Source of the DNA: Subsaximicrobium wynnwilliamsii
Lineage (GTDB): Bacteria; Bacteroidota; Bacteroidia; Flavobacteriales; Flavobacteriaceae
Reading direction: 5' to 3'
Length of the DNA: 64,000 bases
Assembly: GCF_007997225.1 (NCBI RefSeq)
Contig: NZ_VORM01000022.1
Span: forward strand, 1 to 64,000
The notes under the pieces are model-generated. The model saw only the letters and a list, made by a program, of their open reading frames with translations. It did no database searches and was not told where the DNA came from. Positions 1 through 64,000 of this stretch are shown piece by piece. How positions within the stretch are numbered: position 1 is the first letter of the stretch; each line of letters opens with the position of its first letter. A program made the translations under genes and the position numbers.

Positions 1-126
1 CTAACAAACATGCGCTAAAAATAGAAAAATAGCGCTCTGGGACACCCATTTTTAACTAAAAAAAATCACAACTATTTGAATATAAATAACTTATGAATAT
101 TGACTTTTAAAATTGTCGAAAACAGG

Positions 127-144
127 AGAGAAAGCGCTTTCTCT
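127..144 (+). terminator. Perfect 18-bp palindrome followed by T-rich DNA
   Basis: AGAGAAAGCGCTTTCTCT is a perfect palindrome. A T-rich run follows it on the plus strand. It could be an intrinsic terminator for a gene left of the window. The hairpin would have to open a few central bases to form a loop, so the call is tentative. Confidence 0.35.
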
Positions 145-230
145 ATGGTTTTTCTTTTTTTATGTTTTTCTGGTGTTCGCGTTTGCACTTTTTCTTTTGT
201 CTATTGTGCGAAAACTGTTATTTAGACTAG

Positions 231-399
231 GATAAGAATCAAGAAATTACCTTGGACTTTGCATTTGTGAATAATTCGGAAATTGACAAAACAAAAAATT
301 AGAGTAGAAAATTTCAAATTCAAATTAACTGGAAAAACTTCTGAGTTGGATGATTTGACCGCAAGACTGAAAGACTCTTTGAAAAACTTACCGAAATGA
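231..399 (+). pseudogene. Frameshifted remnant of an unidentified gene
   Basis: Two consecutive plus-strand stretches read as ordinary protein but lie in different frames. The first (231-302) ends in TAG. The second runs to a TGA at 397-399 and contains ENFKFKLTGKTSELDDL. Joined by one frameshift near 300 they give roughly 55 residues of charged, amphipathic sequence. No family is recognised. The antisense open frame over the same place (222-437) is low-complexity and hydrophobic and is judged a shadow. Confidence 0.3.
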
Positions 400-840
400 A
401 AGGAAAAACTAAAAATTAAAGCTAAAATGTATCTCATTTATTGCTTATTCCAGTCTACGCAGCAATCAGCTTGCGTTGGTATTAGCTCTCTGTATCTATC
501 TTAATTCTAGCAGGCTTTTACATTATTCCTGACTTTAGATTTACTGAATTAGTTACTTAACCCACGACACTTAGGTCATACAAAATCGCATAAAAATAGT
601 AAGAGCAATGCTCAATTCTAAAAGTCAGCTGATCAAAGTAGCGCTCAAAAACGGCATTATTGATTCTGCAAAACTTACCAATCACCAAGACTTCAACTAT
701 TTGAGCAATTCTAAATAAAGCAAGTTGTGACCAATGAAATTGGAAATCTAGTCACCAATACAGCAACTATCGTTACATTTAAGCCTTATACAAATCAGTA
801 TCGCGCTTTCAACACGGCTCGCGTTTTCAAAATAACTGCA

Positions 841-1215
841 ATGAACACTACATTCTTTTTGATTATCAGAGTCGTATTTGGCTTATTTCTACTCTTTTTC
901 GGTTTCGACCATTTTTTCAGTTATATCCCCTTTCCAGCAATGGCGCCAGAAGCCAACGCATATTTTGCAAATTTGAGCGCTACTGGAGCCATGCAATTGG
1001 TAGGGATCGTAGAAATTGTTTCGGCGTTGGCCTTCATTTTCAACAAGTACGGCGCTTTGATGGCTGTCATCTTAATGAGCGTCTCCATTAATGCAGTACT
1101 GTTTCATGTGGCTTTGGATCCGGCAAAAATATATGGCGCACTCCTGCTGCTGATTCTCAACGTGGCCATGCTTTATTTTTATAGAAATAAGTACAAGCAA
1201 CTCTTGAAGGCATAA
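841..1215 (+). CDS. DoxX-like small integral membrane protein
   Basis: The product has about 124 residues with four predicted membrane helices, the layout of DoxX/SURF4-like proteins. The first helix starts almost at the N-terminus and contains FGLFLLFFGFDHFFSYIP, followed by a helix with MQLVGIVEIVSALAFIF. The frame is open back to a GTG at 727, but that extension is hydrophilic and unlike the family, so the ATG at 841 is preferred. The physiological role of these proteins is poorly defined. The gene stands alone, with eroded DNA on its left and a 450-bp gap on its right. Confidence 0.7.
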   Translation: MNTTFFLIIRVVFGLFLLFFGFDHFFSYIPFPAMAPEANAYFANLSATGAMQLVGIVEIVSALAFIFNKYGALMAVILMSVSINAVLFHVALDPAKIYGALLLLILNVAMLYFYRNKYKQLLKA

Positions 1216-1666
1216 GGCCATTTGGGTAAATCAACCCCATTTTAAAACCAAGGTTTTTGATGGTATAGGAATCCGTGCGAGTTCATTTGATTACGTATTT
1301 TAGAATTTGATCCTAACAATGACATAAACAGCTCAACCTACAATGAGAGCATTTCAAAATAGGCTAAAAAACAGCTATGCCAATTGGGATAAAAAATGAC
1401 GTGCCTTGATATACGCTTATGATTGATCTCATTCTGCAAAAAAAAATGAGCATCCATAACAGTACCTTTCTCAACTGTAATCCTATCTCAACTGTAATCC
1501 TATCTCAAACATTCCCGCTTGTCCTTTCCCACGCAAAAGACAGTATTACCAAGAAGCAACATCTTCTTCTATAAAAGCATATAATAAACCAATGTCCTTA
1601 TAGAAAGAGGCTAACCAAAATTCACTATACCATTAGGGTATGAGATTTTTTCGATAACTTTAAATC
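1216..1666. repeat. Intergenic gap with a 17-bp tandem duplication
   Basis: No gene is supported here. The unit TCTCAACTGTAATCCTA occurs twice in tandem at 1469-1502, with a partial third copy (TCTCAA) to 1508. The rest is AT-rich, with only very short open frames. Confidence 0.6.
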
Positions 1667-2662
1667 ATGAAAACACTTAAAAAGATTCTCTATATCGTTC
1701 TCATAGTAATTGCAGTATTTTTGGCTGTATGCTCCATATTGTCCGTATTGAGAAATACGGAAAGCCGCTTTCTTAAAATACTTGACTTTCCAAGAATTCA
1801 ATTTTTTGTCGCTTCATTTATCTGCCTGTTAATCCTTGTGGCAGCAATTAAGAAATGGAAATGGTATGATTATTTGCTATCTGCAGGGCTATTGGCTGGC
1901 TTGATTATCAACGGTTCTTACCTAATCCATTACACCCAATTGGTTCCGGTTAGCGTCCCTGCAGCAATAAACATCAAAGCCTCTGATGCCCAAATGAGCC
2001 TCCTAATAACCAACGTGAAAATGACCAATCGACAAGCACAGCCTTTAATCGATTTGATTGAACTTAAAGACCCTGATTTGATTTTGGCCATGGAGGTAGA
2101 TGAATGGTGGGATAACGAACTGCAGGTTTTTAAAAAAGATTATCCCTACTCCCAACATACAATCAATGAACTAACCTACGGCATGGTCTTGTACAGTAAG
2201 CTACCGTTGAAAAAAATAGAAGTAGACTATTTAAATAATGAAAATGTACCCTCTTTTGAAAGTTCCATTACCCTCCCTAATGGCAAAAATATAAGATTTC
2301 ACTCCATCCATCCTGTTCCTCCAACACGTTTCAAGAATTTGCCCGATAACGCAAACCAACAGGAAACTGCCTTGATCAAACTGGGAACGGAAATCACTGG
2401 TCGAACATCCCCGACCATTGTAGCTGGAGACTTGAATGATGTGGTGTGGTCCCACGTTGATAAGTTAACCAATACAAAAAACTTGCTTTATGATGTAAGA
2501 GTGGGCAGAGGGTTCTTCAACAGTTTCAATGCAGAGAATCTTTTAATGCGCTGGCCATTGGATCACATTTTTGTAACTGAAGAATTTAGATTGAAAAAAC
2601 TGGAACGCTTAACAAAAATTGGTTCAGACCATTTCCCGATCTATGTTGAACTGGTGTTGTAA
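1667..2662 (+). CDS. Membrane-anchored endonuclease/exonuclease/phosphatase (EEP) family protein
   Basis: The product has 331 residues. Three hydrophobic helices occupy about residues 7-27, 44-61 and 67-88, followed by an EEP-superfamily domain. Signature residues of the metal-dependent EEP fold are visible: E143 in AMEVDEW, H215 in HSIHP, D255 and N257 in AGDLND, D299-H300 in PLDHIF, and D321-H322 in GSDHFP. The layout matches the bacterial proteins annotated as endonuclease/exonuclease/phosphatase family with an N-terminal membrane domain. The substrate (phosphodiester in nucleic acid, lipid or other) cannot be read from the sequence. The ATG at 1667 directly precedes the first helix. The next gene downstream is a broken fragment. 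Confidence 0.85.
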   Translation: MKTLKKILYIVLIVIAVFLAVCSILSVLRNTESRFLKILDFPRIQFFVASFICLLILVAAIKKWKWYDYLLSAGLLAGLIINGSYLIHYTQLVPVSVPAAINIKASDAQMSLLITNVKMTNRQAQPLIDLIELKDPDLILAMEVDEWWDNELQVFKKDYPYSQHTINELTYGMVLYSKLPLKKIEVDYLNNENVPSFESSITLPNGKNIRFHSIHPVPPTRFKNLPDNANQQETALIKLGTEITGRTSPTIVAGDLNDVVWSHVDKLTNTKNLLYDVRVGRGFFNSFNAENLLMRWPLDHIFVTEEFRLKKLERLTKIGSDHFPIYVELVL

Positions 2663-2688
2663 AAAGAGAAGAACTTAAGGTCATATAG

Positions 2689-2864
2689 ATGATTACAATT
2701 ATTGTAATAGCCATCGTTACGGGAGCGTTCATTATAGGTGTCTTATGGGCCGTTTACGGGAATTTGTCAAAAAAACCGAAGGCTTTTTGGTCGCTTTGGC
2801 AGGTGGTACCGTTGTGGCCTCGCTGGCGTTGGAAGTTCATAGCCAATTTTCCTGCAGCGGGTGA
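2689..2864 (+). pseudogene. Frameshifted N-terminal fragment of a ZIP-family metal transporter
   Basis: The ATG at 2689 opens with a hydrophobic helix (IAIVTGAFIIGVLWAVYG). After about 25 codons the meaningful reading moves to another plus-strand frame: EFVKKTEGFLVALAGGTVVASLALEV, ending at TGA 2862-2864. Together they resemble the first two helices of ZIP zinc/divalent-metal transporters, where the second helix typically reads like GAGVLISALAFEL. A single lost base in the G run before GAATTT (about 2758) would explain the shift. The rest of a normal ZIP protein is absent, so the copy is truncated as well as frameshifted. Family assignment rests on about 50 residues. Confidence 0.45.
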
Positions 2865-3032
2865 ATTCGTGAACACTTGCCTGCAAGTTCGTGATCGCGA
2901 TTTTTCAAGAGTGGTAAACTTTTTAGCTTGTAGTGATTCGGGGAAAGCATGATGCACTAATATGCATGGCTTGAATTCCATTTGAGACCAATCAGAAATT
3001 TGAAATGAGAAAAACACCTTGCTAAGCACAAA

Positions 3033-3647
3033 TCACTCCTCTTTCTTATACAAACTGGGCAAGCCCAAGTTAAAGCGCACTGCCAATAATCGCGTGATAA
3101 TCACGATCAATCCTGACAAAATGAACACAAAATTACTATCTCCCATGACCTTTAGCAATAGGAAATAACTGAGTCCGCCCAAAATGCAAGCGGTGGCATA
3201 AATCTCCTTACGTCTAAAGATGACCGGAATCTCGTTACATAAGATATCTCTAATCACCCCTCCAAAGCATGCGGTCATAGTGCCCAAAGCGATACAAATG
3301 ATAGGTTTGAGACCCGCCACCAATCCGGTTTCAATGCCAACAACCGTATAAAGACCAAGGCCAATGGTATCAAATAAAAATAGGGAGGTCCTCAAATAAT
3401 TGATTTTTTGTCGCAATAGCACCGCAAAAAAAGCCGAACCTATAATCACGTACACATAGGTCATGTCACGCATCCAGGACACTGGTTCTATACCAATCAT
3501 CACATCACGCAATGTACCACCACCAACGGCGGTCACAAATGCGATGATAAGAACCCCAAAGGCATCCATGCGCTTATCCAGCGCCACCAAAACGCCGGAA
3601 ATGGCGAAGGCAATGGTTCCTAAAATATCAATAATCTGGATAAACAT
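3033..3647 (-). CDS. TRIC/UPF0126 (YadS/YicG-like) cation channel family membrane protein
   Basis: The product has 204 residues and consists of two tandem copies of a three-helix unit, as in the UPF0126/TRIC family. Both copies carry the glycine-rich signature: FAISGVLVALDKRMDAFGV with TAVGGGTLRDVMIG in the first half, and TACFGGVIRDILCNEIPVIF in the second. Prokaryotic members form trimeric K+/monovalent-cation channels in the inner membrane. The length is normal for the family. It is transcribed leftwards and has no obvious operon partners. Confidence 0.88.
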   Translation of the reverse strand: MFIQIIDILGTIAFAISGVLVALDKRMDAFGVLIIAFVTAVGGGTLRDVMIGIEPVSWMRDMTYVYVIIGSAFFAVLLRQKINYLRTSLFLFDTIGLGLYTVVGIETGLVAGLKPIICIALGTMTACFGGVIRDILCNEIPVIFRRKEIYATACILGGLSYFLLLKVMGDSNFVFILSGLIVIITRLLAVRFNLGLPSLYKKEE

Positions 3648-3666
3648 GCGATATGCTTTAAAGTGA

Positions 3667-3953
3667 TGCGGTTACCAAGAACCCATCGGTTAAAAAAAAT
3701 TGAGGTCGAAACGACACTGTGTAATAATTAAGCGGGCAAATTTACATAATAGTTATTGAGGCGGAAAAGCTTCCGCATGAAATAAATGCTTAAATACCAC
3801 AAATCTAACTTGGCGGGTTGGTTTATGTTTGAATTCATTTCAATAATTCTTCGGAAGGCTTAGCGATTCGAATCCATTTTGGCTTAAATAGAAAAAGCAA
3901 TGTCTTTTGTTAGGTGAAAAAGATGACCACTGTGCCTCATGCATTTTTCCGCA
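3667..3953. other. Intergenic DNA between the TRIC gene and the repeat array
   Basis: This AT-rich stretch has no supported gene. It holds the upstream region of the leftward TRIC gene. At 3841-3856 it contains the 16-mer CAATAATTCTTCGGAA, which recurs inside the gene at 29314-32760 (30691-30706) and includes the octamer over-represented in this window. Confidence 0.5.
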
Positions 3954-3954
3954 G

Positions 3955-4440
3955 AAAAAAATTGGCTTTCTGGTAAACACGCAAGAAAAAGCATGAGCGT
4001 TTATTGTAATTCTTCCGAAGAAAAAAACGGGGCGCTAGGATACCGCTAAAAAACGGCATGAGCGACGCACTCGGTTTTTCCGAAAAGGAAAAATCGGTTC
4101 GCTGAGATACCGCCCTTCTGCGGCATGAGCGACTCACTCGGTTTTTCCGAAAAGAAAAAAATCGGTTCGCTGAGATACCGCACTTCTGCGGCATGAGCGA
4201 CTCACTCGGTTTTTCCGAAAAGGAAAAATCGGTTCGCTGAGATACCGCACTTCTGCGGCATGAGCGACGCACTCGGTTTTTCCGAAAAGGGAAAATCGGT
4301 TCGCTGAGATACCGCACTTCTGCGGCATGAGCGACTCACTCGGTTTTTCCGAAAAGTGAAAATCGGTTCGCTGAGATACCGCACTTCTGCGGCATGAGCG
4401 ACTCACTCGGTTTTTCCGAAAAGGAAAAATCGGTTCGCTG
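3955..4440. repeat. 67-bp tandem repeat array with two hairpins per unit
   Basis: Conserved units begin (at CGGTTCGCTGAGATACCG) at 4095, 4163, 4230, 4297 and 4364. A 10-bp start of a sixth lies at 4431-4440. Decayed units precede them at 4027 and about 3960. Spacing is 67 bp, once or twice 68. Each unit holds a short hairpin (CCGCA-CTTC-TGCGG) and an AT-rich inverted repeat (CGGTTTTTCC-GAAAA-GGAAAAATCG). Changes in the second arm (for example AAGTGAAAAT) weaken that stem in some units. The array starts one base after the stop codon of the leftward RDD gene, so it would be transcribed as that gene's 3' region. The open frames of 60-126 codons on its minus strand are by-products of the repeat. 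Confidence 0.92.
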
Positions 4441-4441
4441 C

Positions 4442-5185
4442 TCACATGCTTTGTGTATAATAGTTGTAATCTTTTAAAATGACATCTATAAACTTAATGT
4501 CATGATCGTTATAATCCTTGATGCCCACAACCTCCACGACTTTTTTACGCAATTTTACCAAGGTTTCATAATCTCGAGAAGCTTTTGCCTTTATAAATGT
4601 TTCTTTGATGATGCGGGCGTCATTATCAGATAATTTGATCACATTGGGATAAGTTGGCACATAATCATCATCCAGTTCTTCCAAAATGGTATGGTTGATA
4701 TTGATCTTGTTCTTTAAGGTAATTACCGATGTGCCTGCCGTCATGTCGCCCAAACGCTGGCTCTTTTTACTGGTCACTATGGCAATCAATGCCACCACAC
4801 CAGAGAACATATTCAAATCAATGATCCTAAAAAACCAACGAATCATGTAGTCTGCCAAAGAGGCTTGGTACCCGTCAATCTTAACCACTTTGATTTTCAT
4901 GATGCGCTTGCCCGGTGTTTGACCATCCAGCCAAGTCTCAAAAACCAAGGAATAAAATACAATGGGTAGAAAAAAGATGCCATAAACCGCCATTTGAGAC
5001 CATTGATCCATCTCCATGACCATCTCATCTATCTGAAATAATTTAAACATGATTTGATACGTCACTACCGCATAAGCAACCTTTATGATGAGATCAATAA
5101 TAAATGCCAGTATGCGCTCTCCAACGCTTGCGGCGATGAAATTAATATTCACATTTTGCGTGGTGTTTATTTGTAACTCTACCAT
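4442..5185 (-). CDS. RDD-family integral membrane protein
   Basis: The product has 247 residues. The N-terminal half is an RDD domain: AASVGERILAFIIDLIIKVAY with the R and D of the motif, then a helix with YGIFFLPIVFYSLVFETWLDG and the segment GQTPGKRIMKIKVVKIDG. The C-terminal 80 residues are soluble and charged. RDD proteins are inner-membrane proteins of mostly unknown transport function. The gene is divergent from the SpoIIM-like gene with only 23 bp between starts, so they probably share a promoter region. RDD, SpoIIM, DUF4129, MoxR and DUF58 genes often cluster in Bacteroidota. Its stop codon abuts the 67-bp repeat array. Confidence 0.88.
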   Translation of the reverse strand: MVELQINTTQNVNINFIAASVGERILAFIIDLIIKVAYAVVTYQIMFKLFQIDEMVMEMDQWSQMAVYGIFFLPIVFYSLVFETWLDGQTPGKRIMKIKVVKIDGYQASLADYMIRWFFRIIDLNMFSGVVALIAIVTSKKSQRLGDMTAGTSVITLKNKININHTILEELDDDYVPTYPNVIKLSDNDARIIKETFIKAKASRDYETLVKLRKKVVEVVGIKDYNDHDIKFIDVILKDYNYYTQSM

Positions 5186-5208
5186 TAATTGCTTTATTTT
5201 GGAAGTTT

Positions 5209-6186
5209 ATGAGAGAAGTCGCTTTTATTAAACAGAATAAGGAAAAATGGCTCAATTTTGAACAGGCCATCTTTGGGAAAACCCTTAAGAATCCTGATGA
5301 GCTGGCTTCCCTTTACATCCATTTGGTCAATGACCTCTCCTACGCGCAAACTTATTATCCCAAAAGTAAAACAATTCTTTATTTAAACAACTTAGCGGCT
5401 AAGGCTTTTCAGAAAATTTATAAAACCAAACGTGAGGACACCAACCGCTTCGTTCATTTTTTCAAGGTGGAGGTCCCCATGATCATTTATGAATACCGGC
5501 GCTACGTACTTTATGCCTTCATTATTTTTCTCAGTTTTGTGGCCATTGGCGCCCTTTCGGCGGCCAATGATGCATCGTTTGTGAGGCTTATTCTGGGCGA
5601 TAGTTACGTGAACATGAGTCTGGAGAATATTGAAGCTGGCGACCCTGTGGCGGTCTACAAAAGCGGAAGCAATTGGGGCAGTTTCATAGGCATTACACTC
5701 AATAATCTTTATGTGGGCATCAAAGCCTTTATCTTTGGCATTTTTGTGGGTTTGGGCACGGCAATGATCATGCTGTACAACGGCATCATGATAGGTGCCT
5801 TCCAATATTTCTTCTATAAGGAAGGCGTTTTGTGGGAAAGCGTTAGAGGCATTTGGATTCATGGGGCCATGGAAATCTTTGCCATCGTGATTGAAGGCGC
5901 TGCCGGACTCATCTTAGGCGCAAGCATCCTTTTCCCAAAGACCTATTCCCGTTTGACCTCCTTTAAAATGGGCGTGAAAAATGGCGTGAAAATATTGATT
6001 AGCACCTTTCCATTTACCATTGCGGCTGGCTTTCTAGAAGGCTATGTGACGCGATACTCCAACAGCATGCCCAATTGGCTATCGGTTGGGATCATTGTGA
6101 TCACACTCAGTTTGATTTCGTTCTATTACCTCATCTACCCTTTTATTCTTAACGCAAAATTAAAGCAAACCTATGCAATTATATAA
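5209..6186 (+). CDS. Stage II sporulation protein M-like (SpoIIM/DUF95) membrane protein
   Basis: The product has 325 residues. A soluble N-terminus of about 100 residues (MREVAFIKQNKEKWLNFEQ) is followed by several membrane helices with the family's core: NNLYVGIKAFIFGIFVGLGT, then HGAMEIFAIVIEGAAGLILG. In Bacillus SpoIIM acts in forespore engulfment. Homologues in non-sporulating Bacteroidota lie in MoxR/DUF58 clusters, where the function is unknown. It overlaps the next gene by 14 bp, which suggests co-transcription and translational coupling. Confidence 0.88.
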   Translation: MREVAFIKQNKEKWLNFEQAIFGKTLKNPDELASLYIHLVNDLSYAQTYYPKSKTILYLNNLAAKAFQKIYKTKREDTNRFVHFFKVEVPMIIYEYRRYVLYAFIIFLSFVAIGALSAANDASFVRLILGDSYVNMSLENIEAGDPVAVYKSGSNWGSFIGITLNNLYVGIKAFIFGIFVGLGTAMIMLYNGIMIGAFQYFFYKEGVLWESVRGIWIHGAMEIFAIVIEGAAGLILGASILFPKTYSRLTSFKMGVKNGVKILISTFPFTIAAGFLEGYVTRYSNSMPNWLSVGIIVITLSLISFYYLIYPFILNAKLKQTYAII

Positions 6187-7114
6187 ATCAAGAGGTTTCG
6201 GCGAGTTTTTTCAAGATACCTTTGCCTTCTTGAAACTGAACGGAAGCCATTTATTCAAGAACTTCTTCATCGTTAATGGCATCTTTCTCTTGATATTGCT
6301 CGTTTTGGGCTACTTCTCAACAAAATTCTACTCCGATGTGGTTTTAGGAGGCATCCTCAATGGAAATACGGCAGGCATTGATAATTACATGAACGAGAAT
6401 GCTGGGCTTTTTGTGATCTTCATTGTGACTTTCGTGATTATGGGACTTTTTGCAGGAATCATCGCCTATGCTTATGTGCCCATTTATATGCAATTGTATG
6501 CTGCCCATGAAGGCAACAGTTTTGGGGTCAAAGAAATCGTTAACACCTATAAAGCAAATATCGGTAACATCTTCATTTTTCTGCTTTGTGGCATTGTCGT
6601 GGCCATTCCCATGGTTATTATTGTGGGCATCATGGCTGTTGTTTTGACCATTACCATTGTTGGCATTCTGGCACTGCCACTGCTCGTGGGTGCAGTAAGC
6701 TTATTCTATCAAATGACTTTGATGGAATATATCAAAAACGAGAAAGGGATTTGGGAGTGCTTTGGCTATTCATGGACGTTAATAGTCTCTAAGTTTTGGG
6801 CAGCGATTAGCTGTGTGGGACTCTTTTACCTCATGAGCTATATCGTTCAAAACATCATTGCCTTTATTCCCTATATTTTTGGGATGGTAAGCCTTTTCAC
6901 TGAGGTGGAAGATGGCAATAGCCCAAATTCTGCAGAACTGGGCGCTACCATGACCGTGATGATGATGGCCGTTTTTTTTCTTACCTTCTTGGTAAGCTCC
7001 GTTTTGAATGTGGTGCTCCAATCCAACCAAGCCCTTATTTTTTACAGCTTGAAGGAAGACATCGAGAACATCAATACCAAAAGTGTCATTGATCAAATAG
7101 GGGCTGGTGAATAA
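6173..7114 (+). CDS. Multi-pass membrane protein of the MoxR/DUF58 operon
   Basis: The product has 313 residues with about six hydrophobic helices. It opens with MQLYKSRGFGEFFQDTFAFL, a short cytosolic lead into the first helix. No named domain is recognised with confidence. Proteins of this size and position occur between the SpoIIM and DUF4129 genes in many Flavobacteriia clusters. It overlaps SpoIIM upstream by 14 bp and the DUF4129 gene downstream by 8 bp. The role is inferred only from context: part of a membrane-associated complex served by the MoxR ATPase. Confidence 0.75.
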   Translation: MQLYKSRGFGEFFQDTFAFLKLNGSHLFKNFFIVNGIFLLILLVLGYFSTKFYSDVVLGGILNGNTAGIDNYMNENAGLFVIFIVTFVIMGLFAGIIAYAYVPIYMQLYAAHEGNSFGVKEIVNTYKANIGNIFIFLLCGIVVAIPMVIIVGIMAVVLTITIVGILALPLLVGAVSLFYQMTLMEYIKNEKGIWECFGYSWTLIVSKFWAAISCVGLFYLMSYIVQNIIAFIPYIFGMVSLFTEVEDGNSPNSAELGATMTVMMMAVFFLTFLVSSVLNVVLQSNQALIFYSLKEDIENINTKSVIDQIGAGE

Positions 7115-7868
7115 GAACTTAAACCTACATATGTGTCTAATTTTCTTCGGAATAGCCTTGCTTTCAAATGCCTATGTGGTAAAGCAGGAGATCCCTGAAG
7201 CGCTAATCGCACAAGAAACCATCAAGAAAGACAGAGCGCCACTTGACATACGCGAGTATCAAGATTTGAGCGAGAAATACGAGGGCAGCGATTTTATCTA
7301 TGAGCGCAGTACTGCGAATTCTGGCTGGTGGACGCGCTTCAAACAATGGCTCAGTGATTTCTTTAGCAGCTTGTTTGATTTTCAATCTGATGCTCAAGCC
7401 TCTGATTTTACCGATATTGTATTAAAGATTTTCTACGTCGTCATTTTCCTGTTAGTGGTCTTTTTCATCGTCAAGGCCATCATCAACAAGGAAGGCAATT
7501 GGGTGTTTGGTAAGTCAAGCGATAAGAGCATCATTCCAGTAAGTGATATCGAGAATAACATCTACGCTACCGATTTCAAGACCATTATTGCCGAAGCAGA
7601 GGCCAATGGTAATTTTAGATTGGCGATTCGGTTTTATTACCTGTGGTTGTTGAAGCAACTTGCTGAAATGGAACTCATCGATTATGATGTTGAAAAAACC
7701 AATAGCGATTACCATAACGAAATTACTTCCGAAGTCACAAAAAAAGAATTCTCCTACACCTCCTACCTCTATAACTATATTTGGTACGGCGAATTTGCCA
7801 TTGATCAAATTCAGTTTAATAAGGCAAAACATGCGTTTTCGAAACTCTTAAATTCCTTGGGCGCATGA
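7107..7868 (+). CDS. DUF4129 domain-containing membrane protein
   Basis: The product has 253 residues. A signal or anchor segment sits near the N-terminus and a single membrane helix at about residues 105-125 (IVLKIFYVVIFLLVVFFIVK). The cytosolic DUF4129 domain follows: RLAIRFYYLWLLKQLAEMEL, then SDYHNEI and YNYIWYGEFAI. The start is GTG at 7107, overlapping the upstream stop by 8 bp. An ATG at 7131 is an alternative that would shorten the product by eight residues. The stop overlaps the start of the DUF4350 gene as ATGA. DUF4129 proteins are typical partners of MoxR/DUF58 and transglutaminase genes. Confidence 0.85.
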   Translation: MNKNLNLHMCLIFFGIALLSNAYVVKQEIPEALIAQETIKKDRAPLDIREYQDLSEKYEGSDFIYERSTANSGWWTRFKQWLSDFFSSLFDFQSDAQASDFTDIVLKIFYVVIFLLVVFFIVKAIINKEGNWVFGKSSDKSIIPVSDIENNIYATDFKTIIAEAEANGNFRLAIRFYYLWLLKQLAEMELIDYDVEKTNSDYHNEITSEVTKKEFSYTSYLYNYIWYGEFAIDQIQFNKAKHAFSKLLNSLGA

Positions 7869-9061
7869 GCAAAACCTTAAAAATATATCTGGCACTTTTA
7901 TGCTTTTTGTTCATTGCGATCATAGCGGTTGAGTTTTCAGCACCAACACCAATCAATTGGCAAAAAACGTATAATGAGACCCAAAAAATACCCTACGGCA
8001 CCTTTGTTTACTTCAACGAATTAAATAGCTTATTCCCAGATAGTAAAGTGCAAGAAGTTAAAGTATCTCCTTACGAATATTTTGACGATTATTACAGTTG
8101 GGCAGATAGCTCTTATCTCACCACGGGCACCTACATTTCAATAGATGAAAACAACGGCATTGACGACACATCGGCACAGGAACTCTTGGATTTCGCCTCC
8201 CACGGAAACGATATTTTTATCTCCAGCAGTTACTTTCCACCCAAGTTTCAGGATTCGTTAAATTTTCATTTGCAAAACGGTTATGACTTCAAAGGCAAGG
8301 CGGAATTGAGCTTTACCAATCCCCGACTTAAAAGTGATTCTATTTCCGCGGAAAAAGGGTTGAGCAACATCTATTTTTCAGAAATCGATACACTGAAGAC
8401 TACCGTTTTGGGTTATCAAAAATTTGGCGATTCGTCTTATGTCAATTTTACGAGGACACCATGGGGCGAAGGTGCTATCATTTTACACGCGCAGCCCATT
8501 GTCTTCACGAATTATTACATGCTCAAAAAGAAAAATGCCAAGTATGCTGCGGGCGTCATGTCTTACCTAAGTGACGATACCATTTATTTTGACTCCAAAA
8601 GCAAGCTGGTTAATGTATTGGGCAATTCCCCTTTACGTTTTGTTCTCAATAACCCGCCACTGCGCTGGGCTTGGTACTTGGCCTTGATAAGCACCTTATT
8701 GTTCATGATCTTCAATGCGAAACGCAAACAGCGCATTGTAAGGGTTATAGAGCCCGTGAAAAACACCACGGTTGAATTCACTAAAACCATTGGCAATCTC
8801 TATTATGAGACCAAGGACCACGACAATCTTATAGAAAAGAAAATAACCTACTTTTTAGAGTATATTCGACGTGTGTATTTTCTGGACACCGAGTATTTGG
8901 ATGAGAAATTCATCAAGAATCTCGCCCAAAAATCAGGAAAAGAGTACATCGACGTAAAGAAATTGATTAACCAAATAGCCTATTTGAGAAGTAAGGCATC
9001 GTGCAACGAGGCTGATTTATTACGACTGAATAGCGCCATTGAACATTTTTACACCAAATAA
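7865..9061 (+). CDS. DUF4350 domain-containing membrane protein
   Basis: The product has 398 residues. An N-terminal membrane anchor (residues about 5-25) precedes a large extracytoplasmic region containing a DUF4350-like segment: QKIPYGTFVYFNELNSLFP, and LLDFASHGNDIFISSSYFPP. A second helix near residue 270 (LRWAWYLALISTLLFMIF) leads to a cytosolic tail with RKQRIVRVIEPVKNTTVEF. This is the usual layout of the DUF4350 member of MoxR clusters. Its start is coupled to the DUF4129 stop by ATGA. The MoxR gene follows after 4 bp. Confidence 0.85.
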   Translation: MSKTLKIYLALLCFLFIAIIAVEFSAPTPINWQKTYNETQKIPYGTFVYFNELNSLFPDSKVQEVKVSPYEYFDDYYSWADSSYLTTGTYISIDENNGIDDTSAQELLDFASHGNDIFISSSYFPPKFQDSLNFHLQNGYDFKGKAELSFTNPRLKSDSISAEKGLSNIYFSEIDTLKTTVLGYQKFGDSSYVNFTRTPWGEGAIILHAQPIVFTNYYMLKKKNAKYAAGVMSYLSDDTIYFDSKSKLVNVLGNSPLRFVLNNPPLRWAWYLALISTLLFMIFNAKRKQRIVRVIEPVKNTTVEFTKTIGNLYYETKDHDNLIEKKITYFLEYIRRVYFLDTEYLDEKFIKNLAQKSGKEYIDVKKLINQIAYLRSKASCNEADLLRLNSAIEHFYTK

Positions 9062-9065
9062 CACC

Positions 9066-10157
9066 ATGGAACATACAAACGACCCAGAACACGAAGACTT
9101 AAGGCCAAACGCTGCGGAAGAGCAATTGGAAGAAACCACATCCCAAACGCCAGAAGCCCCAAAGCCCGATACATCGGAAGCCTCAGACCTCAGTTTTGAG
9201 AACCGCATTGATTTAAACGAACTTTCTAAAGGCGTTGCGCTTATTAGAAATGAAATCAGCAAGGTCATCGTGGGCCAAAAAAGCATGATTGATATGCTTA
9301 TTGCTTCCATCCTCGCCAATGGGCATTCGCTTATTGAAGGCGTTCCTGGAGTGGCGAAAACCGTGTCGGCAAAGCTTTTGGCAAAATCCTTGGACATTGG
9401 CTTTAGCAGAATCCAATTCACACCAGATTTGATGCCGAGTGATATTTTGGGAACTTCAGTATTTAACATGAAAACCACCGAGTTTGAATTCAAGGAAGGC
9501 CCCATTTTCTCGAACATGATCCTTATCGACGAGATCAACAGGGCGCCCGCAAAAACGCAGGCCGCACTTTTTGAGGTCATGGAAGAACGCCAAATCACCA
9601 TCGATGGCAGTAGATACATGCTGGATTTACCATTTATAGTGCTGGCCACACAAAACCCGATTGAGCAGGAAGGCACCTATCGCTTACCAGAAGCCCAATT
9701 GGACCGTTTCCTGTTTAAGATTGATGTGGATTACCCAAATGTGGATGAGGAGGTTGAGATCCTTAACCGAGAACAGCATTTAAGAGGTAGCTCGAAGACC
9801 GCGCAAATCACGGCGCATTTGAGCAAGGAACAAATCAACCATTTTCAGGATTTGGTCACGCAAATCAAGGTCGAGTCCCATTTGATCAAATACATTGCCG
9901 ATATGATCGTGAACACGCGTAACAATCCGTTTTTGTATTTAGGGGCTTCCCCAAGAGCTTCTATTGCCATATTAAAAGCCAGCAAGGCCTTTGCCGCAAT
10001 GGATGGTCGTGATTTTGTGACACCAGAAGACATCAAGCGTTCTGCCGTGCCTGTATTGCAGCACAGAGTGATCGTAACTCCAGAGCGTGAAATGGAAGGC
10101 GTGACCACCAAACAAATCATCAAACAGATTATTGAAGCGGTGGAGATACCTCGTTGA
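9066..10157 (+). CDS. MoxR-family AAA+ ATPase
   Basis: The product has 363 residues from the ATG at 9066. A TTG start at 9039 is possible but less likely, as it would overlap the upstream gene by 23 bp. The acidic N-terminal tail (about 40 residues) is followed by the AAA+ core: Walker A GVPGVAKT at about 92-99, Walker B LIDEIN at about 153-158, ALFEVMEERQ, sensor 1 LATQNPIEQEGTYRLPEAQL and the arginine-finger region LDRFLFK. MoxR ATPases act as chaperone-like remodelers, usually with VWA or DUF58 partners. Here the partner is the DUF58 gene downstream. Confidence 0.95.
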   Translation: MEHTNDPEHEDLRPNAAEEQLEETTSQTPEAPKPDTSEASDLSFENRIDLNELSKGVALIRNEISKVIVGQKSMIDMLIASILANGHSLIEGVPGVAKTVSAKLLAKSLDIGFSRIQFTPDLMPSDILGTSVFNMKTTEFEFKEGPIFSNMILIDEINRAPAKTQAALFEVMEERQITIDGSRYMLDLPFIVLATQNPIEQEGTYRLPEAQLDRFLFKIDVDYPNVDEEVEILNREQHLRGSSKTAQITAHLSKEQINHFQDLVTQIKVESHLIKYIADMIVNTRNNPFLYLGASPRASIAILKASKAFAAMDGRDFVTPEDIKRSAVPVLQHRVIVTPEREMEGVTTKQIIKQIIEAVEIPR

Positions 10158-10352
10158 AGACCTCCCTAAGCCTCCCAAGGAGGGAACTGTTGTAGGATAC
10201 AATACGGATTTAAAAATTGAACTTTAAACTGAATTAAAACTTTAGGTTACATTATATAATTAATTATAAATCAAATATTTAATATTAATTATAAATTAAC
10301 CAATATGCACAACTTCTAACTTTTAATATCTAATATTTAACTTTTTTTATCC
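10158..10352. other. AT-rich spacer inside the MoxR-DUF58 cluster
   Basis: This is the only long gap in the operon. Just after the MoxR stop lies an inverted repeat, CCTCCCAAGGAGG (10171-10183), which may attenuate transcription. The rest is almost pure AT, which could hold a secondary promoter for the DUF58 gene. No open frame is supported. Confidence 0.5.
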
Positions 10353-11684
10353 GTGAAATTCATCAAACCGCTATACATCCAAAATCGATTTTTTTATGCT
10401 TGCATTGGCATCATGATTCTGTTTGTGCTGAGTTTTGTGTTTCCAAGATTGTTCAATATTGTGAAGCTGCTGCTATTGCTTTTGGCCACCTTAACCCTAT
10501 TGGACAGCATCATTCTTTTTTCTGCAAAACGCGGCGTTGTTGGCAGACGCCTCTTGCCCGAAAAATTCTCAAATGGGGATGAGAACCCAATTGAGTTAGC
10601 CATTTCCAATTATTACACCTTCAAGGTCTATGTAAAGATCATCGATGAGATTCCGGAGCAATTTCAAGTCCGTGATTTTGAGATTTTGCGTGATCTGGAG
10701 GCTTCTAGCACGTCTCAAATCGAATACAAATTGCGTCCCGTGGCACGCGGCGAATATCACTTTGGCACCCTAAATATTTATGTATCCTCGGTTTTTGGCT
10801 TGGTGGCCAGACGCTTCAAAACCGATACCGACGCCATGCTGCCCACCTACCCTAGTTTTATGCAATTGCGAAAATACAATTTGATGGCCATTAGCAATAA
10901 CCTGCATCAATATGGCATCAAAAAAATAAGAAAGATTGGCCATACCATGGAGTTTGAGCAAATCAAGGATTATGTGTTGGGCGATGATTTGAGAACCATT
11001 AACTGGAAGGCGACCGCCAAACGCAATCAACTCATGGTTAATCAATTTCAGGATGAGAAATCGCAACCCATCTACTCGGTCATTGATAAGGGTAGGATTA
11101 TGAAAATGCCATTTGACGGACTCACACTTTTAGATTATGCCATCAATGCGGCCTTGGTCATCTCCAATGTGGCATTGAAAAAGCACGATAAAGCGGGGAT
11201 CCTGGCCTTCTCAAAACGGGTGGAGAACATCGTTGTGGCAGAGCGTCGTGCCTCACAAATGAACCTCATCCTCGAAACCCTCTACAATGTCAATACCGAT
11301 TATTTCGAAAGTGATTTCAGCAGGCTCTATGCCGATGTGAAACGCAACATCAAACAGCGTTCACTCATGTTGTTGTACACCAACTTCGAAACTTTGGATG
11401 GTTTGCATAGGCAGATCCCTTATCTAAAGGGCATTGCGAAAAACCATTTGCTGGTGGTCATATTCTTTAAAAATACGGAGCTGGACAGTATCATCAATAA
11501 TAAATCTGAAACCGTACAACAAGCGTACGATAAGGTCATTGCTGAAAAATTTGCGTTTGAGAAACGTCTTATCGTGAACGAACTGCAGAAATTTGGCATC
11601 CAGTCCATTTTAACCACGCCCAAGGATCTTACCCTGGACACGATCAATAAATATTTGGAAATCAAAGCACGAGGTTTGCTATAA
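10353..11684 (+). CDS. DUF58 domain-containing protein
   Basis: The product has 443 residues. Two N-terminal membrane helices (about residues 10-55) are followed by a beta-rich region and the DUF58 signature: MEFEQIKDYVLGDDLRTINW, then KATAKRNQLMVNQF. The C-terminal part is VWA-like (IYSVIDKGR, then RSLMLLYTNFETLDG). DUF58 proteins are the standard partners of MoxR ATPases. The start is GTG at 10353 (MKFIKPLYIQNRFFY), with no earlier in-frame start. It ends the rightward cluster and converges with the DUF4870 gene. Confidence 0.92.
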   Translation: MKFIKPLYIQNRFFYACIGIMILFVLSFVFPRLFNIVKLLLLLLATLTLLDSIILFSAKRGVVGRRLLPEKFSNGDENPIELAISNYYTFKVYVKIIDEIPEQFQVRDFEILRDLEASSTSQIEYKLRPVARGEYHFGTLNIYVSSVFGLVARRFKTDTDAMLPTYPSFMQLRKYNLMAISNNLHQYGIKKIRKIGHTMEFEQIKDYVLGDDLRTINWKATAKRNQLMVNQFQDEKSQPIYSVIDKGRIMKMPFDGLTLLDYAINAALVISNVALKKHDKAGILAFSKRVENIVVAERRASQMNLILETLYNVNTDYFESDFSRLYADVKRNIKQRSLMLLYTNFETLDGLHRQIPYLKGIAKNHLLVVIFFKNTELDSIINNKSETVQQAYDKVIAEKFAFEKRLIVNELQKFGIQSILTTPKDLTLDTINKYLEIKARGLL

Positions 11685-11702
11685 ACCCTTCCGAAGCAAA
11701 AA

Positions 11703-11729
11703 AATGCCCCCCAAAAATGGAAAGGCATT
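11703..11729 (-). terminator. Hairpin between convergent genes
   Basis: AATGCC (11703-11708) pairs with GGCATT (11724-11729). On the minus strand the stem is followed directly by a run of T. It lies 20 bp beyond the stop of the leftward DUF4870 gene and 19 bp beyond the DUF58 stop, so it can serve as the DUF4870 terminator. Confidence 0.55.
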
Positions 11730-11748
11730 CTTTAAACGTTTAGCTCAT

Positions 11749-12084
11749 TTACTTCAAAAACGAAATGGTTAAAGGATAGGTTGGCAGCTCGCCGTTACTC
11801 GCCTTAATGGCATTGATGATGGGTAAAATGAGTGATAAAAGCCCCAATAGAATCAAGGCCGGAATGCCAATCAAAATAAAGATAAAAGGGATGCAAACTA
11901 TGCAATAGATAAGCATACTTATTTGGAAATTGATGATGCGTTTGCCTTGCTCATCCATTTGAAAAACAGTCTCCTTTTGAGTGACCCAAATGATCAAGGG
12001 CACGATCAAGCCTCCAAATCCAGTGATGAAGCTTAGTAATTGGCTCAAATGCGTCAATACGATCAATTGTTTGTCTTCTCTCAT
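11749..12084 (-). CDS. DUF4870 domain-containing (Tic20-like) membrane protein
   Basis: The product has 111 residues with three or four helices: LTHLSQLLSFITGFGGLIVP, then VPLIIWVTQKE and INFQISMLIYCIVCIPFIFI. This matches the DUF4870 family, small bacterial membrane proteins with distant similarity to Tic20. The function is unknown. It is convergent with the DUF58 gene and divergent from the DUF457 gene, so it appears monocistronic. Confidence 0.85.
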   Translation of the reverse strand: MREDKQLIVLTHLSQLLSFITGFGGLIVPLIIWVTQKETVFQMDEQGKRIINFQISMLIYCIVCIPFIFILIGIPALILLGLLSLILPIINAIKASNGELPTYPLTISFLK

Positions 12085-12228
12085 TATGTTTTAGTTGTGA
12101 TGGTTCACAAATAGGACGTTCGAGTGCCGCGATTGTTACAAAAGTAGGTAGCATTTAAAAAGACCTGTTTTCATTTTAAAGTACAATTTTCCTATTGTGT
12201 TTAAAACATCACGTATTTTTGCAAACTT

Positions 12229-13227
12229 ATGGATTCACTTACCCAAATCGTTTTAGGAGCCGCTGTTGGCGAGGCTGTTTTAGGCAGAAAAGTTGGCAAT
12301 AAAGCCATACTATACGGTGCCATTGCAGGCACAATCCCAGATTTGGACATCTTTGCCTCCTATTTTACAGATACCGTGAATGCCTTGGCCATACATCGTG
12401 GCTTTACACACTCCATTGTATTTTCATTGGTATTTGCTCCCATTTTTGGCTGGTTGGTGTCACGATACGAGACCTACAAAAGCTTTAAGGACTGGTCTTG
12501 GTTGTTTTTCTGGGCGTTTTTTACCCATCCTATTTTAGATGCACATACCACTTGGGGCACGCAATTGTTTTGGCCTTTGGATTTAAGACTGGCATTCAAG
12601 ACCATTTTTGTTGTAGATCCCCTCTACACCGTACCCTTTCTCATATTTCTAATCCTATGCATGTTTCAAAGGCGTGACTCCAAAAAACGGCGCCTTTATA
12701 ACAATTTGGGTTTGATCATCAGTTCAACCTATCTCGCCTTGACCTTTCTTTTAAAAGGATTGGCGTTTACCCAATTTGAAGCGGCATTGAAAGATCAAAA
12801 TATCGCTTATCGACAAATTGATACGAGACCATCGCCCCTAAATACCATTCTATGGAGTGCCAATGTGGAAACTGCAGACGCCTATTTGATAGGAAACTAC
12901 TCGTTTTTTGATAGCCAAGCCATCCGTTTTGAAAGCTATCCGAAAAATCGGGAACTATTGGGAGATTTAATCAAGCATCCTAAGGTGCAGCAAATGATAG
13001 GTATTTCTGAAGGCTGGTTTACCATCTCTCAAATTGAGGGTAAACTTTATTATAACGATCTGCGCTTCGGACTCTTAAGCCTTCAACCCGGTTCCCAAAA
13101 ATTTGTGTTTCGATATGAAATAAACCAAAATGATTCTGGAGAAGTCACATTTGAAGAAGCCCCTAAAAGCGGGCGTGACGGAAAACAATTAATCATTGAT
13201 TTATGGGCGCGTATCAAAGGAAACTAA
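12229..13227 (+). CDS. DUF457/YdjM-type membrane-bound metal-dependent hydrolase
   Basis: The product has 332 residues. The N-terminus carries the family signature: MDSLTQIVLGAAVGEAVLG, P37-D-L-D40, H56-R-G-F-T-H61, and H100-P-I-L-D104-A-H106. These are the probable metal ligands. Several membrane helices follow. The C-terminal 120 residues are soluble and beta-rich. The family is annotated as inner-membrane metal-dependent hydrolase, with substrate unknown. The gene stands alone and starts at an ATG preceded by an AT-rich leader. Confidence 0.88.
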   Translation: MDSLTQIVLGAAVGEAVLGRKVGNKAILYGAIAGTIPDLDIFASYFTDTVNALAIHRGFTHSIVFSLVFAPIFGWLVSRYETYKSFKDWSWLFFWAFFTHPILDAHTTWGTQLFWPLDLRLAFKTIFVVDPLYTVPFLIFLILCMFQRRDSKKRRLYNNLGLIISSTYLALTFLLKGLAFTQFEAALKDQNIAYRQIDTRPSPLNTILWSANVETADAYLIGNYSFFDSQAIRFESYPKNRELLGDLIKHPKVQQMIGISEGWFTISQIEGKLYYNDLRFGLLSLQPGSQKFVFRYEINQNDSGEVTFEEAPKSGRDGKQLIIDLWARIKGN

Positions 13228-13284
13228 TCACAAAGCCTTTTAATTACAGCAGTTTCAGGAAGCCAGACTTACCGATTGAAGCAT

Positions 13285-13443
13285 TCAATTACGCTGCTCG
13301 GCACTGTCCTCGTCTTCCTTTTTCTTCCCGCTCATCACAAAACTGATCAATATGCCCACAAGAACCAAACAGACAACCCCAAAAATGGCGATCATGATGA
13401 CCCCATTCGTCCAATTTTGCAATGCTATACTTTGAGCTACCAT
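13285..13443 (-). CDS. Small single-pass membrane protein
   Basis: The product is a 52-residue peptide from the ATG at 13443: one helix (VIMIAIFGVVCLVLVGILIS, about residues 14-34) and a charged tail (GKKKEDEDSAEQRN). The open frame extends to 13497, but the extra 18 codons are unlike a natural N-terminus. The hydrophobic core with a KKK stop-transfer signal and acidic C-terminus argues for a real protein. The function is unknown. It converges with the DUF457 gene. Confidence 0.6.
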   Translation of the reverse strand: MVAQSIALQNWTNGVIMIAIFGVVCLVLVGILISFVMSGKKKEDEDSAEQRN

Positions 13444-13556
13444 AATTATAGTGTTTAAATTTATTAGTGCTGTAAAACTAATAAAGCCACTAAGCAAAAA
13501 ATATGATTTTTGTCAGTTAGAGTTTTTAATTGAACCAATAGTGCCTAATTGGGTCA

Positions 13557-14144
13557 TCAAATCCTTTTACGCAAAGCGATAAAAAGCTCTTGACCCTTTC
13601 TGTTTTCTTCGGAATTGTAACAAGCCGACATCAAATCAATATGAAATAAGGGACTAAATAGTTCCAGGTAATCATTTTTATGACCTCCAAATGGTGGGTG
13701 ATCCACGTAAAGTTCGGCATCGAATAAAAGTCCGACTAATTTTCCCTTTGGCGCTAGTAACTGTAGCATCTTTTTGGCATAATCGTTTCTCAAATTTGGA
13801 TGTAACGCACAGAAAAAAGTTTGCTCTAAAATCAAGTCAAATTGGTCTTCCAGGTCAAAAAAGTTTTGCTGCAAAAGCTGATTTGATGGAAATGCTGGCA
13901 CACGCTTTTTAAAACGCTCTAAAGCGGTTTCAGATAGATCCACAACAAAAACCTGATTAAAGCCCTTAGCCCATAAATATTCCGCCTCGTATGCGTTGCC
14001 CGCGCCGGGAATCAAAATGCGAAGTGATGTATCTTCAAGTTGATCGATAAACGCTTTTAGAGGTGGCGAAACCGTTCCCAAATCCCAACCCATATTTTGG
14101 TTTTTATAGCGTTGGTCCCAGTAGTTTTCAGATAAGTCTTCCAT
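13557..14144 (-). CDS. TPMT-family SAM-dependent methyltransferase
   Basis: The product has 195 residues. The thiopurine methyltransferase-like pattern is clear: N-terminal YWDQRYKNQNMGWDLGTVSP, SAM-binding loop RILIPGAGNAYEAEYL, motif II FVVDLSETAL, then ILEQTFFCALHP. Length and motifs are normal for bacterial TPMT-like proteins, some of which methylate selenium, tellurium or halide/thiol substrates. The natural substrate here is unknown. It is monocistronic by position. Confidence 0.88.
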   Translation of the reverse strand: MEDLSENYWDQRYKNQNMGWDLGTVSPPLKAFIDQLEDTSLRILIPGAGNAYEAEYLWAKGFNQVFVVDLSETALERFKKRVPAFPSNQLLQQNFFDLEDQFDLILEQTFFCALHPNLRNDYAKKMLQLLAPKGKLVGLLFDAELYVDHPPFGGHKNDYLELFSPLFHIDLMSACYNSEENRKGQELFIALRKRI

Positions 14145-14519
14145 TAGTAATTGTTTCTAAACTTTTAAATTTTTAAAAATAAGGCTATTCCAAATTTATG
14201 AAACAGTGTTGTACAAGAAAAGACTCAAGACCCTACCTACCGCCAGGCAGGCAGGCGCTGCGCTTTAGGACCTAAGATATAAGACTAAAAAATTAGTTTG
14301 AAATTTAACTGCTTAGGACTTTATAACTGACTTAAAAGTAATATGAACTCTCGGAAAACAAACACATTCAGTTCTTGCTAAATACTAAGTAAATATATCT
14401 CGGAAAATGCCATTTATGAATATTAAAAGTTCATAATCTTCAGCTTATTTGTTAGCTATATTTGGTCTTTGTTCTTAGTTTTATGAGTCCCGATATCGGG
14501 ACGGTCTTAATTCTTTTTT
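14145..14519. repeat. Intergenic region with repeat fragments and a REP-like palindrome
   Basis: There is no gene. At about 14228-14257 is a CCTACC/GGCAGG-rich inverted repeat (CCGCCAGGCAGGCAGG), a kind of intergenic sequence often seen in Flavobacteriia. At 14487-14502 is the perfect palindrome GTCCCGATATCGGGAC, followed by GGTCTT. It is one of three related palindromes in the window (also 19485-19504 and 56656-56671). It lies just beyond the stop of the PdeM gene. Confidence 0.65.
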
Positions 14520-15164
14520 CTAAAATTCGAAAAACGAGGTTTCCGTAAAGGCATAAAATTGTTTGCCTTTTTTGGCTCTACTCATCGCCAAACCCGTGAA
14601 TTCACTAAAGGCTGGCAAAATCAATTGGGTTGCAGAAACCTCATAGCAGGGCAATTTGATTTGTGGTCGTCCTTTTTGCTTGATGCGCACTCCTGGATGC
14701 AAATGCCCCGAAATGGAAAATTGCCGACTGGCTTTTGGCTCGTGTATGAATTGAAACGGAGGCATGAGCAACTCTTTTTGGCAACAGGAAATTTGATATG
14801 CTTCGTAAATATCATCCTTCAATCGGTCGTGATTGCCTTTGATCAATATGATCTCCAAATCTAAATTTTGATTGCGCCAATGCTTAAAATCAGCCATATC
14901 GGTATTGACTTCGGCATGGAACAAATCGCCAACCACGATGAGCTTTTTTGCTTGATAATGAGAAACTAAAAATTCCAAACGCTGCAAATCTTTCTGTTGA
15001 ACCTTTGCCGAAATCGGAATCCCATGCCGTCTGAAATGTGCCGACTTCCCAATGTGTAAATCAGATGCGACCAGCGCCTGCTCCTTTTCCCAATACATGG
15101 CACGTAAGCTGGTAAGCGCTAAGACCTCGCCTTCTATGGTAATCTGCTCTTCTACTAGATTCAT
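14520..15164 (-). CDS. pdeM: Ligase-associated DNA damage response endonuclease PdeM
   Basis: The product has 214 residues and is a calcineurin-like metallophosphoesterase. Metal-binding motifs in order are SDLHIGK (about residues 34-40), GDLFHAE, KGNHDRL and SGHLHPG. The family belongs to the conserved Lhr-ligase-PdeM-MBL DNA repair set found in many bacteria. This identification rests as much on its neighbours (helicase, ligase and exonuclease on the same strand upstream) as on the motifs. It is separated from the helicase gene by 222 bp holding short repeat-like sequence. Confidence 0.9.
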   Translation of the reverse strand: MNLVEEQITIEGEVLALTSLRAMYWEKEQALVASDLHIGKSAHFRRHGIPISAKVQQKDLQRLEFLVSHYQAKKLIVVGDLFHAEVNTDMADFKHWRNQNLDLEIILIKGNHDRLKDDIYEAYQISCCQKELLMPPFQFIHEPKASRQFSISGHLHPGVRIKQKGRPQIKLPCYEVSATQLILPAFSEFTGLAMSRAKKGKQFYAFTETSFFEF

Positions 15165-15386
15165 TCGTTAAAATTAAGTTGAAACTATGTACTTCAGTGT
15201 ATCTCGCTTTAGCTTTTAAAAAGTTTTGCCACGAATTTCACTAACCAGTCTTGTCCGGTAGGCTGGTTTTCACAAATCCCCTCGTTCCCTGAAAATGCGT
15301 GCGTGAATTATTTACTATAGATTTCACAAATTCAACAGACTTTCAGTCCGTTTCAAGAAACCTATAACACTTTAATCAATAATGTA

Positions 15387-17849
15387 TTAGTTTTTAGCCT
15401 TTCTAAACGTTTCCTTTTGAATGCGTTGGATGCGCTTGTCCAATTTCTCACTGCTAAGCGATTGTCTCAAACTATCCACTTTTATAGGAAAACTCAAGGG
15501 CGTAAAGGTATTTGTTTTTTTGATGATGAGTTTGCTATTATGAATGCGATCGAAAGCGTCCTTGAGTCGTACTTCCTCCAATTGCTGGTCAAAAACTTCA
15601 GTATAGGCTTGGCGTAATAAGAGATTATTAGGCTCATTGTCTTCCAAAACCCTAAAGATCAAACCCGAAGACGATTGCAGACTTTTATTATTCCGATTGG
15701 CACCGGGCATCGATTGTACCACCAAGCCAGAAATCACCGCGATGTCCCGAAACTTTCGCGAAGCCATTTCCGCAGCATTGATGCTGGCCACCACGTCTTC
15801 CATCAAATGCTCCTTGCTTAAAATAGTACGTACGTTGTTTTCATTCAACGGAATTTCTTGATCGCTCAATAATTCGAAGCCGTAATCATTCATGGCGATG
15901 GTAAAGGTCAAAGGCTCGATTTTACTGAGGCGGTAGGCAATCAATGCGGAAATGACCTCGTGCACCAATCGCCCTTCAAACGGATACATAAATAAATGGA
16001 AGCCTTCTTTGGTATCTATCAATTCCACCAAAAACTCATCTTCCCTGGGGATGTGTGAAAATTCACTTTGACGAGCTATCAACGGATGCAGAAAGCGCAA
16101 TTCCCGTTCTTGTGTTCCTGGGTTGAGCGCGTCACTCAATTTCTTCCGAAGAAAATGACTCATATAAGAACTCAGCGGAAGCCGTCCGCCCATCCAACTT
16201 GGGGAAATCGCTTTTTTGGCTTTGCTCATTTTCACAAAGACAGTCATGTCCTTGATGTGCAGCAATTCCAAAACCCGTCCCGCTAAAATAAAGCTGTCGT
16301 TCGGTTTCAATTTTGATATAAAATACTCCTCAACCATGCCAATATAACCGCCAGACATGAATTTGACCCGCAGCATGGCGTCGCTCACAATGGCACCAAT
16401 ATTCATGCGGTGCAACATGCTAATGCGTCTGGACTTGACTTTATAGAGGCCATCGTCATCGAGAAAAACCTTATGGAATTCTTCATAAGACTTGAGTGTA
16501 TTACCTCCTTGGGTAATGAATTGAATGGCCCAGGCAAATTCATCTTCGGTCATTAACGAAAACGCATGGGTTCGCTTTAATAAATTGTAGGTTTCTTCCG
16601 CCTTAAACCCTTCGCCAACTGCGAGAGTGACCATAAATTGTACCATCACATCAAAGGTCAAGACCATGGGTTGGCGAGCTTCTACTTTTTGTTCCTTGAC
16701 CGCTTCCTTGAGCGCAGCAGCTTCAATGATTTCTAAGGAATGTGTGGGAATCATATAGATTTTCGAAACCTCGTAGGGCGAGTGACCACTGCGACCTGCG
16801 CGCTGCATAAATCGAGCAATGCCTTTTGCTGAACCAATTTGGATGACGCAATCCACCGGTTTGAAATCCACACCCAAATCTAAGGAAGAGGTACACACCA
16901 CCGCTTTTAAAATACCTTCGGAAATGCTATCCTCAATCCAATTGCGCAATTTTTTATCGATGGAACCGTGATGGATGGCCAGAAGACCTGCGAGGTCGGG
17001 GTCGGCTTCCAAGAGGATTTGGTACCATAATTCCGATTGGCCTCGGGTATTGGTAAAGATGAGCGTGGTTTTGTTCGCATGAATGATGGGAATGATCTTA
17101 GACGCCATGCTCCTACCCAAATGGCCCGCCCATGGCAATACCTCCACCTCATCGGGCAAGACGGGAATGACCTTGATTTTCTTCTTTAATTTGGACTTAA
17201 TCATTAAAGTTTTCTTTTCCGGATAGGGAATCAAAACCTTTGCAGCTTCCTCGAGATTGCCAATGGTCGCGGTAATGCCCCAAATACTTAGATTTTTAGA
17301 AAGTTGGTTCAATCTAGCAACTGCCAGCTCGGTCAAAATCCCTCGTTTGTTGCCCAAAAGTTCGTGCCATTCGTCAACAGCAACGCAGTTCAAGGATTTG
17401 AACCATCTCGAATTATTTTTCTGTGAGAACAATAAATGCAAGGTTTCTGGGGTGCTTATAAGAACATCGGGCATCAATCGCTCTTGTTGGCGACGAATCT
17501 TTGTGGGAGTATCGCCATTTCTTACCGCCACTTCCCAATCCAACCCGATTTCTTCAATTGCAGCGGTCATGGCTTTTGCCAAATCTTTAGCTAAAGATCG
17601 CAGCGGACTAACCCACAATAATTTGAGTCCTTTTTGATACTGTTCAGGATGGTTGAGATAATCAATGACGACTGCCAAAAACACAGAAAAGGTCTTGCCA
17701 AAACCCGTTGGCGCAACCACCATCCCGCTGCAGCCCTTGGCGTATTTCGCCCAGGTTTGCTCTTGAAATGGGAAAGGCAGATTTCCCTTGGTCGCCATCC
17801 AATCGGCAATGATTTGATAGCCTACGGAAGTTTTAAAGGTCTTGCTCAA
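15387..17849 (-). CDS. Ligase-associated DEXH-box DNA helicase (Lhr-like)
   Basis: The product has 820 residues. Walker A is APTGFGKT at about 46-53, and the DEXH box is VDEWHELLGNKRG (D159-E-W-H162). Helicase motif IV-VI segments follow: TTLIFTNTRGQSELWYQ, CTSSLDLGVDFK and MQRAGRSGHS. A long C-terminal Lhr-type domain is present. The length is typical for the short, ligase-associated Lhr branch. The start overlaps the ligase stop by 4 bp (ATGA), so ligase and helicase are translationally coupled. The predicted role is DNA unwinding in a repair pathway with ligase, exonuclease and PdeM. Confidence 0.93.
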   Translation of the reverse strand: MSKTFKTSVGYQIIADWMATKGNLPFPFQEQTWAKYAKGCSGMVVAPTGFGKTFSVFLAVVIDYLNHPEQYQKGLKLLWVSPLRSLAKDLAKAMTAAIEEIGLDWEVAVRNGDTPTKIRRQQERLMPDVLISTPETLHLLFSQKNNSRWFKSLNCVAVDEWHELLGNKRGILTELAVARLNQLSKNLSIWGITATIGNLEEAAKVLIPYPEKKTLMIKSKLKKKIKVIPVLPDEVEVLPWAGHLGRSMASKIIPIIHANKTTLIFTNTRGQSELWYQILLEADPDLAGLLAIHHGSIDKKLRNWIEDSISEGILKAVVCTSSLDLGVDFKPVDCVIQIGSAKGIARFMQRAGRSGHSPYEVSKIYMIPTHSLEIIEAAALKEAVKEQKVEARQPMVLTFDVMVQFMVTLAVGEGFKAEETYNLLKRTHAFSLMTEDEFAWAIQFITQGGNTLKSYEEFHKVFLDDDGLYKVKSRRISMLHRMNIGAIVSDAMLRVKFMSGGYIGMVEEYFISKLKPNDSFILAGRVLELLHIKDMTVFVKMSKAKKAISPSWMGGRLPLSSYMSHFLRKKLSDALNPGTQERELRFLHPLIARQSEFSHIPREDEFLVELIDTKEGFHLFMYPFEGRLVHEVISALIAYRLSKIEPLTFTIAMNDYGFELLSDQEIPLNENNVRTILSKEHLMEDVVASINAAEMASRKFRDIAVISGLVVQSMPGANRNNKSLQSSSGLIFRVLEDNEPNNLLLRQAYTEVFDQQLEEVRLKDAFDRIHNSKLIIKKTNTFTPLSFPIKVDSLRQSLSSEKLDKRIQRIQKETFRKAKN

Positions 17850-19441
17850 TTTGGGGACAGGATCAATTGTTTCACGGTTTCAATGGTATCTATTTCTTCA
17901 ACTGGCTTGTCTTTTCGCCATCTGGAAATACGCGGAAATCGAAGTGCCACGCCAGATTTATGCCGATTGCTCAGCGCTATACCTTCGAATGCAATTTCAA
18001 AGACCAACTCTGGCTTTACGGTTCTTACGGGCCCGAATTTTTCGATGGAATTCTTTTTCACAAAACGACTCACTTCCAATATTTCTTCATTGGTCAATCC
18101 CGAATAGGCTTTCGCCACCGTTACCAAACCGTCGTCCTTTCTGACGGCGAAGGTATAATCGGTATAATGGGCGCTTCGTCTTCCGCTGCCTTTTTGGGCG
18201 TAAATCATAACCGCATCAATGGTAAGTGGGTCTACTTTCCATTTCCACCAATCGCCTTTCTTTCGGCCGGTGTGATACGGCGAATTTTTCTGTTTGAGCA
18301 TTAAGCCTTCAGAATCTTTAGCTCTTGCTCCAGCGCGAATCGGGATGAGTTCCTCCCAAGTTTCCGCAGTAATGATTTCAGAAATGAATAAAGTTTTATT
18401 ACTGGTGTTTTCCGCAGTAAATAATGACTCCAAAAGCGAACGTCTTTCCGCCAAAGCTTGCTCCCGCATGTCGTTCCCATTCCATTCCATAAGGTCGTAG
18501 GCGTAAAAACCTATGGGCACCTCTTCCAACAATTTTTTGGTTACATTTTTACGGTTAAGCCGTTTTTGGAGGTCGTTAAAAAGCAAAATCGCATTGTCTT
18601 TCAAGGCCAAAATCTCGCCATCAATCACAAAATCGCCTTCCAGTCTTTCAATCGCTGCGACCAACTCCGGAAATTGTTCGGTCACCAATTCCTCGCCTCT
18701 GGACCAAATAAAAATCTCGTCGTTGCGCTTTACTATTTGTCCGCGAATGCCATCCCACTTGTATTCCACCTGCCAAGCCTTGACATCGCCTAAATCGGTC
18801 AAGTCCTTTTCCAAGGCATAAGCCAAACAAAACGGATAGGGTTTGGAGTTGTCATAATTAATGTGCTCGCCTTGCAAGAGATCATCAAAACTGATTTCAT
18901 TGATGTCCCAATTGCCGATGATGCTATGCATGAGCTGGTTGGCCTCAATCCCAGAGAATTTAGCCAAGGCATTGACTAAGGTTTTCTTGGAAACGCCCAC
19001 CCTAAAGCTACCGCCAATGAGTTTGTTGAAAATCAGGCATTCCTGTGTTTCCAAACCCGACCAAGCCTTGCGCACGAAGCCTTCCTTTTCAGCATCAGAT
19101 TTTGACTTTAAGTCCACAATCTCCTGCATCCAATGGCTAAAGGTTTTTTCAATATGATGTGTGGGTTCTGGCAACAAAAGCGCCATGGTTTCCCCTAAAT
19201 CGCCTACCGTGCTGTAACTTTCCAGAAACAACCATTCAGGAATTCCTGCAACCTCCATGCACCATTGCTTCATCACCGTGGTTTTTATGGGGCGTTTGGG
19301 GCGTTTCCCTGTAAAAATCGCGATGAGCCAAAGCTTATCCTTATCGGGTGCCGTTTGAAAATACTCAACAAAAGCCGCGATCTTATCGTTGGTCTTATTG
19401 GTGATTTCCACCGCACTAATGAGTTTTGAAAAATGCTTCAT
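17846..19441 (-). CDS. ATP-dependent DNA ligase (ligase-associated repair set)
   Basis: The product has 531 residues. An N-terminal DNA-binding domain is followed by the nucleotidyltransferase core. Motif I is EYKWDGIRGQ with the adenylated lysine K228. Further motifs are DGEILAL, the KDSEGLMLK segment and DWWKWK. A C-terminal OB-fold region contains DGLVTVAKAYSGLTNEEI. It seals nicks using ATP, in contrast to the housekeeping NAD+ ligase. It is coupled to the helicase by a 4-bp overlap. A gap of 178 bp with a REP-like palindrome and a hairpin separates it from the exonuclease gene. Confidence 0.94.
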   Translation of the reverse strand: MKHFSKLISAVEITNKTNDKIAAFVEYFQTAPDKDKLWLIAIFTGKRPKRPIKTTVMKQWCMEVAGIPEWLFLESYSTVGDLGETMALLLPEPTHHIEKTFSHWMQEIVDLKSKSDAEKEGFVRKAWSGLETQECLIFNKLIGGSFRVGVSKKTLVNALAKFSGIEANQLMHSIIGNWDINEISFDDLLQGEHINYDNSKPYPFCLAYALEKDLTDLGDVKAWQVEYKWDGIRGQIVKRNDEIFIWSRGEELVTEQFPELVAAIERLEGDFVIDGEILALKDNAILLFNDLQKRLNRKNVTKKLLEEVPIGFYAYDLMEWNGNDMREQALAERRSLLESLFTAENTSNKTLFISEIITAETWEELIPIRAGARAKDSEGLMLKQKNSPYHTGRKKGDWWKWKVDPLTIDAVMIYAQKGSGRRSAHYTDYTFAVRKDDGLVTVAKAYSGLTNEEILEVSRFVKKNSIEKFGPVRTVKPELVFEIAFEGIALSNRHKSGVALRFPRISRWRKDKPVEEIDTIETVKQLILSPN

Positions 19442-19484
19442 CTGTTGGTTTTGATAAATAAATGTGAAATAAAGAATCTAGACC

Positions 19485-19504
19485 GTCCCGATAACTATCG
19501 GGAC
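19485..19504. repeat. REP-like palindrome (copy 2)
   Basis: GTCCCGATA and TATCGGGAC form 9-bp arms around AC, flanked on the left by TAGACC. It is the reverse orientation of the copy at 14487-14502. The flanking AT-rich words (TAGAATATAGAACATAGAC) resemble those beside the copy at 56656-56671. Confidence 0.7.
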
Positions 19505-19556
19505 TTATAGAATATAGAACATAGACTTGAGCGTGACTAAACGATAAAATTCATAT

Positions 19557-19576
19557 TTGGACAAAAAATTGTCCAA
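19557..19576 (-). terminator. 8-bp hairpin downstream of the exonuclease gene
   Basis: TTGGACAA and TTGTCCAA are perfect arms around a 4-base loop, about 45 bp beyond the exonuclease stop. There is no T run after the stem, so it may be a transcript-end hairpin rather than a classic intrinsic terminator. Confidence 0.35.
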
Positions 19577-19619
19577 CCGCTTTCGAAGTAATTATTTTTA
19601 TAAAAAAATGCTACATAGT

Positions 19620-20642
19620 TCATGAGGCTTGTTTAGATTTAGGTTCCGCTTCGGTATCATCTTCGTTGCTGCCATATTCGGTTTTGACTTCTTCGGAAGG
19701 GATGCCGATTTCATTCAAATATTTGGAAAAAATCGCTTGGGAGCCGTGGGTCACGTAGACTTTTTCAGCCTCGGTCGCTTTTACTGCTTGAAGGAGTCCG
19801 TTCCAATCGGCATGATCACTTACCGGAAAACCCGCATCAACACTTTGCCAGCGTTTATTGCCCCGAATTTGCATCCAGCCCGAACATATCGCGGTAGCAG
19901 CATTAGGGATGCGTTTGATCATGTTAGACCCCAATAAAGCCGGTGGCACAATCACGATTTTATTCTGCACCTCTTTTTTATCCGTTTCAGCCGTCCATTT
20001 TTTTGTGGCAGGTAATTTGATACCTGTTGTGGCAATGGCTTCATTGATGTTGTGAATGGCGGTATGCACGTAAATCTCGCCCATGCCTTCCATCAGTTTC
20101 ATTAGGCGCTGGGCTTTACCGAGTGAATAGCCCAAAAAGACGCTGGTTCGGTTTCGAGCCTGATTGTTCAACACCCAATCCTGCATTTTTTGTTGCAGCT
20201 CTTCTTCTTTCATCCAATTGTAGATGGGGAGACCGAAAGTGCTTTCAGTAATAAATTCATGGCATTTAACCGGTTCAAAGGGGACGGTGAGATAATCGTT
20301 TTTGACTTTATAATCCCCTGAAAAAACCACAACGAAACCTTTATGTTCCAATCTAATTTGGGCTGAGCCAATGGTGTGACCTGCAGGAAAAAAACCGACT
20401 TTAACGCCATTGATGGTCTTTTCTGAATTGTAAGGCATGCTTTCCACAGAAATATCCTGGCCAATACGATGTTTTAAAATGGCTTTAGAGTCGTCATGAC
20501 AGAGGTAATGGCTCATGCCCCATCTCGCATGATCGGCGTGACCGTGGGAAATAATGGCAAAATCTACCGGAAACCAAGGGTCAAGATAGAACTTGCCAGG
20601 AATGCAGTAAATGCCTTTTTTTGTGAATTTGATCAATTTCAA
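19620..20642 (-). CDS. Ligase-associated DNA damage response exonuclease (metallo-beta-lactamase fold)
   Basis: The product has 340 residues. The MBL metal site is SHGHADHARWG (H33-x-H35-x-D37-H38). Further beta-CASP-like segments are FFPAGHTIGSAQI, VFSGDYK, TESTFG and PVSDHADW. This is an SNM1/Artemis-type nuclease homologue. It forms the fourth member of the conserved ligase-helicase-PdeM-MBL set and is the first gene in the leftward order. The C-terminal tail (DDTEAEPKSKQAS) is disordered. Confidence 0.92.
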   Translation of the reverse strand: MKLIKFTKKGIYCIPGKFYLDPWFPVDFAIISHGHADHARWGMSHYLCHDDSKAILKHRIGQDISVESMPYNSEKTINGVKVGFFPAGHTIGSAQIRLEHKGFVVVFSGDYKVKNDYLTVPFEPVKCHEFITESTFGLPIYNWMKEEELQQKMQDWVLNNQARNRTSVFLGYSLGKAQRLMKLMEGMGEIYVHTAIHNINEAIATTGIKLPATKKWTAETDKKEVQNKIVIVPPALLGSNMIKRIPNAATAICSGWMQIRGNKRWQSVDAGFPVSDHADWNGLLQAVKATEAEKVYVTHGSQAIFSKYLNEIGIPSEEVKTEYGSNEDDTEAEPKSKQAS

Positions 20643-21024
20643 GGGAACAAGCGTTTTCTATAAAGATAAGGCATTTTCAAGTTTTGGTGGTAGGCCAAAT
20701 GGATAAGAGCAGAAATTAACTTGAAGGAGCTATTTAAATTTGAATGTAAAAACCTTATTCAAAAACACTACTGTTTTATATAAAAAATCTAATATCAGAA
20801 AGTTTGCTTTCGAACTATCAAGGTTTAATAAAATCACATTTTAAAAAATGAGCTTAGAAACAATGCTAAAATTTTTAATCTGTGAGTATCAGTTAAATCT
20901 GCGTTATCAGCGTTCCTAAATAAGAACTCTGATAACGCAGATTAATTAGATTTGCGCTGTTCTAAAAAGACCCGAAAACAACTCCTTTCTCGTGAGAGCC
21001 GGTTTGAAATGATTTCCAAAAAAA
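20643..21024. other. Intergenic region with a 15-bp inverted repeat
   Basis: There is no gene. AATCTGCGTTATCAG at 20896-20910 and its exact complement CTGATAACGCAGATT at 20929-20943 enclose 18 bases that can pair a further 4 bp (GTTC/GAAC). It lies about 80-130 bp beyond the lacI-family stop and may end that transcript, or be one of the TCTGCGTTATCAG-type intergenic repeats known from Bacteroidota. The part nearer 20643 is AT-rich and should hold the promoter of the repair set. Confidence 0.55.
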
Positions 21025-22032
21025 TCACAAAGTCGTATCCCGTAAAATCAATTTGGTTTTGATGGTTTTGGTGGTGTGTGTTTTAGGCGTCCTGTCTTCC
21101 AGACGTGCGAGTAGCAATTCAACGGAAGCGCGTCCAATATCAAAGGTATGTTGGGACACGGTGGATAATTTAGGATCTGTGAATTGCAGCACGTTTTCAT
21201 CTGAAAATCCGATGATACTCAAATCTTTTGGCACCTTTCGTTTGTGTTTGATGGCTTTTTGAAGCGCAATCACTCCAGAAACATTATCTATGGCAATAAT
21301 GCCATCAATACTGTTGTCATCACGCAACAGCGATTCAATCTGTGCTTCTGCCGATTCGCCTCGCTTCAAACTCAATATTTCTGGGCCGCTGGAATAATCT
21401 GAAGCATCTTCCAAGGCTTTGAGATAGCCATTGGTTCTTAATTTCCCAACGCTCAATTCCTCAATATCACCAATGAGGACGATGTGTTTACGGCCTTCCT
21501 TCAGCAAATATTCGGTTGCCTCAAAGGCAGCACCAAAATCATCGATGATGACCTTGTCACATGCGATTAGATCTGAAACCCGATCAAACAACACGATTGG
21601 AATATTCTGTTTTAGGATGTCGTTGATGTGTTCTATATTATCCTTGATTTGGGTTTCTTCAGCAATGGATAGGATAAAACCGTCAACACTGCCATTAGAA
21701 AGCAATTGCAAACTATTATCCTCTTTGGAGCGCGTCTCATTAGACAAACAGGTAATGATATTGTAGCCATGTTTGGTGGCTTCCATTTCAATGGCATAGA
21801 GCGCTTTGGCAAAAAAGTGATTTAGGATATTTGGCACTATCACGCCAATGGTAAAGGTCTTACTCTTTTTCAAGCTTACCGCCAATTTATTGGGCTTGTA
21901 ATTGAGATGCTTGGCCAAGGCCTTCACGCGTTCTATGGTATCTGGAGAAATTTCATCACTGTTATTCAATGCTTTTGATACCGTGGAAATCGATACGCTT
22001 AATTGCTCTGCCAAGTGTTTGAGAGTAACCAT
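21025..22032 (-). CDS. LacI/GalR-family transcriptional regulator
   Basis: The product has 335 residues. The N-terminal helix-turn-helix and hinge are textbook LacI: VTLKHLAEQLSVSISTVSKA, then LNNSDEISPDTIERV and LNYKPNKLAVSLK. A periplasmic-binding-like effector domain follows (TFTIGVIVPNILNHFFAK, then VDGFILSIAEET, IIGFSDENVLQFTDPKLSTV). Position at the edge of the beta-glucan locus suggests it senses a sugar or oligosaccharide from that pathway. A central-CG palindrome at 23775-23790 is a candidate operator. Confidence 0.94.
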   Translation of the reverse strand: MVTLKHLAEQLSVSISTVSKALNNSDEISPDTIERVKALAKHLNYKPNKLAVSLKKSKTFTIGVIVPNILNHFFAKALYAIEMEATKHGYNIITCLSNETRSKEDNSLQLLSNGSVDGFILSIAEETQIKDNIEHINDILKQNIPIVLFDRVSDLIACDKVIIDDFGAAFEATEYLLKEGRKHIVLIGDIEELSVGKLRTNGYLKALEDASDYSSGPEILSLKRGESAEAQIESLLRDDNSIDGIIAIDNVSGVIALQKAIKHKRKVPKDLSIIGFSDENVLQFTDPKLSTVSQHTFDIGRASVELLLARLEDRTPKTHTTKTIKTKLILRDTTL

Positions 22033-22072
22033 GGATTAATGCCTTTTGTTGTTTAGATTAGATAGTTGAAAT

Positions 22073-22110
22073 AAAAAAGAGTGTACTTTTTTAAAAATAC
22101 ACTCTTTTTT
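22073..22110 (-). terminator. Strong hairpin terminator after the T9SS cargo gene
   Basis: AAAAAAGAGTGTA (22073-22085) and TACACTCTTTTTT (22098-22110) are perfect 13-bp arms. The structure has T runs on both strands and lies 19 bp beyond the stop of the leftward T9SS gene, separating it from lacI. Confidence 0.8.
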
Positions 22111-22128
22111 AATAATAAATGGGATTAT

Positions 22129-23505
22129 TTAATTTTTAATCAGTTTCACACTTTCAGAACCGCTCACGGTTGAGATTTTAGCAAAATAGATTCCCCTGTT
22201 TAAAGTAGAAGCATCTAACTCAACATTTAAAGCATTTGGGTTTAATGTCATCACACTTTTTCCTAGTACATCAAATACTTGTACTTGAGTAAGCTCTTTT
22301 TTAGCCTTAATCGTCCATGCATTGTTTGTTGGATTTGGAAAGACTTTGAAATCTGAAGCCACAAATTGATTGCTGCTTAATGTAGTAAACTCACCAAATT
22401 TGACATCATCAATATAAAAGAGGTCATCTGCCCCATCTGCGCTAGGTGCACCTGTAATATCGAAAAATATAACAATTCTTCCTAAGGTAGTAGGATCAGC
22501 AAATGCTGAAAAATCAAAGAATACCGTTTGCCAGTTACCTACATCCGTATAATTTCCGGGAACCTCTCTGTTAATACCTCCATTACCTGCATCTTCTGCT
22601 TTAAATAAAATTGGTATCGCTCTTGGGCCGCGTACTTTTAAAGCAAAGCCTCTATCATTAGTTGACAAATCCAAAACACTATTATTGGATAAGAGAAACT
22701 GTGCGTTTGCAAACGGTGCAACATTAATATTTTCAACTTGTAAAACAGTCGCGCTTGAATTAACGGCATCAGGATTATCATTTGTGACTTCTGTCACAGT
22801 CAAATCGCCTCCAGTAAAGTCTGAAGGTGTTTCGAAATCCACTAAAAAGTCACTTACAGTATTATCTCCGGTATCACAAGCATCAGGACAAGAACCACCA
22901 CAATCGATACCTTCTTCGTCTCCGTTTTGAATACCATCGTTGCAAGTCGGCTCAGATGCTTCAGATTGCGTAATATCGTCAATGTAATAAGTACCACTCA
23001 CTTCGATTGGAGGACAAGGATTTCCGCCACAGGGTGGGTCTAAATCAGGTTGGATTACCAAGACAGAATATTGTTCTGTACCAGTAAGGCCAGTTTGACC
23101 CGTAAAGTTGAATGTCACTTCTGTCCAAACACCAGCATCAGCTACGATTACATCCCTCTGATAAGTAGGGGCTCCAGTTTGCATTTGAAATCTCAATTGT
23201 AAGTTCGCTTTTGTTGACCAAATTTTCAAGGTAAACACGGTGCCATTTGCTAAATCAATTCCGGTAAAACTTGGTGCTTCAAAACCAAATCCACCACCAG
23301 CGTCCGCACCGCTTGGCTTATCTACTTGTAGAACTCTTGCCGAAGTGTTGATTCCCGTTGGATCAGGATTCTCAATATTGGCAAAAGTCAACCCTCCAAA
23401 CTGAAACTGTGCCGTCGAGCTTGCGTCTTCAAAATCAAGTGGTAATGATTGGCTGAAGACAAAAGCCGATGCCAGTAAAAAAGTTAATAATGTAATTTTT
23501 TTTAT
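22129..23505 (-). CDS. Secreted T9SS-targeted carbohydrate-binding-like protein with no canonical start codon
   Basis: The frame encodes a signal peptide (KKITLLTFLLASAFVFSQS), then a beta-sandwich domain of the type seen in the neighbouring lipoproteins (LPLDFED to YYIDDI). A cysteine-rich DGIQNGDEEGIDCGGSCP linker, a second such domain (VDFETPSDFTGG to FYIDDVKFG) and a T9SS C-terminal sorting domain (FKVFPNPTNNAWTIKA to SVKLIKN) follow. The signal peptide is preceded by ATA at 23503-23505, where ATG would be expected, and an in-frame stop lies eight codons upstream. The only other nearby rare starts are ATT codons. A TTG at 23391 would remove the signal peptide and is not credible. It likely binds or processes glycan outside the cell, but no catalytic motif is seen. 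Confidence 0.75.
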   Translation of the reverse strand: MKKITLLTFLLASAFVFSQSLPLDFEDASSTAQFQFGGLTFANIENPDPTGINTSARVLQVDKPSGADAGGGFGFEAPSFTGIDLANGTVFTLKIWSTKANLQLRFQMQTGAPTYQRDVIVADAGVWTEVTFNFTGQTGLTGTEQYSVLVIQPDLDPPCGGNPCPPIEVSGTYYIDDITQSEASEPTCNDGIQNGDEEGIDCGGSCPDACDTGDNTVSDFLVDFETPSDFTGGDLTVTEVTNDNPDAVNSSATVLQVENINVAPFANAQFLLSNNSVLDLSTNDRGFALKVRGPRAIPILFKAEDAGNGGINREVPGNYTDVGNWQTVFFDFSAFADPTTLGRIVIFFDITGAPSADGADDLFYIDDVKFGEFTTLSSNQFVASDFKVFPNPTNNAWTIKAKKELTQVQVFDVLGKSVMTLNPNALNVELDASTLNRGIYFAKISTVSGSESVKLIKN

Positions 23506-23900
23506 GTCAGTATATAGTTTAATTAATTAATATTCATTCAAATTTTAGCATTTGAATTTTGATATTCGTAAATATAGTAAGTATAAATTAAGAAATACGC
23601 AAATTATACCGCAACAATTAACATACAACCTCATAAAAAAAATGGTTTGTCTCCTTTTTTCACTAAGCATGCTTATTTGCAAGGCCAAATCAAATATTTT
23701 TATTTCTGATTATTTTGGCCTTTTTTTAAATCTGTATGGTTAATGTTGTGGTATTTTCATCTAATGTATTGCTTACTCAAACGATTGAGTTGAAAAAAAT
23801 GCATAAAAACTTAAGTAATTATTAAATGCTTGCCAACTAGCGCTCATAATCGAATCGCTTCCGTTATACAGACTAATCGATTCAACAACAGTCATAAAAC
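23506..23900. other. Intergenic region at the downstream end of the beta-glucan locus
   Basis: This region lies between the end of the GH17 gene and the T9SS gene. No gene is supported. It carries the LacI-type operator candidate at 23775-23790 and a smaller central-CG palindrome, AATCGATT, at 23875-23882. The rest is AT-rich and should hold the promoter of the T9SS gene. Confidence 0.5.
23775..23790. promoter_or_regulatory. Candidate LacI-family operator
   Basis: ACTCAAACGATTGAGT is a 16-bp palindrome with one mismatched pair and a central CG, the usual geometry of LacI/GalR-family operators. It is 270 bp upstream of the T9SS gene's apparent start and about 1.7 kb from the lacI-family gene. 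No second exact copy was noticed in the window, so the link is positional. Confidence 0.4.
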
Positions 23901-24809
23901 CTAAAATTTCAACTTTTCATGTTTATCCCAGAGTCCCCAAAACGCACCAACATCGCCTTCATCTCCTGTTTTCCAAGATTCGTCAAAAGATGAAAAATAG
24001 AAAACATCAATGTTATCATTAGCTGACCATTTTTGGGTATTGATAAAATACCTCATTGCATTTTCTTCCGAAGACATGGCAGCATCCAAACTTCCACCTT
24101 GACTAGGCCAGCCAGTCTCTGTAATAATTACCTTTTTACCTCTACCTGCATCTATGGCTTGACCATACATTTGTTGCATATGACTGAGGGCATGATCAAT
24201 ATGGCAGCCTTCCCAATACGGATAACAATTGGCCAATACCACATCGCTCACATCCACCAACTCTGGATGCACTGTAAACTCATAGTAGGCATCCACATAA
24301 CCAACGGTTACATCTGGAAGCGCTTGCTTTACGCGCTTGATGTACCCTAATAATTCCTCTAGGGTCAAATCTTTTCTATAAAGCACTTCGTTGCCAACTG
24401 CCGCAATATCAACAACGCCGGCTTTGCCCAACTCAATTAAACCATTTATTTCCTTTTCGTTCTCCTTCTTGTCACTGCTCAACCATGCCCCAACCAAGGT
24501 TTTCATACCCTGACGTTTCGCTATCCTAGGAATGTGCTCATTCCCCTCTATACAAGAAAAGGATCTTACCCATTGGGTATATGGTTTTATTATTTTTATG
24601 CGTCGTTCAACTTGTACTTCTGTAATAATATTGCCTGGCGTTTGCCCATCCTCATACATGCTGAAGCACAGACCGTGCATGCCGTTTTTAATCGTAGTTC
24701 TCCATAGGTCTTTAAGCTTATCTTCTGAGTAGTTGCTATAATCTACACCTACTTGTTCTGAATAATCTGCATGCTTTAAGACATAATCGTTGGCTCTTCT
24801 ATAGGACAT
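23901..24809 (-). CDS. GH17 family beta-1,3-glucan hydrolase, no signal peptide
   Basis: The product has 302 residues and forms the GH17 TIM barrel from end to end. The acid/base is E141 in AAVGNEV and the nucleophile is E231 in IITETGWPS, both hallmark GH17 motifs. WEGCHIDHA and FSSFDESWKTGDEGDVGAFW complete the barrel. There is no signal peptide or lipobox, so it should act in the cytosol on imported beta-1,3-gluco-oligosaccharides, or as a transglycosylase. It lies 23 bp after the GPH symporter gene. This pairing fits import followed by intracellular breakdown. A second GH17 in the same operon is a lipoprotein. Confidence 0.9.
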   Translation of the reverse strand: MSYRRANDYVLKHADYSEQVGVDYSNYSEDKLKDLWRTTIKNGMHGLCFSMYEDGQTPGNIITEVQVERRIKIIKPYTQWVRSFSCIEGNEHIPRIAKRQGMKTLVGAWLSSDKKENEKEINGLIELGKAGVVDIAAVGNEVLYRKDLTLEELLGYIKRVKQALPDVTVGYVDAYYEFTVHPELVDVSDVVLANCYPYWEGCHIDHALSHMQQMYGQAIDAGRGKKVIITETGWPSQGGSLDAAMSSEENAMRYFINTQKWSANDNIDVFYFSSFDESWKTGDEGDVGAFWGLWDKHEKLKF

Positions 24810-24832
24810 TGTATTTTATTTGAAATTGAATA

Positions 24833-26341
24833 TTAAAGTTTTCCGCGTCGTTTAACTAATTCTGTTTTGATCTCTTTGGCTCTTTCCTCATTAAGACTAT
24901 ACTTCCACATCACTACGATTGCGATCCCAGCGGTGATAGAGGGTATCAAAATATCTGCAATTCTAAGATTCGTCATTGTATCGGCCGTTTGAGTTATAGC
25001 ATCTTGATTGAAACCCACCAATTTAAGCACCAGGCCGCCCAATACTAGTGCAAGCGCCTGGCCTAATTTGACCATCCACCAGTAAATCGCACCGAAGGTA
25101 CCCTCTTTGCGCGGCATCCCATTTTCTAATTCATCAAGATCACAAACATCTGCGGTCATACTCATCATCAACGTAAACAAACCACCAAGGCCAAAAGCCA
25201 TAAAGGGAATTGGCATAAAGATTAACCAAGGGTTGTCTGGATCAAAGCCCCACCACTTTAAAATATATCCAATAATCGAAATGAAAGTGGAAACCACAAA
25301 AGCTGTTCTTTTACCCCAACGATCAGACATCCATGAAATTATTGGAATTACCAAAAAGGCCGTTACCACAGCTGTTATGGTAGAGAACCAGGCTGGCCAA
25401 TTTCCTGCCGCAGCATAATCACCATTAAACATATAAAACACTATGATAAAAAAGCTAAACGATGCTACGAGTTGAAACCCATTAAACACTAAAAATGTGG
25501 CGCCACATAATTTCACAAACGGTTTGCTTTTTGAAACCTGCTTAATCCCTTCCCCTAAATCCTTAATGTTTGAAAAAAGCGTTTTTAAGGTGATTTTCTT
25601 TCTATTCTCCATACGAGCTGAATCGATGCCCCTACAAAAAATCGCAGGCAAGAGCCCAAGCACAATACATATCAAGCCTACAATAACAGATAGTTTACGA
25701 ACGCCATTGGCTTGAAGTGACTGCAAAGTCATCTTAGCGGCTTCTTCAGTCCCTAGTCCCAATTGTGCAATCCTTGCAGTTTCTTCCGCTGTAATTGGCA
25801 ACATATCGGGTGACGCAATAATGACCCAGAACCAAGGCACGATCATCCAAGCAATTTGACCAAGTATTTGAGAAAAAGCCATAAGTCTCGTGCGCTCATT
25901 GTAGTCTGAGGTCATTTCGTAACCCAACCCAATTAGAGGTGTCGCAAACATGGTATTACCTATTAAAAACACCATCGACAGGATTAAAAAATACCAAAAA
26001 TTATAGTTTTGGGAGTTGTCTGGGTCTAGTTGCCATAGTACGGCAAATAAAATACCGCTCAAAATAGCCCCCACAAAAATATAGGGTCTTCTGCGCCCAA
26101 AACGAGAGTTGGTATTGTCTGATATGAAACCCATGATTGGATCTGTAATGGCATCAAATATTCTAGGAAGCCCGCCCAGCAAACCTGCTAAAAAGGGGTC
26201 CATGCCAAACGCAGTTAATAAAAAGAACATAAATATCCCCAAAGATCCTGGCAATAAATTGAGAACCAAATGCCCAGCGCCAAAAGAGAGTTTTTGACCT
26301 ATTGGCACTCTATCTGGTAGCGGCGTTACTTCTTTTTTCAT
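24833..26341 (-). CDS. GPH/MelB-type MFS sugar symporter
   Basis: The product has 502 residues and about 12 membrane helices. The glycoside-pentoside-hexuronide signature is near the N-terminus: LPRIFDAITDPIMGFISDNT, followed by NSRFGRRRPYIFVGA. Later segments include SDRWGKRTAFVVST and MTADVCDLDELENGMPRKEG. Members couple uptake of glycosides to Na+ or H+. Sitting between the GH30 and the unsecreted GH17, it probably imports glucose or short laminari-oligosaccharides from the periplasm. The start is 38 bp from the GH30 stop. Confidence 0.9.
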   Translation of the reverse strand: MKKEVTPLPDRVPIGQKLSFGAGHLVLNLLPGSLGIFMFFLLTAFGMDPFLAGLLGGLPRIFDAITDPIMGFISDNTNSRFGRRRPYIFVGAILSGILFAVLWQLDPDNSQNYNFWYFLILSMVFLIGNTMFATPLIGLGYEMTSDYNERTRLMAFSQILGQIAWMIVPWFWVIIASPDMLPITAEETARIAQLGLGTEEAAKMTLQSLQANGVRKLSVIVGLICIVLGLLPAIFCRGIDSARMENRKKITLKTLFSNIKDLGEGIKQVSKSKPFVKLCGATFLVFNGFQLVASFSFFIIVFYMFNGDYAAAGNWPAWFSTITAVVTAFLVIPIISWMSDRWGKRTAFVVSTFISIIGYILKWWGFDPDNPWLIFMPIPFMAFGLGGLFTLMMSMTADVCDLDELENGMPRKEGTFGAIYWWMVKLGQALALVLGGLVLKLVGFNQDAITQTADTMTNLRIADILIPSITAGIAIVVMWKYSLNEERAKEIKTELVKRRGKL

Positions 26342-26379
26342 TTAATCATAATTTAGTTTGTGAGGATGGCGGTGTGCCG

Positions 26380-27885
26380 CTATTTATTCGGGATTACTAT
26401 GGTTTGAATTGCCCTTTGACTTATTTGTAAGCCTATGGTTTGATCCTCCAGAGTGAGCTCAATTTGTTTAGGAGTGTCCGTCTCGTTAAATGCAACAACA
26501 ACGTATGATCCATCAGGGTTTTTAACAGCTGTGGCCATGAGCTCATCATCAGAATTTTCTATCCCAATCCTCACTGCTCCTGGTCTTATGAATCTACTGA
26601 AATGGGACATCGTGTAAAATAGAGGCGTATAATAGACCTCATCAGTTTGGGGATCTACAATCACCGGCGCCACGCACCAGTTTTCAAACCAATTTGGACC
26701 GCCTTGTTTGTTGAGCACCATATTCCAATCAATCCAGCCGTCTACCCAATTGTTGAGGCAACCAATAATATCCCTGGCATAGCGATTTACTGGTGCATAT
26801 TTTGGATGCAAATGTTTGTTTTCTGCCGTTGCCCAATCCCAGCCCCAATCTGTCGCTTCTTTTGACCAGTACCATTGGTCGTCTTTCCATTTTGGGACTT
26901 CGGAATCCACACAGCCTTCCGATTGAATGAGGTATTTATTAGGCGCTTTATTATGCGCATATTCTAAAGATTCTGGAAAAACATCATAAGTGCTTGCATA
27001 CCAATGCACGGCAGTACCATCATAGTGTTTTGAGGACGCTTCATTGGCATACATCACATCGACCCAATGGTTTAGCTCTTCGCCACGGTTTTGATCATAG
27101 CCTAAAATCTTAGCATCATGCCCATCTTCTTCTAATTTTGGTCCTAAATGATTCTGGACGAAATCAGTCATTTCTTCCGCGGTAAAGTGCATACTCTCCC
27201 AGTTATTCGAATTTCCCAAAGGCTCATTCTCTACGGTAAAGCCCCAAACATCAATGCCTTCCGCTTTATAGGCCTCTAAATATTTTGAAAAAAATAAGGC
27301 CCAAGTGTCATAATACTTTGGCAATAGCTTTCCGCCAACATAACTGTTGTTATCTTTCATCCAGGGTGGCGCCGTCCATGGCGAAGTCAAAATTTTAAAG
27401 CCATCTTCAGAAATTGCCATGGCATCTTTTATCATCGGAATAAGATCTTCACGGTCTTCTTCTACGGAAAAATGCTCTAGGTTGACATCTCCTTCAATGG
27501 GTGCATACGAATAATTAGACAAGGAAAAATCACAAGAATTCATATGGGTTCTGGTCAAGGAATATTTCGCGCCATCATTGCCAAAATAGGCTTCTAATAC
27601 TTCGTTGCGCTTAGCTTCTGATAGTTGATTAAGCAAATACGCTGAAGCTTCCGTAAAGGAACCACCAAAACCTGTTATGGTCTGAAATTTTTGCTTGGGG
27701 TTCAATTTGATGGAAACTGCATCCCCTTCCGAAGAAAAATGGGTTACTTTTTCAAGTTTTTTTCCGCTTTCAGAAGTTTCATATACTTCGAATTTCATTT
27801 TATTTGGTTCGGTTTTAGAATCCTGCTTACAATTTGTAATGACCAGTAAAACAAGAATAGAAATAAAAGGTTTTGATAGTTTCAT
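26380..27885 (-). CDS. GH30 family lipoprotein, probable beta-1,6-glucan side-chain hydrolase
   Basis: The product has 501 residues. Signal peptide and lipobox end at C19 (VITNCKQ). The GH30 fold is recognisable: TGFGGSFTEASAYLLN, then LTRTHMNSCDFSLSNYSY and TSPWTAPPWMKDN. The acid/base is E221 in TVENEP and the nucleophile E323 in IQSEGC. GH30 enzymes in marine laminarin loci remove beta-1,6-linked glucose branches. The subfamily cannot be fixed by eye. It should be anchored in the periplasm or at the surface. Confidence 0.9.
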   Translation of the reverse strand: MKLSKPFISILVLLVITNCKQDSKTEPNKMKFEVYETSESGKKLEKVTHFSSEGDAVSIKLNPKQKFQTITGFGGSFTEASAYLLNQLSEAKRNEVLEAYFGNDGAKYSLTRTHMNSCDFSLSNYSYAPIEGDVNLEHFSVEEDREDLIPMIKDAMAISEDGFKILTSPWTAPPWMKDNNSYVGGKLLPKYYDTWALFFSKYLEAYKAEGIDVWGFTVENEPLGNSNNWESMHFTAEEMTDFVQNHLGPKLEEDGHDAKILGYDQNRGEELNHWVDVMYANEASSKHYDGTAVHWYASTYDVFPESLEYAHNKAPNKYLIQSEGCVDSEVPKWKDDQWYWSKEATDWGWDWATAENKHLHPKYAPVNRYARDIIGCLNNWVDGWIDWNMVLNKQGGPNWFENWCVAPVIVDPQTDEVYYTPLFYTMSHFSRFIRPGAVRIGIENSDDELMATAVKNPDGSYVVVAFNETDTPKQIELTLEDQTIGLQISQRAIQTIVIPNK

Positions 27886-27957
27886 GCGTCTTTAAATTTA
27901 ATTCGGCGGTCTTTTACCGAGCATTTGTCTTGGTGTGTAACTTGACCTTATAAATGC

Positions 27958-29256
27958 CTAATGCAAGCGTGCTGCTATTTCTTGAGCCGTAGGTGGTACC
28001 AAAACAGTCTTCATTAGCTCCTGTTTATTCCCGCCATGGGTCTTAACTATGGGATTGCCATTTCTTGTTAATCCTTCAAAGCTGCCCTTGTCTACCAAAT
28101 CCCAAAGCACGTATTTTGCTTGACCGTTGATTTTGAAAAGTCCAAAATGATTTTCTGAGCCGCCTGGATTTTCTGCATCTTTCCATTGTTCATCAAAGGC
28201 CTCAAAATAGAAACAGGACAAGCCCGCACTATCCGTCCAATCTCTCATGTGTTGGTAATAGAGGGCCTCTTTATATTCGTCACAAGCTTTAGAGCCGTTG
28301 GGGCCATACAAGCCGTTGGAACTTGATGCCCAACCGGTTTCGCCTATATGAATGGGCTTATTGACACCGAGACTTTCCATGTAATTCTTTACGCCATTGT
28401 ATTGTGAAATGGCATAATTTTTAGCACGTAACATAGCGGCTTCAATTTTTTGCTCATCAGATAAGCGCATTTCAGATTTGGGCACTCCCCAAAATGAGGG
28501 ATTGTAATGCGTATCATGCATAGGATAGGTATGCATCGAAATATAATCGACCGCATGGATGAGTTTATTTAAATCTTCGGTATGATATAAAGGATCTCCC
28601 CCGCCCCAAGAGGCAAAATTATCTGAACTTGTAATCCATAAATCCTTGGGTAGCTTATTCTCCTTTTTAAGACCTTGCAAATGGTTGACCCATTTTAAAA
28701 TAACGCTTGGCTGCACGTAATAGGTTTCGGCCCATTTAACCATAGCTTCGTTGCCCACCGCAATGACTTTAACTATGTCTGGATATTCGTTGGCCAATGC
28801 AACCGCTTTTTCAATTTGAGGCTTATTGGCCTCACTTTCAACATTGTGATCTACCGGCTTATCTGTCCACGCATTTTTACAATCTATCCAAGCACCAAGC
28901 ATCACATACATCTCAAAGTCTGGATCCTCTTTTTTCAAGGCGCTAATGGCTTTTAAGATATTGGTGGCCTCAGGAAGATGCACTTTGTAATTACGTATGA
29001 TTTTGATGCCCATAGCAGACAATAATTTCATGTCCTCTTTGAGTTCTTCCAATGTAGGCTCAATATCTAAAGACTTCTCTCTATAAGCGCCAAATGAGAT
29101 GGCAGGATAATCAGGATTACCCAAAATCTCCTTAGCCGTTAAATTTTCTTGTTCTTTCACTGTTTCCGATTGATTTTGCTCTTTAGCATCTTCTTTGCAC
29201 GATAGGCAGCAAAGCATTGCCATGAGACCAATAATTGATAATTTTAAATACTTCAT
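27958..29256 (-). CDS. GH17 family lipoprotein
   Basis: The product has 432 residues. The lipobox ends at C20 (MLCCLSCKED). The GH17 acid/base is E170 in VIAVGNEAM and the nucleophile E306 in HIGETGWASS. The barrel also contains GIKIIRNYKVHLPEA and DYISMHTYPMHD. It is longer than the cytosolic GH17 of the same operon and more divergent, so the two are not a recent duplication. It is predicted to cleave or trim beta-1,3-glucan in the periplasm. The next gene upstream (GH149-like) is 57 bp away. Confidence 0.88.
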   Translation of the reverse strand: MKYLKLSIIGLMAMLCCLSCKEDAKEQNQSETVKEQENLTAKEILGNPDYPAISFGAYREKSLDIEPTLEELKEDMKLLSAMGIKIIRNYKVHLPEATNILKAISALKKEDPDFEMYVMLGAWIDCKNAWTDKPVDHNVESEANKPQIEKAVALANEYPDIVKVIAVGNEAMVKWAETYYVQPSVILKWVNHLQGLKKENKLPKDLWITSSDNFASWGGGDPLYHTEDLNKLIHAVDYISMHTYPMHDTHYNPSFWGVPKSEMRLSDEQKIEAAMLRAKNYAISQYNGVKNYMESLGVNKPIHIGETGWASSSNGLYGPNGSKACDEYKEALYYQHMRDWTDSAGLSCFYFEAFDEQWKDAENPGGSENHFGLFKINGQAKYVLWDLVDKGSFEGLTRNGNPIVKTHGGNKQELMKTVLVPPTAQEIAARLH

Positions 29257-29313
29257 TTTTATTTTATTTTTTCACCGAAACACGATTGACATTTGTTGAA
29301 GTCAGCTTTAGGC

Positions 29314-32300
29314 TTAATTACAAATACCTTCCGTAACATAAACATTGACCTGTTTGACCTTATGATTTCTTTTGAAAATGTGTGAACTCATAACTTCATC
29401 TAAACTGAGGCTGTCATATGTTTTGGATGCTCCATCAACAAGCACAAGCTCAATACCTATTTTATTGCCGAGATGATAAATTATTGGGACTTGGCAGTAG
29501 GTAAAAGCCAACATGTGGGCATTCAATTTTATTTCATTAGTATTTTGAGCAACATCTATGTAGCTATAGACTCTAGACGATGTTAAAAACTCATTTGTTC
29601 TCAATAAGCAAGGATTGAAGTTTAGTTTGCCCTCATTAACAAAAACGCCCAGCTCCCCAATTCTTGATAAAATATCCTCTTTAACCTGACCAGTCATCCC
29701 TGGCTGTTGCGCTCCTTTACCAGCAGGCGTGTGCGAATAAGGATCTGTAGGAAAAGCACCATATAATTCAGGAGATTTATGGACACCGATACCTTCATTG
29801 ATTTCGTAGTAGTGCTCTAAAAGTGAGCCAACCACGGCATCGCTCTGTTTCTCTCTAATAGCCCGCAGACAAACCTCTTGAACAGCATATTGTAATTTGG
29901 AAACCATATGCCAATAAATAGAACCTAATCCTTCATAGCCATAGAAGGTTCCCGACCGTCCTGTAAATGCCTTATGGTTAAAGACTTTTTCAAAAGTGGT
30001 TAGAAGCAATTGCGTTTCTTGTTCGGCTAACTCCTTGAATTCGGTTGATTTCAATTTGGAGAGCGCCTTCTTCAGGCTGTCTGCATTATTAAAGTTTCCG
30101 TTAAAGTGAAAATCGCCATTCACATCCTTCTCGACAATTGAGGTGTTCCCCTTTTCGTCAAGTTTTTTTATGAGTTGAGATTGATCAACAGCCTCTTTAG
30201 GAATGGTATTCTTTACCATAAACCCAGGCAACCCCTTATTGGGATAAAGTAAATAACTGTATTGATCTTCCCTAAATAGTTTGCTGCTTTTCATCGCATC
30301 CAATACGTCCAAACAGGTTTTAGAATCTAAATACCCAGAACTCAAGGCCGCAACCTGACCTTCCAGCATTTCCTCTAAATGCGATATGGAAATGCTCTGC
30401 TCAGATTCTACCGTCATCAAATTATAGGCGTGATATAACTTATCTTCCCTTTGATTGGCATCGATGCTATGCTCTAAATACTTTAAGCTGATCATTACTA
30501 ACGCGCTAAGTTCGTCCAACTTGAGGGATTGCTTTTTGCCAGAAAATCCATCTTTATAGATTGCCATTCGGTAATCGCTTGCACTAGCGCCCAGTTGATC
30601 TAGAACCGCCTTACGCTGCGTATCATTAAAAGCAGCGTTTAGCAATGACTCGTGATTTTTGAACGCAGCGTACACCCCGTTGAAAAATATCAATAATTCT
30701 TCGGAAATGTGGACTTCCTGAACATCGGCCTTTGCTAAAATGCCTTCGAAATAGTGAAGAAAACGCCTTAAGTAATATAAGGTGACCATAGAGACACCGT
30801 TGCCTACTAATGCATTATTGGCATCGTTCCACTCTGGTCTTTGGGTATTTAACCAGATGCCAGCTTCAGGTATAAAGTTGGATAGTTTTGCTAAAACCGT
30901 AGCCAATAATTTCTCAATGAAATTAACCTTATAGATGGTATTTTCCTTAGATTTCAATAGTGCGCCATCTGCACCTAATTTCAATCGATCGGCTTCGATT
31001 TGCTCTTGAGCGTCCATATCAAAATCAATCGTATCTTTTGGATTTTTCAAAATCTCTTGATACGGTTTTATTCTGTAAGGCACATTGGCATAAACAAATA
31101 AGGACCTGTTGAAATAGGACTCCAACTTGCCTGGCTCATGACTTTCAATGAATTCGAGAAATTTTAGAAGATAAATAATTTGATGGTCACCCCAGTAACC
31201 AATGTAAGACCATGGATCGTCTGGCTCAATAATTTCCCAATCAAATCCTTCTTTTGTGACCCTGTAAGGGTTGTAACCATCAAAAGTACTTGCATTCAGA
31301 AATTTATGAATCATACTTTCAATAAACTCGGGGTAGGCATGCGCCAAAGCCTCCCAATTCTGAAAAATATCGCGCCAGTTGCCCTCGTAGTCCAAGATTT
31401 TTGAACCATCCTCCTCATTCGTTGTATTAATAGAGAATTTATTCCAAGGCCTACTAGGATCTCCATGTCTTCTGCTGAATTTCAAGGGCATGTATTCCAA
31501 ACACAAGCGTTTGAAATCCATGTCATCACTTGAGCCCGCCATCCCTTTCAATTTTGACAAATCGAACGTCTCGGGTAAATCGTTTAATACGTCGGAAACA
31601 TTTGAATAGACCTCTTGATTGGCTTTAGAAATATAATTTTTAAAGTCCCACTTTTCAATTTGGTAATTGTGATCAAAAATACCACCACGCATAATGTTGA
31701 AGAGCGTGTTTGCAAAATGTCTGGTATCGCGAAGCTTATCTGCTGTTAACTGCAAGGCATCTGCGCCTGCATTCAATTTATACAGATTCTCGGTACCTTT
31801 TTCTATGTCGGACCTAACATTAGCGGCTAGTTGTTTATTGCTTTTTATATCTTGAACCAGCGCTGCTATGGCCGAGTGGTTCTGATTAACGTTCCCAATA
31901 ATCATCCACTCTTTTTCAGCATTTGGTTGTAAGCTCATTTCGGTGTTGATGAAATAAGCTCCTTTTTCAGCCTTAATATCTGTTTCTTGGGTGATTGCCT
32001 TGCCTTGGCGAAAATCCGCTACTTGTTTTGAAGACAGCAAGTATTTTACATGGTCTAAACCTAGAGACCATGCAACATTGGCTTTGAGCGCTTCGCTGGG
32101 TTCTGCCTTATCAACAATAATCGCACTCAAGGCGAAAATACCCAATCCTGCTTCCTCAACCAGTTCACTTCTTTTATAAGCATCTACAAGATTACTCACG
32201 CGCATTTGTGTTTCTGAAGGAACCCCGAACGGCAGAATATTCTGTAAACCATCCAAAACGGAAACCTTCTGTTCTGATGCTGAAGTATTGATCAGTTTAG

Positions 32301-32760
32301 ACGTCTTCACAAACCCATAAGTATTGCTGGAGCTCCACTGGTAGCTGTAGGTGAGGTTTAAATCGTGATTTTCCTCTTCGAAGATGACCTTATTTCCGAA
32401 GGTGTTTTTATAGAGATTTCTAGTAATCTTATACAGCCCTTCATTACGTATGGAAAATGGCTCCCAAGTCTTTCTGCCTTCTTTGGTTTCAATAGCAAAT
32501 ATAGATTTACTGCCAGTGACCTCAACGGACTCTGTAATTTTATCATCTGTATAATAGGGAAATAAGGCATACTCGCTGTTCTTGCGACCAGCAGTAATAC
32601 CGCCATTACTAGACACAAACAACCAATGATTTGCATCACTTACAATACTCATAAAAAAGGGTCGCATTTCATCATGATTGGTTATCTTAAAATAAGATTG
32701 ACCATCAATTTTGACGTTTTTTAATTCAACTGGCTTTTTGTCTTGAATTTCTTGTTTCAT
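29314..32760 (-). CDS. Large GH94/GH149-like beta-1,3-glucan phosphorylase candidate
   Basis: The product has 1148 residues without signal peptide, so it is probably cytosolic. An N-terminal beta-rich region (SIVSDANHWLFVSSNGGITAG) is followed by an alpha/alpha-barrel-like body with aromatic, charged motifs: RRHGDPSRPWNKFSI (about 430-444), NWRDIFQNWEAL (461-472), WSYIGYWGDHQI (517-528). RPEWNDANNALVGNGVSMVT (641-660) resembles the GDWND catalytic segment of GH94 phosphorylases, with D646 as candidate acid. GH149 beta-1,3-glucan phosphorylases have this size and are reported from loci containing GH16, GH17 and GH30. The assignment comes from size, motif resemblance and context. If right, it converts imported laminari-oligosaccharides and phosphate to glucose 1-phosphate. 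Confidence 0.6.
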   Translation of the reverse strand: MKQEIQDKKPVELKNVKIDGQSYFKITNHDEMRPFFMSIVSDANHWLFVSSNGGITAGRKNSEYALFPYYTDDKITESVEVTGSKSIFAIETKEGRKTWEPFSIRNEGLYKITRNLYKNTFGNKVIFEEENHDLNLTYSYQWSSSNTYGFVKTSKLINTSASEQKVSVLDGLQNILPFGVPSETQMRVSNLVDAYKRSELVEEAGLGIFALSAIIVDKAEPSEALKANVAWSLGLDHVKYLLSSKQVADFRQGKAITQETDIKAEKGAYFINTEMSLQPNAEKEWMIIGNVNQNHSAIAALVQDIKSNKQLAANVRSDIEKGTENLYKLNAGADALQLTADKLRDTRHFANTLFNIMRGGIFDHNYQIEKWDFKNYISKANQEVYSNVSDVLNDLPETFDLSKLKGMAGSSDDMDFKRLCLEYMPLKFSRRHGDPSRPWNKFSINTTNEEDGSKILDYEGNWRDIFQNWEALAHAYPEFIESMIHKFLNASTFDGYNPYRVTKEGFDWEIIEPDDPWSYIGYWGDHQIIYLLKFLEFIESHEPGKLESYFNRSLFVYANVPYRIKPYQEILKNPKDTIDFDMDAQEQIEADRLKLGADGALLKSKENTIYKVNFIEKLLATVLAKLSNFIPEAGIWLNTQRPEWNDANNALVGNGVSMVTLYYLRRFLHYFEGILAKADVQEVHISEELLIFFNGVYAAFKNHESLLNAAFNDTQRKAVLDQLGASASDYRMAIYKDGFSGKKQSLKLDELSALVMISLKYLEHSIDANQREDKLYHAYNLMTVESEQSISISHLEEMLEGQVAALSSGYLDSKTCLDVLDAMKSSKLFREDQYSYLLYPNKGLPGFMVKNTIPKEAVDQSQLIKKLDEKGNTSIVEKDVNGDFHFNGNFNNADSLKKALSKLKSTEFKELAEQETQLLLTTFEKVFNHKAFTGRSGTFYGYEGLGSIYWHMVSKLQYAVQEVCLRAIREKQSDAVVGSLLEHYYEINEGIGVHKSPELYGAFPTDPYSHTPAGKGAQQPGMTGQVKEDILSRIGELGVFVNEGKLNFNPCLLRTNEFLTSSRVYSYIDVAQNTNEIKLNAHMLAFTYCQVPIIYHLGNKIGIELVLVDGASKTYDSLSLDEVMSSHIFKRNHKVKQVNVYVTEGICN

Positions 32761-32861
32761 TACACTATGACTTAATTTTATTTAGTTTTTATTCCTTACG
32801 AGAATGGCTTGAAAATGGTCGAGTACGTCCCGACCTTTCGCTTGCATTACTTTTGCACTAT

Positions 32862-35168
32862 TTAATCCAATCTCAAATCATCAATATAATACACACGCTC
32901 TTCTGTTGTGACGTCTCCGTCTGTCCCATCTGGATTGTCTGGTTTAATGACTAATTGATTATAAGTTGTAGGTGATCCCGATGGTGGTAGATTAATGAAA
33001 GTGAACTCAATCTCTACCCATTCATTCGCGCCTCCAGAAACCTGACGGAATTGTGGTGCAGGATTACCTGTTACCGGAGTTGTTTGCGGATCTAAGGCCA
33101 ATTCGAATCTATAAGTCACATCCGAATAACTCGAGTACACTTTTACTTTAAAGGTTTGTGTGGTGAAATCTATCGTACCTGCGGGAAAAGAGTTTTGGAT
33201 ACCTCCCCAGCGGTTTATCCCACTAGGCTTGGTAATTCGCAATACATAATCTGAAGTGTTGATGCCCGACGACGCAGGATTATCTACCAAACTTGTTAAA
33301 ACGGGATTGCTCTCAACACTTGAAAACGTACTGATAAAAGATTCACAATCCTCGAAATCAACAGGCAGTGAAGTTGCTGCAACGGCATCCCCATCACATC
33401 CACCGCCGCCAGTGCTGCCTCCTCCATCGCTAAATAGCGCTAAATCATCAATGTAGTAGATGGCTTCAGTAGAGGTTCCCAATGCAAAGAATAACACAAT
33501 TTTATCATACTTGTTAGAATCTCCAGCAGCGAAATTAAAGGTCAATTCTTCCCATTGCATTGCACTTCCTGCCGATGTGGTCACAGGTACTTCTTTAAAA
33601 ATCCCAGCATCATTTTGATCTTCCAATTTTAGCAAGACCGGTGTTTCTGAGGTTGACGACCATACTTTCAGTTTAAAGCCTGAATTTGTATTGAAATCTA
33701 ATTTTGCGTCCAAAGTAATCTGGTTATTAGCGAACTGAGCCGCACTAGTTCTATCGATTTGACCCACTTTACACGACGTGTTGACCGTGTTGTCAAAATC
33801 TGGATTATCAATCCAAGCAAATCCAGCACCATCTGAAGTTATACTTGCCGTTGGGTCGTTTAAGAATGTTAAATTAAAGTCTGCCGCATTTAGTGATTGA
33901 GAGACTTCAGGAGTACATGGGGTACCGAGATTGACAAATACCTGTTCAAAATCATCAACATAAAAAGTACCTACAGCATTACCAGCACCATCAACAAATA
34001 AAATCATATCATTATAACTTGCTGATGAGTTGAGCGTAAAAGTCAATTCTTCCCAGCCAGTGCCGCCGTGCATTTCTGTATCCTCAACGTCAACGTCTGT
34101 ACCATCCTCAAATTTTAATAACACAGGTAATGCTTGGTTTGAAAATAGTTTAAATCTCACACCTTTATCTGTAGCAAAATCAATTGGCGTATCTAAATTG
34201 AAAAACGCATTTTCAAATTGGTTCCCCACATTGGTAATTTGACCAACTTTAGTTAACTGATCGTTTATACCCGAAAGCTCTGGGTTATCAACTACTGCAA
34301 ATGAAACGTCACCAGTTATTTTGGTGCTGTAATCTATACTTTCACAATCAAAATCAAATGGCAGCGCTAACTCTGTAATTAAACAGGGTACGTCGTCAGA
34401 GTTCAATTGCTCAACATCATCCATATAAAAAGCCCCTGCGGTAGTTCCTGAACCATCAACAAACATGGTGAATTTTGAATAACTCACCGCCGAATCGAAG
34501 GTAAAGTAAATGTCTTCCCACCCTGAGCCGCCGTGGCTTGCCGTAGTTTCAACATCTACACCATTACCTGCCTCAAGTTTTACAAGAACGTTAATTGGTA
34601 TTTGTGACCAGAACTTCATTGTCACAGATTTATCTGTTGATAAATCTAAAGGCAAGCCGAGGTCAAAAAAGAGACCCTCGAACACTGCTCCGCTATTTGT
34701 AATTGCACCAACGTTTGATACCAGGTCATTTGCTCCCGATGCATCAGGGTTTTCAACAACTGCAAAGGATGTCCCTTCAAAAGTAGTTGCATCATAGGCA
34801 ACCAAGGGATCATCAAAAGTAATTGGAAGGGCAATATCTTCTGGAATTTGGATGGTTATTGTATCCTCAAATGTATCTGTGGCACCAGCAACGTTTTTTG
34901 CCGTGAGCACAATTGTATAAACACCAGAGGTATATATTTTTGTTGGATTATTTTCTGTGGATGCCGTTCCATCGCCAAAGTCCCAAGAATACGAATCTGC
35001 GTTGCTAGACGCATTTATAAAGGTAACTACCCCCGCTTCTTGGTTTATGGTATGCGTAAATAAAGCTTCAATCTTTGGCAAATTTTCATCATCATCGTCA
35101 CAGCCTGAAAAGCTGAATGCCAATGAGAGCATAAAGACTATTTTAATTCCCTTAATTATGTTTTTCAT
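32862..35168 (-). CDS. Multidomain surface glycan-binding lipoprotein (PKD plus repeated beta-sandwich domains)
   Basis: The product has 768 residues. The lipobox ends at C23 (FSFSGCDDDD) with an acidic +2 stretch typical of surface-exposed Bacteroidota lipoproteins. A PKD domain spans about 35-108 (SYSWDFGDGTASTENNPTKI). Four consecutive domains of 140-160 residues follow. Each opens like LPITFDDP or LPFDFDCE, has a GWEDIYFTF or QWEELTFNF strand and closes with FYMDDVEQ/YYIDDL. The same type occurs twice in the T9SS protein at 22129-23505. No catalytic residues are seen. It probably replaces SusE/SusF as a beta-glucan-binding protein. Confidence 0.82.
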   Translation of the reverse strand: MKNIIKGIKIVFMLSLAFSFSGCDDDDENLPKIEALFTHTINQEAGVVTFINASSNADSYSWDFGDGTASTENNPTKIYTSGVYTIVLTAKNVAGATDTFEDTITIQIPEDIALPITFDDPLVAYDATTFEGTSFAVVENPDASGANDLVSNVGAITNSGAVFEGLFFDLGLPLDLSTDKSVTMKFWSQIPINVLVKLEAGNGVDVETTASHGGSGWEDIYFTFDSAVSYSKFTMFVDGSGTTAGAFYMDDVEQLNSDDVPCLITELALPFDFDCESIDYSTKITGDVSFAVVDNPELSGINDQLTKVGQITNVGNQFENAFFNLDTPIDFATDKGVRFKLFSNQALPVLLKFEDGTDVDVEDTEMHGGTGWEELTFTLNSSASYNDMILFVDGAGNAVGTFYVDDFEQVFVNLGTPCTPEVSQSLNAADFNLTFLNDPTASITSDGAGFAWIDNPDFDNTVNTSCKVGQIDRTSAAQFANNQITLDAKLDFNTNSGFKLKVWSSTSETPVLLKLEDQNDAGIFKEVPVTTSAGSAMQWEELTFNFAAGDSNKYDKIVLFFALGTSTEAIYYIDDLALFSDGGGSTGGGGCDGDAVAATSLPVDFEDCESFISTFSSVESNPVLTSLVDNPASSGINTSDYVLRITKPSGINRWGGIQNSFPAGTIDFTTQTFKVKVYSSYSDVTYRFELALDPQTTPVTGNPAPQFRQVSGGANEWVEIEFTFINLPPSGSPTTYNQLVIKPDNPDGTDGDVTTEERVYYIDDLRLD

Positions 35169-35242
35169 CTTCTTTGATTTTTTTTGCTGTTGGAAACATT
35201 GATGTTAAACTAACGACGCAATACTTAGTGATTGATTAAATT

Positions 35243-36067
35243 TTATTTTTGGTATACGCGAACATAATCCACCAGCATTGTTTGTGGAAAATTGGTTTCA
35301 TCATTTGGATTGCCTACATAACTGCCACCTATAGCCAGGTTGAGAAGCATATAGAATGGACGGTCGTTAAAAACCCATTCGCCATCAACATCGGCTGGAG
35401 TTATTTGATTATAAAGCTTATTGTCAACATAATAGTTAATATAATTAGGACCCCATTCGATACCAAATACGTGAAAATCAGTATCAAACCTAGCGCCATC
35501 AAGTATAAACGATTTTGATACCGCATTACCCGCTGAATATCCTGGACCGTGAACACTACCCGTGATTATGGTTGGCTCTTGGCCACGGTTTTCCATGATA
35601 TCGATCTCACCAATTTGAGGCCAAACATCAACGCCATCATTATCGTCGCCCAACATCCAGAATGCCGGCCACATACCTCTGCCATAAGGCAAGCGCATGC
35701 GGGCTTCAAAGCGACCGTATTTTTGATCGAATTTACCCTTGGTTACCAAACGGGCCGAAGTGTAATTTGAACCCTGAAAATCCTCTTGCCTTGCAGTGAT
35801 TAAAAGGAAGCCGTTTTCTACTTTTACATTTTCGGTTCTATCTGTATAATACTGTAATTCATTATTACCCCATCTATCCAGACCTTGATCTGAGCCATCA
35901 CCAATATCAAAACCCCAAAGGTTTGGATCTGGTGCGCCATCAATATCAAAATTATCCTCGATGATCAACGTATCAAAGGTGGTCACTGTTTGGGTATCAT
36001 CTGAAGAACAATTGGACAAAAGACCTATGGAAATGATCGCAATGCATCCTGTAAAAATTGATTTCAT
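35243..36067 (-). CDS. GH16 family laminarinase-type lipoprotein
   Basis: The product has 274 residues from the ATG at 36067, which gives a clean signal peptide with lipobox at C20 (IGLLSNCSSDD). Upstream in-frame ATGs would add a charged extension. It is a single GH16 domain: LDRWGNNELQYYTDRTENV, RMRLPYGRGMWPAFWMLG, and the catalytic GEIDIMEN with E154, D156 and E159. The extra M in the ExDxxE loop fits the laminarinase/beta-1,3-glucanase group. It should cut beta-1,3-glucan at the cell surface or in the periplasm. It is 65 bp from the neighbouring binding protein. Confidence 0.93.
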   Translation of the reverse strand: MKSIFTGCIAIISIGLLSNCSSDDTQTVTTFDTLIIEDNFDIDGAPDPNLWGFDIGDGSDQGLDRWGNNELQYYTDRTENVKVENGFLLITARQEDFQGSNYTSARLVTKGKFDQKYGRFEARMRLPYGRGMWPAFWMLGDDNDGVDVWPQIGEIDIMENRGQEPTIITGSVHGPGYSAGNAVSKSFILDGARFDTDFHVFGIEWGPNYINYYVDNKLYNQITPADVDGEWVFNDRPFYMLLNLAIGGSYVGNPNDETNFPQTMLVDYVRVYQK

Positions 36068-36132
36068 TTTTGATTTATATAAATGATTATGTTTCATAGT
36101 TACTTTTATTTCAGACATATATCATGGTTTCT

Positions 36133-37539
36133 TTATTCTGTATAGAAGTAGATGTTATCCAAAATGAAATTAGGGCCACCGGTTATAATTATTGCTCCTA
36201 AATTATTTTTTTGATTCGCAATACCACCAGCTAGCGGTATCTCAAAAGACGTCCATTGACCAACACTTAAATTGGTCAAATCTGTTCTGTAATCTTTATC
36301 ATCACCATCTGGAAAACCTGTAAATTGATTGGTTTCTATCTCTTGATTGGCACCAATATCCCTAATTTGAATTCCTACCTCAGTTCCTGCTTCTTGAACG
36401 TAAACATCGATATGCATAAAAGTCAATGCAGATGCATCAACCGTATCATTGAAAATTATTCCCGTAAAATTATTGTTAGCATATGATAAAAAAGAATCGC
36501 CTGCACCACCTACTAAAGCTGTCTCTGTTGTAGAACCGCCAAATCCAGGTGCAAAATCAATTTCAGTAGCATTGGTATAAGCATCGCTAAATATAGATTT
36601 TACGTTTGCTTGCGGTAAAGTGGGAGCCGGAGCAGATTGGAGACCTCCTGTAGCATTAATTTGTATAGAACCTCTCGCTTCCACGCCATCAATAATAGCC
36701 GTTATTAATGCGGTTCCTTCTCCTATCACAGAAATAACACCTAATTCATCTACGATAGCAACTCCTGTATCTGAAGAACTAAAAGTGAAATATGACGGTG
36801 CTGTTGTAACCGTTTGATTGATTCCTGAAGCCAAATTATAAGTTTGTGTAAGACCGCTAATTATTATCGAAGAGTCCGTAAAGCTTTGTTGGGTTAAATC
36901 TTGTCCTGAAAATATTGCGGGATCTGACTGAGCAATCGTTCCTAAATTTTCAAACCTCACCTCATCAAACCATAAGGTGTATCCGCCTTCATCGCCATCA
37001 AAGGATGCACCCTCTGCCAGCCAAAACAAGCCAGCTTCACCAATAAGCTTAGACGCATCTGGGATAGGAATCACGTATTTTTTCCAATTAGTACTTATTT
37101 CTAGTCCGCTTAAGGTCGTTAGATATTTATTATTTATATCTCCGTCAATACCAAATCCTACATCATTCAACGTTGCAGCTTGTGATGCCTTAGCATAAAA
37201 TGTAAGTGCATCATAGCCCGTGAGGTTTCTTTTAACGGTTGTATTGAAGGTGGCACCCACAAAACCATTACCAAACGAAGGGACGTCAAATCGCATGGCA
37301 GCGTTTCCCTCAAAAACCTCATCGGTAACCACACTAAACGCTTCGGGATCTGCCCCTTCCCCTACAAAAGGAAAGTAGTCTAAGCCAGCAGAGAATGCGT
37401 CGGTAAATACGTCGCCATTAGCCGGGAATTCAGCAAAGACAGCCTCATCGCTTAGCTCCCTTTCACAACTGGTTATTGCAAAAAATAGCAATAATACTGC
37501 CCAATGATTTTTTGAGAACACGTTATTTATTTTAGTCAT
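36133..37539 (-). CDS. Glycan-binding lipoprotein with a BIG2-like domain
   Basis: The product has 468 residues. The lipobox ends at C25 (FAITSCEREL). A beta-sandwich domain (about 30-195) is followed by a bacterial Ig-like group 2 domain at about 205-295 (FTFSSSDTGVAIVDELGVIS). A C-terminal beta-sandwich then spans 305-468 (VKSIFSDAYTNATEIDF to FILDNIYFYTE). This last domain resembles the middle domain of the lipoprotein at 43085-45178 (ISMFSNAYEQDVNVSSW to FFIDNVYFYR). There is no catalytic motif. It is 10 bp after the barrel-fusion gene stop, so the two are co-expressed. The predicted role is surface binding of beta-glucan. Confidence 0.78.
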   Translation of the reverse strand: MTKINNVFSKNHWAVLLLFFAITSCERELSDEAVFAEFPANGDVFTDAFSAGLDYFPFVGEGADPEAFSVVTDEVFEGNAAMRFDVPSFGNGFVGATFNTTVKRNLTGYDALTFYAKASQAATLNDVGFGIDGDINNKYLTTLSGLEISTNWKKYVIPIPDASKLIGEAGLFWLAEGASFDGDEGGYTLWFDEVRFENLGTIAQSDPAIFSGQDLTQQSFTDSSIIISGLTQTYNLASGINQTVTTAPSYFTFSSSDTGVAIVDELGVISVIGEGTALITAIIDGVEARGSIQINATGGLQSAPAPTLPQANVKSIFSDAYTNATEIDFAPGFGGSTTETALVGGAGDSFLSYANNNFTGIIFNDTVDASALTFMHIDVYVQEAGTEVGIQIRDIGANQEIETNQFTGFPDGDDKDYRTDLTNLSVGQWTSFEIPLAGGIANQKNNLGAIIITGGPNFILDNIYFYTE

Positions 37540-37549
37540 GGCTTTTTAT

Positions 37550-40500
37550 TTATTTTCCAATATTGATATGCACATAGGTTCTAATTTCCCACTCATCGCC
37601 ATTTGGGAAGCCAACCGGACTTAATGGTGGAACGCCAAATTCTGGTGCCAGAGTTGGAGAGTATCGTGGCGAAAATTCATTCAATGAACGCCAAGTCCCT
37701 CTTAAACCAATCGTTGTACTGGGCAAAACAAACCAATCTGGCTTTCCTAAGGATGTGGAAAAATCAAACATAAGTTGTAGTGGGAAGGTTAAGTTGAAAT
37801 CACGATGATAATCAAAAGGTCCCCAATCATTTATTTTTACGTGTGTTTCCACTTTCATTTTCTTGTATATCGCTCTTACATCTCCACCAAAGCGCCTGAT
37901 CAATCGCTGACTATCACCATTTGCCTGCCCGTTTCCGTAGTAGAAATTACCTATAATTCCTAAATCTGGGGTTAGTTTAGAGACCATTCTAGAATGTATC
38001 TCCCATAAATCTTCAGCAGGAGCAGAATTTGCAAAAGCAAAAAATGTTCGATTGGCCAGAAAACCGATTGCCCCATCTTGTGTTGTTGGAAGGTGACGGA
38101 AAACAAAGCCTAAATTCATTGCGAACTCTGCGTCTTCAGCACGATCATTATCCCATTGGTACATCCAAGTCCCTGGCGTGGGATCGAAAGTAAAAAGAAT
38201 CTCACCTGCTGTTGTTTCTCTATTACCACCTCTTACAGCAAAGGGGTCATCAATCACATTTCTCAGTCTCCCCGGAGCATTGACCCCATTAGGCATTGGA
38301 TCAACAAGCGGAGCTTGCCACATAAAGTTTGGGGCAATTTGAAAATTGGAGAATGAATAGGTAAATCCCGTTAAGAAATTATTTAGGTTTCCGCTTCCAG
38401 AATCTTTCAATCTCCAACCTGTAAATGTTTGGGTAGCATCTGCACCTCCGTTCGCAACTAAGCCCATAATGGCACCCTGGGCGTACCAATTAAATTTTCC
38501 TCCCTCGTAAGTTATTTTTGCTTTGCCTCCCCAGTTATCATTACTTTCAACCTTATCAACGTACACAACGCCATCCTTGACGTTTTGAAAAGAACTTCCA
38601 TTTAATGGTTTACCACTCCAAATACCTCCTAGGGTTAGTCCAAATTTCCCAATCTCTCGCTCTACAGCAATTGTAGCTCTCTCTGTTGGATATGCTGGAA
38701 TTATACCACTTCGTACTTGATTTTGGTCTAAAATACGACGACCATTGGCATCAATTTGTAATTGAGTCTCAACATCTCTGTTATAAATCCCAGTAAGGGC
38801 ATAATTACCCAATTTTTTCTGATATTTAAATAACATGGTTGGATTGGCTCCCCACCATAATTGGGGGCCAAATGCTGCTTTCAATCCTTTTGCAGCTCCT
38901 TTTCCATCAATCTCCAAACCAAGGATTTCTCCACCATAAATATCTAAATTAGGACCATAGTTCGCTTCAGGATATAAGCCGAAAAAGTCGCCTTCATAGC
39001 CCCAATGGTAATGACCTGTTCTATAAAACCCTCTTAAATCGAAATCTTTGGCGTTCCATTCAAATTCCGCTTGGTAAACATTTATCTTATTGATATCTCC
39101 CAAGATGACATCGCCATCATCTGAATTAACTGTTAATGGTCTAGACCTATTCTCATAAAAAATTTCATCTATGGGATTTTGGGCTACATTACCAACAACG
39201 TTAAAATTGACCTCAGCTCTAACATTTGGCGCAGGATTTCCCTCCACACCAATGAAATAAGATTGCATGTTATCAAAGCCCAATTGATTTGGGAATACAT
39301 TACCGTCTGGTTCTGGATTCTCTGGGGTTGTGATAAGACTACCACCCGTACTAAACGTAGTGAATCGCGCTGTTAATTGACTAAGTCTAATTTTTTGATC
39401 ATTTCCCCCAAGTGCAGCCTTGTCACCTCTTGCCTTTAAAACGGCATCCATCAATTGGATATTATTGAAATAATTGGTAACGAAATCGCCGGTCATGTTT
39501 TCATCATAAGGGTTTAGCTTATGTGCTTCTTTCAATGCATAATAAGCCGCTCTCGGATACAATTCGTACAAACCACGTTCGTTGGTTGGCCCTTTGGCGC
39601 AGATACCAAACCATTCCTCATTCATATTATTCTGACCAGGAGCTAAATCTATATCATATCCGCCATTGGTCCATGACGCATTATTATCATGTACATCTGC
39701 ATTTTCCCTATCATCAAATCCATATTTCCACCAACCGTCACTAAATTGAAATGTAAAGCCCCCAATAGATATACCCGTTTTTCCTAGTCCAGCCGCATGT
39801 TGGTAGATCTCTTTCCAATTTTCAACCATGTAATAGGCTTGCGCTTTTTGATCTTCCCTGTTTTCTTTTGCATTAAAAGCATCTGCCCCAAACTCGGTAA
39901 ACAATAGCGGCATATCCAGTTTTTCTTTAACAACATCAAACATGTCTGTAAATGACGCACCTCTATAGGTATTGGTTCCGTAAATATCGACGTCTTCACA
40001 CTCTTCTGCCACGATGTCTATAAAAAGCACATCACCATTACAGATCGCCACGGGGTGTGAAGTATCAATAGATTTCATTGCTTTTGCCGCGTCATTCATT
40101 AATTTATACATGGGACGACCTCGTTTCTCACCGATGAAATTCTTTTCTTCCTCATCGTCGGGAAAGTCTTCAGTTTCTGCCCCCTGCCAAAAAAGACCAT
40201 AGTTATTTTCATTACCTAAGAGGTAAAGTAAAAGCCCAGGTGTATCTTTATAGTCGTTAACCAAATTGGTCACTTCATCCATCAAATGCTCTTGAGTTGC
40301 CTTATCATCATAAATAGTGACGGGCGTCCAAACGCCATCTAAAGTGAGACCATACCTACCGAAGGAATGATTTAACATGGTATAGATGCCGTAATTCTTG
40401 TAGATGTATTCAATCCATCTTGCTGGAACACCTGTATATTGTCTAATCACGTTTACGCCCATGTTTTTAAGCAAAGACATCTCAGAATCCAGCCCAGCTT

Positions 40501-40726
40501 TTATAATTTCATCAGATTTTTTCCAGAAATTAGCGTCAACCGTATTGGTTCCAATTGGAATGTAATCCCAGTTCATACCATTAATTATAAATTCCTCTCC
40601 ATTGACAACGAGTATCATCCCATCTTGGTCATTGCTAACACAAACCATATCGGCTTGGGCGAAAACTGTTGCCGAAAACAAGAAGATCATGAGTATGAGG
40701 CCTTGCTTTTTAATTGTCTTATTCAT
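37550..40726 (-). CDS. Clan GH-A glycosidase fused to a predicted outer-membrane beta-barrel
   Basis: The product has 1058 residues. A signal peptide (1-24, ending SATVFAQA) precedes a TIM-barrel glycosidase at about 35-410: EEFIINGMNWDYIPIG, NMGVNVIRQYTGVPARW, acid/base E173 in LLGNENN, nucleophile E278 in LLFTEFGAD. It resembles the catalytic part of GH2/GH5-type enzymes but lacks GH2 sandwich domains. Residues about 445-1058 switch to alternating amphipathic, aromatic-rich strands separated by turns (for example KFNWYAQGAIMGLV, FQIAPNFMWQAPLVDPMP, RRFGGDVRAIYKKMKVET), the pattern of an outer-membrane porin-like barrel. It is first in the downstream operon. Glucan specificity is inferred from context. 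The barrel assignment is by eye. Confidence 0.75.
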   Translation of the reverse strand: MNKTIKKQGLILMIFLFSATVFAQADMVCVSNDQDGMILVVNGEEFIINGMNWDYIPIGTNTVDANFWKKSDEIIKAGLDSEMSLLKNMGVNVIRQYTGVPARWIEYIYKNYGIYTMLNHSFGRYGLTLDGVWTPVTIYDDKATQEHLMDEVTNLVNDYKDTPGLLLYLLGNENNYGLFWQGAETEDFPDDEEEKNFIGEKRGRPMYKLMNDAAKAMKSIDTSHPVAICNGDVLFIDIVAEECEDVDIYGTNTYRGASFTDMFDVVKEKLDMPLLFTEFGADAFNAKENREDQKAQAYYMVENWKEIYQHAAGLGKTGISIGGFTFQFSDGWWKYGFDDRENADVHDNNASWTNGGYDIDLAPGQNNMNEEWFGICAKGPTNERGLYELYPRAAYYALKEAHKLNPYDENMTGDFVTNYFNNIQLMDAVLKARGDKAALGGNDQKIRLSQLTARFTTFSTGGSLITTPENPEPDGNVFPNQLGFDNMQSYFIGVEGNPAPNVRAEVNFNVVGNVAQNPIDEIFYENRSRPLTVNSDDGDVILGDINKINVYQAEFEWNAKDFDLRGFYRTGHYHWGYEGDFFGLYPEANYGPNLDIYGGEILGLEIDGKGAAKGLKAAFGPQLWWGANPTMLFKYQKKLGNYALTGIYNRDVETQLQIDANGRRILDQNQVRSGIIPAYPTERATIAVEREIGKFGLTLGGIWSGKPLNGSSFQNVKDGVVYVDKVESNDNWGGKAKITYEGGKFNWYAQGAIMGLVANGGADATQTFTGWRLKDSGSGNLNNFLTGFTYSFSNFQIAPNFMWQAPLVDPMPNGVNAPGRLRNVIDDPFAVRGGNRETTAGEILFTFDPTPGTWMYQWDNDRAEDAEFAMNLGFVFRHLPTTQDGAIGFLANRTFFAFANSAPAEDLWEIHSRMVSKLTPDLGIIGNFYYGNGQANGDSQRLIRRFGGDVRAIYKKMKVETHVKINDWGPFDYHRDFNLTFPLQLMFDFSTSLGKPDWFVLPSTTIGLRGTWRSLNEFSPRYSPTLAPEFGVPPLSPVGFPNGDEWEIRTYVHINIGK

Positions 40727-40973
40727 TCAAAGAAAAGTTAAAATGTTAATTTGTTGGTGGACTGATAAACACTCCTTTTTATGACTTGAATCCAATCCCT
40801 ATTAAATAATTGACCTAGTCAACTTAAAGTAGGTATGCCATCAGGGGATATTAACTTAATGTTAAGTTGTGTTAATATAGCAAATTACACCCAAACAATA
40901 AATACACAACACAAAAAAGGACTTGATAATTTACGAAATAATCAATAAACAGTCCTCTTTCTTAGCATTATGA

Positions 40974-40981
40974 CAAATCTA
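40974..40981 (-). promoter_or_regulatory. Candidate Bacteroidota -7 promoter element
   Basis: On the minus strand TAGATTTG matches the Bacteroidota consensus TAnnTTTG. It lies about 250 bp upstream of the barrel-fusion start and 43 bp downstream of the conserved element at 41024-41042, a spacing compatible with activator-dependent initiation. A convincing -33 TTG partner was not identified. Confidence 0.4.
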
Positions 40982-41023
40982 TAATTAACACGATGCGCTT
41001 ATAATTGATTGAAAAAAAACAAA

Positions 41024-41042
41024 TGTATGGGTTTTGAATAGG
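41024..41042 (-). promoter_or_regulatory. Conserved element, copy A (candidate regulator-binding site)
   Basis: TGTATGGGTTTTGAATAGG (plus-strand reading) matches the sequence at 49896-49914 at 18 of 19 positions, and the next three bases (TAA) also match. It contains two TGTATGG/TGAATAGG half-sites 11 bp apart, about one helical turn. The adjoining regulator remnant is far more diverged than this element, which suggests selection on it. It is probably a binding site of the Y_Y_Y/LuxR-type regulator serving the downstream operon. Confidence 0.5.
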
Positions 41043-41045
41043 TAA

Positions 41046-41330
41046 GAATAGTCGCTATATGGTCGCTCAATATCTAAAATGCAATTCGTGAGACTGGGCT
41101 CATGAGATATATTCATTTGTTTTTCCGCAATCGATAGCGGCTGACCTGCACACTGCGCGGGATACGTGCAATATTGGCGCAATTTCTCTTGTTCTCTAAG
41201 TTTATCTCAAATAGGCACATGGCTTTAAATCGTTGGGTAAAAGTATAGGCTGTATGGATTTTATCTTCTTCAACTTCTCTTTAATACTATTCAAAAGTTC
41301 TTTGTTCTTGTCAAGCGCGGCCAAAGACCA
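41046..41330 (-). pseudogene. Decayed C-terminus of a second Y_Y_Y/LuxR-type regulator
   Basis: This minus-strand stretch aligns by eye with the last about 80 codons of the regulator at 49938-52751. Recognisable pieces are CAYLR, REIAPILHVSR (intact copy: KEIAPLLNISSR), and NISHEPSLTNCILDI (intact: DLPHEASLTNYILEI), broken by stop codons and at least one frameshift. Near 41280-41320 the match jumps to a more N-terminal part of the intact gene (around 50262-50310), which implies a deletion of roughly 110 bp. The bulk of the gene is gone. It sits exactly where a regulator would precede the downstream operon. Confidence 0.8.
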
Positions 41331-41364
41331 AGTGCTTCAAACAACCTATACGTTTTCATAAATC

Positions 41365-43077
41365 TTATTGGTAAACCCTTACATAATCCACTTCCATTTG
41401 ATCTTCAGTAAAAGCAGGATCAATCACACCACCAAGCGATCCACCCATGGCTACGTTCATGATCAAAAAGAAATCGCTCTTAAACGGAAGATCTGGCGTA
41501 TTTGGTATGCTACGGAAGACTTCGTCGTCAATAAGGAATGTTATGGTTTCTGCCGTCCAATCCAAGGAATAGTTATGGAAGGTTGTAGTTGCTGTAGGCA
41601 AAGCTTTAGTTCCCGTATCGCCGGCACCAGGCGATACTGCGGGATGGTGTATGGTCGCCAAAACGGTGTTCTTATCCTGACCTGTTTGCTCTATAATATC
41701 GATCTCACCGCATCCTGGCCATGGATTGACTTCAATATCTGCGCCGAGGCTCCACAATGCTGGCCAAGTCCCTTGAGCGGCAGGTAACTTTGCACGAATC
41801 TCTACACGACCATAAGTGAACTCATATAAGTTTTGAGTTTTCAATCTTGCTGAAGTATATCCATCACCATTTGCCTTGGCAATTATTCTTAAAATACCGT
41901 TTTCTATAGTCACATTTTCAGCATCGTTGGTATAAACCTGTGCTTCACCATTCCCCCAGCCGTTACTACCTGTCCCTATATCATAGGTCCAATTGGCTGG
42001 ATCTGGCGCACCGTCTGTGTCAAATTCATCGCTCCATACCAGATCGTTGAAGGTAGATGTGAAATCTGAAGTTGCTGGTGTGGTGGTAAACATTTGATAC
42101 CAAGCCAGATCAGGATTGACATTGTCAAAAAACCTTACATAGAGATAGTTGCTATCAATTTGCAAAATTTCATAAGATGATACCCCTGTATAGTAGCCCA
42201 TAAAACCATCATTAGTAAAATTCATGACAGTTCCTCTTGGAACAGGAAATTCAGGATCAGCAACTTGGGACCAATCTGTTGATGAAGGCACAAGTGTTAC
42301 CGCACTTTCTGCCATGGTATCAAATTCAAAGCATGCATCTGCAAATTCGTCTAATTGCTGTCCAACCACAGCTCCATGTGCCCAGTTGAAAAATGTAGAT
42401 CCATTATTATTCTGATTAAAAGTAAGATTACCTGTAGCATCTAATTCAAAGGTCAAAGATAAATCACAGAAGCAGTCACTGTCTGCAGCAGCACATTTTC
42501 CGAAAGCGTCTGTAGAATCGTATTGCGGAAACCAATGTCCATTTAGGGTTCCATCATCTCCAATATCCTGAGCTAAAGTTGGCCCCACACCTAAATGACC
42601 ATTTTCATCCAGTTTAGGATACCATGTTTTACTGCTTACTTCACCACCACTCAATAGTTGCTTAGCCTCAAGATCATCAAAGGAACTAAAGACCTCTACG
42701 TCCAGGGTTGCCGATGAAGACAAGCCGCCAGCACCCAACGCGTTCACTACAACGGTGTAGGTATTCAAACCTACAACACTATAGCGATGAACCGTTTCTC
42801 CTGAAGGCACAACGCCATCTGTACCGTCCCCATATGCAAAACTATAGCCAAGCGCTTGATCGGCGGTGGCTTTAAATATTACTTGTCCGCTGCCATCACC
42901 GTTGGGATTGTCGGCATCAACGCCTACAATTTCCGTGGTAATGACAATATTGGATGGCGCCACAATTGCACCAAATGTGCTATCATCGTCTTGGCAGCCA
43001 GCGCAAAGCAATAATACTGCGAGGATGCCTACGTAATTTCTAAAATTTCCCATAATAGTTCTATTAATCTTTTTCAT
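41365..43077 (-). CDS. Multidomain GH16 lipoprotein (PKD, lipocalin-like insert, GH16)
   Basis: The product has 570 residues from the ATG at 43077. An upstream in-frame start would overlap the previous gene. The lipobox ends at C28 (VLLLCAGCQDDD). A PKD-like domain lies at about 40-128. A domain at about 145-330 shares the opening pattern (TWYPKLDENGHLGVGPTLAQ) with the repeated domains of the neighbouring binding protein. A GH16 domain fills about 340-570 with catalytic GEIDIIEQTG (E458, D460, E463) and GTWPALWSLGAD. It is a probable endo-beta-1,3-glucanase at the cell surface. It is last in the upstream susCD operon. Confidence 0.9.
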   Translation of the reverse strand: MKKINRTIMGNFRNYVGILAVLLLCAGCQDDDSTFGAIVAPSNIVITTEIVGVDADNPNGDGSGQVIFKATADQALGYSFAYGDGTDGVVPSGETVHRYSVVGLNTYTVVVNALGAGGLSSSATLDVEVFSSFDDLEAKQLLSGGEVSSKTWYPKLDENGHLGVGPTLAQDIGDDGTLNGHWFPQYDSTDAFGKCAAADSDCFCDLSLTFELDATGNLTFNQNNNGSTFFNWAHGAVVGQQLDEFADACFEFDTMAESAVTLVPSSTDWSQVADPEFPVPRGTVMNFTNDGFMGYYTGVSSYEILQIDSNYLYVRFFDNVNPDLAWYQMFTTTPATSDFTSTFNDLVWSDEFDTDGAPDPANWTYDIGTGSNGWGNGEAQVYTNDAENVTIENGILRIIAKANGDGYTSARLKTQNLYEFTYGRVEIRAKLPAAQGTWPALWSLGADIEVNPWPGCGEIDIIEQTGQDKNTVLATIHHPAVSPGAGDTGTKALPTATTTFHNYSLDWTAETITFLIDDEVFRSIPNTPDLPFKSDFFLIMNVAMGGSLGGVIDPAFTEDQMEVDYVRVYQ

Positions 43078-43084
43078 ATTTTTT

Positions 43085-45178
43085 TTAAATTCTAACCAGC
43101 TTATATTGCCAATAGACGCCACCCCCAATATCAACATTTAAATTTATGGTGTTGGCATCCACAAAACTCACATTATAAGTAATGGAACTTGGTACTGCCA
43201 CATTTGGCAATTCTCCTTGGTTATTGGCTTTAGCCAGCCCAATATAGGCACCAGTTCCATTAAGGGTAATTGTTCCTGCGGAGCCGTTATAGGTATAAGT
43301 CGCAGGATTGGAGCCATCATGAGGTGCTACAGGAGTGCCACAACTATCACCACCACCTTGCCAAGCTTCTATCCAACTTTCAGCCCCAAGATCGTTGGTG
43401 AAAGTACCATCGGCACCGAAGATATAATTGTCATCATAATAACAAGCTCTTGAATCGACACAAACCGCGTCGCAACTAAAAAAACTGACATCGCCAATCG
43501 CCGGACCGATGCCTAAAGCTCCGGCTTCTGGTGCCATTTGCCACGTACCGGCAAGCGGATTGGTTGCACCCTCGCGAATCAATCTATACTGCCAATAAAC
43601 GCCACCGCCAATATCAACATTAACGTTAATCGTATTGGCATCGATAAAAGAGACATTGTAAGTAATCGAACTTGGTACCGCCACATTAGGCAACTCCCCT
43701 TGATTATTTGCTTTCGCTAAACCAATATATGCTCCAACTCCATTAACCGTTACGGTACCAGCAGCTTCGTCATAAGTATAGCTCGCAGGATTGGAGCCAT
43801 CGTGAGGCGCCACAGGAGTTCCACAACTATCACCACCACCTTGCCAACCTTCTATCCAGCTTTCAGCTCCAAGATCGTTAGTGAAAGTACCATCGGCACC
43901 GAAGATATAATTGTCATCATAATAACAAGCTCTTGAATCGACACAAACCGCGTCGCAACTAAAAAAACTGACATCGCCAATAGAAGGGCCAACACCCAGA
44001 GCTCCAGCTTCAGGTGCCATTTTCCAAGTGCCTTCCAAACCTTCTCCTGCGGCAGTTGCGGCACGATAGAAATATACATTATCGATAAAGAAATCGAAAG
44101 TACCCGTTGGCAAACCTGAAAATATCATTTGTTGAATGGAATTGATAGAGGTCATTCCAGCGTCGGTAAAATCACTCATCGGAATTTCTATAGACACCCA
44201 TTCATTCTGCGGAAGATCGGTAAAAACAATTTCAGCTTCCGTAGCTTCCCCACCTAAATCAACTAATTTTACACGGAAGGTGGTGGCATTTACGCTCCAA
44301 AAGTCCATGTGGAAACTATCCATTTGAGAGGCATCCACTGCGGCATCTCCGTAAAATTCGACACCCACAAAATCAGCATCTGCATAAAATTTGGTATCGT
44401 TGCCTGCAATCTGTAAATCGGTCAAGGTACTCGTGCTCCAATCGGAACGCCAAGAACTCACGTTCACGTCCTGCTCGTAGGCATTGCTAAACATGGAAAT
44501 CACATCTGAATCCTGTCGTGATGGTGGCGTTGGTGCTCCTGTTAATGGTTGTAAAATCTCTGTTACCAAAAAGTCCTCTGTATACTGTACCGTTTCAATC
44601 GCTGCACTAAAGGCAGTGACCGTAATGGTGTAGGTTCCAGCTTCGTCGTAAATAAAACTTGCGGTATCGCCATCATTGATCATGACGGGCTCACTTCCGG
44701 CTTGACCGAAATCCACCTCATAGCTCAAGGCGAAATCAGCAACTGCAGTCACATTTACTTTTCTGGATACCGCAGCGTCGTTGGTAATTGTGACCACTAA
44801 GTTTTCGGGTGCATTGAAAGACACCATAATTTCTTGGGTTACAGAGGTAGACCTTCCGTTGAGTCCAAAAGCTTGAATGCTGGCTTGATAGGTTCCTTCG
44901 GCATAGGTATGCTCTACAAAAGCGCCTGGTTGTATATTGGAAGCGGCCTCAGAATTATCGCCATAATCAATGGTAAAGGTTGTTACGCCTTCCGCCAAGG
45001 GTGTGATTTTTACCAGGCCCGAGTTGTCTTGCGTCACGGTTACCAAAGCTGAAACATTTGAGGGTGCATTGATCCCGTTTACAAAATCGGTATTGTCATC
45101 GTCTTTCTCACAGCCAAAAAATGCGGTCATGACCAGACAAAGACCTAAAGTGTATTTAAAAATTTTCATAGTTTTCAT
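43085..45178 (-). CDS. Surface glycan-binding lipoprotein with a near-identical duplicated C-terminal domain
   Basis: The product has 697 residues. The lipobox ends at C23 (MTAFFGCEKDDD). Two PKD-like domains (about 35-115 and 117-205: FTIDYGDNSEAAS, YEVDFGQAGSEP) are followed by a beta-sandwich (about 215-385) similar to the C-terminal domain of the lipoprotein at 36133-37539. Two copies of a domain of about 155 residues then follow. Each starts W[KQ]MAPEAGALG and contains SCDAVCVDSRACYYDDNYIF. The copies are offset by 161 codons. It takes the SusE position directly after SusD (6 bp) and is presumably the glucan-binding component of the uptake complex. A GH16 follows after 7 bp. Confidence 0.85.
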   Translation of the reverse strand: MKTMKIFKYTLGLCLVMTAFFGCEKDDDNTDFVNGINAPSNVSALVTVTQDNSGLVKITPLAEGVTTFTIDYGDNSEAASNIQPGAFVEHTYAEGTYQASIQAFGLNGRSTSVTQEIMVSFNAPENLVVTITNDAAVSRKVNVTAVADFALSYEVDFGQAGSEPVMINDGDTASFIYDEAGTYTITVTAFSAAIETVQYTEDFLVTEILQPLTGAPTPPSRQDSDVISMFSNAYEQDVNVSSWRSDWSTSTLTDLQIAGNDTKFYADADFVGVEFYGDAAVDASQMDSFHMDFWSVNATTFRVKLVDLGGEATEAEIVFTDLPQNEWVSIEIPMSDFTDAGMTSINSIQQMIFSGLPTGTFDFFIDNVYFYRAATAAGEGLEGTWKMAPEAGALGVGPSIGDVSFFSCDAVCVDSRACYYDDNYIFGADGTFTNDLGAESWIEGWQGGGDSCGTPVAPHDGSNPASYTYDEAAGTVTVNGVGAYIGLAKANNQGELPNVAVPSSITYNVSFIDANTINVNVDIGGGVYWQYRLIREGATNPLAGTWQMAPEAGALGIGPAIGDVSFFSCDAVCVDSRACYYDDNYIFGADGTFTNDLGAESWIEAWQGGGDSCGTPVAPHDGSNPATYTYNGSAGTITLNGTGAYIGLAKANNQGELPNVAVPSSITYNVSFVDANTINLNVDIGGGVYWQYKLVRI

Positions 45179-45184
45179 TTTTTT

Positions 45185-46645
45185 TTAATATCCTTGATTT
45201 TGTTGCCAATTCCCGTTTGAAAATTGGATTTCCTCAAAGGGAATCGGGAATAATTCATGTCTATTTGCTGAAAAACCATCGATTTCTGAACCGCGATTGG
45301 TTCTTACCAAATCGAAGAAGCGGTGGCCTTCACCAACCAATTCTGTGCGTCGTTCTGCATAGATGGCATCAATCAAGGCATTGCCAGAAGCGGTAACATC
45401 TGAAAGATTCGCTCTTGTGCGTACTCTATTTAAATAAAGTCTCGCTTTATCTTCATTTAGGCCTCCTCGTGCGTAAGCTTCCGCAGCCATCAATAGGACG
45501 TCGGCAAAACGAATGGCTCTATAATTATTGGGATTGGTTAGATTTAAATCCCCAGCAGCATCGGCACTTCTTTTTCTAGGCAGGTATTTTCTGTTGAAAT
45601 AACCCGTATGTTCATATCCTGTTCCAAAGGTAGCCCCTGTTTCGGCTGCCCAGGCTTCGATATCCAAGATGGCCACGTCCTTTCTAATGTCGCCTGCTTC
45701 AAATGCATCAACTACTTCCTGTGTTGGAACATTAAAACTGAAACCAGAGGTAAAGATTGGACCTGAATAATTACGAACACCACTAAAACCAACAGCAACA
45801 TTACCCTCGCTACATTGAAGACATAAAAAACTTGCACCTTCAACATCTGTATATTGCACTTCAAAAACCGATTCAATACCATTCTCACCTTGACTTTCAA
45901 ATAGGGTATTGTAGTCACTTACCAAATCATAGGGCCCATTGTTAATAAGCGTTTCAAAAACATTGGCTGCTTCGGTAAATTTGTCTTGGTATAAGAACGC
46001 TTTTCCTAAAAGTGCCTGCGCCGAGCCTTTGGTTGCTCTGCCAATTTGGGGAGCTGTATAGGATAGGGTATTTGACGCAAAGGTTAAATCGGCTTCTATC
46101 AAGGCGTACACGTCTTCAACCGGACTTCTTGGAATTGAAGTTTCATCACCCAATGTGAATCGTGTTTCCTTTAGCGGCACTGGGCCAAACCATTTTACCA
46201 ATTCAAAATAGTAGTAAGCTCTTAAAAATCGAGCTTCAGCAATAATGATTGCTTTGCCTTCAAAGTCGGTTTTATCTTGAAATTCCAAAATATAATTGGC
46301 ACGATTGACACCAGCATACATGAAATCCCAAATTCTCTTGATTTCGGAATTTACCGGAGTGTGGATCATATCATCCACTTGCTGCCAACCAATGACATCG
46401 GTCGCACTTTCTCCACCAGCGAGGGTATTGTCTGACGCGATCTCACCTAAAATCGTGTTGAGATAGGTGGATTGCAACAAGTCATAAGCACCAATGAGTG
46501 CATTGTAATAATCACTTTCTGAGTTGAAATAGTTTTCGGAATCGATGGAATATACTGGAGTGCGTTCCACAAAGTCATCCGTACATCCTGAAAGTCCGAA
46601 TATTGTGAACACAACTATAAAGGAGTATGTAAGTTTATTTTTCAT
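45185..46645 (-). CDS. susD: SusD/RagB-family outer-membrane lipoprotein
   Basis: The product has 486 residues from MKNKLTYSF. A start four codons upstream (46657) would share its A with the SusC stop and is an alternative. The lipobox ends in FGLSGCTDDF. SusD features are present: NYFNSESDYYNALIGAYDLL, the TPR-like helices with EARFLRAYYYFELVKWFGPV, PLKETR, RLYLNRVRTRA, and the C-terminal IYAERRTELVGEGHRFFDLV with RTNRGSE. It forms the lid of the SusC transporter and binds glycan at the surface. It is the direct partner of the interrupted SusC. Confidence 0.95.
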   Translation of the reverse strand: MKNKLTYSFIVVFTIFGLSGCTDDFVERTPVYSIDSENYFNSESDYYNALIGAYDLLQSTYLNTILGEIASDNTLAGGESATDVIGWQQVDDMIHTPVNSEIKRIWDFMYAGVNRANYILEFQDKTDFEGKAIIIAEARFLRAYYYFELVKWFGPVPLKETRFTLGDETSIPRSPVEDVYALIEADLTFASNTLSYTAPQIGRATKGSAQALLGKAFLYQDKFTEAANVFETLINNGPYDLVSDYNTLFESQGENGIESVFEVQYTDVEGASFLCLQCSEGNVAVGFSGVRNYSGPIFTSGFSFNVPTQEVVDAFEAGDIRKDVAILDIEAWAAETGATFGTGYEHTGYFNRKYLPRKRSADAAGDLNLTNPNNYRAIRFADVLLMAAEAYARGGLNEDKARLYLNRVRTRANLSDVTASGNALIDAIYAERRTELVGEGHRFFDLVRTNRGSEIDGFSANRHELFPIPFEEIQFSNGNWQQNQGY

Positions 46646-46656
46646 CTTTTGTATCA

Positions 46657-49600
46657 TTAAAAATTAAGATTTAGGCCTACTAAATACATTCTTGGAATTG
46701 GATAGAATCCATCATCTATACCACCGCCAATTGGTGCGCCAGAAGAAGCGCCAGGATCAAATCCTTTATATTTGGTAAACGTATAAAGATTGTTGACGCC
46801 TGTATAAATCCTTACTTTGGAAATACCAATTTTACCAGACCATTGTACCGGTAAGGTGTAACCCAACTGTACGTTTTGGATTCTAATGTATGACGCATCT
46901 TCAACAAAAAAATCGGACAAAACATTGTTAGAAGTCGCTGCGTTAGTTACTCTGGGCACGGTATTGCTTGTTCCAGGCCCTGTCCATCAGTCTAGTACAT
47001 AGTTCAATCTATTGACATCAGTTAAGGTGCGCTCATAGTTTCTAATCATATCGTTACCAATGGATGCAAACGTATAAGCTACAAAATCAAAACCTTTAAA
47101 ATTGAAGCTTAAATTAAGCCCCATGGTGATCTCTGGAATTGGGTCGCCAATATTGGTTCTGTCATTGGCATCTAAAACACCATCGTTGTTAATATCAACA
47201 TAACGGATATCACCAGGAGAAGCAGTTGCCCCCAATGCGACTTGCGATGGATGGGCATCAACCTCAGCTTGATTTTGAAAGAGGCCATTGGTCTGATATC
47301 CATAAAAATAGCCCAACGGTTCTCCTGCCTGCATTCTTGATGGTGGCAATTGGCCAACGCCAAATGCGCCACCTTCAAGAAAACCTGTACTATTATTGAC
47401 TTCCAACACCGTGTTTTTTAGCGTGGTTAAGTTATAATTGATTCCGAAGTTAAAATCTTCAGAAATATTTTCCTTATAGCTAATCGAGAATTCAAAACCC
47501 TTGTTTTCAACTTTACCTGCATTTACAGTAGGGGAACCGGCTCCTGGTGCAGCTACGCCAGTAATGCCAGAAACAGGTATGTTACCAATCAATAAATTAT
47601 CCCTGGTATTAATGAAGTAATCGGCAGTAATATCTATTTTGTTTTTTAAAAATCGCATGTCTAAACCGACATTGAATTTTTTAGCTTCTTCCCATTGCAG
47701 ATCAGGATTAGGTAAAACCCCTATGGCCTGCCCGATAACCAATGCATTGTCAAAAACATAGGCAGCCTCACCGTTCAACAGGCTCACGTAACCATTATTG
47801 CCAATTTGGTCATTTCCAAGTACGCCATAACTCGCTCTAAATTTCATAAAGTTAATCGCTTCCACATCTTCAAAAAAGCCTTCATCCGAAGTCACCCAAC
47901 CTGCGGTAACTGATGGAAAATAACCTACTCTATTATTTGGACCGAATCTGGTCGACAAATCCCGTCTCAGCATTGCAGAAATCAAATATTTACCTTTATA
48001 GTCGTATTGTGCACGCGCAAAAAAGGATAAACGCCTTTCGTCATAAGCATAGGAACTCACATCCCTCGCTTCACTGGTGCCATTTGCCAAAGCAATATCG
48101 GCAAATGCCCAATCATTATTTGGTACGTCAAAACCCGTGGCGAATAAACCGTTACCAAATTGTCTAAATACCGTCGTTCCTACAGTAATACTGACGTTGT
48201 GGGTGTCATTGAATAAATTGCTATAAGTTCCAAAAATATCCAAGGAATAATCATTGTCGTTAATAGCATTTTGGGAAACGCTGCTTCGCGGCACATCAAA
48301 TACCTTACCACCATAATCCACTTGTTTGGCGAAGGTTTTGCCTTCGCTATTGCTGGTATTGAATCCAAGGCGACCAATGAGTTGAACATTTTTTAGAACA
48401 TCGTACTCTAAACTTACGTTACCATTGAGTTTTTTAAGATCATAATCATTAAACGTATTTTCTATTTGCTCTAAGGGGTTTATGATTTCAATACCTAAAC
48501 CTGGAGAGCTTGGCACTAGAGTAAAAGACCCATCGGCATTTCTAGGCGTCAAGGTTGAAGGTGTATTGAGCGCATTGAACAATACAGATCCCAAACCAAA
48601 ATCATTTACCGCGTCTCTATCGATATAGGTGTAGATGACATTGGTATTGACCCTCAAGCTTTCTGAGATATCCACGCCTAATGAAAGTCTTGCGGTATCT
48701 CTTTTAAAATCTGATTTCTTTGGGGCAAGAATCCCTTGTTGGTAGAGATGAGAGCCACTAATGGCGTAAGTGATTTTTTCAGAACCTCCAGAGACCGTGA
48801 AATCGTGACTAATAATAGGCACATTACTATTAAAGACCTCATCTTGCCAATTCGTACCAGCACCCAGGCCAGATGCATTTGGGAAAGGAATAGCCTCACC
48901 TCCTGCAGCATAACTCTCATTGAGCAACAGTGCGTATTCGGTCGCATTTAATAATGCCAATTTTCTAGTCGTCTCTTGAAATCCTGTATAAGTATTATAG
49001 GTAACTTTTGCCTTAGAATTATTCTTACCGCTCTTTGTTGTGATCAATACGATACCATTAGCACCAATTACACCATAGATTGCTGCTTGGGCATCTTTTA
49101 AAACCGTAATGGTCTCAATGTCATTGGGATTTAATAAACTCAAATCACCAACATAGCCATCTATAATCACAGCTGGTCCTGCCGCTCCGTTGGTGCCAAC
49201 ACCTCTAATTCTAATATCCAACCCAGCTCCAGGAGAACCAGATTGAGTGGTAACGTTTACCCCAGCAACCGTTCCTTGTAAGGCCTGCTCCACCTTTATT
49301 GGTTTAAGCTCGTCTAAGGTTTTTGAACTCACTATAGACACTGCGCCTGTAAGGTCTCTTTTTTTCTGGGTACCATACCCAATCACCACAACCTCGTCGA
49401 GTGACTCTGTGTCTTCCACTAAGGCCACGTTGATGGGATTTGCGTTTTCAACCAAAACCTCTTGGTTTTTATATCCTATATAGGAGAAAACCAATGTGGA
49501 CCCCTTGGGCACATTTTTAAGCTCGTAGATACCGTCAAAATCGGTAGACGCGCCAATGCTTGTGTTTTTTACCAGTACGTTTACACCGGGAACAGGTTGA

Positions 49601-49701
49601 CCCGAATTTTGATCGGTAACCACACCTGTTATGGTTAGGTCCTGACCCCAAGCCAGGCTAGCACCTAAGAAAAATAAGATCGTGAAGAATTTCGTTATCA
49701 T
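46657..49701 (-). pseudogene. susC: SusC/RagA-type TonB-dependent transporter interrupted by an in-frame TGA
   Basis: The full frame has 1014 codons plus stop. The signal peptide (ITKFFTILFFLGASLAWGQ) is followed by a carboxypeptidase-regulatory-like domain (TITGVVTDQNSGQPVPGVNV), the plug with TonB-box region (SLDEVVVIGYGTQKKRDLTG) and the beta-barrel. TGA at 46987-46989 splits the barrel after 904 residues (NRLNYVLD). The same frame continues directly with WTGPGTSNTVPRVTNAATSN and runs 109 codons to the natural end (YLVGLNLNF). SusC proteins normally read VLDRWTGPG here, so one CGA-to-TGA change explains the stop. Without the last strands the barrel should not assemble. It may be a real null, an assembly error or a polymorphism. 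Confidence 0.93.
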
Positions 49702-49937
49702 AGTAATTGATTAAGTATATCTCAATATTACAACAAGACATTGCTATATCCTTAAATAACGCCACTACAAAAAACATACATAACAATAAAAGGGGTGTAA
49801 TTTTAGGAATTCATTAACTTATGTCCGCTATTACTAAAAAACAAGCGTTATAAAATATTAACATTACAACGTTATAGTAGTTAAAAAAAACATTTTGTAT
49901 GGGTTTTGTATAGGTAATAACAGGTGTTGTATGGTCG
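49702..49937. promoter_or_regulatory. Leader of the susCD operon
   Basis: This AT-rich region lies between the regulator stop and the SusC start. It carries the conserved element copy B (49896-49914) just beyond the regulator stop. Alignable DNA continues toward SusC (TTATAGTAGTTAAAAAAAAC beside copy B, TTATAATTGATTGAAAAAAAAC beside copy A in shorter form). A further downstream half-site TTGTATGG lies at 49926-49933. No clear -33/-7 pair was identified by eye. Confidence 0.5.
49896..49914 (-). promoter_or_regulatory. Conserved element, copy B (candidate regulator-binding site)
   Basis: TGTATGGGTTTTGTATAGG contains two TGTATRG words 11 bp apart. It is the counterpart of the element at 41024-41042, differing at one position. 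It lies 24-42 bp beyond the stop of the Y_Y_Y/LuxR-type regulator gene and about 200 bp upstream of SusC, a plausible activator site for the susCD operon. Confidence 0.5.
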
Positions 49938-52751
49938 CTAAATCTCTAAGATATAATTAGTGAGGCTGGCTTCATGAGGTAAATCCATTTTTTTGCGCAA
50001 TCGATAGCGTTTTACCTCAACACTTCGTGAAGAAATATTCAACAACGGCGCAATTTCTTTTGAGGTCAAGTTTAACCTCAAATAGGCGCATAATTTTAAA
50101 TCGTTGGGTGTAAGTTTAGGATGTATCGACTTCACCTTCTTTAAGAAGTCTTTATCGGCATTGTTGAAGGCTTCTTGAAAGAATTTCCAATCATCGGTGT
50201 TGTTGATGTTCTTGTCAATAATCTTGACGACAGACTTCAATCCTTTTCCCGTTTCTGAAGACTTCAGCTCCTCTTTAATGCTATTCAAAAATTCGTTTTT
50301 CTTAATCAAGCTCATTGTAGAAATAGCAAGCTCACGATTTTTGTTTTCTATATCTTGCTGCAGTTTCTCATTTTTCAATTGCATGAGTTGCTGCTCTGTC
50401 TCCAGTTCCTTTAATTCCAAATCCCGTTTATTGGCAAAAATCAACTTTGATTTTTGCTTTTTATAATAGCGCTTATAAACATTATGCATAAGGATTGAAA
50501 ACAGAAGCACAGCCAAGATATAGATAAAAATGAGGAGATTGGATATATACCAAGGTTTGGCGATGCTAAAACTATACGTAGCGGTATTTTCAGTTGGCGT
50601 ATTCCCCACTCTGCCGCGCACTTCAAAGGTATAGTCACCAAAGGCTAGGTTTTTGAACAACTCTGAATACGACTTAGACCAATTGCTCCATTGATCATAA
50701 TCGCCATTGAGCCTGTATTGGTATTCTGACTCTAAGTATTTGTCAAATTCTGGTATGCTGTAAGCGAAGGCAAAATTGTTGGACTTAATAGTGAACTCAT
50801 TGGTTTCATTAATTGCTACCAAATTCTTATTGGCATCGGTATCGGTAGTGTAATTATGAACAGAATTGATTTTAATGTTATAGACCTGTTCCTTCACTTT
50901 ATCTAAATCAATCATGATATAGCCCGAGGAGGTTCCAAAAAGATAGTTTTGACCCTGCGTATGCATGATGCTTTCGTAACCACTAATGCTGTTTCGTATC
51001 GTACTCGGCAAGGCTATTTTAGTGACCTTAGGCGTTTCACTCAAATGACCGGGGGTCACATAGAAAATATTGTTTTCAGAAAAAAACCACAGTTTACCTG
51101 TGCCATCGGTTACCATTTTACCAGATTTGTAGGTTTCCGTATTTAAGGATTCGCTCAAAATAGAGTCTTTCAGAAAAACATTTTCCTCAAGCTTATATTT
51201 GAAAACACCACGGTTGCTGGCATAAAAAATATCATTTTCGTAAGTACTTAGACTGGAATGCAGGCCTTTGGAAACGGATTCCATATTTTTAAAATTCTCA
51301 ACTTTATGGTAAGTTCCATCAACCTCTAACCTAAATACACCCTTATATTCATGGCTTACAAAAATATGATCGGCATCCAAAATCTCTACATATTTGGAAG
51401 ACATGTCAAAACCAGTCAACTTATTCCTAAAAGACCACTTGCCATTTTTACGCTCCAATACATTCAAACCGTTATAATTGCCTTGCAGTATGAGATCATC
51501 ATGATTGGGTATTGGTTTTAAATCCCAAGTCCCTTCAGAAAAAGTAATTTGTCTCACTGATGTACCTTCTACTTCAAAGGTGCCAGAATCATGACCACAA
51601 AACAAACGGTCATCAATGACCGTCAAACACCACACTTGCCCTTTGGTGGCCTCAATAAGCTCGAAAGGCTGATCGGAATCAAAGGGTTTGAAAAACAGCC
51701 CTTGGTTAGTTCCCAGATATAAGATATCCTTATAAATCCTAGAAGTGTAAATAGAGCCCAATCGTCCGTTCTTGTCCTTATATATGCGATATGGCGAAGC
51801 ACTATTAATGCAATTGATCCCATTATCAAGTCCCAACCATAAATTTTCATCGCTATCTTCAAAAAGAGAAAGTACCGTGTTGTTCAACAAACCCTGATCT
51901 TGATTTAAACGGTAATCAAATTCACCACTCGCGCTTAAGTGGACGATGCCGTTGGAAATTGTACCAATTGCCAAACTGCCATCGTTTAAACAAATACTGC
52001 TGTAAACGGTTAATCCTGAAATGTAATCATTTGCCGGAATGTCCCATTTACTCAGTTGGCCATCTTCAAGCACGAAAAAGCCTTTCGTTTTGGTTTGGAT
52101 AATGAGCTTGCCAGAACGGCTGAATATATTGACAATGATATTGGATTTCAAGATCGCATCATTAGAAACCAGTTTTTCCACGCCGCTTTCAATTTTAAAA
52201 AGACCTTGGTTGTATTTCTGAAAGTAGAGCGTGCGATCGGCCTTAATCATTTTAGTAAGCGTCGTCTCTGCTTCAATCTTGGAAAAAGTCTGGGAATCCA
52301 AATTATAACTATAAATGCGGTTTAAGGATTGAAAGACAACGTAATTGTCTAAAGAGACAATGTTCCAGATCTGCTCATCTTCCACCATACCCAAGGCTAA
52401 ATTTTCAGATAGTGAGGTGTAGCGCAAGTGTCCATCAGCACTTGGTTGCCAATAGCCAAACTCCATGTAACAGCCCGTATAAATGCGATTGCCAACCGCA
52501 TGAACCGATCTTAAAATGGTTTGGTTTGGTGAGGGGTATAATTTCCAATCGGCACCTGTAAATTCAAGAAGTCCCTTATTATTGGCAACATAGATGAATT
52601 TGTTCGCAGTTTGGGAAATGGCCCAATTCTGGTTTTCAGCGCGGTAATCTTCCGTAGAAAAACTTTCAATTGGTGGCAATTCCTGTCCCGTCACAGATGC
52701 TAATCCTATGAAAATTAAAAATAGAGTAAGGATGTATGTTTTACTTTTCAA
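49938..52751 (-). CDS. Y_Y_Y/beta-propeller membrane regulator with LuxR-type HTH (SusR-like)
   Basis: The product has 937 residues. Signal peptide (1-22) is followed by repeated beta-propeller blades of the two-component-regulator propeller type (NENLWLGLDNGINCIN; NWAISQTANKFIYVANNKGL). A Y_Y_Y domain (YQYRLNGDYDQWSNWSKSYS) precedes one membrane helix at about 736-758. A cytosolic coiled coil (about 759-830) leads to a LuxR/GerE-type HTH at about 880-937 (LTPNDLKLCAYLRLNLTSKE, then IAPLLNISSRSVEVKRYRLR). No histidine-kinase or receiver domain is present, so it senses glycan outside and binds DNA directly, in the manner of SusR. It lies immediately upstream of SusC. Confidence 0.9.
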   Translation of the reverse strand: MKSKTYILTLFLIFIGLASVTGQELPPIESFSTEDYRAENQNWAISQTANKFIYVANNKGLLEFTGADWKLYPSPNQTILRSVHAVGNRIYTGCYMEFGYWQPSADGHLRYTSLSENLALGMVEDEQIWNIVSLDNYVVFQSLNRIYSYNLDSQTFSKIEAETTLTKMIKADRTLYFQKYNQGLFKIESGVEKLVSNDAILKSNIIVNIFSRSGKLIIQTKTKGFFVLEDGQLSKWDIPANDYISGLTVYSSICLNDGSLAIGTISNGIVHLSASGEFDYRLNQDQGLLNNTVLSLFEDSDENLWLGLDNGINCINSASPYRIYKDKNGRLGSIYTSRIYKDILYLGTNQGLFFKPFDSDQPFELIEATKGQVWCLTVIDDRLFCGHDSGTFEVEGTSVRQITFSEGTWDLKPIPNHDDLILQGNYNGLNVLERKNGKWSFRNKLTGFDMSSKYVEILDADHIFVSHEYKGVFRLEVDGTYHKVENFKNMESVSKGLHSSLSTYENDIFYASNRGVFKYKLEENVFLKDSILSESLNTETYKSGKMVTDGTGKLWFFSENNIFYVTPGHLSETPKVTKIALPSTIRNSISGYESIMHTQGQNYLFGTSSGYIMIDLDKVKEQVYNIKINSVHNYTTDTDANKNLVAINETNEFTIKSNNFAFAYSIPEFDKYLESEYQYRLNGDYDQWSNWSKSYSELFKNLAFGDYTFEVRGRVGNTPTENTATYSFSIAKPWYISNLLIFIYILAVLLFSILMHNVYKRYYKKQKSKLIFANKRDLELKELETEQQLMQLKNEKLQQDIENKNRELAISTMSLIKKNEFLNSIKEELKSSETGKGLKSVVKIIDKNINNTDDWKFFQEAFNNADKDFLKKVKSIHPKLTPNDLKLCAYLRLNLTSKEIAPLLNISSRSVEVKRYRLRKKMDLPHEASLTNYILEI

Positions 52752-52896
52752 TGTCTTCTGTAGTCATTAACCTTACAATAATACAAATTTAAGGCGATTT
52801 GTAGCTGCCTAAACGAAGCCGAAATCAAAAAAAGCCGATGTGTAAGCCTTAAAAAGCGCAAACACATCAGCTTCTGTCATAGAAATTACGAACCCA

Positions 52897-54279
52897 CTAT
52901 TTCACATCCCATATATCTTCGAGTTCCTCCAGAGAACGCCCTTTGGTTTCTGGGATGAACTTATAGGTAAACACCACGATAAAAATGATGAAGCCTATAA
53001 AGATGAAATAAGGTAGGGAGCCGTTCCAAAAAGCATTGTTGTTGACCTCACTTTCTGTAACAATGGGAAAGGACTGCGAGACTACAAAATTTGCCGCCCA
53101 TTGGGCTGCCACTGCGACAGACATGGCGACACTTCTAATGTTATTAGGAAACATCTCAGACAATAGCACCCAAACTACAGGTCCCATAGACATTGCGAAA
53201 GACGCCACAAATAGCAACACGCCAATCAAAGACAGGATGCCCAAAGATTGCTGCTGTATGGTAACACCTAATATCAAGAACCCGAGTAACATGCCCGCAG
53301 ATCCAATATAAATCAATGGTTTTCTTCCTATTCTATCCACGGTGGCCATCGCGATAAACGTAAATATCAAATTGACGAAAGCCAGCAATATCTGTTGCAG
53401 CAAGACGTCTTCTTTACCAAAGCCCAAGGACTGTTCAAAAATATCGGCGCCATAATAGAGTACCGCATTGATTCCCGTAAATTGCTGAAGTACAGATAAA
53501 GTGGTGCCGATCACAATAATCGTTAAGATGCCTTTTGAAAAATAATTGATCTTTACGCCTGTGTTTTTCTTTTGCAAGGATTTTTCTATTTCCACACTTT
53601 CACGCTGTGCTTCTTCCGCTCCCAAAATCTTGGTTAGAATGCGTAAGGATTCCTTTTTTTTGCCTTTCATGGCAAGCCAACGCGGACTTTGAGGCACAAA
53701 GAACAAGAGGATCAAGAATAAACCTGCTGGGATCAATTCAGACCAGAACATGCGCCTCCAACCAATCGCGAGGTTTTGTTCTTCCGTGAGGTTACTACCA
53801 ATAGTGTAAGTGGCCAAGAATACGATAAAGAAACCAACCACGATGGCCAATTGGTAATAAGACACCAAATTACCACGCTTTCTTGGTGGTGCAATTTCGG
53901 CTATGTACATGGGTGCATTCATGGATGCGATCCCAATCCCGAGACCACCAATGATTCTAAACATCACTAAAAGATCAACAGACTCTGGAAGCATGGAGGG
54001 CAATCCCGAGCCCCAAGCTGAAATGGAGAATAAAATCGCCGACAAGATCAAGGAATACTTCCGCCCTATCTTAATGCTTAAAGGCCCCGCCACTATGGCG
54101 CCAACAAAACAGCCCACCAATGCACTGCTCACCACCCAACCTTTCATGGCAGCGTCAAGTTCAAAGTATTTACTCAAATAAAATTGGGCGCCATTGATCA
54201 CGCCTGTATCATATCCAAATAAGAGACCACCCAGCGCGGAGACTGAAGTGATCAAAAGCAAAAAAGTCCGTTTATTCAT
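52897..54279 (-). CDS. Sugar porter family MFS transporter
   Basis: The product has 460 residues and 12 membrane helices. Sugar porter signatures are present: GYDTGVINGAQ in helix 1, GRKYSLILSA, PQSPRWLAMKGK after helix 6, QQFTGINAVLYYGADIFEQ in helix 7, DRIGRKPL and PETKGRSLEELE at the end. Such proteins import hexoses or pentoses with protons. It lies between the regulator of the beta-glucan locus and the GH97 gene, with gaps of about 150-180 bp on both sides, so it could serve either cluster. Confidence 0.92.
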   Translation of the reverse strand: MNKRTFLLLITSVSALGGLLFGYDTGVINGAQFYLSKYFELDAAMKGWVVSSALVGCFVGAIVAGPLSIKIGRKYSLILSAILFSISAWGSGLPSMLPESVDLLVMFRIIGGLGIGIASMNAPMYIAEIAPPRKRGNLVSYYQLAIVVGFFIVFLATYTIGSNLTEEQNLAIGWRRMFWSELIPAGLFLILLFFVPQSPRWLAMKGKKKESLRILTKILGAEEAQRESVEIEKSLQKKNTGVKINYFSKGILTIIVIGTTLSVLQQFTGINAVLYYGADIFEQSLGFGKEDVLLQQILLAFVNLIFTFIAMATVDRIGRKPLIYIGSAGMLLGFLILGVTIQQQSLGILSLIGVLLFVASFAMSMGPVVWVLLSEMFPNNIRSVAMSVAVAAQWAANFVVSQSFPIVTESEVNNNAFWNGSLPYFIFIGFIIFIVVFTYKFIPETKGRSLEELEDIWDVK

Positions 54280-54455
54280 GTGTATTTAGTTAAAGTTAGC
54301 AATCAGGTATTGGCTATGGTTAAAAAATTAAATGTGTTATTTAGTGCAAATTGTGAATTAATCAATCTTTCTCAAATCTAACTAAACTTAGCCAAATCTA
54401 TTAAAAAATGACCTATTTTCCGTTTCATGGCAAACTTTATGTTCTAGGGCTTGAT

Positions 54456-56546
54456 CTATTTATTGGATTCCTTGATCGCAATGGCAACGCCACCGCCAGC
54501 TGCCAGCATTAATTCTAGCTTGCTATTATTGCTAATGTCTTCCGAAGAAATCTCGTAAGCTTCTGGATTGGTCTTGTAATGGGCGTCTGCCGCGTCTTTA
54601 TAAATGGTTGCAGTATAGTTTTTACCGGCCTCTAAAAAATCGAAATTGATAGTTACCGTTCTTGCCTGTTCATCGGTAATGGCGCCCAAGAACCAATGTC
54701 CAGTTTGCTTTTCTTGTCTCGCCATGACGATGAAGTCGCCAATTTCGGCATCCAAGACTTTCGATTGTTGCCAATCAATACCCACATCTTCAATAAATTG
54801 AAAAGCGGGATGACCTTCGTAATTTTTTATAAGGTCGGGTACCATTTGCACAGGACTATAGACCACGACATACAACGCGAGTTGATGCGCCAAAGTGGTA
54901 TTGATTTGATTGTTTTCTTTATAGGGTTTCAAGCTTGTATTGAAGATACCAGGCGTATAATCTACAGGACCACCCAACATTCTGGTAAAAGGCACGATGG
55001 TTAAATGTTCTGGCGGATTCCCACCATCATCAGACCAAGCGTTGTACTCTTGGCCGCGAACGCCCTCACGTGAAATCGCCACAGGATAAGTACGTCGTTT
55101 CCCTGTTGCTTTAATGGGTTCATGCGCATTGATGGCCACTTGGTTTTCGATGCCTTTTTCCAAAACCTTTTGGTAGTGGTTGACCATAAATTGGCCATGA
55201 TGGTATTCGCCTTCTGGGATGACGCTGCCCACATAGCCTGTTTTTACTGCATGGATTTTCAGGTCTTTCATCAGGGCAAAAGCGGTATCTATTTGGGCCT
55301 CGTATCCTGTGACGTCTGCGGAAGTTTCATGGTGCATGATCAATGCCACACCTTTTGATTTTCCGTAGCGCACTACTTCTTGTAAATCGTAATCGGGATA
55401 GGGCGTTACAAAATCAAAATCGACTTGTTTGGCTTTTTTGTCCCACCATTGCTCCCAGCCGATGTTCCAACCTTCCACCAACATGGCGTTAATGTTGTGT
55501 TTTGCTGAAAAATCAATCAGCTCTTTGGCGTATGTGGTGTTTGCGGCATGATTGGCGCCTGCATAATCCCAATTGCCAGTACCAATATGCATATCCCACC
55601 AAATGCCCGTGTATTTTGTAGGTTTGAAAAAACTCATGTCTTCAACAACATTAGGATCATTGAGATTAACAATCAGTTTTGATTCGATAAGCTGTCCCGG
55701 TTTTTCAGCAATTTGAATGGTTCGCCATGGGGTTTCAAAAGGCGTTTGGCGCTTGACTTTTATGTTTTCGGCATTGCCCACCAGTTCACTTTTCATCTTA
55801 TGATTAGTGGTATCTACCGCCAAGGTCATCCCTGCGTAATCGGTAAGATCGGCTTCGTGGAAACTGAGGTACAAGCCTGCTTCAGTCTTCATCGTAACTG
55901 GCGTGTTCACTGCGTTTTCTGGCATATAGGTTTGCCCTAAGTGAGTCCCGGGCTCATACAGTTTAAGTGCATCAATTTCTGAAAATTTCGTGGTCTGGTA
56001 CAAATATTCATAAATATCCCAATCGCCGGGAATCCACCATACTTTGTGGTTTCCAGTGAGGTTGAATTCGGTATTTTCGTCGGTAATCACGACCTCGTTT
56101 AAATTTTCTTGCTTCGGAAATTCATAGCGGAAACCAATCCCGTCGTCATAAACCTTAAAGATGATATTGATTTTTCGTTTTAATGCTGAAGTTTCTTCCA
56201 GCTGAAGCTTCAGCTCATTATACTCATTTTTGACTTCCGCATCCTCGCCCCAAACCGGTTGCCAGGTCTCGTTTACGGAAGCGGTGTCTGTCGCCACAAT
56301 CCTAAAATCGCCACTTAAAGGCGCGGCATCCTTCAGCTCAAAACCCATTTTGGAGGAATCGATGACTTTTTCAGTCTTGTAATTGACCACATAAAAGGGT
56401 TGATTTTCAGCAGAAAGATGGAAAGACACCTTGATGTTTTTATCTGGCGAAGTTACTTCCGAAGTAAACTTTTTTCCTTCGGAAGCACAGGCGTTCAGAA
56501 GGATTAGTATTAAGATGGGAAGGAAAAATTTTATTATATATTTCAT
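54456..56546 (-). CDS. GH97 family glycosidase lipoprotein
   Basis: The product has 696 residues. The lipobox ends at C20 (ILLNACASEG). The GH97 layout is complete: an N-terminal beta-super-sandwich (VTSPDKNIKVSFHLSAENQP, then YDDGIGFRYEFP), the barrel (YTGIWWDMHIGTGNWDY, VEGWNIGWEQWW, AVKTGYVGSVIPEGEYHHGQ) and the catalytic-region segments NAHEPIKATGKRRTYP and SREGVRGQEYNAW. The C-terminal beta domain ends GGGVAIAIKE. GH97 includes alpha-glucosidases (SusB) and alpha-galactosidases. The choice is not resolved here. It heads the leftward end of the second carbohydrate cluster. Confidence 0.92.
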   Translation of the reverse strand: MKYIIKFFLPILILILLNACASEGKKFTSEVTSPDKNIKVSFHLSAENQPFYVVNYKTEKVIDSSKMGFELKDAAPLSGDFRIVATDTASVNETWQPVWGEDAEVKNEYNELKLQLEETSALKRKINIIFKVYDDGIGFRYEFPKQENLNEVVITDENTEFNLTGNHKVWWIPGDWDIYEYLYQTTKFSEIDALKLYEPGTHLGQTYMPENAVNTPVTMKTEAGLYLSFHEADLTDYAGMTLAVDTTNHKMKSELVGNAENIKVKRQTPFETPWRTIQIAEKPGQLIESKLIVNLNDPNVVEDMSFFKPTKYTGIWWDMHIGTGNWDYAGANHAANTTYAKELIDFSAKHNINAMLVEGWNIGWEQWWDKKAKQVDFDFVTPYPDYDLQEVVRYGKSKGVALIMHHETSADVTGYEAQIDTAFALMKDLKIHAVKTGYVGSVIPEGEYHHGQFMVNHYQKVLEKGIENQVAINAHEPIKATGKRRTYPVAISREGVRGQEYNAWSDDGGNPPEHLTIVPFTRMLGGPVDYTPGIFNTSLKPYKENNQINTTLAHQLALYVVVYSPVQMVPDLIKNYEGHPAFQFIEDVGIDWQQSKVLDAEIGDFIVMARQEKQTGHWFLGAITDEQARTVTINFDFLEAGKNYTATIYKDAADAHYKTNPEAYEISSEDISNNSKLELMLAAGGGVAIAIKESNK

Positions 56547-56577
56547 TTTGGCACGATTAAAATTCAGGTTCTATAAA

Positions 56578-56590
56578 ACACAATTTGTGT
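56578..56590. promoter_or_regulatory. Perfect 13-bp palindrome upstream of GH97
   Basis: ACACAA-T-TTGTGT lies 32-44 bp upstream of the GH97 start codon. The size and position suit an operator or a transcript-start hairpin. No regulator can be assigned. Confidence 0.3.
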
Positions 56591-56655
56591 CATTTTTACA
56601 GTTCCATTTAGAACTTGATTCAGTTACTTATTCGTCTTGGTTCTATGTTCTAATA

Positions 56656-56671
56656 GTCCCGGTATCGGGAC
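56656..56671. repeat. REP-like palindrome (copy 3)
   Basis: GTCCCGGTATCGGGAC is a palindrome with one mismatched pair, followed by GGTCTAGA as in the copy at 14487-14502. It lies just beyond the stop of the GH43 gene. Confidence 0.7.
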
Positions 56672-56696
56672 GGTCTAGATGCTTCGTACTTACATG

Positions 56697-58565
56697 TTAT
56701 TCGGTGTAAAGAATTTCGCTTTTAGCTGAAATCCCATTCTCATTAAAGGTTTCCACTTGGTAATAATAGGCTTGGTCTGTGTTCAATGCCCGTAATTCAT
56801 AATTTGGTGCATCATACATCAAGGCCGACAGGTTGAGCTTATCTTTGGCAATGCCCCAATAAATCACGTAACCCGTGGCGTCTTCCACTTTATCCCAAGT
56901 GAGGTCGGTATTTCTTCGGTCCTTTTGACGGGCAACTTTGAAGTTTGCCGGTGGCGCTGGTTTGGCCTCCTTGCCGTTACCAAAGACCCGCAGTTCTGAA
57001 ATCGCGAGATATTTGTTGTACCCATACACATGATTGTATCTGATGTATCGTGCTTCCGCCGGTGTTTCCAACTCCAAATAGGCATGTGGCATATCGCGCT
57101 CATTTTTAGAATAATCAAGTATGGTTTCCCAAGTTGTTCCGTCCATCGAACCTTCAATCACAAATTGTTGCTTGATGCCGTCTGGTCGCCCAAAGACTTC
57201 GGAATTGAAATCCTGAAAATTAATCTGAATCGCTTTCACATCCATAACTTTCAGCAAATCCATTTCCACATAAATCGAATCGCTATTTGCCTCGGAAACC
57301 CAATAGGAACGGATTTCCTCATCATTGATCTTATTGATATTGAAATCCTTGATTTGCGCTTGCATGTAACCGCCCTCACTTTCATCTACCACATTGACGT
57401 CTTTTTCAACCAAGCCCGAATTGGTGGTCACGGGTTTATTATAAGACAATAGCATCCAGCCTGTAAAACGCTCTTTGTGACGTTCAACTTCTGTACCGGG
57501 CAAATAGTGCGGATAATCGCCATAAGCCGTATTGACATACATTTGCCCATCGTCCTCAAAACCCGCAGGATACATGCCTAAGCGCCGCTCAAACTTATAG
57601 TTTACCGAAATTGCCATCGTGGAATAATGCCAATAATTACCACTATTATCCTGAACCGTACTGCCATGACCAGCGCCCTTTAAAAAGCCACCGGGTTTAT
57701 AGGAAATCGGGTTATAAGGTGCATATTCAAAAGGTCCAAACGGACTCTTTCCTGTATAAACGCCATCGGCATAAACGTTCCATTGGGTACCCGGTGCACC
57801 ATACTCTAAATAATAGGTATCGCCGTGTTTCACCATCCAAGGGCCTTCAATAAAGGGTTTTAGATCTGACTTATGATCTTGGCCAAAACGTTCCCATCCG
57901 TGTTTTTCGGGATCTAAATTGAACAAAACTACTTGCTCTCCCATGGGGATGAAATAATTATCGGCATCCAACTCTATGGCATGAATGGGCCATTTGTTGG
58001 AAGATTCTTCATAGAGATAGACTTTGTTGTCATCATCCACAAAGAGATTAGGGTCTTGCACGCCTCCTGGCACATTGATCACGGCATAATTGGTTTTCCA
58101 ATCGCCCAACTCGGGATTATTGGTCTCTATCACTGCGCCGCGCCCCGAAGGGTCTCCCAAAAGAATGATCTTGCCATCCCTAACCGCCGCAGCCGGTGCA
58201 TTACTACCATTAAAAAACCAGCTTTGTGGTTTGATAAATGTCCAATTGCTCATATCATCACTTGCCCAATAGCCGTGGGAGCGGGTCACGAACATGTAGT
58301 AACGGCCCTTGAAATTGACCACCGCAGGATCGGCGCCCGAACGGTAAGACACATTATTTCTTGCCCGATAGTGTGACATATAGGAATAATCGATATCAAT
58401 GGGATTACAATAAGTCTTGAACTGTTTTGTTTGATTTTTTTCTTCGGAAGGCGTTTTTGTTGCCAGCGTCTTTGCCTTGTCATCCTCCTCTTTACAACTC
58501 TGAAAACTGAGCAAAACGAAAGCGACTAAAAGGAACTTTTGGTACGTAAATTGAAATGTGTTCAT
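56697..58565 (-). CDS. GH43-type glycosidase lipoprotein with CBM32-like and FN3 domains
   Basis: The product has 622 residues. The lipobox ends at C24 (SFQSCKEEDD). A five-bladed propeller GH43 domain spans about 70-370 with the expected acidic triad: D79 in RSGADPAVV, D171 in VQDPNLFV, E240 in FIEGPWM. A discoidin/F5-8 type C (CBM32-like) domain follows at about 400-535 (VEMDLLKVMDVKAIQINFQD, then ARYIRYNHVYGYNKYLAISE). A fibronectin type III domain closes the protein (PPANFKVARQ to YYYQVETFNENG). GH43 enzymes act on arabinan, xylan or galactan. The subfamily is not resolved. It is 5 bp after the sulfatase gene. Confidence 0.85.
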   Translation of the reverse strand: MNTFQFTYQKFLLVAFVLLSFQSCKEEDDKAKTLATKTPSEEKNQTKQFKTYCNPIDIDYSYMSHYRARNNVSYRSGADPAVVNFKGRYYMFVTRSHGYWASDDMSNWTFIKPQSWFFNGSNAPAAAVRDGKIILLGDPSGRGAVIETNNPELGDWKTNYAVINVPGGVQDPNLFVDDDNKVYLYEESSNKWPIHAIELDADNYFIPMGEQVVLFNLDPEKHGWERFGQDHKSDLKPFIEGPWMVKHGDTYYLEYGAPGTQWNVYADGVYTGKSPFGPFEYAPYNPISYKPGGFLKGAGHGSTVQDNSGNYWHYSTMAISVNYKFERRLGMYPAGFEDDGQMYVNTAYGDYPHYLPGTEVERHKERFTGWMLLSYNKPVTTNSGLVEKDVNVVDESEGGYMQAQIKDFNINKINDEEIRSYWVSEANSDSIYVEMDLLKVMDVKAIQINFQDFNSEVFGRPDGIKQQFVIEGSMDGTTWETILDYSKNERDMPHAYLELETPAEARYIRYNHVYGYNKYLAISELRVFGNGKEAKPAPPANFKVARQKDRRNTDLTWDKVEDATGYVIYWGIAKDKLNLSALMYDAPNYELRALNTDQAYYYQVETFNENGISAKSEILYTE

Positions 58566-58569
58566 ATTT

Positions 58570-60240
58570 TTAATGTTTATAAGATTTTAAGGCTTTTCCG
58601 CGTAATTTTTCAAAGTTCATATAATTGCGCTTGATGGCTTCTGGGCTGACCTTTTCGAATTCCTTGTCGGTTACCTTGTATTGTTTTTGCAATGCATCCA
58701 AACGCTTATGGAGTTTTTCTGCGATGTCATTGTAATCGTCATCATTAATTAAATTATGGACTTCACTTGGGTCTTTCTCCAAATCGTACAATTCCCATTC
58801 ATCAATGTCGTCATAGACATGAATCAATTTATAACGCTTGGTGCGCACGCCATACATTTTCTTGACCATGTGAAAGGCTGGGAAATCGTAATAATGGTAA
58901 TAAATGGCATCTCTAAAATCGGCATCTTCCATGTCTTTTGTAAATAAGGGCAGCATCGATTTACCTTGCATATCTTCAGGAATTGGCACACCTGCCATAT
59001 CCAAAAAGGTTTCCGCGAAATCCAAATTTTGAGTGAGCGCGGTGATTTCAGTTCCCGGTGTAATGAGATTTGGATACTTCATCAACATGGGCATGGCGAG
59101 TGACTCTTCATACATAAAACGTTTATCAAACCAGCCCTTTTCGCCCAGATAAAAACCTTGGTCGGTGGTGTAAACCACGATGGTGTTTTCTGCCAACCCG
59201 TTGGCTTCCAAATAATCCAAAATAGTCCCCACGCCTTCATCTACCGATGCGATTGTAGCCATATAATCCTGTAGATAGCGTTGCAATTTCCATAATGCCA
59301 AATCCTTGCCTTTCAAATTCATCTCGTGAAAGGCATCGTTTTTAGGTTGGTAGGCCTTGTCCCATTCGGCACGTTGGGCTTGGGTCATTCGGTCGAAATT
59401 GGTTTTCCAAGGGTTATGCGCCAATTCTGGACTTCCCTTTTTCTTGGTCATCTTCAAATCATGGCCTTCGTACATATCGGTGTAAATGGTCATGGACTGC
59501 TCTTTGGAAGCGGTTGAACCTTCATGGTCTGTAAAATAAGTGTCGGGTACAGGAAATTCCACAGCATCATATGTATGCAAATGCCGTAAAGCTGGCATCC
59601 AGTTGCGATGTGGCGCTTTGTGCTGCAGCATGAGCATGAAGGGCTTATTGGCATCCTTGGCCTTATCCAAAAAGTTGATGGCATCCTCGGTAATCAAATC
59701 GGTGGCATAGCCAGGGACTCTGGTGGTATCGGCGACAGCTTGACCATCCTTTAAACTTATAAAATCGGGGTTGTAATAATTGCCTTGGTCCAATAAGATG
59801 TTCCAATAGTCAAAACCTTCCGGATAGCCATGTAAATGCCATTTCCCAATGACCGCTGTGCTATAGCCTGCGTTCTGCAAGAGCTTCGGAAAGGTTTGTT
59901 GGCTCCCATCAAAACGCTCACCATTCATTCTAAACCCGTTGATATGACTGTGTTTTCCTGTAAGGATGACGGCGCGACTAGGCCCGCAAATGGAATTGGT
60001 ATTGAAATTATTTTTGAAAATAGCGCCTTCATTGGCAATCCGGTCAATGTTGGGCGTTGGCGCTAAATCACTGATAGGATGGCCATAAGCACTAATGGCT
60101 TGTGTGGCGTGATCATCGGCCATGATGAAAATGATGTTTGGGCGTTTTTTGGGTGCTTCCGCAACATCTGGGGTTTTGGCTTCGTTACAAGAGTAACATA
60201 CAATCGCAATCCATAAAATGCTAAGCAGATTTTTCATCAT
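58570..60240 (-). CDS. S1-family (arylsulfatase-type) sulfatase lipoprotein
   Basis: The product has 556 residues. Signal peptide with lipobox is near C18 (IVCYSCNEA). The sulfatase core begins RPNIIFIMADDHATQAIS with the metal-binding D42-D43. The formylglycine motif is C85-G-P-S-R89 in SICGPSRAVILTGKHSH, so activity needs a sulfatase-maturating enzyme, which is not encoded in this window. Further motifs are GKWHLHG, HKAPHRNW and YTTDQGFYLGEKGWFDKR. It should remove sulfate from an algal polysaccharide in the periplasm. It overlaps the esterase gene by 4 bp (ATGA). Confidence 0.95.
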   Translation of the reverse strand: MMKNLLSILWIAIVCYSCNEAKTPDVAEAPKKRPNIIFIMADDHATQAISAYGHPISDLAPTPNIDRIANEGAIFKNNFNTNSICGPSRAVILTGKHSHINGFRMNGERFDGSQQTFPKLLQNAGYSTAVIGKWHLHGYPEGFDYWNILLDQGNYYNPDFISLKDGQAVADTTRVPGYATDLITEDAINFLDKAKDANKPFMLMLQHKAPHRNWMPALRHLHTYDAVEFPVPDTYFTDHEGSTASKEQSMTIYTDMYEGHDLKMTKKKGSPELAHNPWKTNFDRMTQAQRAEWDKAYQPKNDAFHEMNLKGKDLALWKLQRYLQDYMATIASVDEGVGTILDYLEANGLAENTIVVYTTDQGFYLGEKGWFDKRFMYEESLAMPMLMKYPNLITPGTEITALTQNLDFAETFLDMAGVPIPEDMQGKSMLPLFTKDMEDADFRDAIYYHYYDFPAFHMVKKMYGVRTKRYKLIHVYDDIDEWELYDLEKDPSEVHNLINDDDYNDIAEKLHKRLDALQKQYKVTDKEFEKVSPEAIKRNYMNFEKLRGKALKSYKH

Positions 60241-61133
60241 TTCTGTAGTATTGATTTCGTGATTATTTTTTCAGTCTGGATCACTTCAGAATTAAGCATG
60301 GTTTTATTGATGAATTCCAAAAGGGTATCCAATTGGTCAAAAGGGATTGAGGACAGCTCATGCCCGCCACCAATAACCTTATGAAGGTAGTAGGAAGTTC
60401 CTAATTCATCCAATTTTTCAGTAATTGGCTTAGACCCGTAGAGTATCATATATCCGGGTTGCTGCATCTTACAAAAGTGATGAGGGGCAATCCCAAAAGG
60501 TACCAAATTATCAGCGGTACCATGAAACATGACCGTTGGTATGGCATTGGTTTTAGTAATGTAATTGACATCCATTAAGGCTCCAGCCAAAGACCACACA
60601 CCTGCAAATTTTAGGTGTTGGTACCTTGCGGCATCTGCCATAAAGTAATCTTTCATAAACACGGCACTCAACATGCCCTCTGCTCCTGCACTACTGCCAC
60701 CCGCAATGATTTTTGAAGTATCGATTTTCAATTGTTTTGCATTGTTGAACACATAATTGGCTGCATCGAGATAGTCAATGGCTGCATTCGCAAAGATGAA
60801 TCGTTTTTCTTCCTTGGTACACTCACAGCCGAAACCGGTAGGCTTTCCCTTCCGAAGCAATCGGTAGGATATTGAGATGCCTATAAATCCGTTTTCTGTA
60901 AGGTATTCCATCAATCTCACTTCATCTGGATTGGCTCTGCTTCCGCCTGAAAATCCGCCACCATGCATCCACAACACCACAGGCAGACTGTCTTTCTTCT
61001 TGATGCGTTTTGGAGAATAGACGTCCATTTTTAAGGTATCCTTACCTTTAATGGCATAGGTATAGGTTTCCAGGTCTTGAGAAAAAGACTGAAAAGCGAA
61101 CATCAGCAGCACGATAAGTATCAATTGTTTCAT
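60237..61133 (-). CDS. Secreted alpha/beta-hydrolase, probable carbohydrate esterase
   Basis: The product has 298 residues. The signal peptide ends near FAFQSFSQD (about residue 19). It has the alpha/beta-hydrolase fold with oxyanion motif MHGGGFSGGS (H57-G-G-G60), nucleophile elbow IAGGSSAGAEG (S148), acid candidate in MFHGTADNLVPFG, and catalytic histidine in GGGHELSS. The layout resembles BD-FAE/esterase-lipase proteins that deacylate polysaccharides. A CECTKEEK segment adds cysteines that might form a disulfide. It is coupled to the sulfatase by a 4-bp overlap, so it probably removes acyl groups from the same sulfated glycan. Confidence 0.85.
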   Translation of the reverse strand: MKQLILIVLLMFAFQSFSQDLETYTYAIKGKDTLKMDVYSPKRIKKKDSLPVVLWMHGGGFSGGSRANPDEVRLMEYLTENGFIGISISYRLLRKGKPTGFGCECTKEEKRFIFANAAIDYLDAANYVFNNAKQLKIDTSKIIAGGSSAGAEGMLSAVFMKDYFMADAARYQHLKFAGVWSLAGALMDVNYITKTNAIPTVMFHGTADNLVPFGIAPHHFCKMQQPGYMILYGSKPITEKLDELGTSYYLHKVIGGGHELSSIPFDQLDTLLEFINKTMLNSEVIQTEKIITKSILQK

Positions 61134-61435
61134 TTAATTGGTTATGGCTCTAGCTTAATCAAGCGTTGATTCTTTAATTTAATTTAAAATCCAGGTATTT
61201 TGCGCTGTCTCCATTCTAGAAAATTCAATGATTCCCTCCAGGGTCATGGCAAAATTAATTGAATTTTCGGCATCATGTTCTTGCCCCTCCCGATAGATAT
61301 TGGGACTAAAGAGCGACATAATGCCGAAAATTATAGTGCTCAGTTATCATACCCGTTGTAAACTAGAGCCTTGGTCATTAAACCTAACCGCTTTCTATAG
61401 AAGCTTGCAGGTAAGCACTATTTTTCAACATTTAG
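61134..61435. other. Intergenic region between GH2 and esterase genes
   Basis: Apart from the gene remnant at 61179-61319, this stretch has no supported feature. It should contain the leader of the esterase-sulfatase-GH43 operon. Its size contrasts with the very tight spacing of the following three genes. Confidence 0.5.
61179..61319 (-). pseudogene. C-terminal remnant of an unidentified gene
   Basis: This minus-strand frame reads like natural protein: SLFSPNIYREGQEHDAENSI, then NFAMTLEGIIEFSRMETA, ending at TAA 61179-61181. In-frame sequence continues a few codons upstream of the ATG (TIIFGI) before a stop. The ending resembles the last about 50 residues of a longer enzyme. It was not assigned to a family. 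It lies between two genes of the same cluster, so it is probably what remains of a deleted cluster member. Confidence 0.45.
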
Positions 61436-64000
61436 CTACTCTAGCGTTTCTATCAAAATCCCACTAATCACTGGGGCGCCTTCAAGCGGTTTCAGCGTTA
61501 GCGTAAGTCCTTCATTGTTGAGGATATCGATTTCAAAGCTGTGTTGCACACCATATTTATTGGGATATTCCTTTGCAAGATTAAGGCTGGAAACCATGAC
61601 CGTGCCATTCAATAGCACGTCAAATATGCGTTGTTCTTTTTCTTCGGAAGCTTCCGCTTGACGGTTTAGGTTAAAAATAACGTGTTCCTGATTGGTTTGC
61701 TGTGGCTCTACAAAATACAAGGTCACTTTATAACTTCCGTCGGGAATAGCTACTTTATACCTGGAGCAGTCCACTAATACATGTTGATAGACCGCCTCCA
61801 AATTGGAATTTTTTATATTGTTAGCCAGCAGTTTTCTTTCACATTTCCCCGATTGCGAATCGTAACCATAAAGCCCATCTTTATAGGGCCTGTCTGCCAA
61901 ATACGTGACACCTGTTTCCAAATCCTTAAAATCTATAGATGCACCTATATTTATGGCGAAACTTTTAAGTTCCTCATTTTTAAGGCTTTCAATGCGTCGC
62001 ACTTGAAATGTGGCCTCATCAATTACAGAAGCCGTTTCTAGACTAAGCGTATTTAAACCATCTGTAAAAGGCACTAACACTCTTGCAATCCCCGCATTGA
62101 AAGTTACCTCTTTAAAAAATGCATTGTTGACAGAGAGCTTAGCCGAAGCTTGATTGGAAAATAAGGTCATCTCGTAAGGGGCATTATCAAATAGGGTCAA
62201 ATCGGTTTGGTAATTGGCAATATGCACCACTGGCGTATTTTTAAGCAATACCGCTTGGTACCAATAGTAAATTTCCTTAGGGACTCTATTGTTTGTTACC
62301 AGACCCTTTTGATTGATGTGTGGGATGGTTTCCCCTCTAAACTCAGACGCAAAATCGGCAAAGTTCCAAGCGGTCATGCCGGCTACAAAATCGCGAGCCT
62401 GCACCTGCTCAACGTAACTACTATGTAATTTTAGTTGGTATTGCTGTGAGTAATCATAGCGCTCTGGTTGCGCAGCCGATACTCTAACATCTGCTCCTGG
62501 ACCATATTCAGAAATCATAATAGGTCTATTGGGAAAGCGTTGGTGCTGCTCGTCTAAAAAAACACCCAAATCTGCAATGGTCTCATAATACCATCCAAAA
62601 TAAAGATTCCAACCTACGAGCATGGGCAAATCGGCAATCTTTGTCTCATTATAAAGTTCGTTGTAGTGCAATGCCATCACGGTAATATGATGGGGCGCTT
62701 TTTCGCGGGTCAACTTTTCCAATTGTTCTGCCAGATCATAAGTATGCGTCTTCATTTGATCTTTCTCTGCTTGAGGCGTTTTTTTATCAAAATCCATTCT
62801 AAGAAAAATCTCGTTCATGTAACCAATCATGACTACCGATGGATAATTATAATACTGCTTGATTTGCTCTTCCTGCATTTTCAAGGCTGTATCAAAAAAG
62901 GCCTTAGTATTCGTGATTTTGTTGACGATGGGGATTTCGGTCCATACCAGTATGCCCAATTGGTCACATAATTTGTAGAGTTCCTGTGCTTGCGGGTAAT
63001 GGGCGAATCTCAACACGTTTGCACCCATATCTTTTATAAGCTGGATGTCTTGTTTTTGAAGTGCCATGGGCACAGCATTAGCATAGGCATCATAATCTTG
63101 GTGCCTGTTGACGCCTATGAGTTTGTAAGGCTTCCCATTGAGGTAAAAACCCTTGGAGGCGTCTACACTTACCCAACGAAAACCTATTTGTTGTGTTTTT
63201 CTATCTAAAACAACACCTTGGTCATCTAATAAAACGATCTTGAGTTGATATAAATAAGGGCGTTCTGGCGACCATAAACGCGGATTTTTAAGATCGCTGA
63301 ATTTGATGGATTTTTCTAATGCACCAATGGCTGTAAATTTAAAATTTTCGTTTTCAGAAAGCACTAAGGAATCATTGGCATCCAACACTTCCAATCGCAA
63401 CTGACTTGTGGATTGAGCATCTTCAAAATTATCTATTCTTGCAGTCACTTCAAGTTGTGCCTTCTCTTCGGAAACAGAAGGATAATTGACGTAGAAGCCT
63501 TCCGAAGAAAAATCGGTAAGCGCTAGATGTTGCTTAGGTTTTGATAAGAGTTCCACATCTCTATAGATGCCACCGAAAAAGGTAAAATCGGCATCTAGTG
63601 GTGGAATATCCTCATTGTGGGAATTATCTACTATAACTTCAATCAAATTGTACGCTCCAAAGTTCAAGAAAGCGCTTATATTGAATGTAAAGGCGGTATA
63701 TCCACCCTGATGGGTGCCTACCAAATTTCCGTTAACCGTAATTTTGGCATCTTGATTGACCCCCTTAAATCGCAAATAATGAACTTTTGCAGCATCTGAT
63801 TCTGCAAAAAAGACCTGTTTTTTATAATGTCCAATGCCTCTATAATAGCCTGCTTCATCGTCAAAAGCATCTTTGAGGTTCCAGGTATGGGGAATGTTTA
63901 TGGTTTCCCAAACCGAAGCATCCTTATCCAGTTTGAATTGCCATCCTGCATTGATGCTCTTTTTTTGACCATGGCCAAAAAAAGAGAAAAGCACAAACCA
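61436..64000 (-). CDS. GH2 family beta-glycosidase with malectin-like C-terminus (5' end outside window)
   Basis: At least 854 residues are encoded and the frame is open to the window edge, so the true start lies beyond 64000. The domains are: GH2 sugar-binding (AGWQFKLDKD, IPHTWNLKDAFDDEAGYYRG), Ig-like sandwich, TIM barrel (YLNGKPYKLIGVNRHQDYDA, NVLRFAHYPQAQEL), acid/base in MIGYMNEIF and nucleophile in MISEYGPGAD. After a short beta domain comes a malectin-like domain (AINIGASIDFKDLETGVTYL, to ISGILIETLE). It is probably a beta-galactosidase- or beta-glucuronidase-type exo-enzyme. Cluster context points to a sulfated plant or algal polysaccharide. Confidence 0.92.
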   Translation of the reverse strand, partial: WFVLFSFFGHGQKKSINAGWQFKLDKDASVWETINIPHTWNLKDAFDDEAGYYRGIGHYKKQVFFAESDAAKVHYLRFKGVNQDAKITVNGNLVGTHQGGYTAFTFNISAFLNFGAYNLIEVIVDNSHNEDIPPLDADFTFFGGIYRDVELLSKPKQHLALTDFSSEGFYVNYPSVSEEKAQLEVTARIDNFEDAQSTSQLRLEVLDANDSLVLSENENFKFTAIGALEKSIKFSDLKNPRLWSPERPYLYQLKIVLLDDQGVVLDRKTQQIGFRWVSVDASKGFYLNGKPYKLIGVNRHQDYDAYANAVPMALQKQDIQLIKDMGANVLRFAHYPQAQELYKLCDQLGILVWTEIPIVNKITNTKAFFDTALKMQEEQIKQYYNYPSVVMIGYMNEIFLRMDFDKKTPQAEKDQMKTHTYDLAEQLEKLTREKAPHHITVMALHYNELYNETKIADLPMLVGWNLYFGWYYETIADLGVFLDEQHQRFPNRPIMISEYGPGADVRVSAAQPERYDYSQQYQLKLHSSYVEQVQARDFVAGMTAWNFADFASEFRGETIPHINQKGLVTNNRVPKEIYYWYQAVLLKNTPVVHIANYQTDLTLFDNAPYEMTLFSNQASAKLSVNNAFFKEVTFNAGIARVLVPFTDGLNTLSLETASVIDEATFQVRRIESLKNEELKSFAINIGASIDFKDLETGVTYLADRPYKDGLYGYDSQSGKCERKLLANNIKNSNLEAVYQHVLVDCSRYKVAIPDGSYKVTLYFVEPQQTNQEHVIFNLNRQAEASEEKEQRIFDVLLNGTVMVSSLNLAKEYPNKYGVQHSFEIDILNNEGLTLTLKPLEGAPVISGILIETLE

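Follow-up and report, generated by a model that had tools for sequence, protein, structure and literature searches.

A predicted fusion of a GH158-like glycosidase with an outer-membrane barrel, and its partner lipoprotein, in Subsaximicrobium wynnwilliamsii

We analysed a window of 64,000 nucleotides (contig NZ_VORM01000022.1, positions 1 to 64,000) in which one gene encodes a signal peptide, a clan GH-A enzyme, a linker and a predicted outer-membrane barrel. This fusion gene opens a conserved three-gene cassette and lies among genes for glycoside hydrolases, a phosphorylase, lipoproteins, transporters and a regulator, all on the same strand (Table 1).

Table 1. Features of the fusion gene and the surrounding locus (positions in the window)
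Feature	Position	Strand	Basis or remark
Second GH17	23901..24809	-	Pfam
MFS sugar transporter	24833..26341	-	Pfam
GH30	26380..27885	-	Pfam
GH17	27958..29256	-	Pfam
GH149 beta-1,3-glucan phosphorylase	29314..32760	-	NF058639, 1802.7 bits
PKD-domain lipoprotein	32862..35168	-	Pfam
GH16 lipoprotein, third gene of the conserved cassette	35243..36118	-	14 bp after SGBP468
SGBP468, lipoprotein, putative glycan-binding protein	36133..37539	-	10 bp downstream of the fusion gene
Fusion gene: signal peptide, GH-A enzyme, linker, outer-membrane barrel	37550..40726	-	1058 aa, ATG start
Predicted 24-strand outer-membrane barrel, residues 446-1058	37553..39391	-	Model, strand pattern, structure matches; no Pfam family
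Linker, residues 411-445; two short predicted helices into strand 1	39392..39496	-	AlphaFold2 model
Clan GH-A (beta/alpha)8 enzyme, residues 24-410	39497..40657	-	AlphaFold2 model, fold match, alignment
Nucleophile E278 (codon)	39893-39895	-	Aligned with BuGH158 E220
Acid/base E173 (codon)	40208-40210	-	Aligned with BuGH158 E137
Signal peptide, residues 1-23, without lipobox	40658..40726	-	Sequence reading and lipobox pattern scan
Second GH16 lipoprotein, upstream of the fusion	41365..43137	-	Pfam
PKD-domain lipoprotein, probable glycan-binding protein	43085..45178	-	Pfam
SusD-like lipoprotein	45185..46657	-	Pfam
SusC-like TonB-dependent transporter	46987..49701	-	In-frame TGA; last ~109 residues of the frame past the stop
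Regulator	49938..52751	-	Reg_prop; Y_Y_Y and GerE under their cut-offs

The initial annotation had read this gene as a glycosidase and a porin-like barrel joined in one polypeptide behind a signal peptide, and had named structure prediction as the check. The AlphaFold2 model of the whole protein places a (beta/alpha)8 domain ahead of a barrel (mean pLDDT 67.8, pTM 0.54), and the N-terminus, MNKTIKKQGLILMIFLFSATVFAQ, has the appearance of a signal peptide without a lipobox both by eye and in a pattern scan. The proposed architecture is thus borne out at the level of prediction.

The motifs GNE and TEFG stand at residues 171-173 and 277-280, and their glutamates E173 and E278 are invariant in 81 aligned sequences (the window and 80 related loci) as well as in 26 more diverse enzyme domains, fused and stand-alone. 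The closest solved fold of the enzyme is the GH158 endo-laminarinase 9p26 (Z 23.9, rmsd 3.0, 245 residues aligned); BuGH158 (6pal_A) gave Z 22.3 (rmsd 3.5, 242 aligned), and beta-galactosidases ranked after GH158 (Z 20.8). A profile of the enzyme likewise matched BuGH158 (6pal; E 5.7e-8 over the whole sequence and 8.8e-4 for the best stretch), the alignment bringing the catalytic NE and E into register, and it also matched GH2 beta-galactosidases (E 3.5e-4). Single-sequence searches returned GH158(Pro) 9oro weakly (E 0.15 and 0.033) and, among PDB entries, antibody chains as chance matches. Model, fold match and invariance together support the clan GH-A enzyme and the catalytic glutamates that had been proposed from the motifs. 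The only Pfam match of the enzyme was to PF02836, the GH2 TIM barrel (24.1 bits against a cut-off of 21; residues 78-289, covering positions 37-220 of 302), and this family was matched by 24 of the 26 enzyme domains at E <= 0.01. An ordinary GH2 identity was nevertheless ruled out by the absence of the GH2 sandwich domains ahead of the TIM barrel: the enzyme starts at about residue 24, and no other GH2 domain was matched at E <= 0.1. In the passages of published papers available to us, the gene at this locus position is given as GH2 or GH0, and those passages do not mention the barrel.

Since the full-length model brought up only enzymes among the fold matches listed, the barrel was folded and searched by itself (mean pLDDT 70.7, pTM 0.71). 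By their titles, the best 50 structural matches are outer-membrane barrels, one of them (8xcj_A) a complex of LamB with a phage fibre. The ushers PapC (Z 14.3, rmsd 6.1, 373 aligned, model 1-629) and FimD (Z 13.7, rmsd 4.0, 366 aligned, model 11-629), both 24-strand barrels, match nearly end to end. FecA, a 22-strand barrel, also matches (Z 13.2, model 15-629). The model has 24 strands at a pLDDT of ~71, with six shorter strands excluded from the count. Alternation within the modelled strands, scored on a hydropathy scale adjusted for W, Y and G, was 2.85 compared to 1.45 +/- 0.22 for shuffled sequences, above all 1000 shuffles. These matches rule out a run of beta-sandwiches for residues 445-1058, the outcome that the initial annotation had set against its own reading; a closed, amphipathic outer-membrane barrel is supported by prediction, the confidence of the models being middling (pLDDT 68-71). 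No Pfam family was matched by residues 430-1058, and the best Pfam match over 25 barrel homologs was to a DUF at E 0.017. We also considered a TonB-dependent transporter, which was ruled out by the absence of the plug: the fusion matched none of PF07715, PF00593 and PF13715 (the last the carboxypeptidase-regulatory domain) in Pfam, nor TIGR04056, all four of which are matched by the window's own SusC-like protein.

Loops leading from odd to even strands average 23.8 residues, and turns leading from even to odd strands 4.8. The face on which the enzyme lies had been left to depend on strand number; an even number of strands with the short turns on the N-terminal side predicts an enzyme in the periplasm, beneath its own pore. 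The conserved aromatic loops of the barrel (571-599, 624-629, and 966-982) probably form a sugar path, by analogy with the aromatic and polar loops expected of such a path in sugar porins.

The fusion was present in all 80 of the related loci kept, a recurrence that excludes chance or misassembly as its source; because these 80 are the top-ranking ones among 580 confirmed relatives, their identity of 70-82% represents the near end of the family. A full barrel was found in 33 of 395 sampled genomes of the phylum Bacteroidota, always fused, and the fusion also occurs in a Bacteroides finegoldii record (species in the two genome sets compared may overlap). The barrel profile recovered no barrel without an enzyme in the 395 genomes, with up to three candidates scored per genome, a setting in which distant ones may escape. 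The architecture, which had been called unusual, is therefore widespread in Bacteroidota; what is unusual is that titles and available passages of the open literature, with subscription papers and preprints outside the search, gave no description of a glycosidase–outer-membrane barrel fusion. Stand-alone copies of the enzyme also exist, at scattered places in a tree (5-6 changes) that leaves out L118 and L120 (contig end, broken gene). Several of these copies sit on long branches whose placement is unsure.

The gene for SGBP468, which the initial annotation did not include, accompanies the barrel in a near-obligate pairing. Under a strict rule (directly downstream, with SGBP468 as best label), it was found in 118 of 120 fusion loci compared to 0 of 10 stand-alone loci; the exceptions are L030, where SGBP468 is the next gene but beyond the distance rule, and L192 (genome G144), where the partner is 9.6 kb away. 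With a loose rule, which accepted a gene on either side that scored >60 bits against any one of five SGBP468 queries, the count was 119 of 120 fusion loci. Locus counts exclude L081-L110, which are short doubles or the copy from the window itself, as well as loci with insufficient flank. Genome-wide, SGBP468 was present at E <= 1e-20 in 33/33 full-barrel genomes versus 1/362 others; the genome-wide search for SGBP468 did not cover G449 (L178). Of 5 independent pairs, 4.7 show barrel and partner changing in the same direction and none in opposite directions (sign test, median p 0.0625, on 5 pairs only and with the loose partner rule). The loose rule seems to count a PKD697-like neighbour in L192 as SGBP468, and at the stand-alone locus L111 it finds an SGBP468-like gene 2.2 kb off that is otherwise labelled PKD768-like; no SGBP468 was found in G304 at E <= 1e-20.

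SGBP468 is not a SusD by Pfam, and a search of the PDB with it gave no match. It may lie at the cell surface in contact with the barrel; the surface position is unsure because few SGBP468 proteins (17/119) carry, behind the lipid cysteine, the acidic motif resembling a surface-export signal that is common in the GH16b, PKD and SusD lipoproteins.

SusC or SusD was encoded within 8.5 kb in 33 of 107 fusion loci, the window included, and neither in the other 74, so the pore would not always be the sole route. Mutual exclusion of the barrel and SusCD is accordingly too strong a statement. The idea that stand-alone enzymes accompany SusCD was not supported either (2 of 6 loci with enough flank). 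Some genomes have the fusion but no recognised SusC/SusD pair: G066 and G255, both 99-100% complete, carry an intact fusion and SGBP468, and in them three Pfam families detect no SusD, nor does any SusC score above the cut-off. Other TonB-type receptors remain in fusion genomes without SusCD.

With moderate confidence, we propose that the fusion is an enzyme-coupled, plug-free outer-membrane pore for the uptake of beta-1,3-gluco-oligosaccharides. Substrate, pore conductance and transport direction are what we infer here. The lipoproteins of the locus (GH16 enzymes and glycan-binding proteins, including SGBP468) would cut and hold a laminarin-type glucan outside the cell, and the resulting oligosaccharides would pass inward via the 24-strand barrel. 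The GH-A domain, which the linker of ~35 residues would keep in the periplasm just beneath the pore, would cleave each chain emerging from it. A chain cut on emergence could not diffuse back out, so that cleavage would be coupled to the diffusion of products, as the initial annotation had suggested. With no TonB plug, transport would be driven by product removal and the later steps, which may comprise GH17, GH30, MFS import and phosphorolysis by GH149.

The barrel could instead be a mere anchor, closed by its conserved loops and holding the enzyme at the outer membrane like the lipid tail of the stand-alone enzymes. Lipoboxes are indeed frequent in the latter, for which reason anchoring alone seems worth keeping: a script found them in 3 of 7 located stand-alone enzymes (L112, L115, and L116), and inspection by eye in 6 of 9, adding L117 and L178 with the same pattern and L114 with a less typical one. 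A lipobox-like motif occurs in 1 of 82 located fusions (L072), or 1 of 81 in another scan, and among 155 fusion ORFs, with duplicates counted, a looser pattern flagged 6; ORFs were called from the first ATG, GTG or TTG, so some N-termini are too long. The conserved loops could block the lumen, but a sugar path would be expected to have just such aromatic and polar loops. In addition, 613 residues folded into 24 strands are a high price for an anchor, and the role would not need the near-obligate pairing with SGBP468. We regard anchoring alone as unlikely.

Distinctly unlikely, in our judgement, is an autotransporter-like protein, whose enzyme would be moved through or beside the barrel to face outside as in type V secretion. 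The order of an N-terminal passenger and a C-terminal barrel agrees with it, and the published passages available place the action of BuGH158 on the surface of B. uniformis cells. However, 24 strands are predicted rather than 12 or 16, no POTRA or autotransporter family was matched in Pfam, and the short turns lie on the N-terminal side. The acidic export-like motifs argue weakly in the same direction, being present among lipobox-bearing lipoproteins in 20/20 GH16b and 22/22 PKD697 proteins but in only 1/4 stand-alone enzymes. Export or remodelling of a self-made beta-1,3-glucan, in the manner of the exopolysaccharide proteins AlgE and PgaA, is very improbable: the alginate exporter AlgE gives the barrel's top single Z (15.2, partial, model 16-483) and 6 of 26 enzyme domains have weak Pfam matches to GH72 glucanosyltransferases (best E 2.9e-5), but the loci contain GH149 phosphorylase, GH17, GH30, sugar importers and a PUL-type regulator, and no glycosyltransferase was found by Pfam among 20 scanned proteins of the window.

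If the fusion is a working enzyme-pore, it represents a second, plug-free route. More tentatively, we suggest SusCD-independent uptake in which one polypeptide would serve as channel and first periplasmic enzyme, SGBP468 would act as receptor or lid, and cleavage at the exit would trap the sugar and make passive import one-way; such a system would be widely distributed in Bacteroidota (marine flavobacteria, a gut Bacteroides, and others) for beta-1,3-glucan, in many loci counted as SusCD-type or transporter-less. A working enzyme-pore could explain CAZyme clusters without susCD, and passages from Sidhu et al. (2023) note that susCD was missing from the laminarin PUL in an NS4 MAG. The fusion offers a direct test of whether joining enzyme and pore makes import one-way, and a barrel family without a Pfam model, together with its lipoprotein partner, is now defined.

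The fusion shares features with several known systems. In SusC/SusD (pedal-bin) pairs, too, a lipoprotein gene adjoins that of an outer-membrane barrel within a glycan locus; in contrast to them, the fusion is free of the TonB plug, the carboxypeptidase-regulatory domain and TIGR04056, carries its own enzyme, and has a partner that is not SusD by Pfam. The enzyme resembles GH158 (BuGH158, 6pal; GH158(Pro), 9oro) in its clan GH-A fold, in NE after beta4 and E after beta7, and in its laminarin context, although identity over the aligned core is 19-20%, and the Ig-like domain of BuGH158 is unmatched in the fusion, where the membrane barrel comes instead. LamB, ScrY, chitoporin and AlgE are outer-membrane barrels matched structurally, at 6-11% identity in the structural alignments; these sugar porins and AlgE have 16-18 strands and are not known to carry a fused enzyme. 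PlpD-type proteins have a 16-strand Omp85 barrel with POTRA domains and a lipase, whereas the fusion has 24 predicted strands, no POTRA match and a glycosidase. In the available passages on such patatin-barrel fusions (PMC11116518), a soluble enzyme is likewise joined to an outer-membrane barrel. The Formosa MFS-GH17 fusion FbGH17B (Unfried et al., 2018; PMC6246565), as described in the passages available, also unites a laminarin enzyme with a membrane transporter and was proposed to couple cleavage with uptake. That protein has MFS helices in the inner membrane and a C-terminal GH17 enzyme, whereas the fusion described here has a predicted beta-barrel in the outer membrane and an N-terminal, GH158-like enzyme.

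The initial annotation had proposed that a signal peptide, a clan GH-A glycosidase and a C-terminal porin-like barrel are joined in one polypeptide, and each part is supported by prediction. The N-terminus was again read as a signal peptide, all 26 domains compared, whether fused or stand-alone, keep the catalytic glutamates E173 and E278, and the 50 structural matches shown for the C-terminal part are all outer-membrane barrels.

Location of the fusion gene and the parts of its product
Feature	Location	Strand	Remark
Fusion gene	37550-40726	-	ORF of 1058 residues
Signal peptide	residues 1-23		as read; no lipobox
Clan GH-A enzyme	residues 24-410
Linker	residues 411-445		two short helices
Membrane barrel	residues 446-1058

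Pfam searches of the fusion protein returned GH2_C alone. The best structural matches to the AlphaFold2 model were GH158 proteins (9p26, Z 23.9, rmsd 3.0, 245 aligned; BuGH158, 6pal_A, Z 22.3, rmsd 3.5, 242 aligned), followed by beta-galactosidases (Z 20.8). A profile built from the 26 domains matched BuGH158 (whole-sequence E 5.7e-8, best stretch 8.8e-4) and GH158(Pro) (E 1.1e-5), and after these GH2 beta-galactosidases (E 3.5e-4). The catalytic NE and E of GH158, whose roles in BuGH158 are assigned in the available text of Dejean et al. 2020 (PMC7157763), align with the profile. However, identity to GH158 is 19-20%, and the Ig-like domain of BuGH158 has no matched counterpart in the fusion, and we therefore place the enzyme near GH158 but outside the family proper. 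Both its fold and its catalytic residues have good support.

The barrel-only AlphaFold2 model (pLDDT 70.7, pTM 0.71) contains 24 strands of at least 9 residues, with six shorter strands treated as parts of loops. The ushers PapC (Z 14.3) and FimD (Z 13.7) match it almost end to end, AlgE partially (Z 15.2, among the 50 matches shown) and FecA at Z 13.2; no Pfam family was assigned, the best E value over 25 barrels being 0.017. Odd-to-even strand loops average 23.8 residues and even-to-odd turns 4.8 (9 of 11 have at most 6). Outer-membrane proteins usually keep their short turns on the periplasmic side, and by this rule both barrel termini, and the enzyme with them, would be periplasmic, a placement that follows from the predicted topology. 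Long loops are about as conserved as strands (mean identity 0.73 and 0.74), the least conserved falling to 0.55. Three aromatic loops, 571-599 (0.94), 624-629 (0.99) and 966-982 (0.97), are nearly invariant, which suggests a specific sugar path through the barrel. Residues 848-867 (DPTPGTW...WDND), the sole long turn on the periplasmic side, are conserved as well and, as a guess, may contact the enzyme.

The fusion architecture is conserved. At least 580 relatives were confirmed among the genomic contigs searched, and the best 80 of them (70-82% identity) are all fused; the genome of origin holds a single match. Among 395 genomes of the phylum, 49 gave some match to the full protein and 35 to the barrel profile. 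Complete barrels occur in 33 of the 35, each in a fused frame of at least 1028 residues (that of G204 is split over two contigs); of the remaining two, G119 has a 67-residue remnant and G235 a broken gene. No barrel without an enzyme was seen with this profile in the 395 genomes. Named records include Persicobacter and Bacteroides finegoldii, the latter annotated 'glycoside hydrolase family 2 TIM barrel-domain containing protein'. In the B. finegoldii record, a DUF6377 gene (L131:9937-11574) lies directly 5' of the fusion, a BglX gene follows the cluster, and no SusC/SusD is annotated in the 30 kb shown.

SGBP468, a lipoprotein with weak Ig-like matches, immediately follows the fusion in 112 of the 113 loci where any gene is present downstream; in the exception, G144, the two lie 9.6 kb apart. 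A strict recount found it as the immediate downstream neighbour in 118 of 120 fusion loci with 1.5 kb of sequence on that side, vs none of the 10 loci with a stand-alone enzyme, in which GH149 most often comes next. At a threshold that we set at E <= 1e-20, SGBP468 was present in 34 of the same 395 genomes, namely all 33 with a full barrel and G126. It was not found at this threshold in enzyme-only genomes (G304, G119, G368, G336, G104, G297, G123, G242, G332) or in G235 with its broken fusion. Since SGBP468 is missing together with the barrel while the enzyme persists, it belongs with the barrel rather than the enzyme. An acidic motif after the lipid cysteine occurs in GH16b (20/20), PKD697 (22/22) and SusD (23/29) but, among SGBP468 proteins with a lipobox, just 17 of 119 have it, which argues against viewing SGBP468 simply as a surface lid.

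A quick tree built from 63 enzyme domains requires six changes to explain the nine that stand alone, at least five on starred branches, but L117, L178 and L115 form long branches whose placement is uncertain. Barrel and SGBP468 shift the same way in 4.7 of five independent pairs and never oppositely (median p 0.0625, the pairs being too few for significance). The barrel was lost at least in L119, because a decayed barrel start follows the stop codon. A lipobox was located by script in 3 of 7 located stand-alone enzymes vs 1 of 82 fusions, and by eye in 6 of 9 stand-alone N-termini, so the enzyme probably often remains membrane-bound once the barrel is gone. Distant stand-alone GH-A enzymes (22-25% identity) occur in GH149/GH17 loci at L121:7145-8203 and L124:7550-8545 and are possible functional replacements; the barrel profile found nothing in either genome.

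The locus is of the laminarin type, with a Reg_prop regulator upstream, in the order SusC, SusD, PKD lipoprotein, GH16, fusion, SGBP468, second GH16, second PKD lipoprotein, GH149 phosphorylase, GH17, GH30, MFS and GH17. Gaps of 10 bp (fusion to SGBP468) and 14 bp (SGBP468 to GH16), with 638 bp to the preceding gene, indicate that the fusion is probably the first gene of a separate operon. The SusC frame (46659-49701, minus strand) carries one in-frame TGA (46987-46989, codon 905), past which about 109 more residues continue in frame up to SusD; it may be a nonsense mutation, a sequencing error or recoding. If the TGA is real, the final strands are missing from this SusC, alongside an intact fusion. 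Upstream of the locus, a separate GH97, GH43, sulfatase and esterase-like gene set (54456-61133) is perhaps another glycan locus.

Of the 107 fusion loci with sufficient flanking sequence, 33 carry SusC or SusD no more than 8.5 kb away. Genome-wide, SusC (TIGR04056) scored above cut-off in 38 of the 41 genomes searched; such a hit was missing from G066, G255 and G242, the last a genome with a stand-alone enzyme. SusD was not found by PF07980 in 6 of 32 genomes; with PF14322 and PF12771 added, in nine genomes, it was still not found in G051 (one borderline SusC), G066, G255 and G242. G066 and G255 (99-100% complete) thus have no SusCD pair by the models used; their fusion, SGBP468, GH16 and MFS genes are intact, and other TonB-type receptors are present. 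The compact L126 locus (7972-17468) comprises the fusion, a long SGBP468-like lipoprotein, a ROK regulator, GH16 and MFS, and is perhaps a minimal complete system; SusD was not found in its genome by the three Pfam models. L195 and L198 show a similar order (Pfam was run on L126 only). The fusion makes a SusCD-independent route testable.

We propose that GH16 and binding lipoproteins would cut and retain the glucan, oligosaccharides would enter through the barrel and be cleaved at its exit by the tethered enzyme, making import one-way, and MFS and GH149 would complete processing. The function of the barrel as a pore, the substrate, and a receptor or lid role for SGBP468 are putative.

The available parts of a 2026 Muricauda lutaonensis paper (PMC13188888) report a 'GH2 beta-glycosidase' at the same place in conserved Muricauda loci and do not mention an outer-membrane barrel; those of Kappelmann et al. 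2018 (PMC6298971) do not mention it. The GH2 or GH0 of published loci presumably corresponds to the fusion gene described here or to a stand-alone version of it. The literature searched yielded no description of the fusion. An inner-membrane transporter-enzyme fusion, MFS-GH17, is already described for Formosa in the available text of PMC6246565. A single 783-aa MFS and GH17 frame in L119 (8617-10968) resembles it, whereas the window has two adjacent genes (24833-26341 and 23901-24809). The system thus combines known kinds, a GH-A enzyme, an outer-membrane barrel and transporter-enzyme fusion, in a way undescribed in that literature.
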